From positions 1 through 56,722 of the forward strand of contig JALGVA010000011.1 in the NCBI GenBank assembly GCA_029820295.1: 56,722 nt of DNA, given 5' to 3'. The DNA comes from Candidatus Zipacnadia bacterium. GTDB taxonomy: Bacteria > Armatimonadota > Zipacnadia > Zipacnadales > UBA5352. The notes under the pieces were generated by a model that worked only from the letters and a program-made list of their open reading frames with translations, was not told the DNA's origin and searched no databases. The position numbers and the translations under genes are program-made. This document shows, piece by piece, positions 1 to 56,722 of the stretch. Each line of letters opens with the position of its first letter. Position 1 is the stretch's first letter.

Positions 1-28
1 CGGGCGCTGACTGGAGGAGCAACGCGCA

Positions 29-853
29 ATGGACAGGACGATCGAGAAGGTCGCGGACGGCTTCGCCTTCCCGGAGGGGCCGTGCTTCGACGCCAACGGG
101 GACCTCTACCTGACGCAGTGCGGCAACGGCTGGATCGCGCGCGTGCGCGGCGGCGAGGCGGAGGAGTACGTGCACACCGGCAGGGCGCCCAACGGCGCGG
201 TCTTCAGCGAGGACAACGTGCTGTGGGTCGCCGAGGCGGGCACCAACCAGCTCCTGCGCTATGCCGGCGAGGAGCTGGTGGAGATTGCCGGCGAGTGGGG
301 CGGCAAGCCGCTGCAGAAGCCCAACGACCTGGTGTTCGCGCCCGATGGCTCGCTCTACATGACCGGGCCGGGCGGCTCGGGCGCTGAGAACGCGATTGGC
401 GTCATCTATCACGTTCAGCGCGACGGCGCCATCGAGGTGGTCGCCGGCGGCATGGCCTTCCCCAACGGCCTGGCGCTGACGGCCGACGCCTCGCGGCTGC
501 TGGTGGCCGAGACCTCGCGCCGGCGCATCCTGGTCTTCGACGTGCACCCCGGCGGCGCGTTAGAGGGGCCGGAGGTGTTCGCCGAGACGCCGGGCGGCGT
601 GGGTGGTGACGGCGTGGCCTTCGACGTGGAGGGCAACCTCTACGTAGCGCACTTCGGCACCGGCGAGATCCCGGTGTTCTCGCCTGACGGCGAGCTGCTC
701 GAGAAGCTGCCGGCGGGCGGCATGAAACCGACGAACGTGGCCTTCGGCGGCGAGGACATGATGGACCTTTACGTGACCGAGGTGGAGACCGACGCGGTCT
801 ACCGCCTGCGGCCGGGTATCCCCGGGCAGGTCCCGTTCTGCGATCCGCGGTAG
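29..853 (+). CDS. SMP-30/gluconolactonase-family beta-propeller protein
   Basis: A 274-residue protein. The repeated pattern of blade-like segments, for example KPNDLVFAPDGSLYMTG near residues 97-113 and PNGLALTADASRLLVAETS near 147-165, is typical of the SMP-30/gluconolactonase/LRE family (six-bladed propeller, usually a metal-dependent lactonase). The ATG at 29 follows a good GGAGGAG Shine-Dalgarno at 13-19. No signal peptide is visible, so it is probably cytoplasmic and acts on a sugar lactone; the substrate cannot be read from sequence. It lies upstream of an E1-beta gene but is probably a separate unit, because a promoter-like element lies between them. The family assignment is firm and the substrate is unknown. 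Confidence 0.85.
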   Translation: MDRTIEKVADGFAFPEGPCFDANGDLYLTQCGNGWIARVRGGEAEEYVHTGRAPNGAVFSEDNVLWVAEAGTNQLLRYAGEELVEIAGEWGGKPLQKPNDLVFAPDGSLYMTGPGGSGAENAIGVIYHVQRDGAIEVVAGGMAFPNGLALTADASRLLVAETSRRRILVFDVHPGGALEGPEVFAETPGGVGGDGVAFDVEGNLYVAHFGTGEIPVFSPDGELLEKLPAGGMKPTNVAFGGEDMMDLYVTEVETDAVYRLRPGIPGQVPFCDPR

Positions 854-892
854 TCGGCACGGGACGCACCCTTCTGTCCGCGCGGGTGTTAA

Positions 893-901
893 TGGTATAA
901 G
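893..901 (+). promoter_or_regulatory. Extended -10 promoter upstream of the E1-beta gene
   Basis: TGG followed by TATAAG at 896-901 forms an extended -10 element about 36 bases before the ATG at 938. The -35 region (about 872-878) does not match the consensus, as is common for extended -10 promoters. Transcription would start near 908. This is a sequence-only prediction. Confidence 0.45.
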
Positions 902-937
902 AGAGGTCGCGCCCTTTGACCGCCGACCGAGGTGCCC

Positions 938-1915
938 ATGAGGGAGATATTCTTCTCGCACGCAATCCGAGAGGCGCTCGAAGAGGAGATGGCGCGCGAT
1001 CAGCGCGTCATCCTCATTGGCGAGGACATCGCCGAGTACGGTGGCGCCTTCAAGATCACGCGCGACATCGCGCAGCGCTTCGGCAAGGAGCGTGTGCGCA
1101 ATACGCCCATCAGCGAGAACGGCTTCGTCGGGGTCGCGGTGGGCGCCGCCATGACCGGCCTGCGTCCGGTCGCCGAGCTGATGTTCATGGACTTCCTGAC
1201 GCTCGCCATGGACCAGCTCTGCAACCACGCGGCCAAGCTACGCTACCAGTACGGGGAGCAGTGCCGCATGCCGCTGGTGCTGCGCTGCCCGGCGGGCGCG
1301 GGGCGGTCCTACGGGCCGACGCACTCGCAGAGTCTGGAGCGCTGGCCGTTCTCGACGCCGGGGCTGCTGGTGGCCGCACCGGCGACCGCCGCCGACGCCA
1401 AGGGCCTGCTCAAGAGCGCGATCCGCTGCGATGACCCGGTAGTGTTTGTCGAGAGCAAGCTGCTCTACGGCCAGCGCGGCGAAGTGCCCGAGGGCGAGTT
1501 CACGGTGCCGCTGGGCGAGGCGGCGGTGCGGCGCGAGGGCGAGGACATCACGCTGGTCGCGTGGTCGCGCATGGTGAGCGAGGCGTTGCGCGCCGCCGAG
1601 GCCCTGGCCGAGCACGATGTCGCCGCCGAGGTGATCGATCTGCGCACGCTCGCGCCGCTGGACACGGCGACGGTGGCGGCGTCGGTCGAGGCGACGGGTC
1701 GGGTGGTGGTGGTCGAGGAGGGCAGTCTGACCGGCGGCGTGGCGGGGGAGATTACCGCGCGCATCACGGACGAGTGCTTCGACGCGCTGGAGGCGCCGCC
1801 CAAGCGCGTGGCCGCCCTGGACGTGCCGGTGCCGGCGAGCCGCGTGCTGGAGGAGGCGGCGACGCCTGATTGGCGGGACATTGCCCGTGCGGCGGTGGAT
1901 GTTCTGAGCTACTGA
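938..1915 (+). CDS. 2-oxoacid dehydrogenase E1 component, beta subunit
   Basis: A 325-residue protein matching the beta subunit of pyruvate/branched-chain 2-oxoacid dehydrogenase E1. It has an N-terminal thiamine-diphosphate region with GEDIAEYGGAF, the TPISENGFVGVAVGAA segment, the GAGRSYGPTHSQS loop, and a C-terminal transketolase-C domain with EVIDLRTLAPLD. With an alpha subunit it would decarboxylate a 2-oxoacid and pass the acyl group to lipoyl-E2. The ATG at 938 is preferred over the GTG at 932 because GAGG sits 5-6 bases upstream of it. No alpha subunit or E2 gene is adjacent, so the partners must be encoded elsewhere. The lipoate ligase gene lipB lies about 9.5 kb downstream. It could instead be an acetoin dehydrogenase beta subunit. 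Confidence 0.88.
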   Translation: MREIFFSHAIREALEEEMARDQRVILIGEDIAEYGGAFKITRDIAQRFGKERVRNTPISENGFVGVAVGAAMTGLRPVAELMFMDFLTLAMDQLCNHAAKLRYQYGEQCRMPLVLRCPAGAGRSYGPTHSQSLERWPFSTPGLLVAAPATAADAKGLLKSAIRCDDPVVFVESKLLYGQRGEVPEGEFTVPLGEAAVRREGEDITLVAWSRMVSEALRAAEALAEHDVAAEVIDLRTLAPLDTATVAASVEATGRVVVVEEGSLTGGVAGEITARITDECFDALEAPPKRVAALDVPVPASRVLEEAATPDWRDIARAAVDVLSY

Positions 1916-1920
1916 TCCGT

Positions 1921-2017
1921 CGGGAGAGGCAGCGCGCCGGGGGCACAACGACAACGGCGGGCGGCGTGCCAACGCCGCCCCTCCGGACGGCATGGACATC
2001 GGACGGGAGAGGCAGCG
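1921..2017 (+). repeat. 14-bp direct repeat flanking a 9-bp-stem hairpin
   Basis: The 14-mer CGGGAGAGGCAGCG occurs at 1921-1934 and again at 2004-2017. Between the copies is a perfect inverted repeat: GGGCGGCGT (1959-1967) pairs with ACGCCGCCC (1972-1980) across a 4-base loop. The second copy supplies the Shine-Dalgarno of the following glycosyltransferase. The hairpin has no T-run, so it is not a classical terminator. It may be a small dispersed palindrome that duplicated its target on insertion; that is inference. Confidence 0.6.
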
Positions 2018-2895
2018 TGAGTGAGGCCAACCTGCCCGCGAGCATCATCGTGGTCAGCTACAACAAGCGACCGTACACGCAACTGTGCGTGGCAAGCATG
2101 CTGCGCGGCGATCCGCGGCCGGCGCAGATCGTCGTGATCGACAACGGCTCGCGGGACGGCACCGTCGAGATGCTCGAGGGCGAGTTCGCCGCGCAGGCGC
2201 AGGCCGCGGGCGTCGAATTTGCGCTGATCCGCAACGACTCGAACGTCGGCGCCTGCACCGCGCGCAATCAGGGGCTGGCCGTGGCCTCGGGCGAGTACAT
2301 CGGCTTCATGGACAACGACATCGCGGTTCGCAGTTGCGGCTGGCTGGGCGTGCTGGCGGGCGTGCTCGAGGAGGATCCTGGGTTCGGGATCGTCGGGCCG
2401 AAGCTGGTCTTCCCGTTCGAACCGTACGACATCCAGCACGCCGGCGCGGCCATCTCGCGCAGCGGACGCGTCAAGTACCTGGGCCGCGGGGAGCCGATCG
2501 ACGCGCCCGAGCACAACGCGCGCCGCGAGGTGCAGTGCCTGATCAGCGCCTGCTGGCTCATGCGCGCGGAGGTCCCTGCGCAGATCGGCGGGCTGGACGA
2601 GGTCTTCAACCCGGCGCAGTTCGAGGACTTCGACTTCTGCTACCGCGCCCGCGAAGCCGGCTGGACGGTGCTCTACGACCCGGTGGCCGAGATGTACCAC
2701 TACGAGAGCGTGACCACGGACAACTCGCCCGATGTCAACTACAAGTACGTGACCATCCGCAACGGGATGGAGTTCAAGCGCCGCTGGCGGCAGGTGTTCG
2801 AGACCGAGGACGGGCCACCGGACGAGGAATGCCGCTGGCAGACGCTGGAGACGCGCCCGATCGAGCAGACCGGGATCCCGCCCATCATCGACTGA
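2017..2895 (+). CDS. Glycosyltransferase family 2
   Basis: A 292-residue GT2 (GT-A fold). It begins IIVVSYNKRPYTQ, has IDNGSRDGT, then GFMDNDIAVR as the DxD-type metal/nucleotide site, and the downstream FEDFDFCYRAREAGW segment, which corresponds to the ED catalytic-base region. It transfers a sugar from a nucleotide donor, probably in glycan assembly in the cytoplasm. The GTG at 2017 is chosen because GGGAGAGG lies 5-10 bases upstream; an earlier in-frame ATG would read through the hairpin repeat. It is the first gene of the glycan locus and is followed by an acyl carrier protein gene. Confidence 0.85.
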   Translation: MSEANLPASIIVVSYNKRPYTQLCVASMLRGDPRPAQIVVIDNGSRDGTVEMLEGEFAAQAQAAGVEFALIRNDSNVGACTARNQGLAVASGEYIGFMDNDIAVRSCGWLGVLAGVLEEDPGFGIVGPKLVFPFEPYDIQHAGAAISRSGRVKYLGRGEPIDAPEHNARREVQCLISACWLMRAEVPAQIGGLDEVFNPAQFEDFDFCYRAREAGWTVLYDPVAEMYHYESVTTDNSPDVNYKYVTIRNGMEFKRRWRQVFETEDGPPDEECRWQTLETRPIEQTGIPPIID

Positions 2896-2945
2896 GTGCC
2901 CGCCTGGCCGCACCCGGGGGAGCCTCACGCGAAGGAGTGTCGTTC

Positions 2946-3200
2946 ATGGCCGATGCCGAGCTGAAGCAGCAGATCAAGGAGATGATCGTCGAGCGGCTGT
3001 TCCTCGACGTCGATCCCGCCGTGATCGCCGATGACGAGAACCTGATGGAGAGCTACGAGATCGACTCGGTGAACCTGTTCGAGATCGTGGTGGGGATGGA
3101 GGAGCAGTTCGGCATCTCCTTCGAGGACGACGACTTCACGGTCGACCTGTTCGCCACCGTCAACTCGCTCGCGGAGTTCGTGGACCAGAAGCGAGGCTGA
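2946..3200 (+). CDS. Acyl carrier protein (stand-alone)
   Basis: An 84-residue acidic helical protein with the 4'-phosphopantetheine attachment motif DSV at residues 40-42 (Ser41). The flanking YEIDSVNLFEIVVGMEEQFG matches the ACP helix II region. Start ATG 2946 has AAGGAG at 2932-2937. It is not next to fatty-acid synthesis genes. Instead it sits directly before two alpha/beta hydrolases that resemble the exosortase-A-associated hydrolases, so it probably carries an acyl group for modification of a surface glycan or a related product. No acyl-ACP ligase or acyltransferase is recognisable nearby. Confidence 0.88.
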   Translation: MADAELKQQIKEMIVERLFLDVDPAVIADDENLMESYEIDSVNLFEIVVGMEEQFGISFEDDDFTVDLFATVNSLAEFVDQKRG

Positions 3201-3204
3201 GAGT

Positions 3205-4026
3205 ATGCTCGCCCTCGACGAGCGCCTGGTGACCATCGACAGCGGGGGAGAGTCCCTCCACGGCGTGCTGCACCTGCCGGCCGAGGCGACGGGGCGCGCG
3301 CTGGTGTTCTGCCACCCGTTCGCGGAGGAGAAGAAGTGCGCGCACCGCACGATGGTCGATGCCGCGCGCGCCTGCGCCGAGGCGGGCTGGGCGGCGCTGC
3401 GCTTCGACCTGCGCGGCTGCGGTGACAGCCCCGGCAGCTTCGGGCGCTTCGACCTCGACGACTGGCGCGCGGACCTGCAGGCGGCGCTCGACTGCGCGGC
3501 GGGCAAGGCCCAGGCCGAGGCGGTCGGGCTGCTGGGCCTGCGGCTGGGGGCGACGCTGGCCGCCCAGGTGGCCGAGGAGCGCGAGGACGTCGCCTGCCTG
3601 GCGCTGTGGGAGCCGGTGGTCGACGGCGCCGCGTACATCACGCACAACCTGCGGCGCTCGATGATCAAGGCGATGATAACGCGCCACGAGGGCGGCGAGG
3701 AGAGCGAGGGGGCGGCCGCGCAGGCCCATGCACTGGGTGAGGGCACCGTGGACTTCGACGGCTACCAGGTTCCCGAGGCCCTGCGCGAGCAGATTGCGGC
3801 CGTGGACCTGCTGGCCGGGCCGCGAACATACGCGGGGCGGGCACTGATCGTGAACCTGACCTCGCGCGAGACCGTGGCCGAGCCGCTGCAGAAGCTGGCG
3901 GATGCCTACGCGCGCGGGACGGCGGTCGCGGTGCGGCAGGAGCCGGTCTGGCAGCGCATCGGCATCATCGACGCATCACCCACCATCACCGCGACGATCG
4001 ACTGGCTGACGCGGGCTCATGACTGA
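3205..4026 (+). CDS. Alpha/beta hydrolase resembling exosortase-A-associated hydrolase 2
   Basis: A 273-residue alpha/beta-hydrolase-fold protein. Residues 33-42 (LVFCHPFAEE) and 66-75 (RFDLRGCGDS) match, from memory, the hallmark HPFAEE and YGCGDS segments of the family named hydrolase 2 of exosortase A systems. At the nucleophile elbow it has GLRLG (111-115), so an Arg stands where Ser is expected. I recall that family also lacking a canonical nucleophile there. It starts 4 bases after the ACP stop and overlaps the next hydrolase by 8 bases, so the three are translationally coupled. No exosortase gene was recognised in the window. Reaction unknown. Confidence 0.72.
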   Translation: MLALDERLVTIDSGGESLHGVLHLPAEATGRALVFCHPFAEEKKCAHRTMVDAARACAEAGWAALRFDLRGCGDSPGSFGRFDLDDWRADLQAALDCAAGKAQAEAVGLLGLRLGATLAAQVAEEREDVACLALWEPVVDGAAYITHNLRRSMIKAMITRHEGGEESEGAAAQAHALGEGTVDFDGYQVPEALREQIAAVDLLAGPRTYAGRALIVNLTSRETVAEPLQKLADAYARGTAVAVRQEPVWQRIGIIDASPTITATIDWLTRAHD

Positions 4027-4897
4027 GGTTACGCAGGCGACAGAGAGGCACCTGTTCTTCCCGAGCCAGGGGCTGCGCGTGCTCGGCGTGCTGCACACGC
4101 CCGACGTGGAGCCGTGCGGGGCCGCGCTGGTGTTCCTGCACGGCTGGGCGGGCTACCGCATCGGCCCGCATCAGATGTTCACCAAGATGGCACGACGCGC
4201 GGCCGATCGGGGCTTCCACTGCCTGCGCTTCGACTTTCGCGGGCGCGGTGACAGCGAGGGAGATGCGGCCGGCACGACGCTGTCCACCATGATCGAGGAC
4301 GCACGCGCGGCGGTGGCGATGGTCTGCGAGGAAACGGGCGTGGAACGTGTGGCGTTGATCGGCGACTGCTCGGGGAGCGAGGTGGCCATCGGCGCCGGCG
4401 TGCTGGACGAGCGCATCGATTCCCTGGTGCTGTGGTCGGCGCCGATCGTGGGCGGCGACCGCTCCGAGGCCGACGCGGCCAAGCGGCGCAGTATCTACGC
4501 GACGTACCTGCACAAGCTCTTCCGCCGGGAGACCTGGGCGAAGCTCTTCGCCGGGCGACTGCAGCCGAAGATGATCGCGCAGGTGCTTCGCAGCGGCGGC
4601 AGGGGCGCGGGCGAGGAGGGCTCCGAGAGCGACCGCGAGATCGACTGGCACCGGCGCTTCGTGGACTTCCCCGGCGAGGTGCTGTTCATCTACGGCGGCA
4701 ACGACCCGACCACGCCCAGCGCGCTGGCGCACTACGGGGAGCTGTCGCGCAAGGCCGGGCGGGAGTTCAACCATCACGTAGTGGAGGGCGCGAACCACGC
4801 CTTCTACTCGCTGGGCTGGGAAGATGACGTGATGGAGGCGAGCCTGACCTGGCTGGCCCGGCGCTACTGCGCGGTGGGCGACCATGGCGGCGAGTGA
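4019..4897 (+). CDS. Alpha/beta hydrolase resembling exosortase-A-associated hydrolase 1
   Basis: A 292-residue alpha/beta hydrolase. VFLHGWAGYRIGPHQMF (38-54) and LRFDFRGRGDSEG (69-81) match the pattern of exosortase-A-associated hydrolase 1. The nucleophile elbow reads GDCSG (115-119), giving Cys117 as the likely nucleophile, as in dienelactone-hydrolase-like enzymes. The acid Asp and the His (ANHAFYS near residues 259-265) are plausible. It overlaps hydrolase 2 upstream by 8 bases and the following GT4 gene by 14 bases. The likely role is hydrolysis or transfer of an acyl group linked to the ACP pathway; this is inference from context. Confidence 0.72.
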   Translation: MTEVTQATERHLFFPSQGLRVLGVLHTPDVEPCGAALVFLHGWAGYRIGPHQMFTKMARRAADRGFHCLRFDFRGRGDSEGDAAGTTLSTMIEDARAAVAMVCEETGVERVALIGDCSGSEVAIGAGVLDERIDSLVLWSAPIVGGDRSEADAAKRRSIYATYLHKLFRRETWAKLFAGRLQPKMIAQVLRSGGRGAGEEGSESDREIDWHRRFVDFPGEVLFIYGGNDPTTPSALAHYGELSRKAGREFNHHVVEGANHAFYSLGWEDDVMEASLTWLARRYCAVGDHGGE

Positions 4898-6050
4898 CGC
4901 GCGCCGGCCGCGCGTGCTGATGGTCAACCATGTGGGGGAGATCAGCGGTGCGGAGAACAGTCTGCTGACGCTGGTGCGGCATCTGGATCCCGCACGCTTC
5001 CAGGTGGCGGCGGCGGCGCCGCTGGGGCCGCTGGCGTCCGAGCTGGCGGAGCTGGGCGTGCCGGTGAGCGCGATGCCCGCGCTGCGGCTGGCCCGGCCCC
5101 GGAATCCGTGGCAGGCGGCGGGCACGTGGCTGCGGCTGCGGCGCTGGGCGGCGAAGCTGAGCGTCGCGGCGCAGGAGCTGGGCTGCGACCTGGTGGCGGC
5201 GAACAGCCTGACCGCGGGCCTGGCCGCAGCGATAGGCGTGCGGCGGCTGCCGCTGGTGTGGCACGCCCGCGATCTACGCGCGCCCGAGCGCACGGTCCGG
5301 TGGCTCATCCCGCGCGCGACGCGCATCGTAGCGATCTCGGCGTGCGTCGCCGACGCTCTGACCGCCGCGCATCCTGCTGCGCGCGAGCGCACCGCGCTGG
5401 TGTACAACGGTGTGGACACCGCGCGTTTCCACGCGAACCGCCCCGCCGCGCAGGTCCGCGCCGAGCTGGGCCTGCCGGACGACGCGCCGGTCATCGGCAG
5501 CGTGGGGCAGCTCGTGCCGTGGAAGCGCCAGGACCTGTTCATCGAGGCGGCGGCGCGCATCATCGCGCAGATCCCGCGCGCGTGGTTCCTGATCGTGGGC
5601 GCCGACCTCTTCGGGGAGCACAGGGACTACGTCGCCGAGCTGCGCGCGCTGGCCGCGAGCCTGAGCCTGGGAGAGCGCGCGGTGTTCACGGGCTTCCGGG
5701 AGGACATCGCGTCGGTGATGGCGGTGATGGACCTGCTGCTGCATGCGGCCGCCGACGAGCCGCTGGGGCGTGTGGTGATGGAGGCGATGAGCCTGGGTGT
5801 GCCGTGCATCGCGGCCGACGCCTGCGGCCCGGCGGAGATCATCGAGGATGGCGTGAGCGGCATCCTGACGCCGCCTGGCGACGCCGAGGCGATGGCGGCC
5901 CGCGCGGTCGAGCTGCTGGGCCGGCCCGCTGGCGTGGCGCGCATGGGCGAGGCGGCCCGACGGCGCATCACCGAGGCGTTCTCGGCCGAGCGCATGGCGC
6001 GGCTGACCGAGGACGTGTACGAGGAGGCGCTGGCGCGCGGCGAGCGATGA
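4884..6050 (+). CDS. Glycosyltransferase family 4
   Basis: A 388-residue GT-B enzyme. The N-terminal acceptor domain starts RVLMVNHVGEISGAENSLL. The C-terminal donor domain has IGSVGQLVPWKRQDLFIEA (near 204-222) and the EX7E-type region EPLGRVVMEAMSLGVP (near 292-307). It would extend a lipid-linked oligosaccharide at the inner face of the membrane. Its start lies inside the end of the hydrolase 1 gene and its stop overlaps the next GT4 (ATGA), which indicates a single polycistronic unit. Donor and acceptor sugars cannot be deduced. Confidence 0.85.
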   Translation: MAASDARRPRVLMVNHVGEISGAENSLLTLVRHLDPARFQVAAAAPLGPLASELAELGVPVSAMPALRLARPRNPWQAAGTWLRLRRWAAKLSVAAQELGCDLVAANSLTAGLAAAIGVRRLPLVWHARDLRAPERTVRWLIPRATRIVAISACVADALTAAHPAARERTALVYNGVDTARFHANRPAAQVRAELGLPDDAPVIGSVGQLVPWKRQDLFIEAAARIIAQIPRAWFLIVGADLFGEHRDYVAELRALAASLSLGERAVFTGFREDIASVMAVMDLLLHAAADEPLGRVVMEAMSLGVPCIAADACGPAEIIEDGVSGILTPPGDAEAMAARAVELLGRPAGVARMGEAARRRITEAFSAERMARLTEDVYEEALARGER

Positions 6051-7201
6051 GGGAGGCCCCGGCGCAGCGGGCGGACGTGCACGTCGCCATCGACTGCCTG
6101 GTGGTGGCGGCGAAGCCGTCGGGGGTCGAGCGCACCGTGACCGGGCTGCTCGAGGGGCTTGCCGAGGCCCGGCCCCGGGGCATGCGCTTCAGCCTGCTGG
6201 CGGCGCAGGGGGCCGAGGATCTCCTGCCGGTGGCGCCGGGCATGTCGGTGCTGAGCGCGCCCGCGTGGGCGCAGGGCCGGGTGGGGCGCGTGCTCTACGA
6301 GCAGACGGTCGCGGCGGCGCGCGTGCGGGCGTCGGGCGCCGATGTGCTCCACGGCCCGGCGTCGGTGCTGCCACTGGATTGGAACGGGCGGTCGGTGGTC
6401 ACCGTCCATGACGCGATCACGCTGTGCCATCCCGAGTGGTGTCAGTGGCACAACGTGGTGCATTACCGGCTGGTGATGACGCGCAGCGCCGAACGCGCCG
6501 ACGCGGTCATCGTGCAGTCACAGTGGACGAAGCGCGAGGTGGTCGAGCAGCTCGGCATCGAGGCGGCGCGCGTGCACGTCTGCCCGCTGGGCGTGGGCGC
6601 GCAGTTCCGGCCGGCGGAGACGGCCGAGGTCGAGCGTGTGCGCGCGCGCCACGGGCTGCCGCAGCGCTACCTCCTGTGCGTGGGCAATGTCGAGCCGCGC
6701 AAGAACCTGGAGGCGGTCATCGCGGCCTTCGAGCTGATCGCAGGCGATGTGCCGCACGCGCTGGTGATCGCAGGCAAGCGCGGCTGGAAGTGTGACGCGA
6801 TCTGCCAGGCGATGCAGGACAGCCCGCAGGCGGCGCGCATCCACTGGCTCGACTGGGTGGCGCAGGAGGAGCTGGCGGCGCTTTACACGGGCGCCGACCT
6901 GCTGGTGCAGTTCTCGCTTCACGAGGGCTTCGGGCTGACGCCGCTCGAGGCGATGGTATGCGGGACGGCGGCGGTGATCTCCGACGCCGGCGCGCTGCCT
7001 GAGGTGGCGGGCGAGGCGGCTGAAGTGGTGGCGCTGGAAGCCGGGGTGGAGGGCCTGGCGGAGACGCTGCGGCGGCTGCTGAGCGATGACGAGGCGCGTG
7101 CGGCGCTGGCCCGCGAGGGCCCGGCGTACGCGGCGCAGTATACCTGGGAGCGGCACGCGCGTGGAGTGCTGGCGGTCTACGCGGAGGTGGCCGGTGCGTA
7201 G
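6047..7201 (+). CDS. Glycosyltransferase family 4
   Basis: A 384-residue GT4 protein. The start is set at the ATG at 6047, which overlaps the previous stop as ATGA; a much longer in-frame extension upstream is only a shadow of the preceding gene. It has PSGVERTVTGLLEGL near the N-terminus, LLCVGNVEPRKNLEAVIAAF in the donor domain, and EGFGLTPLEAMVCGT as the EX7E motif, followed by ISDAGALPEVAG. This pattern resembles mannosyl- or rhamnosyltransferases of the WbaZ/MtfB kind, although the exact sugar is unknown. It overlaps the next GT by 8 bases. Confidence 0.85.
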   Translation: MREAPAQRADVHVAIDCLVVAAKPSGVERTVTGLLEGLAEARPRGMRFSLLAAQGAEDLLPVAPGMSVLSAPAWAQGRVGRVLYEQTVAAARVRASGADVLHGPASVLPLDWNGRSVVTVHDAITLCHPEWCQWHNVVHYRLVMTRSAERADAVIVQSQWTKREVVEQLGIEAARVHVCPLGVGAQFRPAETAEVERVRARHGLPQRYLLCVGNVEPRKNLEAVIAAFELIAGDVPHALVIAGKRGWKCDAICQAMQDSPQAARIHWLDWVAQEELAALYTGADLLVQFSLHEGFGLTPLEAMVCGTAAVISDAGALPEVAGEAAEVVALEAGVEGLAETLRRLLSDDEARAALAREGPAYAAQYTWERHARGVLAVYAEVAGA

Positions 7202-8444
7202 CGGCGGGGCGGGCGAGCGGCTGGTGTACGTGGTCGGCAGCTTCCCGTCGCTGTCGGAGACCTTCATCCTGCGTGAGATCGAAGAGCTGGAGCGCCGCGG
7301 CCTGCGCATCGCCATCATGTCGCTGGAGCCCGGCGACGACGTGGTGCATGAGCGCGCCGCCGCGCTGGCCGACCACGTCGTGCACCGGGCCTCGCCGCTG
7401 TCGCTGGGCTCGATGCTGGCACAGTTGCACACGGCGTTCACGCGGCCCCTCGGCTACGCGGGCGCGCTGTGGTTCGTCATCACGAACGCGCTGCGCCGGC
7501 CGAGCGCGACGGGGGAGCTGCTGCGCAGTCTGCTCGCGGCGGCGTTCTTCGCGTGCGCGCTGCGCGGGGTGCGTCCGCGGCACGTGCACGCACACTTCGC
7601 GTCGATGCCCGCGACCGTCGGGCTGCTGCTGGCGCTGCTGCTGGAGACGGCGTTCTCGATGTCCGCGCACGCGCGCGACATCTTCACCGACGAGGCGCTG
7701 CTGCTCGAGCGCAAGCTGCGCGAGGCCGAGTTCGTGGCGGTGTGCACCAACGTGGGCCTCGAGCACCTGCGGCGGCGGTACCCGATGTCGGCGGGCGGGC
7801 GGCTGAACCTGATCTACCACGGCGTGGACGTGGTCGAGCTGATGCCGCCGCCGCATCCGGAGCCGGCGGACGGGCCGCCGATGATCCTGTCGGTGGGGCG
7901 GCTGGTGGAGAAGAAGGGCTTCCCAATCCTGCTGCGCGCGGCGGCGATCCTGCGGGAGCACGGCGTGGAGTTCGTGCTGCGCATCGTGGGCTCCGGGCCG
8001 GACGCGGACGACCTGCGGCGGCTGGCGACCGGCCTGGCGCTGGGCGAGTGCGTGCAGTTCGACGGGGCGGTGCCACACGAGCGGCTGATGGACATCTTCC
8101 CGCGCGCGGCCGTGTTCGTGCTGGCGTCGGTAGTGGCCAGCGACGGCGACCGCGACGGGCTGCCGAACGTGCTGCTCGAGGCGCTGGCGCTGGGCGTGCC
8201 GGCGGTGAGCACGCGCGTGTCGGCGATCCCGGAACTGATCGTGCACGAGCAGACCGGCCTGCTCGCCCGGCCCGGCGATCCCGAGGACCTGGCCGAGCAG
8301 ATGGAGCGCATGCTCTTCGACGAGGAGCTGCGTGCGCAGGTGGTCGAGCAGGGGCGGATGGCCGTGGTCACCCGCTTCGACGTGCGGGAAAATGCGGCGC
8401 AACTGGCCGACCTGTTCACGGCGGTCATGTCGCGCCGGCGGTGA
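7194..8444 (+). CDS. Glycosyltransferase family 4 (colanic-acid WcaL/AmsK-like)
   Basis: A 416-residue protein beginning near LVYVVGSFPSLSETFILREI, a segment characteristic of WcaL/AmsK-type exopolysaccharide glycosyltransferases. The HAHFASMPAT segment is also typical. The donor domain has ILSVGRLVEKKGFPILLRA and the EX7E motif in DGLPNVLLEALALGVP. The GTG at 7194 is chosen because it overlaps the previous stop by 8 bases and gives an N-terminus of normal length. It ends the first tightly packed glycosyltransferase run and is followed by a 113-base gap holding a long imperfect inverted repeat. Confidence 0.85.
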   Translation: MRSGGAGERLVYVVGSFPSLSETFILREIEELERRGLRIAIMSLEPGDDVVHERAAALADHVVHRASPLSLGSMLAQLHTAFTRPLGYAGALWFVITNALRRPSATGELLRSLLAAAFFACALRGVRPRHVHAHFASMPATVGLLLALLLETAFSMSAHARDIFTDEALLLERKLREAEFVAVCTNVGLEHLRRRYPMSAGGRLNLIYHGVDVVELMPPPHPEPADGPPMILSVGRLVEKKGFPILLRAAAILREHGVEFVLRIVGSGPDADDLRRLATGLALGECVQFDGAVPHERLMDIFPRAAVFVLASVVASDGDRDGLPNVLLEALALGVPAVSTRVSAIPELIVHEQTGLLARPGDPEDLAEQMERMLFDEELRAQVVEQGRMAVVTRFDVRENAAQLADLFTAVMSRRR

Positions 8445-8450
8445 CAACTC

Positions 8451-8541
8451 GGGGCGCCGCGTGCCCCCGTGCACTCGCGCAGGTCGGGCATCGTCTCCGA
8501 CACGGTCGTCACGCGTGAGTGCGCGGGCACTGCGCGCCCCC
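8451..8541. repeat. Long imperfect inverted repeat between glycosyltransferase and flippase genes
   Basis: The left arm starting GGGGCGCCGCGTGCCCC (8451-8467) and running through GTGCACTCGCG is largely complementary to the right arm at about 8512-8541, which ends GCGCGCCCCC. Arms are about 25 bases with small bulges, and the loop is about 35 bases. It may act as a terminator or attenuator, or stabilise RNA. No T-run follows. The pairing was judged by eye. Confidence 0.45.
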
Positions 8542-8557
8542 ACGTGGTGAGTGCAGC

Positions 8558-10216
8558 GTGAGCGACACACAGGACCGGCACGTCGAGCAGGACCGGCAGG
8601 CGGGCGCGCGCATGACCGGCGCGGTCATCGTCATCAGCGCCTTCCTCTTCCTGGGCAAGGTCGCGGGCTACGTCAAGGAAGCGATGGTGTCCGACTACTG
8701 GGGGTTGTCGGGCGGGCTCGATGCCTTCAAGGTGGTCTACAACTCGGTCATCATCCTCGTCTACACCAAGGCCGAGAAGCTGCTGCGCCCCACCTACCTG
8801 CCGATCTTCGTGCAGCACCGCGACAAAGGGCGCGAGGAGGAGGCGTGGCGCTTCTTCAGCACCTCGACCAATGTCGCCTTCCTGGTCATGCTCGCGATCA
8901 CCGCGCTGTGCACCGGCTTCGCGCCAGAGATCATCCGCGTGGGCTGGCCGGGCATGGACGCGTCCACCGCGGCGCTGGCGGTGAGCCTGCTGCGTATCGC
9001 CGGGGCCGCGATGGTGCTGCTGGTCATGTCGGTGATGACCGAGATGACGCTGCACTCCTACAAGCGCTTCACCGCGCCGGCGCTGGCCGAGGCCATGATG
9101 CGCATCGTGCTGCCCATCACGATCTTCGGGTTGGTGGCGGCGTGGGGGATGGGACCGAGCGAGGGCCGGGTGGGCGTGTCGCCGCAGGCGCTGCGCGCCG
9201 CCGCCATCGGCGTGCTCATCGGCGCCGCCCTGCGGCTGCTGGTGCAACTCCCGGCGTTGTGGCGCAAGCTGCGCATGTATCGGGTGACGCTGAACCTGCG
9301 CAACCCCGACGTGGTGCGCATGGTCAGGCTGATGCCGCCCGTGGTGGTCGGGCTGCTGGCGTCCTCGGCGCGCACCTACTTCGACAGCCGCTTCAGCGTG
9401 GACGCGGGCGAGGGCATCTACACCGCGCTCGATTTCGCGCGCAAGATCGCCGACGCGCCCATCCTCATTCTCCCGCTCGCGGTCGCCCTGGTGGTCTTCC
9501 CGTTCGTCTCCGAGTGGGCCTCGCGCGAGAACCGCGAGATGTTCACGCGCGCGCTGGTGTCGATGACGCGCGTGATGGCCTTTATCTTCGTGCCCATGGC
9601 GGCCGGGCTCATCGTCCTCGCGCTCCCGGCCATCCGCTTCCTGTACATGGGCGAGGGCGCCTTCACCATGGAGGACTCGTTCGTGGTGCGGCGCGCGCTG
9701 ATCCCCTACGCGGCGGGCATCCCGTTCTTCGCGGTGGAGAGCAGCCTCGACAAATGGTATTTCGCGCTGGGCGACACCGCCACGCCCAACTATGTGGGCG
9801 CCGCGGCCGCCGGCCTGCATGTGCTGATCGCGTGGTTCGGCGTGCACGTGCTCAAGCGCAATGTGGGCATCATCGCGCTCGCGCTCACGGCCTCGAAGGG
9901 CATCAAGGTCATCCTCCTCTACGCCATGCTGCGCCGGCGTCTGGAGGCGATTCGCGGCAGTGAGGTCGCGTCCTTCGTCGTGCGCCTGGCCTGCGCCACG
10001 GGCGTGATGGTGGTGGTGCTGATCCTCGCGTCGAACGCGCTGGGCGGGATGGTCGTGGACGCGGGCCGCATCGAGCGCGCGATCTTCCTCGCTGTGTGCA
10101 CGGGCGTGGGGGCGGTCAGCTACCTGATCAGCGCCGCCCTCCTGCGCATCGAAGAGGTGGGCCAGGTCATCGGCTTCCTGCGTGAGAAGATCGGCCGCCG
10201 CTTCGGGGGACGCTGA
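8558..10216 (+). CDS. MurJ/Wzx-type lipid-linked oligosaccharide flippase
   Basis: A 552-residue integral membrane protein of the MviN/MurJ (MOP exporter) superfamily with about 12-14 hydrophobic helices. Family features are LFLGKVAGYVKEAMVSDYWG near the N-terminus, Arg/Lys-rich cytoplasmic loops and the helix containing PLAVALVVFPFVSEWAS. It would flip a lipid-linked sugar unit across the inner membrane. Start GTG 8558 is tentative; the ATG at 8612 (MTGAVIV) is an alternative that removes a polar 18-residue N-terminus. Position among GTs and before the Wzy-like gene favours a role in exopolysaccharide export rather than peptidoglycan, but true MurJ cannot be excluded. Confidence 0.8.
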   Translation: MSDTQDRHVEQDRQAGARMTGAVIVISAFLFLGKVAGYVKEAMVSDYWGLSGGLDAFKVVYNSVIILVYTKAEKLLRPTYLPIFVQHRDKGREEEAWRFFSTSTNVAFLVMLAITALCTGFAPEIIRVGWPGMDASTAALAVSLLRIAGAAMVLLVMSVMTEMTLHSYKRFTAPALAEAMMRIVLPITIFGLVAAWGMGPSEGRVGVSPQALRAAAIGVLIGAALRLLVQLPALWRKLRMYRVTLNLRNPDVVRMVRLMPPVVVGLLASSARTYFDSRFSVDAGEGIYTALDFARKIADAPILILPLAVALVVFPFVSEWASRENREMFTRALVSMTRVMAFIFVPMAAGLIVLALPAIRFLYMGEGAFTMEDSFVVRRALIPYAAGIPFFAVESSLDKWYFALGDTATPNYVGAAAAGLHVLIAWFGVHVLKRNVGIIALALTASKGIKVILLYAMLRRRLEAIRGSEVASFVVRLACATGVMVVVLILASNALGGMVVDAGRIERAIFLAVCTGVGAVSYLISAALLRIEEVGQVIGFLREKIGRRFGGR

Positions 10217-10219
10217 GCG

Positions 10220-11395
10220 ATGCCCGACGCCGACGGCCGTATCACCGTCGCCCACGTCCTCGAGGCGACTGCGGGTGGCACGCGCCAGTATCTGCTGGAC
10301 GTCTGCCTGGGGCTGCCCGCCGAACGCTTCGCCCAGACCGCCATCGTGTCGCTGGAGCGCGACCCCGAGTTCGCGCACGACGTTGAGGCGCTCGAGGCGG
10401 CGGGCGTGCCGGTCGTGGTCGTGCCCATGGTGCGCCAGGTGTGCCTGCGCCGCGACCTGCGGGCCTTGCGCGAGCTGCGCGGCTTCTTCCGCGATCACCC
10501 CTTCGACATCATCCACGCGCACAGCTCCAAGGCCGGGATGCTGGGGCGGGTTGCCGCGTGGCAGGCGCACAACCCGGCCGCGCGCGTGTACTCCCCGCAC
10601 GCCTTCGCCTTCACCATGGCCATGGGCCGGCCGCGGCGCTCGCTCTTCCGCGTGCTCGAGCGCCTGGCCGGGCGCATCACCGACCTGCTGGTGTGCACCT
10701 GCGAGAGCGAGCGCGAGCTGGCTGTGCGCCACCGCATCGTGCCGCCCTGGAAGGCCGCGGTGGTGCGCACCGGCGTGGACCTGCGCGTCTTCCGCCCGCG
10801 CGGCGAGGGTCATCGGGTGCGCGCCGAGCTGGACTTGCCCGAGCGCCATCGCCTGGTGGGCACCGTGGGCGCGCTGGTCGAGCAGAAGGCGCACGATCTG
10901 CTCATCGACGCGGCGCCGCTGGTGCTCGAGCAGATGCCGCACACCAGCTTCGTGATCGTCGGGTCGGGCCCGCTCGAGGACGAGCTGCGCGCGCGCGCGT
11001 CCGCCCTGGGCCTCGGACGGCGCATGGTCCTTCTGGGCCGGCGCGACGACGTGCCGCGGATCCTCGATGCCCTCGACCTCTTCGTCATGCCCTCGCGTTG
11101 GGAGGGCATGCCCTACGCGCTCATCGAGGCGATGGCCGTGGGGGTGCCGGTGGTGGGCAGCGCGATCCCGGGCATCGTCGATGTCATTACGCCGGGGCAC
11201 ACCGGCTGGCTGGCGCAGCCGGACTCGCCGGCCGACCTGGCGCGTGCGATCGTGGCGGCGCTCGACGAGGAGGGCATGTCGGCGTCGATGGCGCAGGCCG
11301 GGCGCGACCTGGTCATGCGCGAGCACTCGAGCGAACGCATGCTGAGCACGCTGGCCGCGCTCTATCAGCGGCTCGTGGAGGACCGGCCGGCATGA
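10220..11395 (+). CDS. Glycosyltransferase family 4
   Basis: A 391-residue GT4. The acceptor domain has VAHVLEATAGGTRQYLLDV and IIHAHSSKAGMLGRVAA. The donor domain has GTVGALVEQKAHDLLIDA and the EX7E motif within EGMPYALIEAMAVGVP. It starts 3 bases after the flippase stop. Its stop codon overlaps the lipB start as ATGA. It resembles WcaL/RfaG-type transferases of exopolysaccharide loci. Donor unknown. Confidence 0.85.
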   Translation: MPDADGRITVAHVLEATAGGTRQYLLDVCLGLPAERFAQTAIVSLERDPEFAHDVEALEAAGVPVVVVPMVRQVCLRRDLRALRELRGFFRDHPFDIIHAHSSKAGMLGRVAAWQAHNPAARVYSPHAFAFTMAMGRPRRSLFRVLERLAGRITDLLVCTCESERELAVRHRIVPPWKAAVVRTGVDLRVFRPRGEGHRVRAELDLPERHRLVGTVGALVEQKAHDLLIDAAPLVLEQMPHTSFVIVGSGPLEDELRARASALGLGRRMVLLGRRDDVPRILDALDLFVMPSRWEGMPYALIEAMAVGVPVVGSAIPGIVDVITPGHTGWLAQPDSPADLARAIVAALDEEGMSASMAQAGRDLVMREHSSERMLSTLAALYQRLVEDRPA

Positions 11396-12075
11396 GCGAT
11401 CGGCTGTGTGAGGTCTTCGACCTCGGGCGCATCGACTACGCGGTCGCCGAGGATCTGCAGCGGCGTCTGGTCGCCGAGCGACGGGCGGGCAAGGCGCCTG
11501 ACCGTCTGCTCATCTGCGAGCACGATGCGGTGGTCACCGTGGGAGCGGGCTCTGAGCTGCCCGAGGTGGAGATGGCGGCGGCCGAGGCCGCCGGCGTGCC
11601 CGCGTACCGCGTCAGCCGCGGCGGGCGGGCGACGGTGCACTGCCCCGGACAGGTGGTCGCCTACCCGATCCTCGACCTGCGGGAACATCGCACCGACCTG
11701 CACTGGTACCTGCGCGCGCTCGAGGACACCGTCATCGACGCGCTGGCGGACCTGGGCTGCAGGGGCGGGCGAGCGGCGGGGTACACGGGCGTGTGGGTGG
11801 CGGGGCGCAAGATCGCGAGCATCGGGGTTGCGGTGCGCGGATGGGTAACGTATCATGGCGTATCCGTGAATGTGCAGTGTGATCCGGCGCTGTGGCGCCT
11901 GGTTCACCCGTGCGGGCTGGAGCCTGAGCAGATCGCGTCGCTGGCGGACCTGCAGGCAGCGGTTCCCCCGCGGCGCGACATGACGTGCGCCCTCATCGTG
12001 GCATTCGGGCGACGGTTCCATCTGCGGACGCAACAATGCTTGCCGGCGGAACTTCTGGCCCGCACGGTTTTCTAA
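11392..12075 (+). CDS. lipB: Octanoyltransferase LipB
   Basis: A 227-residue protein that transfers octanoyl from octanoyl-ACP to lipoyl domains of E2/GcvH proteins. The family signatures are present: SRGGRATVHCPGQ (75-87, normally RGGxxTYHGPGQ), GRKIASIG with the catalytic Lys140, TYHGVSVNV, and HPCGL with the catalytic Cys174. Thus the active site is complete, but the usual YHGPG is VHCPG. It overlaps the upstream glycosyltransferase as ATGA, so it is translated with the glycan genes, an unusual location. No LipA gene is in the window. An E1-beta gene of a lipoate-dependent complex lies near the left edge. Confidence 0.9.
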   Translation: MSDRLCEVFDLGRIDYAVAEDLQRRLVAERRAGKAPDRLLICEHDAVVTVGAGSELPEVEMAAAEAAGVPAYRVSRGGRATVHCPGQVVAYPILDLREHRTDLHWYLRALEDTVIDALADLGCRGGRAAGYTGVWVAGRKIASIGVAVRGWVTYHGVSVNVQCDPALWRLVHPCGLEPEQIASLADLQAAVPPRRDMTCALIVAFGRRFHLRTQQCLPAELLARTVF

Positions 12076-12138
12076 TACACTGATCCCGTGGGGTTGGCCC
12101 CGCGGAGTGATCCGCTCACCGACGACCCGGCCGTCCCC

Positions 12139-12174
12139 GCCGCGGCTCCGGGCCCCAGGGCCCCCGGCCGCGGC
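12139..12174 (+). other. Strong GC hairpin in the leader of the following membrane-protein gene
   Basis: GCCGCGG (12139-12145) pairs with CCGCGGC (12168-12174), and the inner CCGGG (12148-12152) pairs with CCCGG (12163-12167). The GAGGTG Shine-Dalgarno of the next gene begins three bases later. It could terminate transcripts from lipB or shape translation of the downstream gene. There is no T-run. The 111-base gap 12076-12186 holds nothing else recognised. Confidence 0.45.
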
Positions 12175-12186
12175 TTGAGGTGAACT

Positions 12187-12879
12187 ATGGCGGTCGCCGA
12201 GCAGTTGCGCGAACCCGATGTCATACGCCCCGCGTGGTGGCCGGCCGTGGGCGGGCACATCGGCCTGCTGCTGGTCGCGTTCTCGGCGTCCTGGACCATC
12301 CAGCCTGAGGGGTGGTTCAGCCGCGGGCAGTGGGCGGCCTTCGCCGCGATCGGGCTGGCCACGCTCATCGCGGGCGTGGTCGGGCTGACCGGGCGCGCCG
12401 CGGCACTCGCGGTCCGCGCCCTGCTGGCCCTGGGGGCGGCCACTGCGCTGCACATGGCCTACGACCCGCAGCTCACTTCCCTGCCGGGTTTCGCCGGCCT
12501 GGGCGCCGGGCCGGTGGGCGCGCTCGAGCCGAGCCTGGCGCACCTGGGCGTGGTTATCGTGGCGCTGTTCGCGGCCGCGCAGGCGGCCATCGGCGGCCGC
12601 GAGCGCCTGGCGCGCACGCCCTTTGCGGGTGCGGTCATCGCGGCGGCGTTGTTGCTGGTCGCGCTCGGGGGCGTCATGTGGCTGGGCCTGCACAACGTCT
12701 ATGACCTGTCGGCGGCGAGCGGCATGGCGGTGTTGACCTTCCGCACGGTGTCGTTCGCGCTGCTGCTGCTGGGCTGCCTGGTGATGTCGGACATGCGCGG
12801 CCTGGGCGGGGTGGCCCAGGCCTATGTGGGCCTTGCGCTGCTCGTGGCCATCGCGCGTAACGTCGGGGGGATGGGCTGA
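12187..12879 (+). CDS. Multi-pass membrane protein of unknown function
   Basis: A 230-residue Ala/Leu/Val-rich protein with about six or seven predicted membrane helices and few charged residues; I do not recognise a family. It was examined as a possible exosortase because of the upstream hydrolase pair, but the Cys...Arg...His catalytic pattern of exosortases is not apparent. It lies directly before the Wzy-like gene (1-base gap, start ATG 12881), so it may assist polymerisation or export of the glycan. The start ATG 12187 has GAGGTG at 12177-12182. Confidence 0.7.
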   Translation: MAVAEQLREPDVIRPAWWPAVGGHIGLLLVAFSASWTIQPEGWFSRGQWAAFAAIGLATLIAGVVGLTGRAAALAVRALLALGAATALHMAYDPQLTSLPGFAGLGAGPVGALEPSLAHLGVVIVALFAAAQAAIGGRERLARTPFAGAVIAAALLLVALGGVMWLGLHNVYDLSAASGMAVLTFRTVSFALLLLGCLVMSDMRGLGGVAQAYVGLALLVAIARNVGGMG

Positions 12880-12880
12880 C

Positions 12881-14212
12881 ATGGCCTTCGCGGGCCCGCC
12901 ACGCTCATTCGGGCGTCGGCTGCGCGACCTGTGCTGGCCGCTGGTGCTGGCGCTGATCCTGGTCGCGGCCAACCAGTTCTCGTACGCGCTCGATCCGAAG
13001 GACGGTCCGTTCATCCTTTACGCGGACCTGTTCGCGGCGCTGGTATTCGGCCTGTGGCTGCTCTCGGTGCTGCTGGAGCGGCGCTGGGGGGAGATCGTGC
13101 GGCCGCCCGCGGCCATCTGGGCGCTGCTGGTGGTGGCGGTGCTGTCGGCGCTGGGTGCCACCAGCCTGAAGTCGGCGGCGGTCGAGATCGTGCAGATCGT
13201 GCTCTACTTCGTGGCGGTCTATGCGCTCTTCGCCGACGTGCTGCGCGGCCAGCACCGGCTGGTGGCGGCGGCCAAGGCGGTGGCGATCGCCACCACGGTC
13301 GCCGTGTTCGCCGCGCTGTGGCAGTACTGCACGGTCGATGACCCGATGCTGGTGCGTGGCACCTTTGGCAACCGCAACGTTTACGGCGCCTTCCTCGTAA
13401 TGGTACTGCCGCTGCTTTACGGCATGGCCATCTGGACCCAGGACACACTGCACCGCGCCTGGTTCCTGCTGATCATCGGCGTTGGCGTGCTCACCATGCT
13501 CGCCGGGGTGCAGCTCTGGTGCCTGACCCTGGTCCTGCTGGTACTCAGCGCCCTGAAGGGCCTGCGCGCTCTGGGCTACTACCTGCTGGCCACGGCGGTA
13601 TTCGTGGCGCTGGTCATCAGCGCTCTGCCGATGAACCGGGCCGCGGTGTTCAGTGAGGTGGTGGACCCGATCGAGCGCGGCGAGGTGCACAAGACGGTGA
13701 GCATGCCGGGCGAGGAGCCACCGCCGCTGATCAAGAAGCGCTGGCTGGAGTGGCAGCCGGCGATGAGCATGATCAGCGACAACTTCCTGCTGGGCGTGGG
13801 CACGGGGGGATTCCAGAAGCACATTGGCGAAGGGCAATACTACGGGATGCTGCCGAACGCCAAGAAGACCGAACCCGATACCAACAACCTGTACCTGGTG
13901 GTCGGCGGCTCGATGGGCTTCCTGGGCCTGGTGGCGCTGATGGCCTGGCTCGGGCACTTCTGGCGGCGCGCCGAGGACAACTGGCGCAACGCCGGCGACC
14001 ACTGGTCGATGGGCGTGTGCTGGGGGCTGCTGGGCAGCGTCTATGGCATCATTCTGGTAAACATTGTGTCGAGCCTGTTCGTCAGAGGGAGCAGCCTGGT
14101 GTGGGCTCTCATCTTCGCCATGATCGCATCCGTCCATCTGCACGGATTCGCCGGGGGCAGGCCCCCGGAAGCAGCAGCGGATCAACCTGACGAGAGTCCC
14201 GGGGAGGACTGA
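12881..14212 (+). CDS. O-antigen ligase/polymerase-like membrane protein (Wzy/WaaL family)
   Basis: A 443-residue protein with about 11-12 hydrophobic helices. It has the family pattern of a large periplasmic loop near the C-terminal third (EWQPAMSMISDNFLLGVGTGGFQKH, split around residues 290-314) ending in a segment TEPDTNNLYLVVGGSMGFLG, typical of PF04932 proteins where a conserved His/Asn region faces the periplasm. GTFGNRNVYGAFL earlier is also characteristic. It would polymerise or ligate lipid-linked glycan units outside the membrane. It lies between the membrane protein of unknown function and a run of secreted proteins. Confidence 0.8.
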   Translation: MAFAGPPRSFGRRLRDLCWPLVLALILVAANQFSYALDPKDGPFILYADLFAALVFGLWLLSVLLERRWGEIVRPPAAIWALLVVAVLSALGATSLKSAAVEIVQIVLYFVAVYALFADVLRGQHRLVAAAKAVAIATTVAVFAALWQYCTVDDPMLVRGTFGNRNVYGAFLVMVLPLLYGMAIWTQDTLHRAWFLLIIGVGVLTMLAGVQLWCLTLVLLVLSALKGLRALGYYLLATAVFVALVISALPMNRAAVFSEVVDPIERGEVHKTVSMPGEEPPPLIKKRWLEWQPAMSMISDNFLLGVGTGGFQKHIGEGQYYGMLPNAKKTEPDTNNLYLVVGGSMGFLGLVALMAWLGHFWRRAEDNWRNAGDHWSMGVCWGLLGSVYGIILVNIVSSLFVRGSSLVWALIFAMIASVHLHGFAGGRPPEAAADQPDESPGED

Positions 14213-14214
14213 CA

Positions 14215-14769
14215 ATGCGTCGTCTGATCGCAGTGACCACCATCGTCGCGCTCGTGCTGGTCGCCGCCTCGCTGGCGTGGGCCGCCACCGTGAAGATCGT
14301 CGTGGAGGGCGAGGACTACTTCTCGATCAAGCCCTCGATGGCGAAGGCCACGGGCAGCACCCAGGCTTCAGGCGGGGCGTACATCCACATCCCGCTGCGC
14401 CGCCCGCACGCCACCACCGAGACCGGGCCCGCCGATGACGGCAATGCCCGCTTCAAGATCAACGTCCCCGTGGCCGGCACCTACACCCTGTGGGCGCGCG
14501 CCAACTGGTACGACTCGTGCGGCAACTCGTTCTTCGTGATCGTCGATAACACGCCCTCTACGGTCATCGGTGAGGACGGCACCTACGGGAGCTGGCACTG
14601 GGTGAAGGGCGCGCGCATCACCCTCACCGCCGGCCAGCACGTGATCCGCTTCCAGAACCGTGAGGATGGCGCCAAGCTCGATCAGTTCCTGCTCACCAAT
14701 AACAGCCGCTATGTGCCGGTGCGCGCGGAGACGCGCACGCCGCAGTACATCATCAGGCCGACCCAGTAG
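14215..14769 (+). CDS. Secreted CBM6/35-like beta-sandwich protein
   Basis: A 184-residue protein with a clear signal peptide (residues 1-23, VALVLVAASLAWA then ATV). The mature part resembles a carbohydrate-binding beta-sandwich: VVEGEDYFSIKPSM, FKINVPVAGTYTLWARANW, and a C-terminal GQHVIRFQNREDGAKLDQFLLTN, the usual last strands of CBM6/CBM35-type modules. It probably binds glycan outside the cytoplasmic membrane. It starts 2 bases after the Wzy-like gene and is followed by two larger secreted proteins. No anchor motif is visible. Confidence 0.7.
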   Translation: MRRLIAVTTIVALVLVAASLAWAATVKIVVEGEDYFSIKPSMAKATGSTQASGGAYIHIPLRRPHATTETGPADDGNARFKINVPVAGTYTLWARANWYDSCGNSFFVIVDNTPSTVIGEDGTYGSWHWVKGARITLTAGQHVIRFQNREDGAKLDQFLLTNNSRYVPVRAETRTPQYIIRPTQ

Positions 14770-14798
14770 GCCTGCGGCAGGGGTGCGATGACTCCGCG

Positions 14799-16823
14799 AT
14801 GACAGGCACGGTCCGCCGCCGGTCAGGGGCCGGCTTCGCATGTGCGGCCTTTACCACCGCGCTGATCATCTTCAGCGCGGTGGCTACCGTGTACGCCCAG
14901 GACGAACTCACGATGCTGGAGGACACCGTCGAGGGCCCCTACGCCCTCGCCGGCACGCTGCACGTCACCGACCCGCAGGCGCTGAGTCTGCTGGTCGCCA
15001 TCGATCACCAGGACGCGGACAACACCTACGCCGTGCGCCTGACCCCCGGGGCCACCACCATCGAGCGCATCGCGGGCGGCAACGCGGTCGCCATCGGCCG
15101 CGGGCGGGCGCACGGCCCCTTCGAGGCCGACAGCGACCTCGAGCTGACCGTGCGCCGCGACGGCTGGCGCATCGAGGTCATCGTGGACCGCGAGGTGCTG
15201 GCCCGAGCGTGGGACTCGATCCTGCCCGCCGGCGCGGTGGGCTACCAGGTGGCCGGAGGCGAGATCGTCGAGCCCATGTTGCAGCCCATCGGCGGCGTCT
15301 ACATGACCGACCCGTTCGAGCGCCTGCCCAACCTGCCCGTGCAGGGCACGTGGGAGGACGTGCAGGGCACGTGGAAGCTGCAGTCGCTGCGCATGGACGA
15401 GCAGAGCGATCGCATGGAGGCCGACAAGTCGGCCAACGCCTTCAGCTATCTGGGCCGGAGCGCGGATGGCCCGGGGATCACCTGCACCGGCTACTGGTTC
15501 TGGAACGACTACTCGATCGCTGCGGCTGTGCGCCCGATTGAGACCGACACGCTGGGGCTTGTCGCCTACTTCCAGAACCCCGAGAACTATATCGCAGCGC
15601 GCTGGACCTCGGCGCTGTCGGAGGCCGAGGACGCCGACCGGCTGCAGCTCGTGGCGGTGGTGGGCGGGCGGCAGTCGGTGCTGGCGGAGGGCCGCGGCGG
15701 ACACATCCCCGGCCAGTGGTACCGGCTTGAGCTGCGCGTGTGCGACGGACTGGTGCAGGTCTTCGTCGATGATGAGCCGCGGCTGGCCGCGCGCGCCGAC
15801 CTCTTCGGCCAGGGGCAGCCGGGTCTCTACTGCGAGGGTTCCGCGGGCACGTCGTTCGACAGCGTGGTCATCGAGGACTGGCAGGTGCTCGCCGACGACT
15901 TCGAGCAGTCCAGCCCCGGCCGTTGGGTGGTGCAGAACGGCACCTGGCGCGTTGACGGCGGCAAGATGCGCGGCGCCGGCGCCGGCGCCGTCGCCTTCAC
16001 GGGCAGACGCGAGTGGGGTCGCTACGCCCACGCGGCCGACCTCGCCGTGGACGGCAGGGCGGGCGTCGGGCTGGTCGCCTGCGGGGTGGAAGGCCGCTAC
16101 TTCGCGCTGCGCATCGGCGGGCGCGGCTCGGGCGTCCCCTACGAGGGGCAGGCCCAGCTCGTGCGCGTCGAGGGTGGGCAGGCGACGGTGCTGGCCAGTA
16201 CGCCGGCGGCGGTTGATTTCAGCGCGCCCCATCGCGCGCGACTGGTGGTTGACGAGGGCCTGCTGACGGGGTATCTTGATGACAAACGCATCCTCGACGC
16301 CTTCGACGTGGACGCGACGGGGGGGCTGATCGGCCTCTACGCCGATGGCGGGGGTGCGGGTGTGTTCGATAACGTCTACCTGACCATGCTGCCGCCGCGG
16401 CGTATCGCCCGCGTAGCCAAGGAGTTCGCCGAGAGCGATGAGCACCCGGAGATGGTCGAGTGGGCGAGCACGCGCGCGCCGTGGATCAAGCCCGAGGATG
16501 ACGGCGGCACGTGGTGGACCAAGGGCGACTACTACGGCGACAAGAGCATCGTCTTCGACATCCCGCGGGTGGGACAGGTGACGGGCGAGGTGCGCCTGCG
16601 CCTCGACACCGAGCCGGATGATCCGCAGGCGGGGCTGACGCTGGTGATTGCCGCTCAGCAGGGGTCGAAGACGCTGGAGCTGACGCTGCTGCATGGCGAG
16701 GAGCAGGTGGGGCAGACCACCTATGAGGTGGCGAGCGAGCCCTGCCCGGTGCGCTTCGAGCGCCGGGGCACCTGGGCGGTGGTAGTGATCGACGGTTCGG
16801 TGGTGTTCAACGAGAAGCTCTGA
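14799..16823 (+). CDS. Secreted protein with tandem LamG/DUF1080-like domains
   Basis: A 674-residue protein with a signal peptide ending near VYAQD (residues 33-37). The rest consists of about four jelly-roll segments of the concanavalin/LamG (DUF1080, 3-keto-disaccharide hydrolase-like) type. The repeated pattern is a DxFE...W...GTW...G opening (near 170 and 368), a WYRLELRVCDGLVQVFVDD-type strand, and an FDSVVIEDW or FDNVYLTM closing strand. The fourth segment is shorter. No catalytic residues are evident, so glycan binding or surface display is more likely than catalysis. It belongs to a three-gene block of exported proteins within the glycan locus. Confidence 0.65.
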   Translation: MTGTVRRRSGAGFACAAFTTALIIFSAVATVYAQDELTMLEDTVEGPYALAGTLHVTDPQALSLLVAIDHQDADNTYAVRLTPGATTIERIAGGNAVAIGRGRAHGPFEADSDLELTVRRDGWRIEVIVDREVLARAWDSILPAGAVGYQVAGGEIVEPMLQPIGGVYMTDPFERLPNLPVQGTWEDVQGTWKLQSLRMDEQSDRMEADKSANAFSYLGRSADGPGITCTGYWFWNDYSIAAAVRPIETDTLGLVAYFQNPENYIAARWTSALSEAEDADRLQLVAVVGGRQSVLAEGRGGHIPGQWYRLELRVCDGLVQVFVDDEPRLAARADLFGQGQPGLYCEGSAGTSFDSVVIEDWQVLADDFEQSSPGRWVVQNGTWRVDGGKMRGAGAGAVAFTGRREWGRYAHAADLAVDGRAGVGLVACGVEGRYFALRIGGRGSGVPYEGQAQLVRVEGGQATVLASTPAAVDFSAPHRARLVVDEGLLTGYLDDKRILDAFDVDATGGLIGLYADGGGAGVFDNVYLTMLPPRRIARVAKEFAESDEHPEMVEWASTRAPWIKPEDDGGTWWTKGDYYGDKSIVFDIPRVGQVTGEVRLRLDTEPDDPQAGLTLVIAAQQGSKTLELTLLHGEEQVGQTTYEVASEPCPVRFERRGTWAVVVIDGSVVFNEKL

Positions 16824-16858
16824 CGCGCCGGGCGCGCCACGCATCGAGGGATGACACG

Positions 16859-19800
16859 ATGAGCAGCAGGCGTTCACTGCGCGCACTGACCGTGGCGGCC
16901 ATCGCCGCTGGCTTGCTTGCGGCCTGTTGGGCGTCGGCCGGAGCGGCTTCGATCTCCGAGGCGACGGATCTGCTGTCCGCCGGCAAGAGCGCCGAGGCGG
17001 CCAGGATGCTCGAGACGATCGTTGCCGAGACGCCCGACGACCTCCCGGCGCACTTCTGGCTGGGGCGGTCGCGGGTGGAGCTGGGGGACTTTGACGGCGC
17101 GGTGGCGCAGTTCCAGTTGGTGCTTGACGCCAAGCCCACCTCGGTCGAGTCGCGCTACTGGCTGGGCGAGGTGCGGCGACTGCAAGGGCGCCTGAGCGAT
17201 GCGCGCGCGGCCTTCAATGCGGTGCTGGAGGCCAGCCCCAACCACGCGCAGGCGCGCGCCGGGCTGGAGGCGGTGGCCGAGGAGATCGCCCGCCAGCAGC
17301 GCCTGCTCGGCGACACGGTCACGGACTGGGTGCTGCCCACTGACGAGCACCGCCTGGCGCTGGACATCGCCGGCCTGCAGGTGGACCCCGGCGGGTTGGA
17401 GATCTACTCCGACCACGTCTACGATTACACCTTCTCCGACCCGCCCACCGACTGGACCGCCGCCGGCGGGCTGTGGGAGACGACCAACCGCTGGACGTGC
17501 AGCCCGCAGTGGTCCTGGTTCGGCGGCTTCGCCAGGGACGGCGTCGCGGCGGTCTGGAACAAGCGCCAGTTCGTCGGGGACATCACGGTTGAGGCCTACT
17601 GCGCGTTCAAGATGGGCGTCATGCAGGGCGCGAGCAACTACCGCAATCCCAACGACATGAACATCACCATCTGCGGTGATGGCGCGAACCTCGACAGCGG
17701 CTACAGCTTCATCCTCGGCGGCGACCTCAACAGCTCCACGCGCATCATGCGCGGCACGCGGGTGCTCGCCGAGAACCGCGCCCCCGACGCCATGTTGCCG
17801 ATCTTCGAGGACGGCTTCCCCAGCACCTACGAGTTCCACCGCAAGTGGTGGATGCTGCGGGTGCGCAAGCAGGGCGACCGCCTCGAGTTCTCCGTGGACG
17901 GACGAGTCGTGGCCGAGGCCACCGATCCCCAACCGCTCGACGGCGGCCGCATCGCCATCTGGGGCCGCGACAACGGCCTGATCCTGTCACGCATCAAGGT
18001 CTACTACGAGAGCGAGCAGATCCCGCGCGATCCGGTGCCGATGGAGCACCTGGCGGTGCGCCCCGTCGAGCAGGTGCATGAGCGCCATGCCACGCTCGCC
18101 AGCACCACGCATCCGGCGCGCTTCAACGACTTCGAGACCGACCTGGGCGGCGTGGCCAACCGCGACGCCGAGCAGGGCGCGATGGTCACCATCGCAGGCC
18201 CCGGCGCGAACGGCAGCGCGCACTGTGCCAAGCTGGTGAACATCTACGCCGGCGGCACCTTCGCCGCGACGCTGCACGCGGGTCGCATCGACCTGCGCGA
18301 GCTGCCCCGACTGTCCTTCGACTACCGGCTGTCGCCGGACGCCCGGGTCAACCTCTACCTGATCGTCAACAACGAGCTGTGCGAGATCGCGCTCACCGGC
18401 GGACTGGAGCCCTCGGCTGGGGCGCGCATGATCGGGGTTGTCCCCGGCGCGCAGGCCGACGACGCCTGGCACCACGCCGAGATCGACCTGCTTGGTTACG
18501 CCGAGCAGGCCCTCGGCGCCGGCGGACGCATGCTCGCCAGCGACCTGTTCATCGGCACGCTCAGCTCGCGCGACTACATCGACGCGGGCTTCGGGGGCAA
18601 CCACGCGGGCAGCAGGATACTGCTCGACAATCTGGCGCTCTATCACCCGGCTTCGCCGGCCGAGGTGCAGGTCGCGGTGCGCGCCGCGGGTGGGTTGCAG
18701 CCCGCCGGCTGGGCCATCACGCTCGATCAGAATGCCGACGCGATCCCTGCTGAGGCGATCACGAGCGAGAGCGGTGAGGCGACGCTGACCGCACCCGGGG
18801 ACGGGCGCTGGTTCGTGCACGCCCGGCCACAGCTTGCCGACGGCGCCTGGGGCGAGACCGAGACACTGGCGGTGACCGTGGACACGCAGCCGCCGGCGGT
18901 GCTGGCCATCACCCCCGACGGCGGCGCGCTGCCGGGCGGGGAGCCCATCGACATCGCGCTCAGCGATCGGGGCGGCGTGGGCGTTGATCCGGCCACCATT
19001 CGCGTGAGGGTCGGCGATACCGAGCTGAGCGTGGACGACGAGGCGGTGCGCTTCGACCCGGCGTACGAGACGCTCACGGTCGATGTCGCGCGCGTGGTCA
19101 GCTTCCCCGACGGCGGCTCGGTGGAGGTGGCGCTGCTCGCCGCCGCAGACCGTAACGGCGCGGCGATGGCGGCGCCGCAGAAGTGGGCGTTCAATGCCGG
19201 GCCGGAGATCGACGATGCCGCGCCCCCGGCGCCGCTGCTTGCCGTGGGCGAGCTGCCGATACTGCACGATGACTTCGAGGAGGGTATGGGCGAGTGGAGC
19301 AACTGGGGGGCCGAGGGCGGCGCGGTCCTCACCCGCGACCCCACCACGGCCGCCAGTGGACAGTATTCGCTCAAGCTCTACAACCCCAGCAGCGGCGGAA
19401 GCTTCGGCGCCTACATCCGCAAGACCGCCTTCGACGCCGGCCAGTACCGCGTGGTGCGCTTCGCCTATAAGGTTCCCGAGCGCCTGCGCGCGGACCTGAT
19501 GGTGCACGTGAACGGCACGCGCAAGGCCATCCGCTTCACCGATACCGACAGCAGCTACCCGCGCATCGGTGAGATCCCGGGCGTGGTCGCGGACAACCGG
19601 TGGCACTACGCCGAGTTCAACCTGTTCGATATGCTGCGTCGCAGCGATCCGCACGCCCCCGGCTACAAGGTGCTGCAGATGTGGGTGGCCGACAGCGGCT
19701 GGACGCAGAATGCCCCGGGCCAGACCTGGCACATCGACGACTTCTCGCTGATCCCGATCGTCTCCGCCGCCCGACCGCTGACGCTGTCCTGGCAGGTGCA

Positions 19801-21118
19801 CGACATCAGCGGGCTGGCGGGCGTCAACTGGGCCATCAACCAGTCGCCAAACACCGAACTTGACTCGAACGTGCTGACCACCGCCGACCATGTCGCCTAT
19901 GCCGATCCGGGCGACGTGAACGGCTGGCTGCACGTGCGCGCCGCCGACTCGGCGGGCAACTGGTCCGCGACCGCCCACCGCCGGCTGCTCATCGACAGCT
20001 CCGCGCCCATCGCGGCCCAGGCCTCGCCTGCCGCGGGCGCGCGCACGGCGGTGTCGGAGATCGCCCTGCAGCTCAAGGACGAGGGCATCGCCGGCATCGA
20101 CCCCGGCAGCGTGGTGCTCGCGGTCGGCGGCAAGGACTACTCGGTGAGCAACTCCGGGCTGACCTACCGGTCCGACGGCGGTCGGCTCGTGTGGAACTGC
20201 GAGCAGACATCGCCCGAGCCGACGGTCTTCCCCGACGGCCAACAGGTGGACGTGGCGCTCAAGCAGGCCGCGGACTACGCCGGCAACCCGGTGGCGAGCC
20301 TGCCGTCGTGGAGCTGGGTGATGGACTACTCGCAGGACAGGACGCCGCCCGCCATCGCCGACATCGACTGCAGCACCCACCGCTCGCTGCTGGCGCAGAC
20401 CTTCGAGAGCGGGCTGGACGGGTGGTCGAATCGCGGCGGGCGCGAGGGCGCGGCCGTGGCGCGCGACACCACCACCGCGGCCAGCGGCGAGGCCAGCATC
20501 AAGTTGACCCAGCAGCAGGCCAACGGACACATGCAGGCGCTGGTGACCTCGCGCGCCTTCCCGGCCGACCGCTTCCCGGTGATCGCCTTCGACTATCGCT
20601 TCGACCCGGGCGTGAAGCTTGACCTGATGGTGCACATGAACGGGCAGTGGTGGGCCATCGCCATGACCGACGCGGACAGCGATTCGATCGGGCGCATCCC
20701 GGGCATGCGCGCGGACGGCAGGTGGCACCACGCGTCGATCAACATCGCGCCGCTGCTCAAGCGCCGCCAGCGCCGGGGGCCGATCAACGTCGAGGCGGTC
20801 ATCATTGGCGACCGCAACTCGCGCGACAATCCGCAGGGCGCCACCGCCAACTTCGATAACTTCGTGATCGGCACCGTGGGCACGGTCAAGCCGGTGTTCC
20901 GCTGGACGGCGACCGACACTACAGGCATCGTCGGCTACAGCTACGTGCTCGACCAGGAGCCGGCGACGGAGCCGCCGACCCAGTCGCTGGGGCCGACGGC
21001 GGCCAAGGCCTTCGAGAACGTCACGACCGGCCTGTGGTTCATGCACGTGCGCGCGGTCGATGGCGCGGGCAACTGGGGGCCGACCACGCACTACGCCATC
21101 ATGCACTCGGCGGGCTGA
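16859..21118 (+). CDS. Large secreted modular protein: TPR, LamG-like, then repeated jelly-roll/FN3/Ig modules
   Basis: A 1419-residue protein. There is a signal peptide (1-28), TPR-like helices (30-145) and a LamG-like domain (about 168-384). Three jelly-roll modules follow, beginning at about 420, 802 and 1181; modules 2 and 3 share the phrases TTAASG, DLMVHxNG, IPGxxxxxRWH. Each is followed by an FN3-like module with a WFVHAR or WLHVRAADSAGNW strand (about 600, 970, 1340). The first two units also have an Ig-like module containing GVDPATI or GIDPGSV. No LPXTG, PEP-CTERM or other sorting tail is seen; the C-terminus ends in the third FN3. The architecture suggests a surface or matrix protein that binds glycan. 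A GC hairpin follows. Confidence 0.7.
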   Translation: MSSRRSLRALTVAAIAAGLLAACWASAGAASISEATDLLSAGKSAEAARMLETIVAETPDDLPAHFWLGRSRVELGDFDGAVAQFQLVLDAKPTSVESRYWLGEVRRLQGRLSDARAAFNAVLEASPNHAQARAGLEAVAEEIARQQRLLGDTVTDWVLPTDEHRLALDIAGLQVDPGGLEIYSDHVYDYTFSDPPTDWTAAGGLWETTNRWTCSPQWSWFGGFARDGVAAVWNKRQFVGDITVEAYCAFKMGVMQGASNYRNPNDMNITICGDGANLDSGYSFILGGDLNSSTRIMRGTRVLAENRAPDAMLPIFEDGFPSTYEFHRKWWMLRVRKQGDRLEFSVDGRVVAEATDPQPLDGGRIAIWGRDNGLILSRIKVYYESEQIPRDPVPMEHLAVRPVEQVHERHATLASTTHPARFNDFETDLGGVANRDAEQGAMVTIAGPGANGSAHCAKLVNIYAGGTFAATLHAGRIDLRELPRLSFDYRLSPDARVNLYLIVNNELCEIALTGGLEPSAGARMIGVVPGAQADDAWHHAEIDLLGYAEQALGAGGRMLASDLFIGTLSSRDYIDAGFGGNHAGSRILLDNLALYHPASPAEVQVAVRAAGGLQPAGWAITLDQNADAIPAEAITSESGEATLTAPGDGRWFVHARPQLADGAWGETETLAVTVDTQPPAVLAITPDGGALPGGEPIDIALSDRGGVGVDPATIRVRVGDTELSVDDEAVRFDPAYETLTVDVARVVSFPDGGSVEVALLAAADRNGAAMAAPQKWAFNAGPEIDDAAPPAPLLAVGELPILHDDFEEGMGEWSNWGAEGGAVLTRDPTTAASGQYSLKLYNPSSGGSFGAYIRKTAFDAGQYRVVRFAYKVPERLRADLMVHVNGTRKAIRFTDTDSSYPRIGEIPGVVADNRWHYAEFNLFDMLRRSDPHAPGYKVLQMWVADSGWTQNAPGQTWHIDDFSLIPIVSAARPLTLSWQVHDISGLAGVNWAINQSPNTELDSNVLTTADHVAYADPGDVNGWLHVRAADSAGNWSATAHRRLLIDSSAPIAAQASPAAGARTAVSEIALQLKDEGIAGIDPGSVVLAVGGKDYSVSNSGLTYRSDGGRLVWNCEQTSPEPTVFPDGQQVDVALKQAADYAGNPVASLPSWSWVMDYSQDRTPPAIADIDCSTHRSLLAQTFESGLDGWSNRGGREGAAVARDTTTAASGEASIKLTQQQANGHMQALVTSRAFPADRFPVIAFDYRFDPGVKLDLMVHMNGQWWAIAMTDADSDSIGRIPGMRADGRWHHASINIAPLLKRRQRRGPINVEAVIIGDRNSRDNPQGATANFDNFVIGTVGTVKPVFRWTATDTTGIVGYSYVLDQEPATEPPTQSLGPTAAKAFENVTTGLWFMHVRAVDGAGNWGPTTHYAIMHSAG

Positions 21119-21143
21119 TCGGCCGCGCTGTGAGCACTACATG

Positions 21144-21170
21144 CGGCGGCGCCCGCACCGGGCGCCGCCG
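21144..21170 (+). terminator. GC-rich hairpin after the large secreted protein
   Basis: A 12-bp perfect stem: CGGCGGCGCCCG (21144-21155) pairs with CGGGCGCCGCCG (21159-21170) around a 3-base loop. It starts 26 bases after the stop at 21118. The following bases (TGTCGTC) are only weakly T-rich, so it is a candidate intrinsic terminator or RNA-stabilising structure. Confidence 0.5.
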
Positions 21171-21188
21171 TGTCGTCAGGAGGGCCGG

Positions 21189-22886
21189 ATGGCGGACGAG
21201 CGGGCGACGCTGCCGCAGTCGGGGAGCGCGGAGCGGGCGTGGCGCTTTGCCGGGCTCGCGCTGGTGCTGGTGGTGGCGGCCGCGCTGCGCCTGATCGGCA
21301 TCACCTGGGGGCTGCCGGATACGACGCACCTCTTCTCGTATCACCCCGACGAGTTCCACTCGCTGCGCGGCGCCTTCTCGATGGCCTTCGGCGACCTGAA
21401 CCCGCACTTCTTCAACTACGGCAGCCTCTACCTCTACCTGGTCGGCGCCGCCGCCGCTCTGGCGCATGGTGGGATCTTCGCGTCCATCAGCCAGGCCGTG
21501 CCCGGCGGAGCCGTCCTGGCTGAGGCCATCCGTGCGTGGACGTTGGACGCCCGCGTGGTCACCGTGATCCTCGGGGTCGGGACCGTCGCGGTGGCCTACG
21601 TCCTCGGGCGGGAGATCTGGAACCACCGCGCGGGCCTGGCGGCAGGGTTGCTGCTGGCGCTGGCGCCGTTGCACGTGCTGCACTCGCACTACGCCACGGT
21701 CGATGTTCCGGGCGCGTTCTTCGTGGCCCTGGCGCTGCTGCTGGCGGTCCGCATGGTGCGCGTGATGACGGTGCGCAACGCGGTGTGGGCGGGGGTCGCC
21801 TGCGGCCTGGCGGCGAGCGTGAAATACTCGGGCGCGCTCGTGCTGGTCGCGCCGCTGAGCGCATGGGTGATCACGTCCGCCGACGCGCGCAGGGGCGGCG
21901 CGGATCGGCCGCCCATCGGCGCGCTCGTGCTGCCTCCGATCGCCGCCCTCGCGGCCTTCGCGCTGACCTCGCCCTACACGTTCCTTGACTGGTCGGAGGC
22001 CTGGCGCTCCATCTCCTTCGAGATGGGGCACATGCGCACGGGCGATGATCCGTGGATGATGGCGGCCTGGCCGAATGGGTGGCTCTTCCACCTCAGCGGC
22101 CTGGCGCTGGGCACGGGCTTCATCATGCTCGCGGCGTCCGCGGTCGGGCTGGCGTCGGGCCTCGCGGTCGGACGGCGTGAGGTGGCGGTGCTGCTGGCCT
22201 TCGGCCTGGTGGCCTTCGCGGTCATCGGCAACGCCGCAGTGCGTTACGCGCGCTACGAGATGGCGCTGGTGCCGGTGGTCGCGGTGCTGGCGGGCGGGTT
22301 GGTCTCCGACGACCTCTTCGCCATGGTGCGCGGGCGGCTGCCCGCGTGGGGGATGGCGGCGGCGATCACTGCGCTGCTGGCGGCGTCGGCGTGGGGGGCG
22401 GCGGTGCTCGACCAGCGGCTGCTGCGCGAGCTGGTGCTGCCGGACGCGCGCGAGTTGGCGCTGCAGGCCATCGAGCGCGAGGTCCCGTCCGATGGCACAC
22501 TCGGCCTGATCAGTGAACCGTGGTTCTATCAGCCGCCGGTCGATTACTGCAACGGCGGCGAGGCGCTGTGCAGCAACCCCACCTGGCGCGAGTACCGGCG
22601 ACCGGTGCGCGGCCTGCTGGTGCTCGGGCTCGATCCCGACCGGCTGCTGCTGGAGCGCCCCGCCGCGATGGTGGTGACCGGCTGGGAGATCGACGGGCCG
22701 CTGCGCGGCGACGACCCGGAGGCGCGCGCGTTCATGGACGCGCTGGCGCAGACCGGCTACGAGGTCAGCAGCTTCGGCGGCGCCATGTCGGACTGGTCGC
22801 AGCGTTCGCGGCCGCCTGCCAGCGACTGGCTGTACCCGTTCGTGCGCGTGGAGCTGTGGCGCGCGCCATCCGCGGGCGGTGACTGA
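21189..22886 (+). CDS. Glycosyltransferase family 39/ArnT-like membrane protein
   Basis: A 565-residue protein of the PMT/ArnT (GT-C) type with about 10-12 membrane helices. The first extracytoplasmic loop carries the acidic HPDEF motif in FSYHPDEFHSLRGAFSM, matching the catalytic loop of GT39/GT83 enzymes, followed by NPHFFNYGSLYLYLVG. It would use a polyprenyl-phosphate sugar donor on the outer face of the membrane. The start at ATG 21189 has an excellent AGGAGGG at 21178-21184. Protein or glycan acceptor unknown. It lies between the secreted-protein block and the export genes. Confidence 0.78.
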   Translation: MADERATLPQSGSAERAWRFAGLALVLVVAAALRLIGITWGLPDTTHLFSYHPDEFHSLRGAFSMAFGDLNPHFFNYGSLYLYLVGAAAALAHGGIFASISQAVPGGAVLAEAIRAWTLDARVVTVILGVGTVAVAYVLGREIWNHRAGLAAGLLLALAPLHVLHSHYATVDVPGAFFVALALLLAVRMVRVMTVRNAVWAGVACGLAASVKYSGALVLVAPLSAWVITSADARRGGADRPPIGALVLPPIAALAAFALTSPYTFLDWSEAWRSISFEMGHMRTGDDPWMMAAWPNGWLFHLSGLALGTGFIMLAASAVGLASGLAVGRREVAVLLAFGLVAFAVIGNAAVRYARYEMALVPVVAVLAGGLVSDDLFAMVRGRLPAWGMAAAITALLAASAWGAAVLDQRLLRELVLPDARELALQAIEREVPSDGTLGLISEPWFYQPPVDYCNGGEALCSNPTWREYRRPVRGLLVLGLDPDRLLLERPAAMVVTGWEIDGPLRGDDPEARAFMDALAQTGYEVSSFGGAMSDWSQRSRPPASDWLYPFVRVELWRAPSAGGD

Positions 22887-22953
22887 CCCCGGTGTGAGAG
22901 CATCGCGCGGCTGTCGCGGAGGCGCAGGCGGACCCTCTGGAGAAGCACTCACC

Positions 22954-23424
22954 ATGGCCGCATGTGAGCACGAGCAGGAGCCCAAGGCCGTCGATTCTTC
23001 GGCAGAGCGCCGACGCGCGGGCGACCGCGTCGAGGCCGCCGCGGCGCTGATCGTGGCGCTGGCGACCATCGTAATCCCGGCGCTGCTCACGCCCGACGCG
23101 TCGGGGCATGGCACGCACACGCAGCTCCTGCTGCTGCCGTGCATCTTCAACATGCTGACCGGCCTGCCGTGCCCGATGTGCGGGATGACCACCTCGATGG
23201 CGCACATGGCGCGCGGCGAGGTGGCGGCGGCGTTCGGGTCGCACCTGCTCGGGCCGCCGCTCTACGTTGCCGCGTGGCTGGGGGCGGCGTGGGCACTGGC
23301 GGCGTTCGTGCGCGGCACGCCCGCGGTGCCCGAGGTGCTACGCAGGCCCATCGCGCCCAAGGTGTTCCTGGCGACCATCGCAGTGGCGTGGGTCGGGAAC
23401 GTCGTGATCTGGCTGCTGCGCTGA
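22954..23424 (+). CDS. DUF2752 family membrane protein
   Basis: A 156-residue protein with three predicted helices. The motif TGLPCPMCGMTTSMAHMARGE (spanning about residues 67-87) fits the DUF2752 signature TGxxCPxCGxTR...G. Function unknown. Start at ATG 22954 is preferred because the upstream in-frame stretch is Gly/Arg-rich and has no helix. A GGAG lies 12 bases upstream. It is followed by a promoter-like element before the export genes. Confidence 0.7.
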   Translation: MAACEHEQEPKAVDSSAERRRAGDRVEAAAALIVALATIVIPALLTPDASGHGTHTQLLLLPCIFNMLTGLPCPMCGMTTSMAHMARGEVAAAFGSHLLGPPLYVAAWLGAAWALAAFVRGTPAVPEVLRRPIAPKVFLATIAVAWVGNVVIWLLR

Positions 23425-23430
23425 CGGCAC

Positions 23431-23459
23431 TTGCCGCGGCGCGCGGCGTCCGGTAGACT
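23431..23459 (+). promoter_or_regulatory. Possible sigma70-type promoter upstream of the export genes
   Basis: TTGCCG (23431-23436) and TAGACT (23454-23459) are separated by 17 bases and lie 38 bases before the ATG at 23498. The matches to TTGACA/TATAAT are partial (about 4 of 6 each). Confidence 0.4.
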
Positions 23460-23497
23460 CAGGTCCTCGCGAACGCGGTGATGGGACGAAAGCCAAG

Positions 23498-24895
23498 ATG
23501 TTCGACGCCACCAGACGGCACAAGCTGAGGCCCGTCGCGCTGCTGTGCGCGGCCGCCATCTGCGCGCTGGGCGCGCTCGCCGCAGCGCAGCAGGACGACG
23601 CCTACCGCCTGGGCGTCGATGACGTCATCACCGTCCGCGTGCTCTACCAGCCCGAGTTCAGCGTCGAGAACGCGACGGTACGACCCGACGGGCGCATCAA
23701 CGTGCCGGTCGCGGGAGAGGTCGAGGTGGCCGGGCGCACCATCGCCGAGGTCGCCGCGACCATCAGCGAGGCCCTGCGCGCGGAGCTGCGCGATCCGCAG
23801 GTGTCGGTGCAGCTCGTGCGCCGACACGTCGAGCCGGTCTACGTGGTGGGCGCGGTGCGCTCCCCGGGAGCCGTGAGCGTGCGCGAGCCGGTGACCGTGG
23901 CCGAGGCCATCGCGCTCGCGGGCGGGCTGACGCCGGCCGCCGCGCCGCGCTTCGGGGTCATCATCGCCGCCGACGGGGCTGAGCGGCGCATCGACGTGCA
24001 GGAGGCGCTGACGGGCGCCATGGGGGGGCAGGCGACCATCGCGCCCGGTGAGACGCTCGTGGTCAGCGCGCAGTTTCTGGTGAGCGTGGTCGGGCGGGTC
24101 GGGGCGCCCGGGCGCTACCCGTCGGAGGCGGGCGATCGCGTGGCGGATGTGCTGGCCGCGGCCGGTGGTCTGGTACCGGGGGCGGCGGACGTCGGCTCGC
24201 TGGTGCGCGCCGACGGCACGCAGCTCGACCTCGACCTGGCGGCGATCGTCGAGCGTGGGCAGGTGGCCGACAACCCGGCGCTCGAGCCCGGCGACCTGGT
24301 CGTGGTACCCGAGGTGACGCGCCGGGTGACGGTCGTCGGGGCCTTCGACGCGCCCGGCCGCTACGACTTCGACGAGGGCGCGCGCGTGTCTGATGCCGTG
24401 GCGTTGGCGCGCGGCGTGGCGGAGGACGCGCGACTGGCGGCGGCGGTGCTGGTGCGGCGCGACGGGTCCTCGGAGGCGGTGGACCTGGAGGCGCTGCTGC
24501 AGGGCGCGGCGGCCGACGATCCGGCGCTGGCCGACGGTGACACGCTGATCCTGCCGCGCGAGGTCGATCGCGTCGCAGTGCTGGGCACGGTGGTGCACCC
24601 GGGGCTCTTCGCGCTGGAACCGGGGATGACGCTGATGGATGCGCTGGCCGCCGCCGGCGGCTGGTCGCAGGACGGCTCGCGGCCGACGGAGACGATCCTG
24701 TGGCGGCGTACCGAGGGCGAGCCGGATATGGTCTTCATCAACGCCCAGGAGCTGCTACGCGGCGACGCCGAGGTCGAGAACCCACTGCTGGCACCGGGCG
24801 ACATCGTCTTCGTGCCCTCCCGGAAGGAGGTCACGCGGGACGAGGCGATCCGCGCGCTGCTGGGCATCACCGGCGTGCTGCGCCTGCTGTTCTGA
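23498..24895 (+). CDS. Polysaccharide export protein (Poly_export plus SLBB repeats)
   Basis: A 465-residue exported protein. After an N-terminal hydrophobic signal (about 10-28), residues 30-110 form a polysaccharide-export domain (YRLGVDDVITVRVLYQPEF, VRPDGRINVPVAGEVEVAG). Four SLBB domains follow, each opening with a VVG...PG pattern: PVYVVGAVRSPG, VSVVGRVGAPGRY, VTVVGAFDAPGRY and VAVLGTVVHPG. The C-terminus ends DEAIRALLGITGVLRLLF, the usual final helix of such proteins. It is the Wza-like component that carries glycan across the periplasm/outer envelope. It is followed six bases later by its Wzc-like partner. Confidence 0.88.
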   Translation: MFDATRRHKLRPVALLCAAAICALGALAAAQQDDAYRLGVDDVITVRVLYQPEFSVENATVRPDGRINVPVAGEVEVAGRTIAEVAATISEALRAELRDPQVSVQLVRRHVEPVYVVGAVRSPGAVSVREPVTVAEAIALAGGLTPAAAPRFGVIIAADGAERRIDVQEALTGAMGGQATIAPGETLVVSAQFLVSVVGRVGAPGRYPSEAGDRVADVLAAAGGLVPGAADVGSLVRADGTQLDLDLAAIVERGQVADNPALEPGDLVVVPEVTRRVTVVGAFDAPGRYDFDEGARVSDAVALARGVAEDARLAAAVLVRRDGSSEAVDLEALLQGAAADDPALADGDTLILPREVDRVAVLGTVVHPGLFALEPGMTLMDALAAAGGWSQDGSRPTETILWRRTEGEPDMVFINAQELLRGDAEVENPLLAPGDIVFVPSRKEVTRDEAIRALLGITGVLRLLF

Positions 24896-24901
24896 GTCGC
24901 C

Positions 24902-26806
24902 ATGGGCGATGACCGCTGCGAGCCTATGACCACGCGCGACCACCTGCGGCTGCTCTGGCGGCGGCGGTGGGTGCTGCTGGGCGTGCTGGGACTATGCGTC
25001 GGTGGGGCGATCGCCCATGTGCTGCTGGCCACGCCGACCTGGCGGGCGCGGGCGACCGTGGTGGTGACCAGCGAGCAGGATGCGCGTGCGTCGGTGTTGT
25101 CGGCGGCGGCGCCGCTGCTGTCCATGCTGGGGGAGCCGGTGTCGGCCCTGGGCGGGGCGGACCGGGCGACACAGGTGCAGATCATCGGCAGCCGGCCGTC
25201 GCTGCAGGCGGCGTACGGGCTGATGCTCGAGCGGCCGGAGCTGCTGGCGTCGCTGGATCCGTCGGGCGATGTCGAAGAGCTGGTCGAACGCCTGCCGGGC
25301 GTGCTGGCGGAGCTGGGGCCGCAGCCGCCGCCGACGCGGTGGTCGGAGCGCCACCAGGCGCTGGTGGAGACGCTCTATGTGGGGACCGTGGAGGACTCCG
25401 ACCTGATCGAGGTGCGCTGCGACGCCGCGGACGGCGAGCTGGCGCGCGACTTCGTGAACGCGCTGGTGCTGGCGTATCTGGGGCGCAGCCTCGCCGACGC
25501 GCAGGCGGCCACGCGACGCACGCGGCGGTACATCGAGGACGAGATCGAGCGCGTCGAGGTGCGGCTGGCGGAGGCGGAGGCGTCACTGCAGGCCTTCGGC
25601 GAGCACGCGGGGACGATCATGCTCGATGAATCCGCGCGCCAGCAGGTGGCGCTGCTGGTGCGGCTCAACGAGCAGGCGGCGCTGGCGGAGTCGACGATGA
25701 ACGCGCGCCAGGCCATGCAGGATGAGCTGACTGAACGCCTGCGGGGTATCGACGAGCGCATCGAGCAGGCGACCACGACCATGCGCAACCCGGAGATCGT
25801 GGAGCTGCAGACTGCGCTGGCGCAGGCCGAGGCCGAGCGCTCCGGGCTGCTCGAGGAGTACGCGGCGGAGAGCATGCCGGTACGGCGCGCGACGGCCAGC
25901 GTTGACGAGCTGCGCGCGCGCCTGGCGGCGGTGTCGGTGGAGGTCGTCGGCTCGCGACAGGAAGCGGTGAACCCGGTCGCGCAGGAGCTGATGCAGGAGC
26001 TGGTGATGGCACAGGGGGAGACGATGGCCGCGCGCGAGTCGCTGCGTGTGTTACGCGCGTCGGCGGAGCGCGTCGAGGCCGGGCTGTCCGACCTGCCCGC
26101 GGAGCAGGTGGGGCTGCTGCGCGTGCAACGGGAGATCGAGCTGCTCGAGCGTATCTATCTGGCGCTCAAGGAGCGCGAGCAGGAGTACGAGATCGCCGAG
26201 CGCGCCAAGTCACCGGCCTCGCGGCTGATCGAGCCGGCCATCACGCCGGACGAGCCGGTGCGGCCGAAGCGGCTGGTGAGCCTGGCGGCGGGGATCGCGG
26301 CGGGGCTGCTGCTGGGCCTGCTGGCGGTGGGCGTGGCCGAGCATATGGACCAGCGCCTGCACGACCCGGAGCGTGCGGCGCGCGTGCTGGGAGCGCCCGT
26401 GATCGCGACGCTGCGGCGTGGCTGGCGGGAGGATGGCGCGCCGGAGTCCGTGCGTGCGGTGCTGGCGCAGATCCGAGCGGCGCCTCAGGACGAGCTGGCG
26501 GGAGCGGTGATCGCGTCTGTGGATGAAGAGGCCGCGCAGGTGGCCGAGGCACTGCGGGCAAGTGCCGGCGACCTGCCTCTCACCGTGGCGGCGGGACTGC
26601 AGGGCCTGCTGGACGCGGGGCCGGCTGACGGGATGGTGCTGGTGCTGTGCATCGACCTGCGGCGCACCGCCTCCCCGGATGCGCGCAGGATGCTGGCGCT
26701 GGCGCGGGAGCGAGGGATGGCGGTGCTGGGCGTCGTGACCTGCGGCGCGGCCCGCAGTGGCGCGGCGTACTACCCGCCCGCGGACATGGACACACGAGGA
26801 GTCTGA
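24902..26806 (+). CDS. Wzc/GumC-like chain-length determinant with degenerate kinase domain
   Basis: A 634-residue co-polymerase. A TM helix at about 25-45 opens the Wzz domain. Long coiled coils fill about 200-430 (many Glu/Arg/Ala heptads), and a PDEPVRPKRLV motif precedes the second TM helix (about 460-480). The C-terminal region (480-634) aligns with bacterial tyrosine kinases (GAPVIATLRRGW, then ADGMVLVLCIDLRRTAS, then GMAVLGVVTCGA), but the Walker A segment GxxxxGKS/T is absent and no Tyr cluster ends the protein. It would act in chain-length control and export without autokinase activity. ATG 24926 (MTTRDH) is an alternative start. Confidence 0.8.
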   Translation: MGDDRCEPMTTRDHLRLLWRRRWVLLGVLGLCVGGAIAHVLLATPTWRARATVVVTSEQDARASVLSAAAPLLSMLGEPVSALGGADRATQVQIIGSRPSLQAAYGLMLERPELLASLDPSGDVEELVERLPGVLAELGPQPPPTRWSERHQALVETLYVGTVEDSDLIEVRCDAADGELARDFVNALVLAYLGRSLADAQAATRRTRRYIEDEIERVEVRLAEAEASLQAFGEHAGTIMLDESARQQVALLVRLNEQAALAESTMNARQAMQDELTERLRGIDERIEQATTTMRNPEIVELQTALAQAEAERSGLLEEYAAESMPVRRATASVDELRARLAAVSVEVVGSRQEAVNPVAQELMQELVMAQGETMAARESLRVLRASAERVEAGLSDLPAEQVGLLRVQREIELLERIYLALKEREQEYEIAERAKSPASRLIEPAITPDEPVRPKRLVSLAAGIAAGLLLGLLAVGVAEHMDQRLHDPERAARVLGAPVIATLRRGWREDGAPESVRAVLAQIRAAPQDELAGAVIASVDEEAAQVAEALRASAGDLPLTVAAGLQGLLDAGPADGMVLVLCIDLRRTASPDARRMLALARERGMAVLGVVTCGAARSGAAYYPPADMDTRGV

Positions 26807-26858
26807 CCATCACGCGCGGAGGAAGAGCGGCGGCCCAGGGCGGGCGTGCCGCAGTGCC

Positions 26859-28532
26859 ATGCTCCTGGTGATCGGCATCGATGGGGCCAACCCCGACCTG
26901 ATCGAGCGCATGACCTCGACCGGGCACATGCCCACGCTGCGGGCGCTCATGCGCCACGGCGTGTACGGCCGCGTCGAGTCGTCGGCCAACGCCAGCCCGG
27001 TGTCCGCATGGTCGAGCTTCCTGACGGGCGTGAACCCCGGGATGCACGGCGCCTGGGACCTGCGCACGCTCGCGCCCGAGAGCTACGAGTGGCAGGCGCC
27101 GCACTCGCGGATGCTGCGGGCGCCCACGCTGTCGCAGATACTGACCGAACGCGGACTTGAGGTCGGCACTGTCTTCGTGCCGATGACCTACCCGGCGCGC
27201 GAGGCCGAGTGGACCACGATCTCCGGGTGGCTGGCGCCGTCGCTGGACGCGGAGGGCTTCGCGCACCCGCGCAAGGTGGCGGGCATGGCCGCTCGGCGGC
27301 TCAAGGATGTCCCGCTGGCGGTGCAGCTTGGCCCCTGGGCCGCGTCCGGGCGCTACGACGCGGGCCTGGAGCGTGCGGTCGAGGCCATGAACGCCAAGTG
27401 CGCGCTGGCGGAGGAGTTGCTGGCCGACCGTCGGTGGGACATGCTGGCGGTGAATCTCACCGAGCTGGACCGCGTCCTGCGGTGGTTCTGGCACCTCGCC
27501 GACCCCGCGCACCCCGAGCATCGCGATGAGGTGCCCGCCTCTCAGGACGGCGTGATCCCGGCCATGCATGCGGCGGTGGACGCGGCCGTGTCCCGGCTCA
27601 TCCGGGGCCTCGGCCCGGAGGATACCGTGCTGGTCATCTCCACCTACGGCGTCGGGCTGAACTCGCGCGCGGCGCTGTGCGTGCCCGAGCTGATGGCGCA
27701 CCTCGAGCTGCTGGTTGGACGTTCGGCCGCCGGCGGCCTGTGGCACGGGCTGACCTCGTGGATGGGCGGCACCATCGACGGCGTGCTCGACTTCCTGCAC
27801 GCGATGCTGCCGGGGCGGCTGGCGGAGCTGGTGCCGCTGCCGGCCGAAAATGAGGCGCCCTCGCGGCTGACCGACGGCGACCCGTGGTTGGACTACGAGC
27901 GGACCTGGGTCATCCCCGCGCCAGGGGGTAGCCTCTACGTGAACACTGAGGACGAGTTCCCCTCCGGCGTTGCGAGCGCCGCCCAGCTCGACCAGCTCAC
28001 AGTGCGCATCACCTCGGCGCTGCAGACGTGTATCGATCCGGCCACCGGCCGGCGTCCGCTGCGCTGGGTGCGGCTGCGCGACCAGGTATGCTCCGGGCCC
28101 TACCTGGCGCGCATCCCGCACATTATCGCGCGCTGGGACAACAGCCGGGTGGTCGAGGGATTGACGGTCACCGGCAGCCGCGACGGCCGGGTGAAGATCG
28201 CGCGCCCGCCGTCGGGCCGGGTACCCAGCGGCGCGGCCGGCGAGGAGGGCGTGCTCATCGCTGCGGGCGGCGGCCTGCGGCGAGGCGTGCGCATCGAGGG
28301 GGCGAAGGTGGAGGACCTGGCCGCCACGGTCGTACATCTGTGCGGCGAGCCCGTGCCCGCGTACTTCGAGGGGCGGGTGCTCGACGAGGCGTTCCGCCGC
28401 TCGCACCTCGAGGAGCATCCCGTGCGCCTGCTGCAGCGCGAGATGCCGCGTATCATCGAGGACCCGGGGCGCGCCACGGAGACCGCGCGCGTCGTCCGCG
28501 ACCACCTGCGCACGCTCGACTGGGAGTACTGA
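26859..28532 (+). CDS. Alkaline-phosphatase-superfamily protein, probably catalytically dead
   Basis: A 557-residue type I phosphodiesterase/nucleotide pyrophosphatase homologue (PF01663-like). It keeps GIDG with Asp8 and the AW...TGVNPGMHG core (from 50). Compared with its three paralogues here, the nucleophile position four residues before Trp51 is Pro47 instead of Ser/Thr. The QH of the TDxxQH motif is Leu207-Arg208, SDHG is STYG (261-264), and the C-terminal His before GVLIAAG is missing. Several metal ligands are therefore lost, although the fold-defining segments are intact and there are no internal stops. It may be a pseudoenzyme, perhaps a partner of the neighbouring active copy, whose start is one base past this stop. 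Confidence 0.8.
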   Translation: MLLVIGIDGANPDLIERMTSTGHMPTLRALMRHGVYGRVESSANASPVSAWSSFLTGVNPGMHGAWDLRTLAPESYEWQAPHSRMLRAPTLSQILTERGLEVGTVFVPMTYPAREAEWTTISGWLAPSLDAEGFAHPRKVAGMAARRLKDVPLAVQLGPWAASGRYDAGLERAVEAMNAKCALAEELLADRRWDMLAVNLTELDRVLRWFWHLADPAHPEHRDEVPASQDGVIPAMHAAVDAAVSRLIRGLGPEDTVLVISTYGVGLNSRAALCVPELMAHLELLVGRSAAGGLWHGLTSWMGGTIDGVLDFLHAMLPGRLAELVPLPAENEAPSRLTDGDPWLDYERTWVIPAPGGSLYVNTEDEFPSGVASAAQLDQLTVRITSALQTCIDPATGRRPLRWVRLRDQVCSGPYLARIPHIIARWDNSRVVEGLTVTGSRDGRVKIARPPSGRVPSGAAGEEGVLIAAGGGLRRGVRIEGAKVEDLAATVVHLCGEPVPAYFEGRVLDEAFRRSHLEEHPVRLLQREMPRIIEDPGRATETARVVRDHLRTLDWEY

Positions 28533-28533
28533 G

Positions 28534-30186
28534 ATGCCGCGCGTGCTGATCATCGGCATCGACGGCCTGCCGCCGACGCTGCTGCGGCGCCTGATGGCGG
28601 AGGGCCGGATGCCGACCCTGGCGGGCATGGCGCGGCGCGGCTGCCTGGGGGTGCTGCGCTCGACCCCGAACTATCAGAGCGCCTCGGCGTGGACGTCGAT
28701 GATGACCGGCGTGAACCCCGGCGTGCACGGCATCCTGCACTTCACCAACCCCGTGCGTGGCAGCTACGGCGTCGAGCAGATCGATGCGCGCGCCCGCCGC
28801 TGCCGCAGCATCTGGTCGCTGCTGTCGGAGGCCGGCGCCACCGTTGCCGCCCTCAACGTGCCGGTGAGCTATCCGGCCGAGCCGGTCAACGGCATCGTGC
28901 TCGCGGGCTGGCTGTGCCCATCGCCGACATCGCCCGGCTTCGCTCACCCGCCGGAGCTGGCGGCGGAGGTGGGACGCATCGCCGGCGACTACCCGATCCA
29001 CGCCGACGTGCGCCGCCATGCCTCGCGCGGTGAGTTCGGCCAGGCCGCACGGGCGGCGACGCATGGCATCAACGTCAAGGGTGAGGTCGCGTGCCGCCTG
29101 ATCGAGCGGCGCCGGCCCGACGTGGCGGCGGTGGTGTTCACCGAGTGTGACTCGCTTCAGCACTGGTGCTGGCACATCCTTGACGAGCTGCACCCCTGTC
29201 ACGACCCCGCTCTGGCGGAGCGCTGGCGCGACGACCTGCTGGCCGTCTACCAGGCCGCCGATGCGCAGGTGGCCGCGCTGCTCGGGGCCGCGGGGGACGA
29301 TGCGGAAGTGATGATCGTGTCCGATCATGGGCAGGCGCCGAACTCGGGCGCCCAGGTGCTGCTGCGGCCGTGGCTGGTCGCGGCGGGCTACCTGGTGCCG
29401 CGCCGGCGGTCGCTGCCGCGCCGGGTCATCGATCGCCTTGCCGTGGTCGGCTTCGGACTGGCGCGGCGGCACGCGCCCGCGCGCGTTAAGGTGGCTTTGC
29501 GCGCGCGCATGCCCGGCCTGCAGACGCGGGCGCAGGCAGGCGTGCGCGGCGTGGCCGCGGACTGGCCGCGCACGCGTGCGTGGACGGAGACCGGCCACGT
29601 GTTCATCAACGAGCGCGGGCGCTGGCCCGATGGATCGGTGACGCCGGGCGCCGACTGCGAGGCGCTGCTGGCGGAGATGGAGGGCGAGCTGCGCTCGTTG
29701 CGAGACGCGGACGGCGGCGAGCCGGTGGTCGGGGCGGTGGTGCGCGGGGCGGAGGCCTTCCATGGCCCGTACGCGGACATCATGCCCGATCTGCTGGTGC
29801 GCTGGCGGCATGGGCGTATCGTGCGCGCCCTGGCCTGGCGGGGTCGGACCATCGTGCATCCGTCGCCGCCTGAGCTGCCCACGGGCGCGCACCATCCCCA
29901 CGGCACGCTGCTGGCCGCGGGGCCGAGCTTCCGTGCGGGTGGCGACTGCCCACCGCAGTCGATCTGCGACGTCGCGCCGACCGTGCTGCACCTGGCGGGT
30001 TGTGCCGTGCCGACGTACATGGACGGCGACGTCATGGTGGAACTGCTCACCGCGGATGCGGCGAAGGAGGTGCGCCGGGACGCGGTGAAACACCTGGAGG
30101 ACGCGGATGGCGCTGCCGCGGCCGGCGACGCCGATGGCATCGTGCTCAGCCGCCTGCGTTCGCTGGGATACATCGATCAGGGGTGA
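28534..30186 (+). CDS. Alkaline-phosphatase-superfamily phosphodiesterase
   Basis: A 550-residue PF01663-like enzyme. The catalytic set is intact: GIDG (7-10), the Ser nucleophile in QSASAW four residues before Trp, TGVNPGVHG, TECDSLQHW, VSDHGQ, and HHPHG near the C-terminus. Such enzymes hydrolyse or transfer phosphoesters using two metal ions, and could remodel phospho-substituents of the glycan. No signal peptide is evident, so the site may be cytoplasmic. It follows the degenerate paralogue by one base and precedes the methyltransferase by five. The C-terminal RLRSLGYI tail is shared with the copies ending at 32701 and 35492. Confidence 0.85.
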   Translation: MPRVLIIGIDGLPPTLLRRLMAEGRMPTLAGMARRGCLGVLRSTPNYQSASAWTSMMTGVNPGVHGILHFTNPVRGSYGVEQIDARARRCRSIWSLLSEAGATVAALNVPVSYPAEPVNGIVLAGWLCPSPTSPGFAHPPELAAEVGRIAGDYPIHADVRRHASRGEFGQAARAATHGINVKGEVACRLIERRRPDVAAVVFTECDSLQHWCWHILDELHPCHDPALAERWRDDLLAVYQAADAQVAALLGAAGDDAEVMIVSDHGQAPNSGAQVLLRPWLVAAGYLVPRRRSLPRRVIDRLAVVGFGLARRHAPARVKVALRARMPGLQTRAQAGVRGVAADWPRTRAWTETGHVFINERGRWPDGSVTPGADCEALLAEMEGELRSLRDADGGEPVVGAVVRGAEAFHGPYADIMPDLLVRWRHGRIVRALAWRGRTIVHPSPPELPTGAHHPHGTLLAAGPSFRAGGDCPPQSICDVAPTVLHLAGCAVPTYMDGDVMVELLTADAAKEVRRDAVKHLEDADGAAAAGDADGIVLSRLRSLGYIDQG

Positions 30187-30191
30187 CTGCG

Positions 30192-31076
30192 ATGCTGGCA
30201 GAGGAGCTGCTCGCGGTGTTGGTCTGTCCCGTGTGCGGAGGGGCGCCGCTGCGGCTGGACGTGGAGCAGGCCCGCGGCGACGTCGTGGCGCGCGGCAGCC
30301 TGGGGTGCTCGGACTGCAAGCGCTGGTACCGGGTCGTCGATGACATCCCCAGCCTCATGCCCGAGCAGGTGGCCTCCAGCCTGCGCGCGGCAGACGCCCA
30401 CTGGGAGAGCTGGCGCGCCGCGATGGATGCGTTCCTGCAGTGGCGCGACAGCGCATGGTCGGATCCCGAGGCTGCGCGCAGTCGCCGCGAGACCGCCGCC
30501 GCGATGCACTCGCGCTTCATCGAGTTCTGTGAGCTGCCGGCAGGCATGTTCACCTGCCTCGACGTGGGCGCAGGCACCGGGCACGTCGCCGACCTGCTGC
30601 CCGACGACTGCACGTACATCGGCATCGACCCGCTCCGTGGGGGCAGGGCGCCCGACACGGGGCAGGCGCCCGAGCAGATGCCGCGCCCGTCGCGCCCGGT
30701 GTCGCTCGTGCAGGGGGTGGGGGAGGTGCTTCCTTTCGCCGACGGCAGCTTCGACGTGGTGCTGATGCTGGGGGCGCTCGATCACTGCAACGATCCCGAG
30801 CAGGTGCTGGCTGAGACGCGGCGCGTGCTTACGCCAGGCGGACGCTTCGGGCTGCTGCTGGGCCTGGCGGAAGAGAAGCCGCGCGGTGGCCTGCTGCGCA
30901 CCCTCGCCGGCGCATTCTCCGCCGAGCCCAAGGCGCGGGACACGCACACCTTCAGCTTCACCGCGGCGCAGCTCCATGAGCTGGTCGGCCGGCATTTCAC
31001 TATCGAGGCGGCCATCGAGGACAGTGGGCGCGCCTTCATCCGCACGGTCGCCGGTTCGGATGTGAGCGAGCAGTGA
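30192..31076 (+). CDS. SAM-dependent methyltransferase with Trm112-like zinc domain
   Basis: A 294-residue protein. The N-terminus is a Trm112/PF03966-like zinc ribbon (Cys12, Cys15, Cys39, Cys42, then WYRVVDDIPSLM). The class I methyltransferase domain follows with motif I CLDVGAGTGHVADLLP, motif II/III LPFADGSFDVVLMLGALDH, and VLTPGGRFGLLLG. Such fusions are common in glycan loci, where they methylate sugars or lipid intermediates. It lies between phosphodiesterase copies 2 and 3, and its stop overlaps the next start (GTGA). Confidence 0.82.
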   Translation: MLAEELLAVLVCPVCGGAPLRLDVEQARGDVVARGSLGCSDCKRWYRVVDDIPSLMPEQVASSLRAADAHWESWRAAMDAFLQWRDSAWSDPEAARSRRETAAAMHSRFIEFCELPAGMFTCLDVGAGTGHVADLLPDDCTYIGIDPLRGGRAPDTGQAPEQMPRPSRPVSLVQGVGEVLPFADGSFDVVLMLGALDHCNDPEQVLAETRRVLTPGGRFGLLLGLAEEKPRGGLLRTLAGAFSAEPKARDTHTFSFTAAQLHELVGRHFTIEAAIEDSGRAFIRTVAGSDVSEQ

Positions 31077-32701
31077 GGCACGCGCCCGCCGTCATCCTCA
31101 TCGGGATCGACGGGGGGACGCTGGACCTCATCGGGCCGTGGGTAGCCGCCGGAGAGCTGCCCGCGTTGGGCGCGTTGCTCGCCGGCGGCGCGAGCGGGCC
31201 GCTGCGTTCCACGCAGCCACCGCTGACGCCGGTCGCGTGGTCGAGTCTGCTGACGGGCTGCAGCCCCGCGCGCCATGGCATCCATGGCTTCCTGCGCATC
31301 CCCCGCGACGACTACGCGCCGGAGTTCCTGAGCGGCGGCGCGCTGTCGCTACCCACGTTCCTCGAGCTGCTCTCGGCCCGGGGCGCCCGCGTCGGCGTCA
31401 TCAACATGCCGTGGACGTGGCCGCCGCGCCCCGTCAGCGGCTTCTGGCTGTCCGGCCTTGACGCGCCCGCCTTCGGGCCGGAGATCGCACACCCGCCGGG
31501 CCTCTTCGAGGCGCTGTGCGCGCGCTTCGGGAGGTACTTCGACAAGGCCATCCCCCCGCGGCGCGATGCCTACGAGCTGGGCCGTCTCGATGGCGGCATC
31601 CAGCGCCTGGGTGTGATCGCCCGCCATCTATGCCGCGAGCACGCAGCGGACGTGCTGGCGATGGTGTTCACGCTCACCGACCAGGTGCAGCATTGGTTCT
31701 GGCGCGACCGCTCGGTCACAACGACCGACGGCCGGCGCGTGGACGATCTGCTGCTGCACACCTACCGCCGCGTGGACGAGCAGATCGCGCGCACGGTCGA
31801 GGAACTCGCGGGGGAGCGAACGACGGTGATAGTGGCGTCCGACCACGGCGCGGGGCCGTGCGAGGGGGGGATCAACCTCAACCGCTGGCTGGCCGATCAC
31901 GGCTGGCTGCGCCTGCGCACCTCGTCCCCCCGGCGGGGGCTGCGCGGCCTGGCGCTGCGTCTCGGGCAGGCGCTGCCGCTGTCCGTCCGTGAGCGGCTGC
32001 GCGGTCGCCTCGCGGTTCGGCGGCGGCGCATGCTCTCGCAGGTGCTGGCCGAGGTCGTTGACTGGCCGCGCACCCAGGCGTTCTGCTGGAGCGACTACGG
32101 CGCCATCTTGGTCCATCGCTCGGGGCGCTTCGCGCACGGCACCGTGTCCGAAGCACGGGCCGATGCGCTGGCCGACGAGATCGCTCAGGCGCTCCTGGAG
32201 ATGCGCGATCCGCGCACGGGCGAACGCGTGATGTCTGCGCCGCTGCGCGACGCAGAGCTGCACGGCGCGCGCAATGATGACGCCCCCGACCTGCTGGCGG
32301 TGACGCGCGGCTACCGCCGGGAGATCCTCAGCGAGTTCACGCCCGCGGGCCCCCTGCCGGGCGAGCTGGCCGGCGCGACCTTCGGCCCGTCGCTCCGCCA
32401 GGCCACGCACCGGCTCGATGGCCTCGTCTGCCTGCACGGACGAGGAGTACGCGTCGGCCGCGCCCTGCAGTGCGCGCGCATCGAGGACGTCGCACCGACG
32501 GTCATGCACCTGCTCGGTCAGCCGGTGCCGGAGTACATGGACGGGCGAGTGCTCTCCGAGGCGTTCACGCGCGATGCGCTCCGCGTGCACGCACCCGGCC
32601 GCGAGGCGGTCGACGTGACGGAGGCTGAGCGGTCAGGTCGGTACTCGGACGCGGAGCGTGCGCGCATCGAACGCGAACTCGGCGCGTTGGGTTACCTGTG
32701 A
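31073..32701 (+). CDS. Alkaline-phosphatase-superfamily phosphodiesterase
   Basis: A 542-residue paralogue of the preceding phosphodiesterases. GIDGG near residue 9, the Thr nucleophile in PPLTPVAW, TGCSPARHG, LTDQVQHWFW, ASDHGAGP and a C-terminal His (THRLDGLVCLHG) are present, so it should be active. Start GTG 31073 overlaps the methyltransferase stop by four bases. The Thr nucleophile is closer to the canonical TxPAW than the Ser used in the copies at 28534 and 33888. It ends ERELGALGYL. Confidence 0.85.
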   Translation: MRHAPAVILIGIDGGTLDLIGPWVAAGELPALGALLAGGASGPLRSTQPPLTPVAWSSLLTGCSPARHGIHGFLRIPRDDYAPEFLSGGALSLPTFLELLSARGARVGVINMPWTWPPRPVSGFWLSGLDAPAFGPEIAHPPGLFEALCARFGRYFDKAIPPRRDAYELGRLDGGIQRLGVIARHLCREHAADVLAMVFTLTDQVQHWFWRDRSVTTTDGRRVDDLLLHTYRRVDEQIARTVEELAGERTTVIVASDHGAGPCEGGINLNRWLADHGWLRLRTSSPRRGLRGLALRLGQALPLSVRERLRGRLAVRRRRMLSQVLAEVVDWPRTQAFCWSDYGAILVHRSGRFAHGTVSEARADALADEIAQALLEMRDPRTGERVMSAPLRDAELHGARNDDAPDLLAVTRGYRREILSEFTPAGPLPGELAGATFGPSLRQATHRLDGLVCLHGRGVRVGRALQCARIEDVAPTVMHLLGQPVPEYMDGRVLSEAFTRDALRVHAPGREAVDVTEAERSGRYSDAERARIERELGALGYL

Positions 32702-33891
32702 TGGGCGCGCGCAGGCCTCCGGCTCGCATCGCCCTCTGCGACGCCTACGCGACGATGCATGGCGCGGGCATGATGCTGTGCGAGATCGTGCGCCGCCTCG
32801 ACCGCGAACGCTTCGAGCCGATCGCTGTGCTTCCGATGGACGGGGCGCTGGTGGAGGGCCTGCGTGCGCTCGATTGCCCGGTCGAGGTGCTGCCCCCCGA
32901 TCCGCCCCTCGACCAGTTCGGCCGGCGGCTGGTGCGGACGAGCGTGGTGATGAAGCTGCGCGCGGCGTGGTCGCTGCGGCGCTACGCGAGCCGCATGAGC
33001 GCCTGGCTGCGCGAGCGCGACGTGCGCCTGCTGCACTGCAATCAGACGCGCGCGGCGGTGCTGGCGGGACCGGGAGCGCGGCTGGCCCGCGTGCCGGCCG
33101 TGTGGAATGTGCGCATCCGGGAGCAGTTGCCGCCGATGGTGGTGCGCCTGGCCGAGCACTACGCCACGCGCATCGTGCCGTTGACCGAGGACAGCTTCGC
33201 CGCGCAGCCGCGCGCGCGACAGCTCATGCGGCGTGCGACGGTCATCGCGAATGCCGTGGACCTCGAGCGCTTCACGCCCGGTGGCGACGGCTCCGCGGTT
33301 CGTGCCGAGTTGGGCATCCCGGCCGGCGCCCCGATCATCCTGTCCGTGGGCATTCTGATGGCGCGCAAGGGCTTCGGCCTGCTCATCCGGGCGCTGCCCC
33401 GCATTGTCGCCGCCCACCGTGACGCGCGGCTGCTGATCGCCGGCGGGAGATCGGACACCGATCCCGGGGACCATCCGGGCGAGCTGCGCGCGCTCTCCGG
33501 TGAGCTGGGCGTGGAGGAGGCGGTGCATCTGCTGGGGCAGCGCAGCGATGTCGCTGAGCTGCTGGCCGCCTGTGACGTGTTCGCGCTCGCGTCGAACCAC
33601 GAAGGCCAGCCGGGCGCGGTGCTGGAGGCGATGGCCGCCGCGCGCCCCGTCGTCGTGACGCCGGCCGCAGCCGCGGGAGTCGAGCACGGGCGGTCGGGCA
33701 TCGTGGTGCCGGAGGGCGACGTGGACGCCATCGCCGCCGCGGTGCTCGAGCTGCTGGCGCGGCCCGAGCGCGCGCGGGAGATCGGCCGGGCGGCGCGCCG
33801 CGACGTCGAGGAGCGCCATGACGTGCGCAAGATGGTGCGCGCCTATGAGCGGGTCTACCTCGAGCTGCTGGGCGAGGACGCGCACGCATGA
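32701..33891 (+). CDS. Glycosyltransferase family 4
   Basis: A 396-residue GT4. Residues 9-60 form the acceptor-domain opening (RIALCDAYATMHGAGMMLCEIV), with LLHCNQTRAAVLAG, then the donor domain ILSVGILMARKGFGLLIRAL and the EX7E-type motif in EGQPGAVLEAMAAARP. The ATG at 32701 overlaps the previous stop by one base; a GTG one codon earlier is possible. It is inserted between phosphodiesterase copies 3 and 4, and its stop overlaps the copy 4 start as ATGA, so the whole array is one operon. Confidence 0.83.
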   Translation: MGARRPPARIALCDAYATMHGAGMMLCEIVRRLDRERFEPIAVLPMDGALVEGLRALDCPVEVLPPDPPLDQFGRRLVRTSVVMKLRAAWSLRRYASRMSAWLRERDVRLLHCNQTRAAVLAGPGARLARVPAVWNVRIREQLPPMVVRLAEHYATRIVPLTEDSFAAQPRARQLMRRATVIANAVDLERFTPGGDGSAVRAELGIPAGAPIILSVGILMARKGFGLLIRALPRIVAAHRDARLLIAGGRSDTDPGDHPGELRALSGELGVEEAVHLLGQRSDVAELLAACDVFALASNHEGQPGAVLEAMAAARPVVVTPAAAAGVEHGRSGIVVPEGDVDAIAAAVLELLARPERAREIGRAARRDVEERHDVRKMVRAYERVYLELLGEDAHA

Positions 33892-35492
33892 CGCGCACGC
33901 TGCTCATCGGCATCGACGGCGCCTCGCCCACGTGGCTGGCGCGCTGGATGGCCGAGGGGAAGCTGCCGGAGCTGGCACGGCTGCGGGACGGCGGCTGCCT
34001 CGGCCCGCTGCGTTCCACGCCCAACATGATGAGCCCGTCGGCGTGGACGAGCATCACCACGGGTGTCGGCCCGGGCCGACATGGGGTCTTCGGGTTCTTT
34101 GACCGCCTGCCCGGTAGCTACCGCTTCCGCCCGAGCGATGCGCGCGCGCGGGCCGCCGATCCGTGGTGGGTCATCGCCTCGCGCGCCGGCCTGCGGACCG
34201 CGGTGCTCAACGTCCCGTGCACCTGGCCGGCCGATGCGGTGAACGGCCTCCAGGTGGCCGGCTGGCTCACGCCCTCGGCGCGCGCGCCCGGCTTCACCTG
34301 TCCCCCTGAGCTGGCCGGAGAACTGGCGGTGCGCTTCGGCGACTACCCGCTGCACTCGGACGTGCAGCGGCTGGTCGCGACCGGTCGGCTTGCCGCCACG
34401 CGTGACCGCATCCTGCGCAGCCTGCACCGTAAGGCGGAGATTGCGCGCCACCTGCTGGCACGCGAGCGCTGGGACCTGATGGCCGTCGTGTTCGCGGACA
34501 CCGACGCGGCCCAGCACTACCTGTGGCACCTCACCGACCCCGCGCACCCGGCTCACGGCGCGGGCGCGCGGGCGACCGTGGGCGACGTCGTGCTCGCGGC
34601 TTACCAGGAGATCGACCGGGCCATCCCCGCGCTGCTCGACGCGGCCCGCCCCGACGTGGTGCTGGTGGTCTCCGACCATGGGGTCGGCGTCGAGCATCGC
34701 GGTCACCTTTTCCTGCCGGGCGTACTTGACGCGCTGGGCTGGCAGGTGCGGAAGCGCTCGCGCCTGCGCGGGATCGCGCAGGCGGCGGGGCGGCTGCTGC
34801 CCGCGGGCGTGAAACACCGCCTGGCGGCACGCACCGGCCGTGACATCGCCGGCTCGATGCTGGTCGGCGATGTCACCTGGGCGCGCACACGCGCGTTCAC
34901 CATCGCTCACGGTGGGCGTACGGACATCGCGCTCAACGTGCGCGGCCGCGAGCCCGAGGGCGCGCTGGACGCGGAGGACGTGGCCGACGCCGTCGCGGAG
35001 TTGTGCGGGCTGCTGGCGGACTGCGTCGATCCCGCCACGGGTGTGCCGGTGCTGGAGGACATCGCCCGGCGTGGAGACGTCTACGCGGGCCCGTACGTCG
35101 CACTCGCGCCCGACCTGCTGATGCGCTGGCGCGAGGACCTGCCGCCGCTGGCGGGGCTGCGTTGCGGCGACATCACGGTCACGCACGCCGAGGGCGACCA
35201 GCTTCACACCGGCGGGCACCGGGGCGACGGCGTGCTGCTGGCCGCGGGCGACGGCGTCAACCGGGGCGGTACGGTCGCGGGTGCGCGCGTCGAGGACATC
35301 GCCCCCACGCTGCTGCACCTCGCGGGACTGCCGGTGCCCAGGTACTGCGATGGCCGCGTGGTGGAGGGGATCTTCCGCGAGGCGCCGGAGGTCAGGTTCG
35401 ACGACGCGGCCACGCTGCGCGGCGGGCCGGGGGGGGGCGATGCCGCCGATCCTCGCGTGACCGAACGGCTGCGCGGCCTCGGCTATCTCTGA
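33888..35492 (+). CDS. Alkaline-phosphatase-superfamily phosphodiesterase
   Basis: A 534-residue paralogue. GIDG (7-10), the Ser nucleophile in MMSPSAW, TGVGPGRHG, ADTDAAQHYLW, VSDHGVG and the C-terminal HTGGHRGDGVLLAAG are all present. It should be an active metal-dependent phosphodiesterase. It is most similar in layout to the copy at 28534. Its 3' end overlaps the 3' end of the convergent glycosyltransferase on the other strand by ten bases, with no room for a conventional terminator. Confidence 0.85.
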   Translation: MTRTLLIGIDGASPTWLARWMAEGKLPELARLRDGGCLGPLRSTPNMMSPSAWTSITTGVGPGRHGVFGFFDRLPGSYRFRPSDARARAADPWWVIASRAGLRTAVLNVPCTWPADAVNGLQVAGWLTPSARAPGFTCPPELAGELAVRFGDYPLHSDVQRLVATGRLAATRDRILRSLHRKAEIARHLLARERWDLMAVVFADTDAAQHYLWHLTDPAHPAHGAGARATVGDVVLAAYQEIDRAIPALLDAARPDVVLVVSDHGVGVEHRGHLFLPGVLDALGWQVRKRSRLRGIAQAAGRLLPAGVKHRLAARTGRDIAGSMLVGDVTWARTRAFTIAHGGRTDIALNVRGREPEGALDAEDVADAVAELCGLLADCVDPATGVPVLEDIARRGDVYAGPYVALAPDLLMRWREDLPPLAGLRCGDITVTHAEGDQLHTGGHRGDGVLLAAGDGVNRGGTVAGARVEDIAPTLLHLAGLPVPRYCDGRVVEGIFREAPEVRFDDAATLRGGPGGGDAADPRVTERLRGLGYL

Positions 35493-36694
35493 GCGCCCTC
35501 GCGTTGCCGGGCGAGCAGGCGCTCGTAGATGGCGCCGATCTCGGCGACGAAGCGCTCGTGGGTGAACTGTCGCGCGTGCTCGACGCCGGCCGCGCCCATG
35601 GCTCGCGCCAGGGCCGGGTTGTTGACCAGGCCGGCGATGGCCTGGGCCAACAGGTCGGGCCTGCCGGGCGGCACGAGGACGCCGTTGACCCCGTCGGCGA
35701 CCGCCTCGGGCGCGCCATCCACCCGCGTGCCCACGACGGGCAGGCCTGCTGCCGCGGCTTCGAGGTAGACGAGGCCGAAGGGCTCCCACGCGCTCGACAG
35801 CGCGAAGGCGTCGAACGCCTGCAGCAGGCGCGGCACATCGCGGCGCGGCCCCACCAGCAGCGCGGGCTCGCCCAGGCCGAGGGCATCGACCAGCCCGCGC
35901 ACCCGGGCCTCCAGCGGGCCGCCGCCCACGATCACCCACCTCACGTGCGGCTGCGCGGACGCGACGACCGCCGCCGCCCGGACCAGCACCTCGGGCGCCT
36001 TCTGCGGGGCCAGCCGCAGCACTGACCCGACGACGAAGGCATCGTCCGCGAGGCCCAGGTCGCGTCGCACCTCGCGCCTGATCGCGGCGCGCCGGGCCGG
36101 GGCGAACTCCTCAGGAGCGATGGATGGGTGCACGACCTCGTACTGCGTCGCGTGCCCCACGCCGCGGGTAAGGCCCTGGCGGCGAGTCGCGTGCGAGGTG
36201 GCGATCATCGCGTGGTACGTCGGCGCCACCAGGCGCGCCGCCACGGTGAACGCCGTCGCCTCGAGAGCGCCGCGCGCCGGCTGCCACTCCCAGCCGTGGA
36301 GGTGCGCGATGCGCACCGGCGCGGGGCCGATCTGCGCCGCGACGGGCAGCAGCAGCTTCGCCTTCGAGCCGTGCGTGTGGACGATCTCAGGCCGCCAGCT
36401 CGCCAGCAGCCCCCCCAGCTCCCACGCTGCCCGCACGTCGCGCACGGGCTTGACCGCCCGGGTCATGTGCTCGAGGGCGAACACGCGCAGCCCACCCACG
36501 CGCATCTCCTCGAGCAGGCTGCCCTCGGGCGTGGGGTCGCAGCCGGCGGCGATCGCGACCTCGTAGCGGGCGGGGTCGAGGCGCTCGGCCAGGGCCATCG
36601 CCAGCAACGTGCCGCCGCCCAGCGCGGCGTGCTGGAGCACCTGCAACACTCGAACGCGGTCTCCGGCCACGGCTTCCTCCGACGCGTGCGCCAT
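35483..36694 (-). CDS. Glycosyltransferase family 4
   Basis: A 403-residue GT4 read leftward, the only minus-strand gene of the glycan locus. The acceptor domain has RVLQVLQHAALGGGTLLAMALAE (spanning about 14-36) and PEIVHTHGSKAKLLLPVAA. The donor domain has VGSVLRLAPQKAPEVLVRAA and the EX7E motif in EPFGLVYLEAAAAGLP, then GTRVDGAPEAV. Its stop overlaps the convergent phosphodiesterase. It may mark the right boundary of the locus. The 133-base divergent gap to the next gene shows no clear promoter. Confidence 0.85.
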   Translation of the reverse strand: MAHASEEAVAGDRVRVLQVLQHAALGGGTLLAMALAERLDPARYEVAIAAGCDPTPEGSLLEEMRVGGLRVFALEHMTRAVKPVRDVRAAWELGGLLASWRPEIVHTHGSKAKLLLPVAAQIGPAPVRIAHLHGWEWQPARGALEATAFTVAARLVAPTYHAMIATSHATRRQGLTRGVGHATQYEVVHPSIAPEEFAPARRAAIRREVRRDLGLADDAFVVGSVLRLAPQKAPEVLVRAAAVVASAQPHVRWVIVGGGPLEARVRGLVDALGLGEPALLVGPRRDVPRLLQAFDAFALSSAWEPFGLVYLEAAAAGLPVVGTRVDGAPEAVADGVNGVLVPPGRPDLLAQAIAGLVNNPALARAMGAAGVEHARQFTHERFVAEIGAIYERLLARQREGAQR

Positions 36695-36827
36695 GCGGGC
36701 AGCGCGTCAGTTCACGCGGCCGCGCCGACAGTCCTCCATCGCGCAGGCGGGAGGAGTGCGACCGCGGGAGAGCGAAGCAGTGCCCTGACCCCACCAGCCG
36801 ACAGGCCCGCGTGCGGGAGGAAGCTCG

Positions 36828-39578
36828 ATGGCCGAGGAACGCCCCGACCTGCTCGACCTGCTGCGCGATCCCGGCGCTCCCTGGCGACCGGCGATGTTCT
36901 GGCTGCTCAATGGCCGTCTGACGCCTGAGCGTATGCGCGACCAGATCCGGCAGATGCACGAGCGCGGCTGCGGCGGCTTCTTCCTGCACCCCATGGGTGA
37001 GCGCTTCCGCCTCGGCGACTTCATCGCGGGCATCGACCCGCCCTACCTCTCCGACGAGTACTTCGGCATGATCCGCCTCGCCGTCGAGGCCGCGGCCGAG
37101 CACGGCCTGTACGCCTGGCTCTACGACGAGGGCGGCTGGCCCAGCGGCACGGCGCAGGGACGCGTCGTTGAGGGCCATCCCGAGCTGCGCGGGCGGGTGC
37201 TGCGCATCGCGGGCTCCGGAGAGCCGGTCGCCGAGGTGACGGTGGGGGACCGCACGCTCATCTTCACCGCCGACGAGGGTTACCCCGTCGATACGCTCAA
37301 CCCGGCCGCCACCGCGCGCTTCATCGAGCTGACGCACGAGCGCTACGCGCAGACGGTCGGCCTGCACTTCGGCAGCACCATCCCCGGCATGTTCACCGAC
37401 GAGGTCGCCGTGCGCGGGGAGGTGGGGACCGACGCCATCCCGTGGACGCCGGGCATGCTCGAGCACTGCCGCGAGCGCCGCGGGTTCGATCTGACCCCGT
37501 TGCTACCGACGCTGTTCTCGGCGGAGGCCCTCGGCTTCGATCCCGCGGAGCACTTCGATGAGGCGACCATCGCGGCGGCGCGCTGCGAGTTCAACGAGCT
37601 GTGGACCGACCTCTTCCGTGAGGCCTACTTCGAGCCCATCAACCGCTGGTGCGCCGCGCATGATCTCATTCACACCGGCCACGTCGGCGGCGAGGACAGG
37701 CTGCCCGACCATCGCCGCAGCTTCGGCCACTTCTTCAAGACCGCCGGCGCGCTGCACGCGCCGGGCGTAGACGCCATCTGGCGCCAGGTCTTCCCCGGCC
37801 AGGAGGATTTCGGCTTCCCGCGCCTGGCCGGGTCCGCCCTCGCCCGCCGGGCGGAGGACGCGCGCGGCCATCGTCCATGGCGCAACCTGGCGCTCAGCGA
37901 GAGCTTCGCGGTCTACGGCTACTCGCTCACCCCCGAGCAGATGCGCTGGGTGGCCGACTATCAGTTCGTGCAGGGCGTGAGCTACCTCGCCCCCATGGCC
38001 CTGTGCTACGAGACCTCCGGGGGCCGCTTCATCGGCACCATGAGCCACCTCGGTAAGGGCAATCCGCTGTGGGACAGCTTCTCCTCCTTCGCCGATCACT
38101 GCGGGACAGTCAGTGTCGCGATCCGCGAGAGCGATCCGGTCGCAGATGTCGCGGTCTACTACCCCATCGAGGCCGCGTGGCTGGGCGGCGAGTCCCTGGC
38201 GGCGGCGACGAGCTCGCTGCGCGACGTGTGCGTCGCGCTCAACGAGCGCCAGATCGGCTACGACATCATCGACGCGCACGCCCTCGCGGACGCGCGCGCG
38301 TCCACGGGCGTGCTGGAGACGCCCGGCCAGCTCTACGGCGCAGTCGTCGTCCCGCGCACGCCGGTGATGCCCGTCCGAGCACTGGCGGCGCTGGTCGAGT
38401 TCCGCGACAGCGGCGGGCGGGTGGCCTTCTGCGGTGATGTGCCCGCGATGTCCGCCGAACTGGATGCCCGTGATGCCTTCGACACCGCACGCGCCCGGCT
38501 GCTCGAAGGCGCGGTGGAGATGGATGGCGCGCACGCCCGCAGCGAGATGGGTGACGATGATCCACGCGGACTCGGCCCGTCCTTCAGCTTCCTGTTCGAC
38601 GGCGGCGCGACCGCCATGTTCGGCCCACGCTCGACGACCATCTTCAGCTACGAGGAGGCCGCGGAGGGCGCCTGCCTGCTGGTGCCCGAGGAGGAGGTCG
38701 GGCGCCTCGCTGAGCTGCTGCTGCTGGTGATAGGCCGCTATGAGCTGCAGCTTGACCGGCCGCAGACCGACCTGGCGATGGCCTCGCGCAGGGCGGGCGA
38801 TGTGGCCGTGCACCTGCTGCACAATCAGGGTGAGCGCGAGATGAGCGCGCGCCTGATGCTGGTGAACGAGGACGCGCGCGTGGTCGAGCAGTGGGACACG
38901 CTGACGGGCGAGCCGACGGTCATCGCGGTGCATCGCGAGGTCAACGAGCCTACGTACTTCGAGGTGGACCTGGCGCCCGGCGGCTCGGCGCTGCTCACCA
39001 CGCGCCCTCCGCGCGCCCGGGGCGAAGAGCCGGCGAAGCGCCTCTCCCTGGCCGTGATCGGGCGCGAGGTGCGTGCGCAGGGCATCGAGATCATACGCGA
39101 GGTGGTGATCACCACCGCGGGCGACCTCGAGGTGCGCGCGGGCGCCTACGTGCCCGAGCAGATCCCGGCGGACTTCCCGCTGCGCCCGCTCGAGCAGCAG
39201 GGCCTGGCCCACTTCTCCGGCACGGCGCGCTACACGCTGGACGTGTACGTGCCCCCGGGCGAGGTGGGTGAGCGCCTCTTCCTGGACCTCGGCGAGGTGC
39301 GCTGCGTGGCGCGCGCGTGGCTCAACGGCGAGGAGTTGGGCGAGAGCGCGTGGCCGCCGCACCGCGTGGAGATCACCGGTATCCCCGAGGCGGGGAGCAA
39401 CGAGCTGATCGTCGAGGTCACCAACACGCTCGCCAACCAGGCGGTGCGCGACGATGTGGTGGAGATGGCCCGCGAGCGTGGCTGGCTGAACGCCTACTAC
39501 CAGCGGACGCTGCCGTGGATGCGCGCGGATCTGCGCTCGGGGCTGATCGGCCCCGTGGAGGTGCTGCGCGGCTTCTGA
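36828..39578 (+). CDS. GH106-like glycoside hydrolase (putative alpha-L-rhamnosidase)
   Basis: A 916-residue protein. The N-terminal barrel has MHERGCGGFFLHPMG and LYAWLYDEGGWPSGTAQG, phrases typical of GH106-type enzymes, then GMFTDEVAV with a likely catalytic acidic residue. A middle section has WLGGESLAAATSSL. The C-terminal galactose-binding-like domain has ARAWLNGEELGESAWPP and NELIVEVTNTLANQ. The start ATG 36828 is preceded by GGGAGG at 36815-36820. There is no obvious signal peptide. Because it adjoins a glycan locus, it may recycle or trim rhamnose-containing polymers. The family assignment is from memory of motifs, and the substrate is inference. Confidence 0.7.
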   Translation: MAEERPDLLDLLRDPGAPWRPAMFWLLNGRLTPERMRDQIRQMHERGCGGFFLHPMGERFRLGDFIAGIDPPYLSDEYFGMIRLAVEAAAEHGLYAWLYDEGGWPSGTAQGRVVEGHPELRGRVLRIAGSGEPVAEVTVGDRTLIFTADEGYPVDTLNPAATARFIELTHERYAQTVGLHFGSTIPGMFTDEVAVRGEVGTDAIPWTPGMLEHCRERRGFDLTPLLPTLFSAEALGFDPAEHFDEATIAAARCEFNELWTDLFREAYFEPINRWCAAHDLIHTGHVGGEDRLPDHRRSFGHFFKTAGALHAPGVDAIWRQVFPGQEDFGFPRLAGSALARRAEDARGHRPWRNLALSESFAVYGYSLTPEQMRWVADYQFVQGVSYLAPMALCYETSGGRFIGTMSHLGKGNPLWDSFSSFADHCGTVSVAIRESDPVADVAVYYPIEAAWLGGESLAAATSSLRDVCVALNERQIGYDIIDAHALADARASTGVLETPGQLYGAVVVPRTPVMPVRALAALVEFRDSGGRVAFCGDVPAMSAELDARDAFDTARARLLEGAVEMDGAHARSEMGDDDPRGLGPSFSFLFDGGATAMFGPRSTTIFSYEEAAEGACLLVPEEEVGRLAELLLLVIGRYELQLDRPQTDLAMASRRAGDVAVHLLHNQGEREMSARLMLVNEDARVVEQWDTLTGEPTVIAVHREVNEPTYFEVDLAPGGSALLTTRPPRARGEEPAKRLSLAVIGREVRAQGIEIIREVVITTAGDLEVRAGAYVPEQIPADFPLRPLEQQGLAHFSGTARYTLDVYVPPGEVGERLFLDLGEVRCVARAWLNGEELGESAWPPHRVEITGIPEAGSNELIVEVTNTLANQAVRDDVVEMARERGWLNAYYQRTLPWMRADLRSGLIGPVEVLRGF

Positions 39579-39597
39579 GAGCGCAGCGGCACGGGGG

Positions 39598-39627
39598 TTG
39601 ACGTGCCGCCTCAGCTTTGGGTATACT
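39598..39627 (+). promoter_or_regulatory. Sigma70-type promoter of the tRNA cluster
   Basis: TTGACG (39598-39603) and TATACT (39622-39627) are spaced by 18 bases, each five of six matches to consensus. Transcription would start near 39634, about 20 bases before the first tRNA. Confidence 0.8.
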
Positions 39628-39654
39628 CAAGAACGTCGCGCGGCCGGCGAGGAT

Positions 39655-39732
39655 CGGGGCGTGGCGCAGCTTGGCTAGCGCGCCTGCTTTGGGAGCAGGA
39701 GGTCGCCGGTTCAAATCCGGCCGCCCCGACCA
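39655..39732 (+). tRNA. tRNA-Pro (anticodon TGG)
   Basis: Acceptor CGGGGCG pairs with CGCCCCG at 39722-39728. The anticodon stem CCTGC/GCAGG encloses a TTTGGGA loop with anticodon TGG. T-loop TTCAAAT. CCA is encoded. Confidence 0.97.
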
Positions 39733-39758
39733 GGGACCGCGGCCGCTCCGGAAGCGGT

Positions 39759-39833
39759 GCGGGCGTAGCTCAGCGGTAGAGCGTCAGCCTTCCAAGCTGA
39801 GGGTCGTGGGTTCAAATCCCATCGCCCGCTCCA
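39759..39833 (+). tRNA. tRNA-Gly (anticodon TCC)
   Basis: Acceptor GCGGGCG pairs with CGCCCGC (39823-39829). The anticodon stem TCAGC/GCTGA has loop CTTCCAA with anticodon TCC. CCA is encoded at 39831-39833. Confidence 0.97.
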
Positions 39834-39892
39834 TACGACGGGGACGGCCGAGCGCGATCACGGACGCGACCGGTGACGTGCGACTGCTCCGC

Positions 39893-39968
39893 GCGCCCGT
39901 AGCTCAGTGGACAGAGCGGCGGCCTTCTAAGCCGCTGGTCGCCCGTTCGAATCGGGCCGGGCGCGCCA
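39893..39968 (+). tRNA. tRNA-Arg (anticodon TCT)
   Basis: Acceptor GCGCCCG (39893-39899) pairs with CGGGCGC (39958-39964). The anticodon loop CTTCTAA gives TCT. The T-arm is GCCCG/CGGGC with TTCGAAT. CCA is encoded. Confidence 0.97.
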
Positions 39969-40016
39969 CCGCTTTCGTGGCGGGGCCGCTGCGGCCCCGC
40001 CAGCAGACGACCGTGT

Positions 40017-40092
40017 GGTGGGCGTAGCTCAACGGCAGAGCACCTGACTGTGGCTCAGGTGGTTGTGGGTTCGAGTCCCATCGCCCACCCCA
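40017..40092 (+). tRNA. tRNA-His (anticodon GTG)
   Basis: Acceptor GTGGGCG (40018-40024) pairs with CGCCCAC (40082-40088). The extra 5' G at 40017 faces C at 40089, the His-specific G-1/C73 pair. The anticodon loop CTGTGGC gives GTG. CCA is encoded. Confidence 0.97.
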
Positions 40093-40200
40093 ATGGTACG
40101 GCAGAGAACGACAGAGAGCGGCGGAGTACGGCAGAGAGCAGCAGCAGACGGCGGCGGCGTAGGGCAGCGATTGGCGACTGATGACTTACGACCTGTTTGC

Positions 40201-40277
40201 ACGCCCGTAGCTCAGTGGATCAGAGCGGCGGACTTCGGATCCGTAGGTCGGGGGTTCGAATCCCTCCGGGCGTGCCA
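40201..40277 (+). tRNA. tRNA-Arg (anticodon TCG)
   Basis: Acceptor ACGCCCG pairs with CGGGCGT (40267-40273). The anticodon loop CTTCGGA gives TCG, which reads CGN codons after wobble modification. T-loop TTCGAAT. CCA is encoded. Confidence 0.95.
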
Positions 40278-40361
40278 GATGACCGCCCCGACGCCGGAAC
40301 CGACCGGCGCCGAGTTGGCGATGACGGGCGTCGACCGCAGGTCGGCCGCACAATTCCAGGT

Positions 40362-40437
<76 letters not shown>

Positions 40438-40561
40438 ACTCCCGTTCACAAGTCAGGCGCGCTGGACACGGCGCGCCGCCGTTGTATGTGCGGGCGCGAT
40501 GCGTGGTGGGCAGCACGGCCCGGAGCCGGGCCACCGGCGCATCGCCCGTGCGGCGGGGCCT

Positions 40562-40646
40562 GGGCGCGTGATGGAATCGGTAGACATGCATGACTTAGGA
40601 TCATGTGGGGCAACCCTTGGGAGTTCGAATCTCCCCGCGCCCACCA
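40562..40646 (+). tRNA. tRNA-Leu (anticodon TAG)
   Basis: Acceptor GGGCGCG (40562-40568) pairs with CGCGCCC (40636-40642). The anticodon stem CATGA/TCATG has loop CTTAGGA with anticodon TAG. The long variable arm is that of a class II tRNA. CCA is encoded. Confidence 0.96.
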
Positions 40647-40673
40647 GCCACGCACGATCCAGCGCTACCACCA

Positions 40674-40691
40674 GGGCCGCGTGAGCGGCCC
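40674..40691 (+). terminator. Hairpin after the tRNA cluster
   Basis: GGGCCGC (40674-40680) pairs with GCGGCCC (40685-40691) across loop GTGA and is followed by CGTTTCGCTT. It is a plausible but T-poor intrinsic terminator 27 bases after tRNA-Leu. Confidence 0.45.
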
Positions 40692-40958
40692 CGTTTCGCT
40701 TGCAGCACTCGCACCGGCGCATCCCGGCGACCAACGCGAAGTCCGGGCCCCGGGGGCCGGACCGGTGGACTTCACGGCCCGCAGGAGCGCCGCGGGCGAG
40801 GACAGCCGGAAGCCGCAACGCAGCCGGGGCGCCATCGCCTGTGTGCGCTGTCGGGGTCGTTGCGGACACACAGACGTGCCCAGCACCGTGCCAGCACATG
40901 ACGCCAGTGGCGCGCGGCCGGCTCAACCGCGGCGCGCGCCAGACGGGAGCGATCCACT
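40692..40958. other. Gene-free spacer between tRNA-Leu and trigger factor
   Basis: This stretch has no credible gene. The only structure seen is a GC hairpin in which GTCCGG (40741-40746) pairs with CCGGAC (40757-40762). No consensus promoter for the following gene was found, so trigger factor may be read from the tRNA promoter or from a promoter not visible by eye. Confidence 0.5.
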
Positions 40959-42611
40959 GTGGAGGTTGACGTTCGCGAACTCGGCGGCAGCCGGGTCACC
41001 GTCCACGTACGACTCGATGTCGGCGAGGTCCAGGGGGCCTTCGACCGCACCTACCAGCAGCTCTCCGAGCGCGGTGGCATCAGGGGCTTCCGCCCCGGCA
41101 AGGTGCCGCGCAGCATCCTGGAGCGCCATTACGACAGTGAACTCATCCGTGCCGTCACCTACGACGCCCTCGTGCAGAAGCGCCTGCAGGACGCTCTGGA
41201 AGAGCACAAGCTGAGGCCGATCGAGGAGATCTCGGTCGAGGCCGGCGCGCCCCCTGGCGACGAGGAGCTGCTCGCCGAGACGATCCGGTCCGGGCTTGTC
41301 GCCGAGGAGGAAGGTGCGGCGGCCGATGAGGCCGAGGCCCGGAAGCACGGCGACGACGAGGTGGACGGGGACGAGGAGCAGGTCCACGACGAGGAGGACG
41401 AGGATGAGGAGGTACCCCTCGTCGAGGGCGAGGCCTTCGAGTTCCACGCCACCTTCACCGTCTACCCGCGGCCGCAGCTCCCCGACCTGTCCGACCTCAA
41501 GTTGCGCCGGCCGGTTGCCAGGGTCAGCGATGAAGACATCGATGCCCGGCTCGAGGAGCTGCGGCGGATCAACGCCGAAGAGATCGACGTCGAGCGCGAC
41601 ACCATCGAGGACGGCGACCTCGTGACCGCCGACGTGAAGGTGGTCCTCGAGGACGAGGACGAGGACGAGATCGAGCCGACCGAGCGGGAGATTACGGTCG
41701 GGGAGGGGGAGTATCTGGGCGAGATCGACCAGGCGCTGATCGGCCACACCCCCGGCGATGTCGTCGAGCGGCCCTTCGAGTACGGGGAAGATCACCCCGA
41801 TGAGGCGCTACGTGGCCGCTCGGGGCGCGTCATCGCCGAGATCGACTCGTTCAGCGCGAGGAAACTGCCGGACCTGGACGACGAATTCGCGCAGAGCCTG
41901 GGCGACTACGAGACGCTTGCGGACCTGCGCGCGTCGATCCGCGAGCAGCTCGAGACGCGTGCCGCGGAGCACGCGCGCGAAGAACTTCGCGGCCAGGTTC
42001 TGCGTTATTTACTGGAGAACGCCGAGGTGGAGATGCCCGAGGAGTTCGTCGAACGGACCGCCGAGCGCAGCTACCAGGACCTGCGTTCGGAGCTGCAGCG
42101 CTACGGCATGTCCCTGGAGGAGTTCGCCGAGGTCGCCGAGCTGGACGAGGAAGGGCTGCGCGCCAACGAGCGCCGGCGGGCCGAGAGTGCCCTCAAGCTC
42201 AACTTCGCCCTCGAGGCGCTGGCTGAGGAGTTGGGCGTCGAGGTGACGGACGACGACCTGACCGCCGAGCTGCAGCGCGTCGCGGCGGAGAGCGGCGGCG
42301 ACCTGGAGTTCGTGCGGCAGGCGGCGGCGCTGCAACCGGACTTCGCGGAGGAGATGCGCGACCGGGCGCTGCGGCGCAAGCTCATCGACCATATCGTGGA
42401 CTCCGCCGAGATCGAGGACGTACCCGCCGACGAGTACGAGGCCGAGCGCGAGAACATCGAGGCGGAGGCGGCTGAGACCGAGGATGAAGAGGCCCCGGCA
42501 CCGGCTGCGGAGGGCGATGCCGTCGAGGAGGCACCCGCCGCGGCGGCTGAACTCACCGAGGCCGCCGCCGAGGAAGCCGTCCAGATCGACCAGGAGAGTG
42601 AGACGCAGTGA
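40959..42611 (+). CDS. tig: Trigger factor with acidic insertions
   Basis: A 550-residue ribosome-associated chaperone, well above the usual 430-450. The N-terminal ribosome-binding domain has [16 protein letters not shown] (near 38-53, matching the GFRxGKxP signature). A highly acidic insertion of about 45 residues (about 108-152) separates it from the PPIase-region start ([13 protein letters not shown]). A second acidic loop ([11 protein letters not shown]) lies inside that domain. The C-terminal helical arms follow, with an extra Ala/Glu tail of about 45 residues. GTG 40959 has GGGAGC at 40945-40950. The gene is followed by clpP with a four-base overlap, the usual tig-clpP-clpX order. Confidence 0.92.
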
Positions 42612-43201
42612 GACTGATCCCGATGGTCATCGAGCAGACGCCACGCGGCGAACGCTCGTACGACATCTACTCGCGACTGCTCAAGGAGCGCATCATCTTC
42701 GTCGGCACCGCGATTGACGACGACATCGCCAGCTCCATCATCGCGCAGCTCGTCTTTCTGCAGGATGAGGACCCCCTCGAGCCGATTTCGATGTATATTT
42801 CCTCGCCGGGGGGTATGATAACAGCGGGGCTGGCCATCTATGACACCATCCAATACGTCTCGCCGCCGGTGCACACCTGGTGCATCGGCCAGGCGGCGAG
42901 CATGGCGGCGGTGCTGCTGGCCGCGGGCGAGAAGGGCCACCGCTACGCGTTGCCGTACTCGCGCGTGATGATCCATCAGCCGTGGGGCCAGCTTTCCGGC
43001 CAGGCGGCCGACGTGCAGATTCAGGCCGAGGAGATCCTGCGGCTGCGCTCGTGGCTGAATGACATCCTGGCCAAGCACACCGGTCAGCCGCTGGAGAAGA
43101 TCGAGCGGGACACCGATCGCGACTACTTCATGACCGCGAGCGAGGCCATGGAGTACGGGATCGTGGATGGGGTGGTCGAGCGCCGGCCCGACGACGAGTA
43201 A
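42608..43201 (+). CDS. clpP: ATP-dependent Clp protease proteolytic subunit
   Basis: A 197-residue serine protease that forms the tetradecameric chamber of ClpXP. The catalytic triad is visible: Ser98 in GQAASM, His123 in MIHQPWG, and Asp172 in [16 protein letters not shown] (64-70) is the oxyanion/substrate strand. The GTG at 42608 overlaps the tig stop; ATG 42623 ([10 protein letters not shown]) is an alternative and close to the typical mature N-terminus. It is followed by clpX after a 108-base gap. Confidence 0.96.
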
Positions 43202-43309
43202 CGGCGGTCCCCGCCACCGTGCGCACGGCGGGTGCGCGGGGCGCAACTCCCCAGCGAGCACACATGGCAGCAGGCGGGCGCGCAGCAGCGCGCCGCGGGA
43301 GAGTGAACG

Positions 43310-44584
<1,275 letters not shown>

Positions 44585-44631
44585 CGCCCGCGGCCCCACG
44601 TATCAGCGGAAGTACTCCCCGGCCCTGGTGC

Positions 44632-47082
<2,451 letters not shown>

Positions 47083-47177
47083 CGATGCCGTCACGGACGT
47101 CGCGAGGGGCTTCCCGAGAGCCACCGCCGCTCACAATCCCCCCCACGCCTCCACGCCACCGGACCGGAGGAACGCCG

Positions 47178-48200
47178 ATGACGATACGTGAGCAGGCCCT
47201 GGTCGCCCTGCGCGGCGAGCAGACCGACCGCGTGCCCTTCACCTGCTACCAGGGGCTGCTCCCCGAGGGCGGCGAGGCGATCGACGGCCTCGGGCTGGTG
47301 GTCAGCGCACGCGTGGCGAGCACGGACACGCCGGGCGTGCGCATCTCCAGCGAACAGATCGGCCCCGGGCGCTCGCGCCAGCTTATGGAGACCCCGTGGG
47401 GGACGCTCACCCGTGAGGTCGCAATCGAGACCGGCTACGGCAGTGCGTGGACCATGCGGCACTGGATCCAGCGGCCCGAGCACTATGCGATCATCGAGCG
47501 CGTGGTGCGCGAGGCGGAGATCGTGCCGACGCCGCAGGGGATCCGCGAGGCGCAGGAGCGCGTGGGCGAGGGGGGCGTCGTGATTGCGTGGACCGCGCGC
47601 ACCCCCCTGCAGCGGTTGTGGATCGAGTACTGCGGGATCGAGCGCCTGTCGTGGGACCTGGTCGACTGCCCCGAGGCGGTCGAGGGCGTGCTCGACGCCA
47701 TGTGGCAGCAATCGCGGCGGCTGATGGAGATTGCGGCCGAGAGCGAGGCGGAGCTGATCTGGCTGCCCGACAACATCACCGGTGAGGTGGCCGGGCCCGG
47801 GTGGTTCGAGCGCTACCTCGCCCCGTACTACCGGGAGATGTGCGAGGTGGTGCTGCCCGCGGGCAAGCTCCCATGCTGCCACATGGATGGGATGCTGCGG
47901 CCGATCCGCGATGACATCGCCGCGACGCCGCTGCCGGTGATCGAGGCCTTCACGCCGCCGCCGGACGGGAACCTGTCGGTCGCCGAGGCCGCCGCCGCGT
48001 GGCCCGCGAAGGCGCTGTGGCTCAACTTCCCGTCATCGGTACATCTGTGCGAGCCCGACGAGATCATGCGCACGACGCGCGAGCTGGTCGAGCAGGCCGG
48101 CGGTCGACCGGGCTTCGCCATCGGCGTGACCGAGAACATCCCCAAAAGCGTCGGCACCCGCTCGCTGGAGGCGATCGCGCGGGCGCTGGCGGAGTGCTGA
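47178..48200 (+). CDS. Uroporphyrinogen decarboxylase-family protein (MtaA-like)
   Basis: A 340-residue protein of the UroD/MtaA superfamily. It begins MTIREQALVALRGEQTDRVPF, the usual opening, with LWIEYCGIERLSWDL in the middle and a Cys/His segment KLPCCHMDGMLRPI near 229-242, as in cobalamin- or zinc-linked methyltransferase relatives. True HemE activity is unlikely because the family signature for porphyrin binding is absent; methyl transfer or another function is more likely. Start ATG 47178 has GGAGG at 47166-47170. A second, truncated member of the family lies at the right edge. Confidence 0.75.
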   Translation: MTIREQALVALRGEQTDRVPFTCYQGLLPEGGEAIDGLGLVVSARVASTDTPGVRISSEQIGPGRSRQLMETPWGTLTREVAIETGYGSAWTMRHWIQRPEHYAIIERVVREAEIVPTPQGIREAQERVGEGGVVIAWTARTPLQRLWIEYCGIERLSWDLVDCPEAVEGVLDAMWQQSRRLMEIAAESEAELIWLPDNITGEVAGPGWFERYLAPYYREMCEVVLPAGKLPCCHMDGMLRPIRDDIAATPLPVIEAFTPPPDGNLSVAEAAAAWPAKALWLNFPSSVHLCEPDEIMRTTRELVEQAGGRPGFAIGVTENIPKSVGTRSLEAIARALAEC

Positions 48201-48219
48201 GACGCGAGGAGATGCCGCG

Positions 48220-49836
48220 ATGATCGAGGGCAGAGAGGTCGTCTCGTCAGTGGGCGCCATCGCCGCGCAGCCCCAGGAGGCGGCGCGCGTGGGCGCGCGC
48301 ATCATGGAGCAGGGCGGGAACGCCTTCGACGCGGCCGCCGCGTCGGCGCTGGCCTCGTGCCTGCTGCAGCCGCAGTCCACGGGCATCACGGGCTACGTGT
48401 TGTGCGCGGTGGTGCGCGACGGCGCGACCGGCGAGATCTGGTCGCTGGACGCCAACTCAGTGGCGCCGGCGGCCGCGCGCGAGGACATGTACGAGATCCT
48501 GCCCGCGTCCGGCGACCCGAAGGACCTGAACTCGCGCGAGTACGGCTGCTCGGTGCGCGATGACGCGAACGTCTTCGGGCCGCTGGCGGTCGGCGTGCCG
48601 GGCATGGGCGCGGGCATCGGCACGCTGTGGGAACGCTGGGGGCGGCTTGAGTGGCCGCAGATCGTCGCGCCCACGCAGCAGCTTCTCGCCGACGGCCCGC
48701 AGTTCGGCGGCACCGCCGGCGCGGTCAGGTCGCTCGAGGACGTCGTCCGGCGCTACCCGGCGACGGCGCGCCAGCTCCTGGTCGATGGGCGGCTGCCCGA
48801 GCCCGGGGACATCATGCGCCGGCCGGGCCTGGACCGGACGCTGGAGCGTATCGCGCAGGCCGGCTGGCGCGACATCTACCGCGGCGACCTCGCCCGCGAA
48901 ATCACGGACTTCGTCCAGGAGGCCGGCGGCATTCTGACCTTTGAGGACATGGCGGCCTACGAGCCGCGCGTGACACCGACGCTGAGCATCACCTACCACG
49001 ATGCGACCGTGCATGGCCCGATCCTCCCCAACGGCACGATGACGTGCCTGCAGATCCTGAACATGCTGGAGTGCTTCGAGCCGGCCGATGACGCCGACGT
49101 GATGTACTGGCACCGGCTGGCGGAGGTGCTCAAGCTCGCCTGGCGCGACCGGCTGCAGTACCTGACCGATCCGGACTTCGCCGACGTGCCGGTCGAGCGG
49201 CTGCTGTCGAAGGACTACGCGGCGGGGCTGGTCGAGCGCACGCGGCAGTTCCCACGCTGGGTCGATGACCTGCCCGCGCGCTTCCCGCCCGGCGTGATGC
49301 ACGGCACGCTGCACCTGTCCGCCGCCGACGGCGAGGGCAACCTGGTGAGCGCGACCATCACCCAGGGCATGGCCTTCGGCGCGTGCTTCGTGGCCGGCGA
49401 GACCGGCCTGATCCTCAGCCACGGCATGTGCCGCTTCGACCCGCGGCCCGGGCGCATGAACTCGGTGGCGCCGGGCAAGCGGCCGCTCAACAACACTGGC
49501 ACGATGCTAATCGAGACGCCCGAGCGCTTCATCGCCACCGGCCTTCCGGGCGGGCGCAAGATCGTCAGCGTCATGGCGCGGGCGGCCCAGCGCTTCATCG
49601 ACGCGGGTGCGAGCCCGCTGGAGGCGGCCGAGGCGCCGCGCATGCACGTCGAGGCCGCCGAACCGGCGCAGGTTACCGAGTCGCTCGGCGACGAGATCCT
49701 CGACGGACTGCGGGAGATGGGGCACGAGATTGAGGCGGTCGCGGGTGTGGCCGGCGCGATGCACTCGGCCGACTTCGACCGCGTCGGCGGCACCGTGCGC
49801 GCGGGCGGTAATCACTGGGCGGCGGGCATCGAGTGA
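48220..49836 (+). CDS. Divergent gamma-glutamyltransferase-family protein
   Basis: A 538-residue Ntn-hydrolase of the gamma-glutamyltranspeptidase family. The large subunit has GGNAFDAAAASALA (about 31-44) and a QSTGITGYVLC segment in place of the usual GIGGG. The autocleavage Thr is probably Thr363 in HGTLHLSAADGEGN. SVAPGKRPLNNTG and GLPGGRKI correspond to the APGKRMLSS and GSPGG regions; the two Ser of the oxyanion/substrate site are replaced by Asn-Asn. No signal peptide is seen, so it would be cytoplasmic. It might act on another amide substrate, as with the oxamate amidohydrolase HpxW; this is inference. Confidence 0.78.
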   Translation: MIEGREVVSSVGAIAAQPQEAARVGARIMEQGGNAFDAAAASALASCLLQPQSTGITGYVLCAVVRDGATGEIWSLDANSVAPAAAREDMYEILPASGDPKDLNSREYGCSVRDDANVFGPLAVGVPGMGAGIGTLWERWGRLEWPQIVAPTQQLLADGPQFGGTAGAVRSLEDVVRRYPATARQLLVDGRLPEPGDIMRRPGLDRTLERIAQAGWRDIYRGDLAREITDFVQEAGGILTFEDMAAYEPRVTPTLSITYHDATVHGPILPNGTMTCLQILNMLECFEPADDADVMYWHRLAEVLKLAWRDRLQYLTDPDFADVPVERLLSKDYAAGLVERTRQFPRWVDDLPARFPPGVMHGTLHLSAADGEGNLVSATITQGMAFGACFVAGETGLILSHGMCRFDPRPGRMNSVAPGKRPLNNTGTMLIETPERFIATGLPGGRKIVSVMARAAQRFIDAGASPLEAAEAPRMHVEAAEPAQVTESLGDEILDGLREMGHEIEAVAGVAGAMHSADFDRVGGTVRAGGNHWAAGIE

Positions 49837-49907
49837 CGAAGGAATCGCGGGCGGAGGCGGCGCAGTACATGTGGAGAGCAAGGAGCTGTCCCCAACGGAG
49901 GCGGCCG

Positions 49908-51185
<1,278 letters not shown>

Positions 51186-51221
51186 GGGGCGGGCCCGACC
51201 GTTCCGGGACGCGAACATGAC

Positions 51222-51247
51222 AGGGGCGCCCGAGCACGGGCGCCCCT
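51222..51247. terminator. Hairpin between convergent genes
   Basis: AGGGGCGCCCG (51222-51232) pairs perfectly with CGGGCGCCCCT (51237-51247) around loop AGCA. It lies between two converging stops and can serve both directions, although flanking T-runs are weak. Confidence 0.6.
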
Positions 51248-51268
51248 CGGAATTCCTGCCGGTGAGGG

Positions 51269-52297
51269 CTACTGCCGCCGCACGCTGTCCGGGTCCATGA
51301 TCGCCTTGCGCAGGCGCGCATAAACGTTGCCGTCGTAGAAGTCGCTGACGAACTTGCCCGGTGGCACCAGCTCGTCGACGCGCGCCAGCTCCTCCTCGGT
51401 CAGCTCGATTTCCAGCGCCTTCATGGTCGAGCGCAGGTGCTCGATGGTGCGCGGGCCGATGATGGCCGCGGTCAGGAACGGGCGCGTGAGCATCCACGCG
51501 TGCGTCCACTCCGCCAGAGAGACACCGCGCGCCTCGGCCAGCGGAATCAGCTCCTCGACCACATCCAGCGCGGCCTGCGTGAAGCGCGTGCTGTCCGGGC
51601 CGTGGCTGGCGAAGCGCCCGCCCTCGTAGGGCTGTTCGCCCCTGCGGTACTTGCCCGACAGCAGCCCGTAGGCCAGCGGCCCCCAGGTGCACAGGCCGAT
51701 GCCCTGGCGCAGGCACATCCACGCCAGCTCGTTCTCGATGCTGCGGTCGAGGATGTGGTAGGGCGGCTGTTCAGCCACGAAGCGCGGCAGCCCGCGCGCC
51801 TGCGACAGCGCGATGCCCTCCATGATGAGCGCCGAGGGCCACTTGCTGGTGCCGACATAGAGCAGCTTCCCCTGCTTGACCAGCACATCGAGTGTCTCCA
51901 GGATCTCATCCATCGGCGTGGTCAGGTCCACGATGTGCAGGTAGAACAGGTCGATGCGGTCGGTCTGCAGGCGCTTGAGGCTGGCCTCGACCGAGCGCGT
52001 CAGGTGGTAGCGACTCGCGCCGTGATCGTTCTGACCCTCGCCCATGTTCGCGACCGCCTTGGTCGCCAGCACGACCTCGTCGCGGCGGCCGTTGGCGGCG
52101 AGGATGCTGCCCAGCACTGTCTCGGAGATGCCACGGCCGTAGACGTTGGCGGTGTCGATGAAGTTGATGCCGCCATCGAGGGCCTCGCCGACGATCTGCC
52201 CCCACGCCTCCTCGTCCTCGGGCGCGCGGATGTTCATGGTTCCGAGGCAGAAGCGCGACACGCGCGTGCCCGTTCGCCCAAGCTGCACGTATTCCAT
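51269..52297 (-). CDS. Aldo/keto reductase
   Basis: A 342-residue NADPH-dependent reductase of the AKR superfamily (Tas/YajO-like). The catalytic tetrad is visible: Asp48, Tyr53 (FIDTANVYG), Lys80 and His121 (LFYLHIVDL). The C-terminal AIIGPRTIEHL segment binds the cofactor. It may act on sugars or xenobiotic carbonyls. A GGAGG Shine-Dalgarno precedes ATG 52297. The 134 bases to the next gene upstream show no clear promoter, so it may be read through from the nrd operon. Confidence 0.88.
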   Translation of the reverse strand: MEYVQLGRTGTRVSRFCLGTMNIRAPEDEEAWGQIVGEALDGGINFIDTANVYGRGISETVLGSILAANGRRDEVVLATKAVANMGEGQNDHGASRYHLTRSVEASLKRLQTDRIDLFYLHIVDLTTPMDEILETLDVLVKQGKLLYVGTSKWPSALIMEGIALSQARGLPRFVAEQPPYHILDRSIENELAWMCLRQGIGLCTWGPLAYGLLSGKYRRGEQPYEGGRFASHGPDSTRFTQAALDVVEELIPLAEARGVSLAEWTHAWMLTRPFLTAAIIGPRTIEHLRSTMKALEIELTEEELARVDELVPPGKFVSDFYDGNVYARLRKAIMDPDSVRRQ

Positions 52298-52431
52298 CAG
52301 GCTCCCTCCTTCGGATGGTCTGGACGCCAGGAGTATTCGCCCCGGTCCTGCCCAGCCCTCCAGGCGCGAGGGGTAGCGGACACGGTATCCCCGGCCCGGC
52401 GGCGTGCAGCTTCAGTTCTCACCGCCGGCAA

Positions 52432-53178
52432 TCAGTCGATGTCGCCGCCGCGCACCTCGAAGCCGGGGATGATCGCCGTCAGCTCGGCGCGCAGATCCTC
52501 GTCCACTCGCGCGGGCAACGCGAGCGACTCGCGCAGCCAGCGCACCGGACAGCCCTCCGGCCGGAACAGCTGCACCACCCACGCGCGCGCCCCCAGGGCC
52601 GACAGCTCGCGGGCGATCGCGCGGAGCTGATCGCGGCTGAGCAGCGCCGGGTGCCAGGTGGTGCGTAGCTCGTGCGCGACGGCTGAGGCCAGGACCAGCC
52701 GCGCCGACTCGCGTGCCGGCATGCCGCTGGCGGGGACCTGGGTGATCGTGGGGTAATCGTCGTAGGGCGCCTTGACGTCGAGGGCGACGAAGTCCACCGC
52801 GCCGGTGTCGAGCGCGCGCTGCAGCGCCGCCGGGTCATGGCCGTTGGTGTGCAGGGCGACCTCGAATCCGAGGTCTGCCGCCTCGCGCAGAGCCTCGGGT
52901 AGTTCCGACTGAAGCGTGGGTTCGCCGCCGCTGAAGATCACCGCGTCGAGGAAGCCCCGGCGCGCACGCAGTCGCTCGAAGATATCCGCCCAGGGCTTCA
53001 TGCCGGGCGCCGTGAGAGGCGCAAGCTCGGCGTTGTGGCAGTAACGGCAGCGCCACGGGCAGCCCTGCAGGAAGACGACCGCCGACAGCCGCCCCGGCCA
53101 GTCGACGGTGGTCAGCGGCTCGAAGCCCCCGACGCGCAGGCGGGCGCGCGCCTCGGGCCTGGCGTGCGGCTCGGCCAT
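52432..53178 (-). CDS. nrdG: Anaerobic ribonucleotide reductase activating protein (radical SAM)
   Basis: A 248-residue radical-SAM enzyme. The iron-sulphur motif is CX3CX2C at Cys40, Cys44 and Cys47 (GCPWRCRYCHN), preceded by TVDWPGRLSAVVFLQGC, typical of the NrdG variant with the TxDxPG opening. IFSGGEPTLQ gives the SAM-binding GGE, and FVALDVKAPYDDY is typical. It installs the glycyl radical on NrdD using SAM. It starts 3 bases after the small glycyl-radical gene and is thus in the same operon as the two NrdD pieces. Confidence 0.88.
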   Translation of the reverse strand: MAEPHARPEARARLRVGGFEPLTTVDWPGRLSAVVFLQGCPWRCRYCHNAELAPLTAPGMKPWADIFERLRARRGFLDAVIFSGGEPTLQSELPEALREAADLGFEVALHTNGHDPAALQRALDTGAVDFVALDVKAPYDDYPTITQVPASGMPARESARLVLASAVAHELRTTWHPALLSRDQLRAIARELSALGARAWVVQLFRPEGCPVRWLRESLALPARVDEDLRAELTAIIPGFEVRGGDID

Positions 53179-53181
53179 GCC

Positions 53182-53394
53182 TCAGATCTCCAGCTTCTTC
53201 TGTCCGGAAGGGCCCTGCCACGACGAGGGGGGTTCGAGGAACGCGCGGCGGTCGGCGTACTCGCTCTGCTTCCCGGCATTCCACATCGACACCGGGCGGT
53301 AGTAGCCCATCACTCGCGTCCACACCTCGCAGCGGGTGCGCTCGGACGGGTCGAGCCGGGTCTCGGCGGTGGTGGTGTCGTTGTCGCGATTCAT
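53182..53394 (-). CDS. Stand-alone glycyl-radical domain of class III ribonucleotide reductase
   Basis: A 70-residue protein. Residues 21-41 contain RCEVWTRVMGYYRPVSMWN, which aligns with the extreme C-terminus of NrdD. Gly30 in RVMGY is the expected glycyl-radical residue, and NAGKQSEYADRRAF fits the rest of that domain. The large NrdD chain directly upstream lacks exactly this part. Its own AGGAG at 53403-53407 lies 8 bases before the ATG. It reads in the same frame as NrdD after one amber codon and 12 further codons, so fission by a single stop, programmed readthrough or a true two-subunit enzyme are all possible. A two-chain enzyme activated by the adjacent NrdG is favoured. Confidence 0.85.
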   Translation of the reverse strand: MNRDNDTTTAETRLDPSERTRCEVWTRVMGYYRPVSMWNAGKQSEYADRRAFLEPPSSWQGPSGQKKLEI

Positions 53395-53402
53395 GACCGC
53401 AT

Positions 53403-53407
53403 CTCCT
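53403..53407 (-). promoter_or_regulatory. Shine-Dalgarno of the small glycyl-radical gene
   Basis: AGGAG on the minus strand, 8 bases before ATG 53394, inside the 36-base gap after the amber stop of the large subunit. It supports independent translation rather than a sequencing-created stop. Confidence 0.75.
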
Positions 53408-53430
53408 GTGGTGGTGTGATTCGTCGCGGG

Positions 53431-55455
53431 CTAGCCGATGGCCTCCCTGGCTGCGTTCTTTCTCGCCAGGGCCTCCGCGTCGCACTTCGGGCAGAACTCG
53501 TGTTCGCCCGGCAGATAGCCGTGCTTCGGGCAGATCGAGAACGTCGGGGTCATGGTCAGGTACGGGATGCGGAAGCGCTCCAGCGTGCGGCGCACCAGGT
53601 TCTTGCAGGCCTCCGCGCTGGAGATGCGCTCGGACATGTACATGTGGAAGACGGTGCCGCCGGTGTAGAGGCGCTGCAGCTCCTCCTGATGCTCGAGCGC
53701 CCGGAATGGGTCGTCGGTCCAGCCCACGGGAAGCTGGCTGGAGTTGGTGTAGTAGGGCGCGTCGTCGGGTCCGGAGTGGATGATGTCCGGATAGCGGCGC
53801 TGGTCCTCGCGCGCGAAGCGGTAGGTGGCGCTCTCGGCGGGTGTGGCCTCCAGGTTGTAGAGGTGACCGGTCTGCTGCTGGAACTCCACCATCTTCGCGC
53901 GTATGTGCTCGAGCAGATCGATGGCGAACTGCCGCCCCCACTCGTCGGTGATGTCGTGCTCGCCGCGGGTGAAGTTGGCGATGCACTCGTGGATGCCGTT
54001 GACGCCGATGGTGCTGAAGTGGTTGCGAAGGGTCCCGAGGTAGCGCTGCGTGTAGGGCAGCAGGTGGTTATCGATGCACCGCTGCACGGTCTTGCGCTTG
54101 AGTTCGAGGCTGTCGCGCGCCAACTCGACCAGCGCGTCGAGGCGCTGGTAGAGAGCCGCACGGTCGCCGGCGGCGAGGTAGCCCAGGCGCGCGCAGTTGA
54201 TGGTCACCACGCCCACCGAGCCGGTCTGTTCGGCGGAGCCGAACAGACCGTTGCCGCGCGCGAGCAGCTCGCTCAGGTCGAGCTGCAGCCGGCAGCACAT
54301 CGAGCGCACCATGTGCGGCTGCAGATCGGAGTTGAGGAAGTTCTGGAAGTAGGGGATGCCGTACTTGGCGGTCATCTCGAACAACAGCGTGGTGTTGGGG
54401 TGCTCCCAGTCGAACTCGCGGGTGATGTTGTAGGTCGGGATGGGGAAGGTGAAGACGCGCCCGCGCCAGTCGCCGGCGATCATGACCTCGAGGAAGGCGC
54501 GGTTGATGAGCGCCATCTCCTCCTCGAGTTCGCCGTAGGTGAAGCCGGCCGGGTCGCCGCCGAGCATGGGCTCCTGCTCGCGCAGGTCCTCGGGGCAGCT
54601 CCAGTCGAGCGTGATATTGGTGAACGGGGTCTGCGTGCCCCAGCGCGAGGGGACGTTGAGGTTGTAGACGAACTCCTGCATGCACTGCTTGATCTCGGCG
54701 TAGGTCATGCGGTCGGCGCGCACGAAGGGCGCGAGGTAGGTGTCGAAGCTGCTGAAGGCCTGCGCTCCGGCCCACTCGTTCTGCAGCGTGCCCAGGAAGT
54801 TGACCATCTGACCGACCGCGCTGGACATGTGCCGGCAGGGCGCGGCCTCGACCTTGCCGGGCACCCCATTGAAGCCCTCGTAGAGCAGGCTGCGCAGCGA
54901 CCAGCCCGCGCAGTAGCCCGAGAGCATGTCGAGGTCGTGAATGTGCAGGTCGCCACGCCGGTGCGCCAGGCCGATCTCGGCCGGGTAGACCTCGCTCAGC
55001 CAGTAGTTCGCCGTGACCTTGCCCGCGACGTTGAGGATGAGCCCCCCCAGCGAGTAGCCCTGGTTGGCGTTGGCGTTGACGCGCCAGTCGGCCTGGCGGA
55101 GGTACTCGTTGATGGAGCCGATGGCGTCGATGAGGACCTTCTGCTCGTCGCGGATGCGCTTGCGCTGCTCGCGGTAGACAATGTAGGCGCGCGCGGTGGC
55201 GAAGTGGTTGCCCTCGATGAGCACCTGCTCGACGATGTCCTGAATCTGCTCGACCGAGGGGCTGTCCGACCAGCGGCGGTGCTGGATGACCTTGAGCACC
55301 TGCGCGGTAAGCCGCTCGGCGGCATCCTCGCCGAACTCCCCGGTCGCCTTGCCGGCCTTCAGGATGGCGCTCTTGATGCGTGCCGGGTCGAACGGGACGC
55401 GCTGCCCGTCACGCTTGATGACCTCCTGACTGGCCAGCCTCGAATCCAGACTCAT
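53431..55455 (-). CDS. nrdD: Anaerobic (class III) ribonucleoside-triphosphate reductase, large chain without glycyl-radical domain
   Basis: A 674-residue chain. An N-terminal ATP-cone (about 11-100, KRDGQRVPFDPARIKSAI) is followed by the ten-stranded barrel with HIHDLDMLSGYCAGWSL, EWAGAQAFSSFDTYLAPF and WGTQTPFTNITLDW. The Zn-site segment near the end has Cys642, Cys655 and Cys658 (CPKHGYLPGEHEFCPKC). It stops at an amber codon 16 residues later, before the RVxGY glycyl-radical motif, which is encoded by the next gene. It reduces ribonucleotides to deoxyribonucleotides without oxygen. ATG 55455 has GGGAGG 12-17 bases upstream. A cobalamin riboswitch precedes it. Confidence 0.9.
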   Translation of the reverse strand: MSLDSRLASQEVIKRDGQRVPFDPARIKSAILKAGKATGEFGEDAAERLTAQVLKVIQHRRWSDSPSVEQIQDIVEQVLIEGNHFATARAYIVYREQRKRIRDEQKVLIDAIGSINEYLRQADWRVNANANQGYSLGGLILNVAGKVTANYWLSEVYPAEIGLAHRRGDLHIHDLDMLSGYCAGWSLRSLLYEGFNGVPGKVEAAPCRHMSSAVGQMVNFLGTLQNEWAGAQAFSSFDTYLAPFVRADRMTYAEIKQCMQEFVYNLNVPSRWGTQTPFTNITLDWSCPEDLREQEPMLGGDPAGFTYGELEEEMALINRAFLEVMIAGDWRGRVFTFPIPTYNITREFDWEHPNTTLLFEMTAKYGIPYFQNFLNSDLQPHMVRSMCCRLQLDLSELLARGNGLFGSAEQTGSVGVVTINCARLGYLAAGDRAALYQRLDALVELARDSLELKRKTVQRCIDNHLLPYTQRYLGTLRNHFSTIGVNGIHECIANFTRGEHDITDEWGRQFAIDLLEHIRAKMVEFQQQTGHLYNLEATPAESATYRFAREDQRRYPDIIHSGPDDAPYYTNSSQLPVGWTDDPFRALEHQEELQRLYTGGTVFHMYMSERISSAEACKNLVRRTLERFRIPYLTMTPTFSICPKHGYLPGEHEFCPKCDAEALARKNAAREAIG

Positions 55456-55699
55456 CGGCGCGCATACCTCCCTGGGCGCCCGCGGCAGCGGGCTGTGACG
55501 GTAGTGCTGTGCAGGCTGCGATAGGTGTGCTCTGATGGCCCTTCATGAGTCGCCGCGCGCGGATGCCCCACGTCCCCGCGCCACGTCCTGTTCCCGGGGT
55601 CAGGTGCAGACCCCTTCGATGCCGGACGTCTACTCCCTCCCTCGGCGGCGGATTCCTCTCGCGCTTCCGCGAGGTGCGCTCCCCGCCCTCCAGGGACTG
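55456..55699 (-). other. nrdD leader between aptamer and start codon, with hairpins
   Basis: Three perfect small hairpins are visible in minus-strand sense: 55658-55673 (CTCGCG/CGCGAG with GAAG loop), 55596-55614 (GGGGTC/GACCCC) and 55478-55493 (GCCCGC/GCGGGC, loop TGCC). The last sits 4 bases before the Shine-Dalgarno core at 55468-55473. One or more may form the riboswitch expression platform. No T-run terminator is obvious. Reading frames through this stretch are not credible genes. Confidence 0.5.
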
Positions 55700-55872
55700 C
55701 GACCGAATCCGGTGTCCTGGCTCCTGGATCATCCTACCGGCCGCGCCTTCCGGGGCGGGTTGATCGTCCGACCCGTGGCCGTGCGGCTTTCGTCCCCGGC
55801 TGCAGTTCCGGGGCGGCGTCGGCTTCTTACCGACTTCCCAGCAGCTTTGTCAAGGTTTCCCCCCGCAAATGC
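55700..55872 (-). promoter_or_regulatory. Cobalamin (B12) riboswitch controlling the class III reductase operon
   Basis: Minus-strand sequence matches the cobalamin aptamer core. GGGAA (55839-55835) is followed by P3 GTCGG/CCGAC (55834-55830 with 55822-55818), then GCCGCCCC and a CCCCGG/CCGGGG stem (55813-55794) around GAACTGCA. Next come GCCAC near 55780, GGAAGGC, GGATGAT, and finally the B12 box GGAGCCAGGACACCGGA (55724-55708), close to the consensus AGCCAGGAGACC. The outermost P1 pairing could not be resolved by eye. It probably represses nrdD when adenosylcobalamin is plentiful. Confidence 0.88.
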
Positions 55873-55878
55873 GCACCA

Positions 55879-55908
55879 CTTATACACCCTGTCTCGGAGC
55901 CGAGTCAA
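55879..55908 (-). promoter_or_regulatory. Sigma70-type promoter of the nrdD operon
   Basis: Minus-strand TTGACT (55908-55903) and TATAAG (55884-55879) with an 18-base spacer, each five of six to consensus. Predicted start near 55872, just at the 5' edge of the riboswitch. The remaining gap 55909-56087 contains only a weak palindrome (55929-55952). Confidence 0.8.
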
Positions 55909-56087
55909 GGCGCGACGTCAAGTCACCCATTCGGGCCGTTGGCGGGCCGAATCCGCGCCCCTGACAGCCCGGAATCGGAGGCTCTCAGGAGAGGCCGACC
56001 GCCTTAGTCGCTCTGTCCCCGCACGGAGGTGTCCCGCGGATATGGCAGGTAATGCCTCGCGCCGCGAAAGGCTGCCGTCCGGGAGAG

Positions 56088-56612
56088 ATGGAGTTGAGCG
56101 ATCGCGAGCGCTTCAGCCGCTGGATGCGTTTCGAGGACGTGGACCGGCCGCCGGTCTGGGAGGTCATCGGCTACTGGCCTGAGGCCCTCGAGCGCTGGCA
56201 GGAGAAGGGCATGCCGCGCGACGTGCACCCGCGGGTGTGGTTCGGCCTCGACTACTACGAGCGCCTGCTCATCGCCACCGAGGTCTGCCCACCCTTCAGG
56301 GCCGAGACGCTGCACGAGGACGATGACCAGATCGTCTACCGCGACGGCGAGGGCGTCATCATGCGCAAGCTCAAGAGTGGGCCGCGCTCGATGCCGCAGT
56401 TCCTGCGCTTTCCGGTGGAGACGCGCGCCGACTGGGAGCGCTTCAAGCGCGAGCGTCTCGGCCCTGACGCGCCCATGCGCTTCCCGCAGAACTGGGACTA
56501 CGTGGTGCGCTGCCTGCCACTGCGCGACTTCCCGGTCGGGGTGCACGCGGGCAGCCTGTTCGGCCGGCCGCGCAACTGGATGGGCATGGAGAACATCAGC
56601 TACGCCCTCTAG
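56088..56612 (+). pseudogene. UroD/MtaA-family gene, truncated by an insertion
   Basis: A 174-residue fragment, half the family length. It opens MELSDRERFSRWMRFEDVDRP, as in many UroD-like proteins of this kind, with KSGPRSMPQFLRFPVETRADWE and GSLFGRPRNWMGMENISYAL, where intact homologues continue (usually Y-D/E...). The TAG at 56610-56612 lies at the junction with sequence of a different character. The C-terminal half, with the catalytic Cys/His region, is therefore missing or lies beyond the element outside the window. Start ATG 56088 has GGGAG only two bases upstream, so ATG is tentative. Confidence 0.7.
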
Positions 56613-56722
56613 CCCGGATTATTCATGCGTGGTGAGAAAGGAAAACGGCAGGAGCGTCGAAATGGCGTGGTAGTAAGCCCAAGCGCCGTTTCGGGAGGCT
56701 CCTGCCGTGAGTGCACAGTGCG
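56613..56722 (+). mobile_element. Left end of a probable insertion sequence (partial)
   Basis: The reading frame of the UroD-like gene breaks at about 56610, and the sequence becomes less GC-rich (CCCGGATTATTCATG, then GAGAAAGGAAAACGG). A GGGAGG at 56693-56698 precedes a GTG at 56707 that opens a frame running off the window (V-S-A-Q-C), the likely transposase start. The end sequence recalls some IS1380-type elements from memory, but the family cannot be fixed from 110 bases. Confidence 0.5.
56645..56708 (+). repeat. Inverted repeat masking the putative transposase start
   Basis: ACGGCAGGAGC (56645-56655) pairs perfectly with GCTCCTGCCGT (56698-56708). The right arm covers the last base of the Shine-Dalgarno and the first two bases of the GTG start. 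Such hairpins limit transposase translation from read-through transcripts in several IS families. Confidence 0.6.

Follow-up and report, generated by a model that had tools for sequence, protein, structure and literature searches.

Across their phylum, the three genes considered here, which encode an acyl carrier protein (ACP) and two alpha/beta-hydrolase homologues (HYD2 and HYD1), go along with the KS/E1 synthesis genes and not with exosortase, and they make up half of a conserved gene set that has apparently not been described. By a route resembling those of pyruvate dehydrogenase and fatty-acid synthase, this set probably assembles a short acid on a carrier protein and links it to a sugar polymer of the surface. 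They lie in the window, i.e. the whole stretch of 56,722 nucleotides analysed, which is the complete contig C204 of an Armatimonadota (Zipacnadia-type) MAG of 5.6 Mb in 331 contigs, 98.6% complete and with 4% contamination.

Among the 291 genomes of the phylum Armatimonadota sampled, the trio, scored as present from a TIGR03101-like HYD2 at E < 1e-20, occurs in 51, and KS2, scored as present from a match of at least 200 bits, occurs in 48, this line being set by eye with the next scores at 188.6 and 180.8. KS2 is found in 43 of the 51 trio genomes versus 5 of the 240 genomes lacking the trio (Fisher p 2e-37 with no correction for kinship, from genomes many of which are incomplete and with a KS2 model built in part from trio-bearing genomes), and an order-level count preceding the KS2 profile goes in the same direction (27/31 vs 2/10). 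The 8 of 51 trio genomes with no clear KS2 are partly accounted for by incomplete assemblies. Exosortase, on the other hand, shows no association with the trio, being detected in 41/51 trio genomes and 199/240 of the others (Fisher p 0.69).

The trio and the glycan operon around it

The three open reading frames were found where the original prediction had placed them (Table 1). They share one direction and are tightly packed, the ACP gene being separated from HYD2 by a 4-base gap and HYD2 overlapping HYD1 by 8 bases. The HPFAEE motif and Arg elbow of HYD2 and the GDCSG Cys elbow of HYD1, from which the trio had been recognised, are likewise present, and Ser41 of the ACP is conserved in 19/19 homologues. 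The genome holds a single copy of the trio, with one weak additional TIGR03101 match on another contig (C225).

Table 1. Genes of the trio and of the glycan operon in the window, with the evidence for each assignment
Feature	Position	Strand	Evidence and remarks
E1-beta, pyruvate-dehydrogenase-like 2-oxo acid dehydrogenase (ThDP enzyme)	932..1915	+	PF02779/PF02780; NF006667 372 bits, cut-off 321 passed
Glycosyltransferase of family GT2, flanked by E1-beta and ACP	2017..2895	+	PF00535 82 bits; position conserved
ACP (acyl carrier protein)	2946..3200	+	PF00550 40.8 bits; phosphopantetheine site Ser41 in YEIDSV
HYD2, alpha/beta-hydrolase homologue	3205..4026	+	TIGR03101 129.6 bits (curated cut-off 202.75); HPFAEE/PFAEEKK motif; elbow GLRLG, Arg113
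HYD1, alpha/beta hydrolase	4019..4897	+	TIGR03100 118.7 bits (curated cut-off 168.45); elbow GDCSG; Cys117-Asp229-His260
GT4 glycosyltransferase a	4884..6050	+	PF00534/PF13439; overlaps HYD1 by 14 bases
GT4 glycosyltransferase b	6047..7201	+	PF00534
GT4 glycosyltransferase c	7086..8444	+	PF00534; EpsE model 189 bits; homology from near 7200
MurJ/MviN-like flippase	8519..10216	+	PF03023 204 bits; TIGR01695 224 bits, cut-off 235; conserved 3' of GT4 genes
GT4 glycosyltransferase d	10220..11395	+	PF00534 138 bits
lipB, octanoyl-ACP:protein octanoyltransferase (lipoylation)	11392..12075	+	TIGR00214 139 bits, cut-off 83.55
Hydrophobic membrane-like protein	12187..12879	+	Kept after lipB in relatives (tblastn); no family match
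Wzy/O-antigen-ligase-like polymerase	12824..14212	+	PF04932 31.7 bits, at its cut-off
Wza-type polysaccharide export protein	23498..24895	+	PF02563, SLBB domains
Wzz/Wzc-type chain-length determinant	24902..26806	+	PF02706, PF13807

Regarding family membership, the HMM comparison proposed at the outset gave a divided answer: TIGR03101 and TIGR03100 are still the best models for HYD2 and HYD1, respectively, but both hydrolases stay below the curated cut-offs, so that they are sisters of the exosortase-A hydrolase families and not members. In a HYD2 tree obtained by a quick method, the exosortase-A-type HYD2 proteins form a separate clade with 100% support, the HYD2 of the window falling outside of it. 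Besides, no TIGR03098-type ligase scores above its cut-off anywhere in the genome, the top match, on another contig, reaching 295 bits vs 592. The designation of exosortase-A-type cassette can therefore not be kept in the sense of membership, while the relatedness of the trio to the TIGR03100/TIGR03101/ACP trio and its place in a polysaccharide operon are supported. As for the ACP, its best NCBIfam model is the cispentacin ACP AmcB (62.7 bits, cut-off of 80 not reached). The window shares with flippase/Wzy-type exopolysaccharide operons the GT4 set as well as the flippase, Wzy-like, Wza and Wzz genes, to which it adds its own ACP, hydrolase pair, E1-beta and lipB.

A conserved module in two halves

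In relatives, the trio is embedded in a longer conserved order, namely lipoyl/E3-binding protein, (AcpS), FabG, KS1, KS2, E1-alpha, E1-beta, GT2, ACP, HYD2, HYD1, GT4a-b-c, MurJ-like flippase and GT4d. This module is contiguous in four Armatimonadota loci (L115, L049, L040 and L041), in the first of which the stretch from lipoyl protein through flippase spans at most 14 kb. Beyond the phylum, the order is complete through HYD1 in a locus from Verrucomicrobia (L137) and runs through HYD2 in one from Kiritimatiellia (L145), where hydrolase 1 was not found, while two loci from Lentisphaerae (L144 and L159) hold a partial module, at least the latter being cut by a contig end. The position of E1-beta ahead of GT2-ACP-HYD2-HYD1 is common to the window, its relatives and other phyla.

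The window keeps the module from E1-beta onward. In its own family, the lipoyl protein, FabG, KS1, KS2 and E1-alpha are found at a separate locus (L105-L110), which means that E1-alpha and E1-beta are encoded apart. In the genome of the window itself, another contig (C34, locus L070) holds the lipoyl protein and FabG and breaks off after the first 178 codons of KS1, and family searches of this genome did not recover a matching KS2 or E1-alpha; E1-alpha matches on C197, C6 and C283 were rejected as they lack cassette context. Both genes presumably fall into a gap of the assembly, as 8 of the 9 other family genomes have a clear KS2, the ninth being of the same genus as the window's genome and 86% complete. 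The fragmentary KS1 and the missing KS2 and E1-alpha of this genome were counted against a role of the module in glycan acylation.

A likely acyl source, absent from the original prediction, is the set formed by the E1 pair, a truncated E2, the KS pair and FabG, of which E1-beta stands just upstream of the trio in the window. By their scores, both E1 subunits are of the pyruvate dehydrogenase type. The gene set of the module includes no dehydratase, enoyl reductase or recognised acyltransferase, which was counted against glycan acylation. With the pyruvate dehydrogenase complex (E1-alpha/beta, E2 and E3), the module shares the genes for an E1-alpha/beta heterodimer, an E2-like lipoyl and E3-binding protein, and lipB. 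Whereas the E2 of that complex has a catalytic domain, the E2-like protein of the module (182 aa, with a DK lysine) matches PF00364 (lipoyl) and PF02817 (E3-binding) only and contains no acyltransferase domain, its full-length homologues measuring about 162-185 aa; the acyl acceptor is therefore probably not CoA.

Active sites and a proposed route of acyl transfer

The elbow motifs of the two hydrolases are not due to chance. Arg113 of HYD2 is found at the nucleophile elbow in 23/23 nearer homologues and in 80 of 81 proteins of a wide set covering many phyla, genuine TIGR03100/TIGR03101 exosortase-A-type loci included. For HYD1, Cys117, Asp229 and His260 are each kept in 22/22 nearer homologues, and in the wide set the Cys is present in 74/75 and the His in 73/75. 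From these residues, Cys117-Asp229-His260 is the probable catalytic triad of HYD1 and HYD2 a probable non-catalytic partner with an Arg in the nucleophile's place. HYD2 and HYD1 are fused in one open reading frame at 11 of 80 loci, their hosts ranging from Armatimonadota to Rhodococcus, and the simplest reading would be a heterodimer of active HYD1 and inactive HYD2. AlphaFold2 predicted an alpha/beta-hydrolase fold for HYD1 (pLDDT 91.1) and two hydrolase domains for a fused HYD2-HYD1 protein (locus L140; pLDDT 79, pTM 0.81, from only 10 sequences). In the KS pair, KS1 keeps Cys158 (23/23), His291 (22/23) and His328 (21/23), while KS2, of about 310 aa, has no Cys at the position of Cys158.

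Taken as a working reading, about evenly poised in our estimation, the trio would provide the carrier and the transfer step at the end of a module for glycan acylation, in which an ACP fed by a 2-oxo-acid/KS route acylates the glycan via the Cys/Arg hydrolase pair. It is built on gene content, gene order, active-site residues, fusions and co-occurrence, from which we infer the reactions, acyl identity, acceptor and order of steps. E1-alpha/E1-beta, with ThDP, would decarboxylate a 2-oxo acid and place the acyl group on the lipoyl arm of the truncated E2-like protein, an arm that the lipB of the same operon may help to make. Without an E2 catalytic domain, the acyl group would pass to the KS pair (KS1 as the catalytic member, KS2 as its Cys-less partner) and/or to the ACP instead of CoA. 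The chain would then grow, probably by one or a few rounds of extension, and reduction by FabG would yield a 3-hydroxyacyl-ACP, from which HYD1 (Cys-His-Asp), in complex with inactive HYD2, may transfer the acyl group to a sugar of a lipid-linked oligosaccharide built by GT2/GT4. Such acylation is predicted to precede flipping by the MurJ-like protein, Wzy polymerisation and Wza/Wzc export.

The nearest solved relatives of HYD1 are feruloyl esterases and lipases, and that HYD1 could be a thioesterase was counted against glycan acylation. In one rival reading, HYD1/HYD2 would act on the ACP/KS line as a thioesterase for editing or release, a small acid or a secondary metabolite would be set free, and the glycan genes would be neighbours for regulatory reasons; this is unlikely, though the best placed of the alternatives. 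Besides the fold of HYD1, it draws on the likeness to the cispentacin/coronafacate type II PKS-like system (AmcB ACP, AmcF KS, AmcG cyclisation factor and AmcH ligase; PMC10698177), with which the module has in common the best-matching ACP model, the pairing of a KS with a KS-like protein lacking the Cys, and ACP-bound chemistry, and in which minimal amcG-type gene clusters give rise to small cyclic acids (PMC10698177). KS1 proteins of relatives match the AmcF model at 238-256 bits, the cut-off of 325 not being reached. While the starter of the cispentacin system is 2-oxoglutarate loaded via the AmcH ligase, the module has the E1/lipoyl route, FabG and a glycan operon context, and no gene for a ligase of the AmcH type was noticed in the cassette. 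The embedding of the trio in a glycosyltransferase operon with overlapping genes downstream, as well as the GT2 gene between E1-beta and ACP in several phyla, speaks against a released product.

Exosortases and two acyl-loading modules

The absence of an exosortase, a PEP-CTERM tail and an acyl ligase from the window, as originally predicted, was borne out: a PF09721 search of the whole genome matches only two other contigs, none of the 306 open reading frames of the window ends in a PEP-CTERM-like tail, and no acyl ligase appears among the window genes scanned. Extended to the genome, the claim fails, since one exosortase (C227) reaches 203.5 bits with the XrtA model, just under the cut-off of 208, and the other (C63), at 137.4 bits with the same model, adjoins several PEP-CTERM proteins; the trio is thus without exosortase in the window only. 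An exosortase just outside of the window, whose edges are the contig ends, appears improbable, both exosortases lying inside other contigs and none having been detected near related trios.

That the trio might serve these exosortases in trans, an acylated glycan or lipid being the anchor for PEP-CTERM protein sorting by one of the two, is quite improbable. The presence of two exosortases and PEP-CTERM proteins in the genome speaks for it, as do the related trios of Roseateles, which are found together with the ligase and decarboxylase associated with exosortase A. Yet a range of about 10 kb around each of 80 related trio loci revealed no exosortase, genomes with the trio have an exosortase as often as those without, as noted above, and in 10 of the 51 trio genomes, several of them more than 90% complete, none could be detected, a proportion close to that among trio-less genomes (two of these ten, G189 and G217, being inferred from their absence among the matches, where the last 31 genomes without a match are not named). 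The trio appears uncoupled from protein sorting, in agreement with the independence first proposed for it.

At a Roseateles puraquae locus (L185) with a genuine exosortase-A acyl set, a TIGR03099 decarboxylase (604 bits), a TIGR03098 ligase (771), an ACP and hydrolases of TIGR03101 (282.3) and TIGR03100 (337.2) are found, all four models being passed above cut-off, and at least 8 further loci share its ligase, decarboxylase and ACP. Sets of this kind have in common with the window the ACP-HYD2-HYD1 order, the Arg/Cys elbows and glycosyltransferase genes nearby, and the genome of the window also encodes exosortases (the two PF09721 proteins on other contigs). They differ in that the hydrolases of the window stay below the TIGR03100/TIGR03101 cut-offs, which those of L185 pass, and in that an AMP-forming ligase and a PLP decarboxylase adjoin the trio where the window-type module has the E1 pair, lipoyl protein, KS pair and FabG. 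Conversely, no AMP ligase was detected near KS-type loci with the exosortase-type ligase as query, nor any TIGR03099-type decarboxylase in related KS-type loci. The hydrolase pair and ACP are hence found with two unrelated loading modules. At some further HYD2-HYD1 loci (Akkermansia, Sphingobacterium, Rhodococcus and Mycobacterium), neither the KS/E1 set nor the ligase was detected nearby, pointing to wider uses of the pair.

In a fuller picture, held more tentatively, a ThDP 2-oxo-acid enzyme and an E2 devoid of catalytic domain would belong to an assembly line that delivers an acyl group not to CoA but to an ACP and a KS pair of its own. The Cys/Arg hydrolase pair would then acylate the exopolysaccharide and, as a transfer unit that can be exchanged between systems, would be reused with the AMP ligase in exosortase-A loci. 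Very improbable is the variant in which E1-alpha/beta, acting like a transketolase, would move a two-carbon glycolyl from a ketose phosphate via the lipoyl arm to the ACP for glycolylation of the glycan by the hydrolase pair, with the KS pair as a non-elongating acyl shuttle: E1-like enzymes load glycolyl onto carrier proteins in some antibiotic pathways and the E1-beta domains are common to transketolase, but the pyruvate dehydrogenase-type scores of both E1 subunits and the full Cys-His-His set kept in KS1 argue against it, and FabG would be left without use.

While the parts are of known kinds, the gene combination and the truncated-E2 route look new in the open-access literature. A full-text search for "exosortase A system-associated" with hydrolase found no paper in this literature, where nothing relevant was found either on an E1/lipoyl/KS carrier-loading system; the founding PEP-CTERM paper (PMC1569441) makes no mention of hydrolases or acyl carriers, and the Zipacnadia paper (PMC10290634) none of exosortase, polyketides or glycosyltransferases. 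The exosortase-A-associated hydrolases 1 and 2 are named after a system to which they need not belong. That one hydrolase pair occurs with two unrelated modules for acyl loading, keeps its active/inactive pattern and has been fused repeatedly suggests a testable function, namely the transfer of acyl groups from ACP during glycan assembly. Should the truncated-E2 route hold true, it would connect 2-oxo acids with a carrier-protein line without the use of CoA, and acylated surface glycans would be predicted in little-known phyla.

Of note, the lipB of the window is the sole one detected in the genome, and in the matching loci of relatives it comes after GT4d (neighbourhood comparison of seventeen rows, several of which are one genome twice). 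No E2-type lipoyl protein other than that of the cassette was found in the genome, where the other PF00364 match adjoins a biotin carboxylase. Since this genome also encodes two GcvH proteins, lipB need not be exclusive to the module and may serve GcvH too.

HYD2-HYD1 in other gene settings

In Rhodococcus and Mycobacterium, the alpha/beta-hydrolase homologues HYD2 and HYD1 occur as fused proteins (L183, L196 and L193), near which no ligase, ketosynthase (KS) or E1 genes were detected. In Marinobacter lipolyticus, whose locus is matched by the query for the exosortase-type AMP-ligase, the pair follows an NRPS-looking protein of 2149 residues, a possible third loading arrangement. In a Phycisphaerales locus, three matches of KS type come after the pair, as does a FabG-like gene. 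Within the cassette itself, an FGE-sulfatase/EgtB-like gene (PF03781, 174 bits) splits FabG from KS1 in one genome.

Exosortase locus on contig C63

Elsewhere in the same genome, an exosortase lies near at least five proteins with PEP-CTERM-like tails (e.g. VPEPGTW...RRRR), all within another, second polysaccharide cluster.

Further genes of the window

The polysaccharide operon includes lipB, the sole octanoyltransferase gene detected in the genome. Directly after the Wzy-like gene come hyp14 and hyp15, neither of which gave any match in family searches and whose neighbourhood is retained in a Tannerella MAG and another bacterium (L150, L160). Adjoining the export genes, four PF01663 paralogues (type I phosphodiesterase/nucleotide pyrophosphatase), with genes for a methyltransferase and a GT4 enzyme lying among them, possibly act in glycan tailoring.

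Coordinates of the features discussed
Feature	Locus	Position
lipB	window	11392-12075
hyp14, hyp15	window	14215-16823
PF01663 paralogues, methyltransferase, GT4	window	26757-35492
Exosortase region	L010 (C63)	3760-13885
FGE-sulfatase/EgtB-like gene	L048	2649-3422
NRPS-like protein, HYD2-HYD1	L156 (M. lipolyticus)	3444-11687
HYD2-HYD1, KS-like, FabG-like	L164 (Phycisphaerales)	10001-18000
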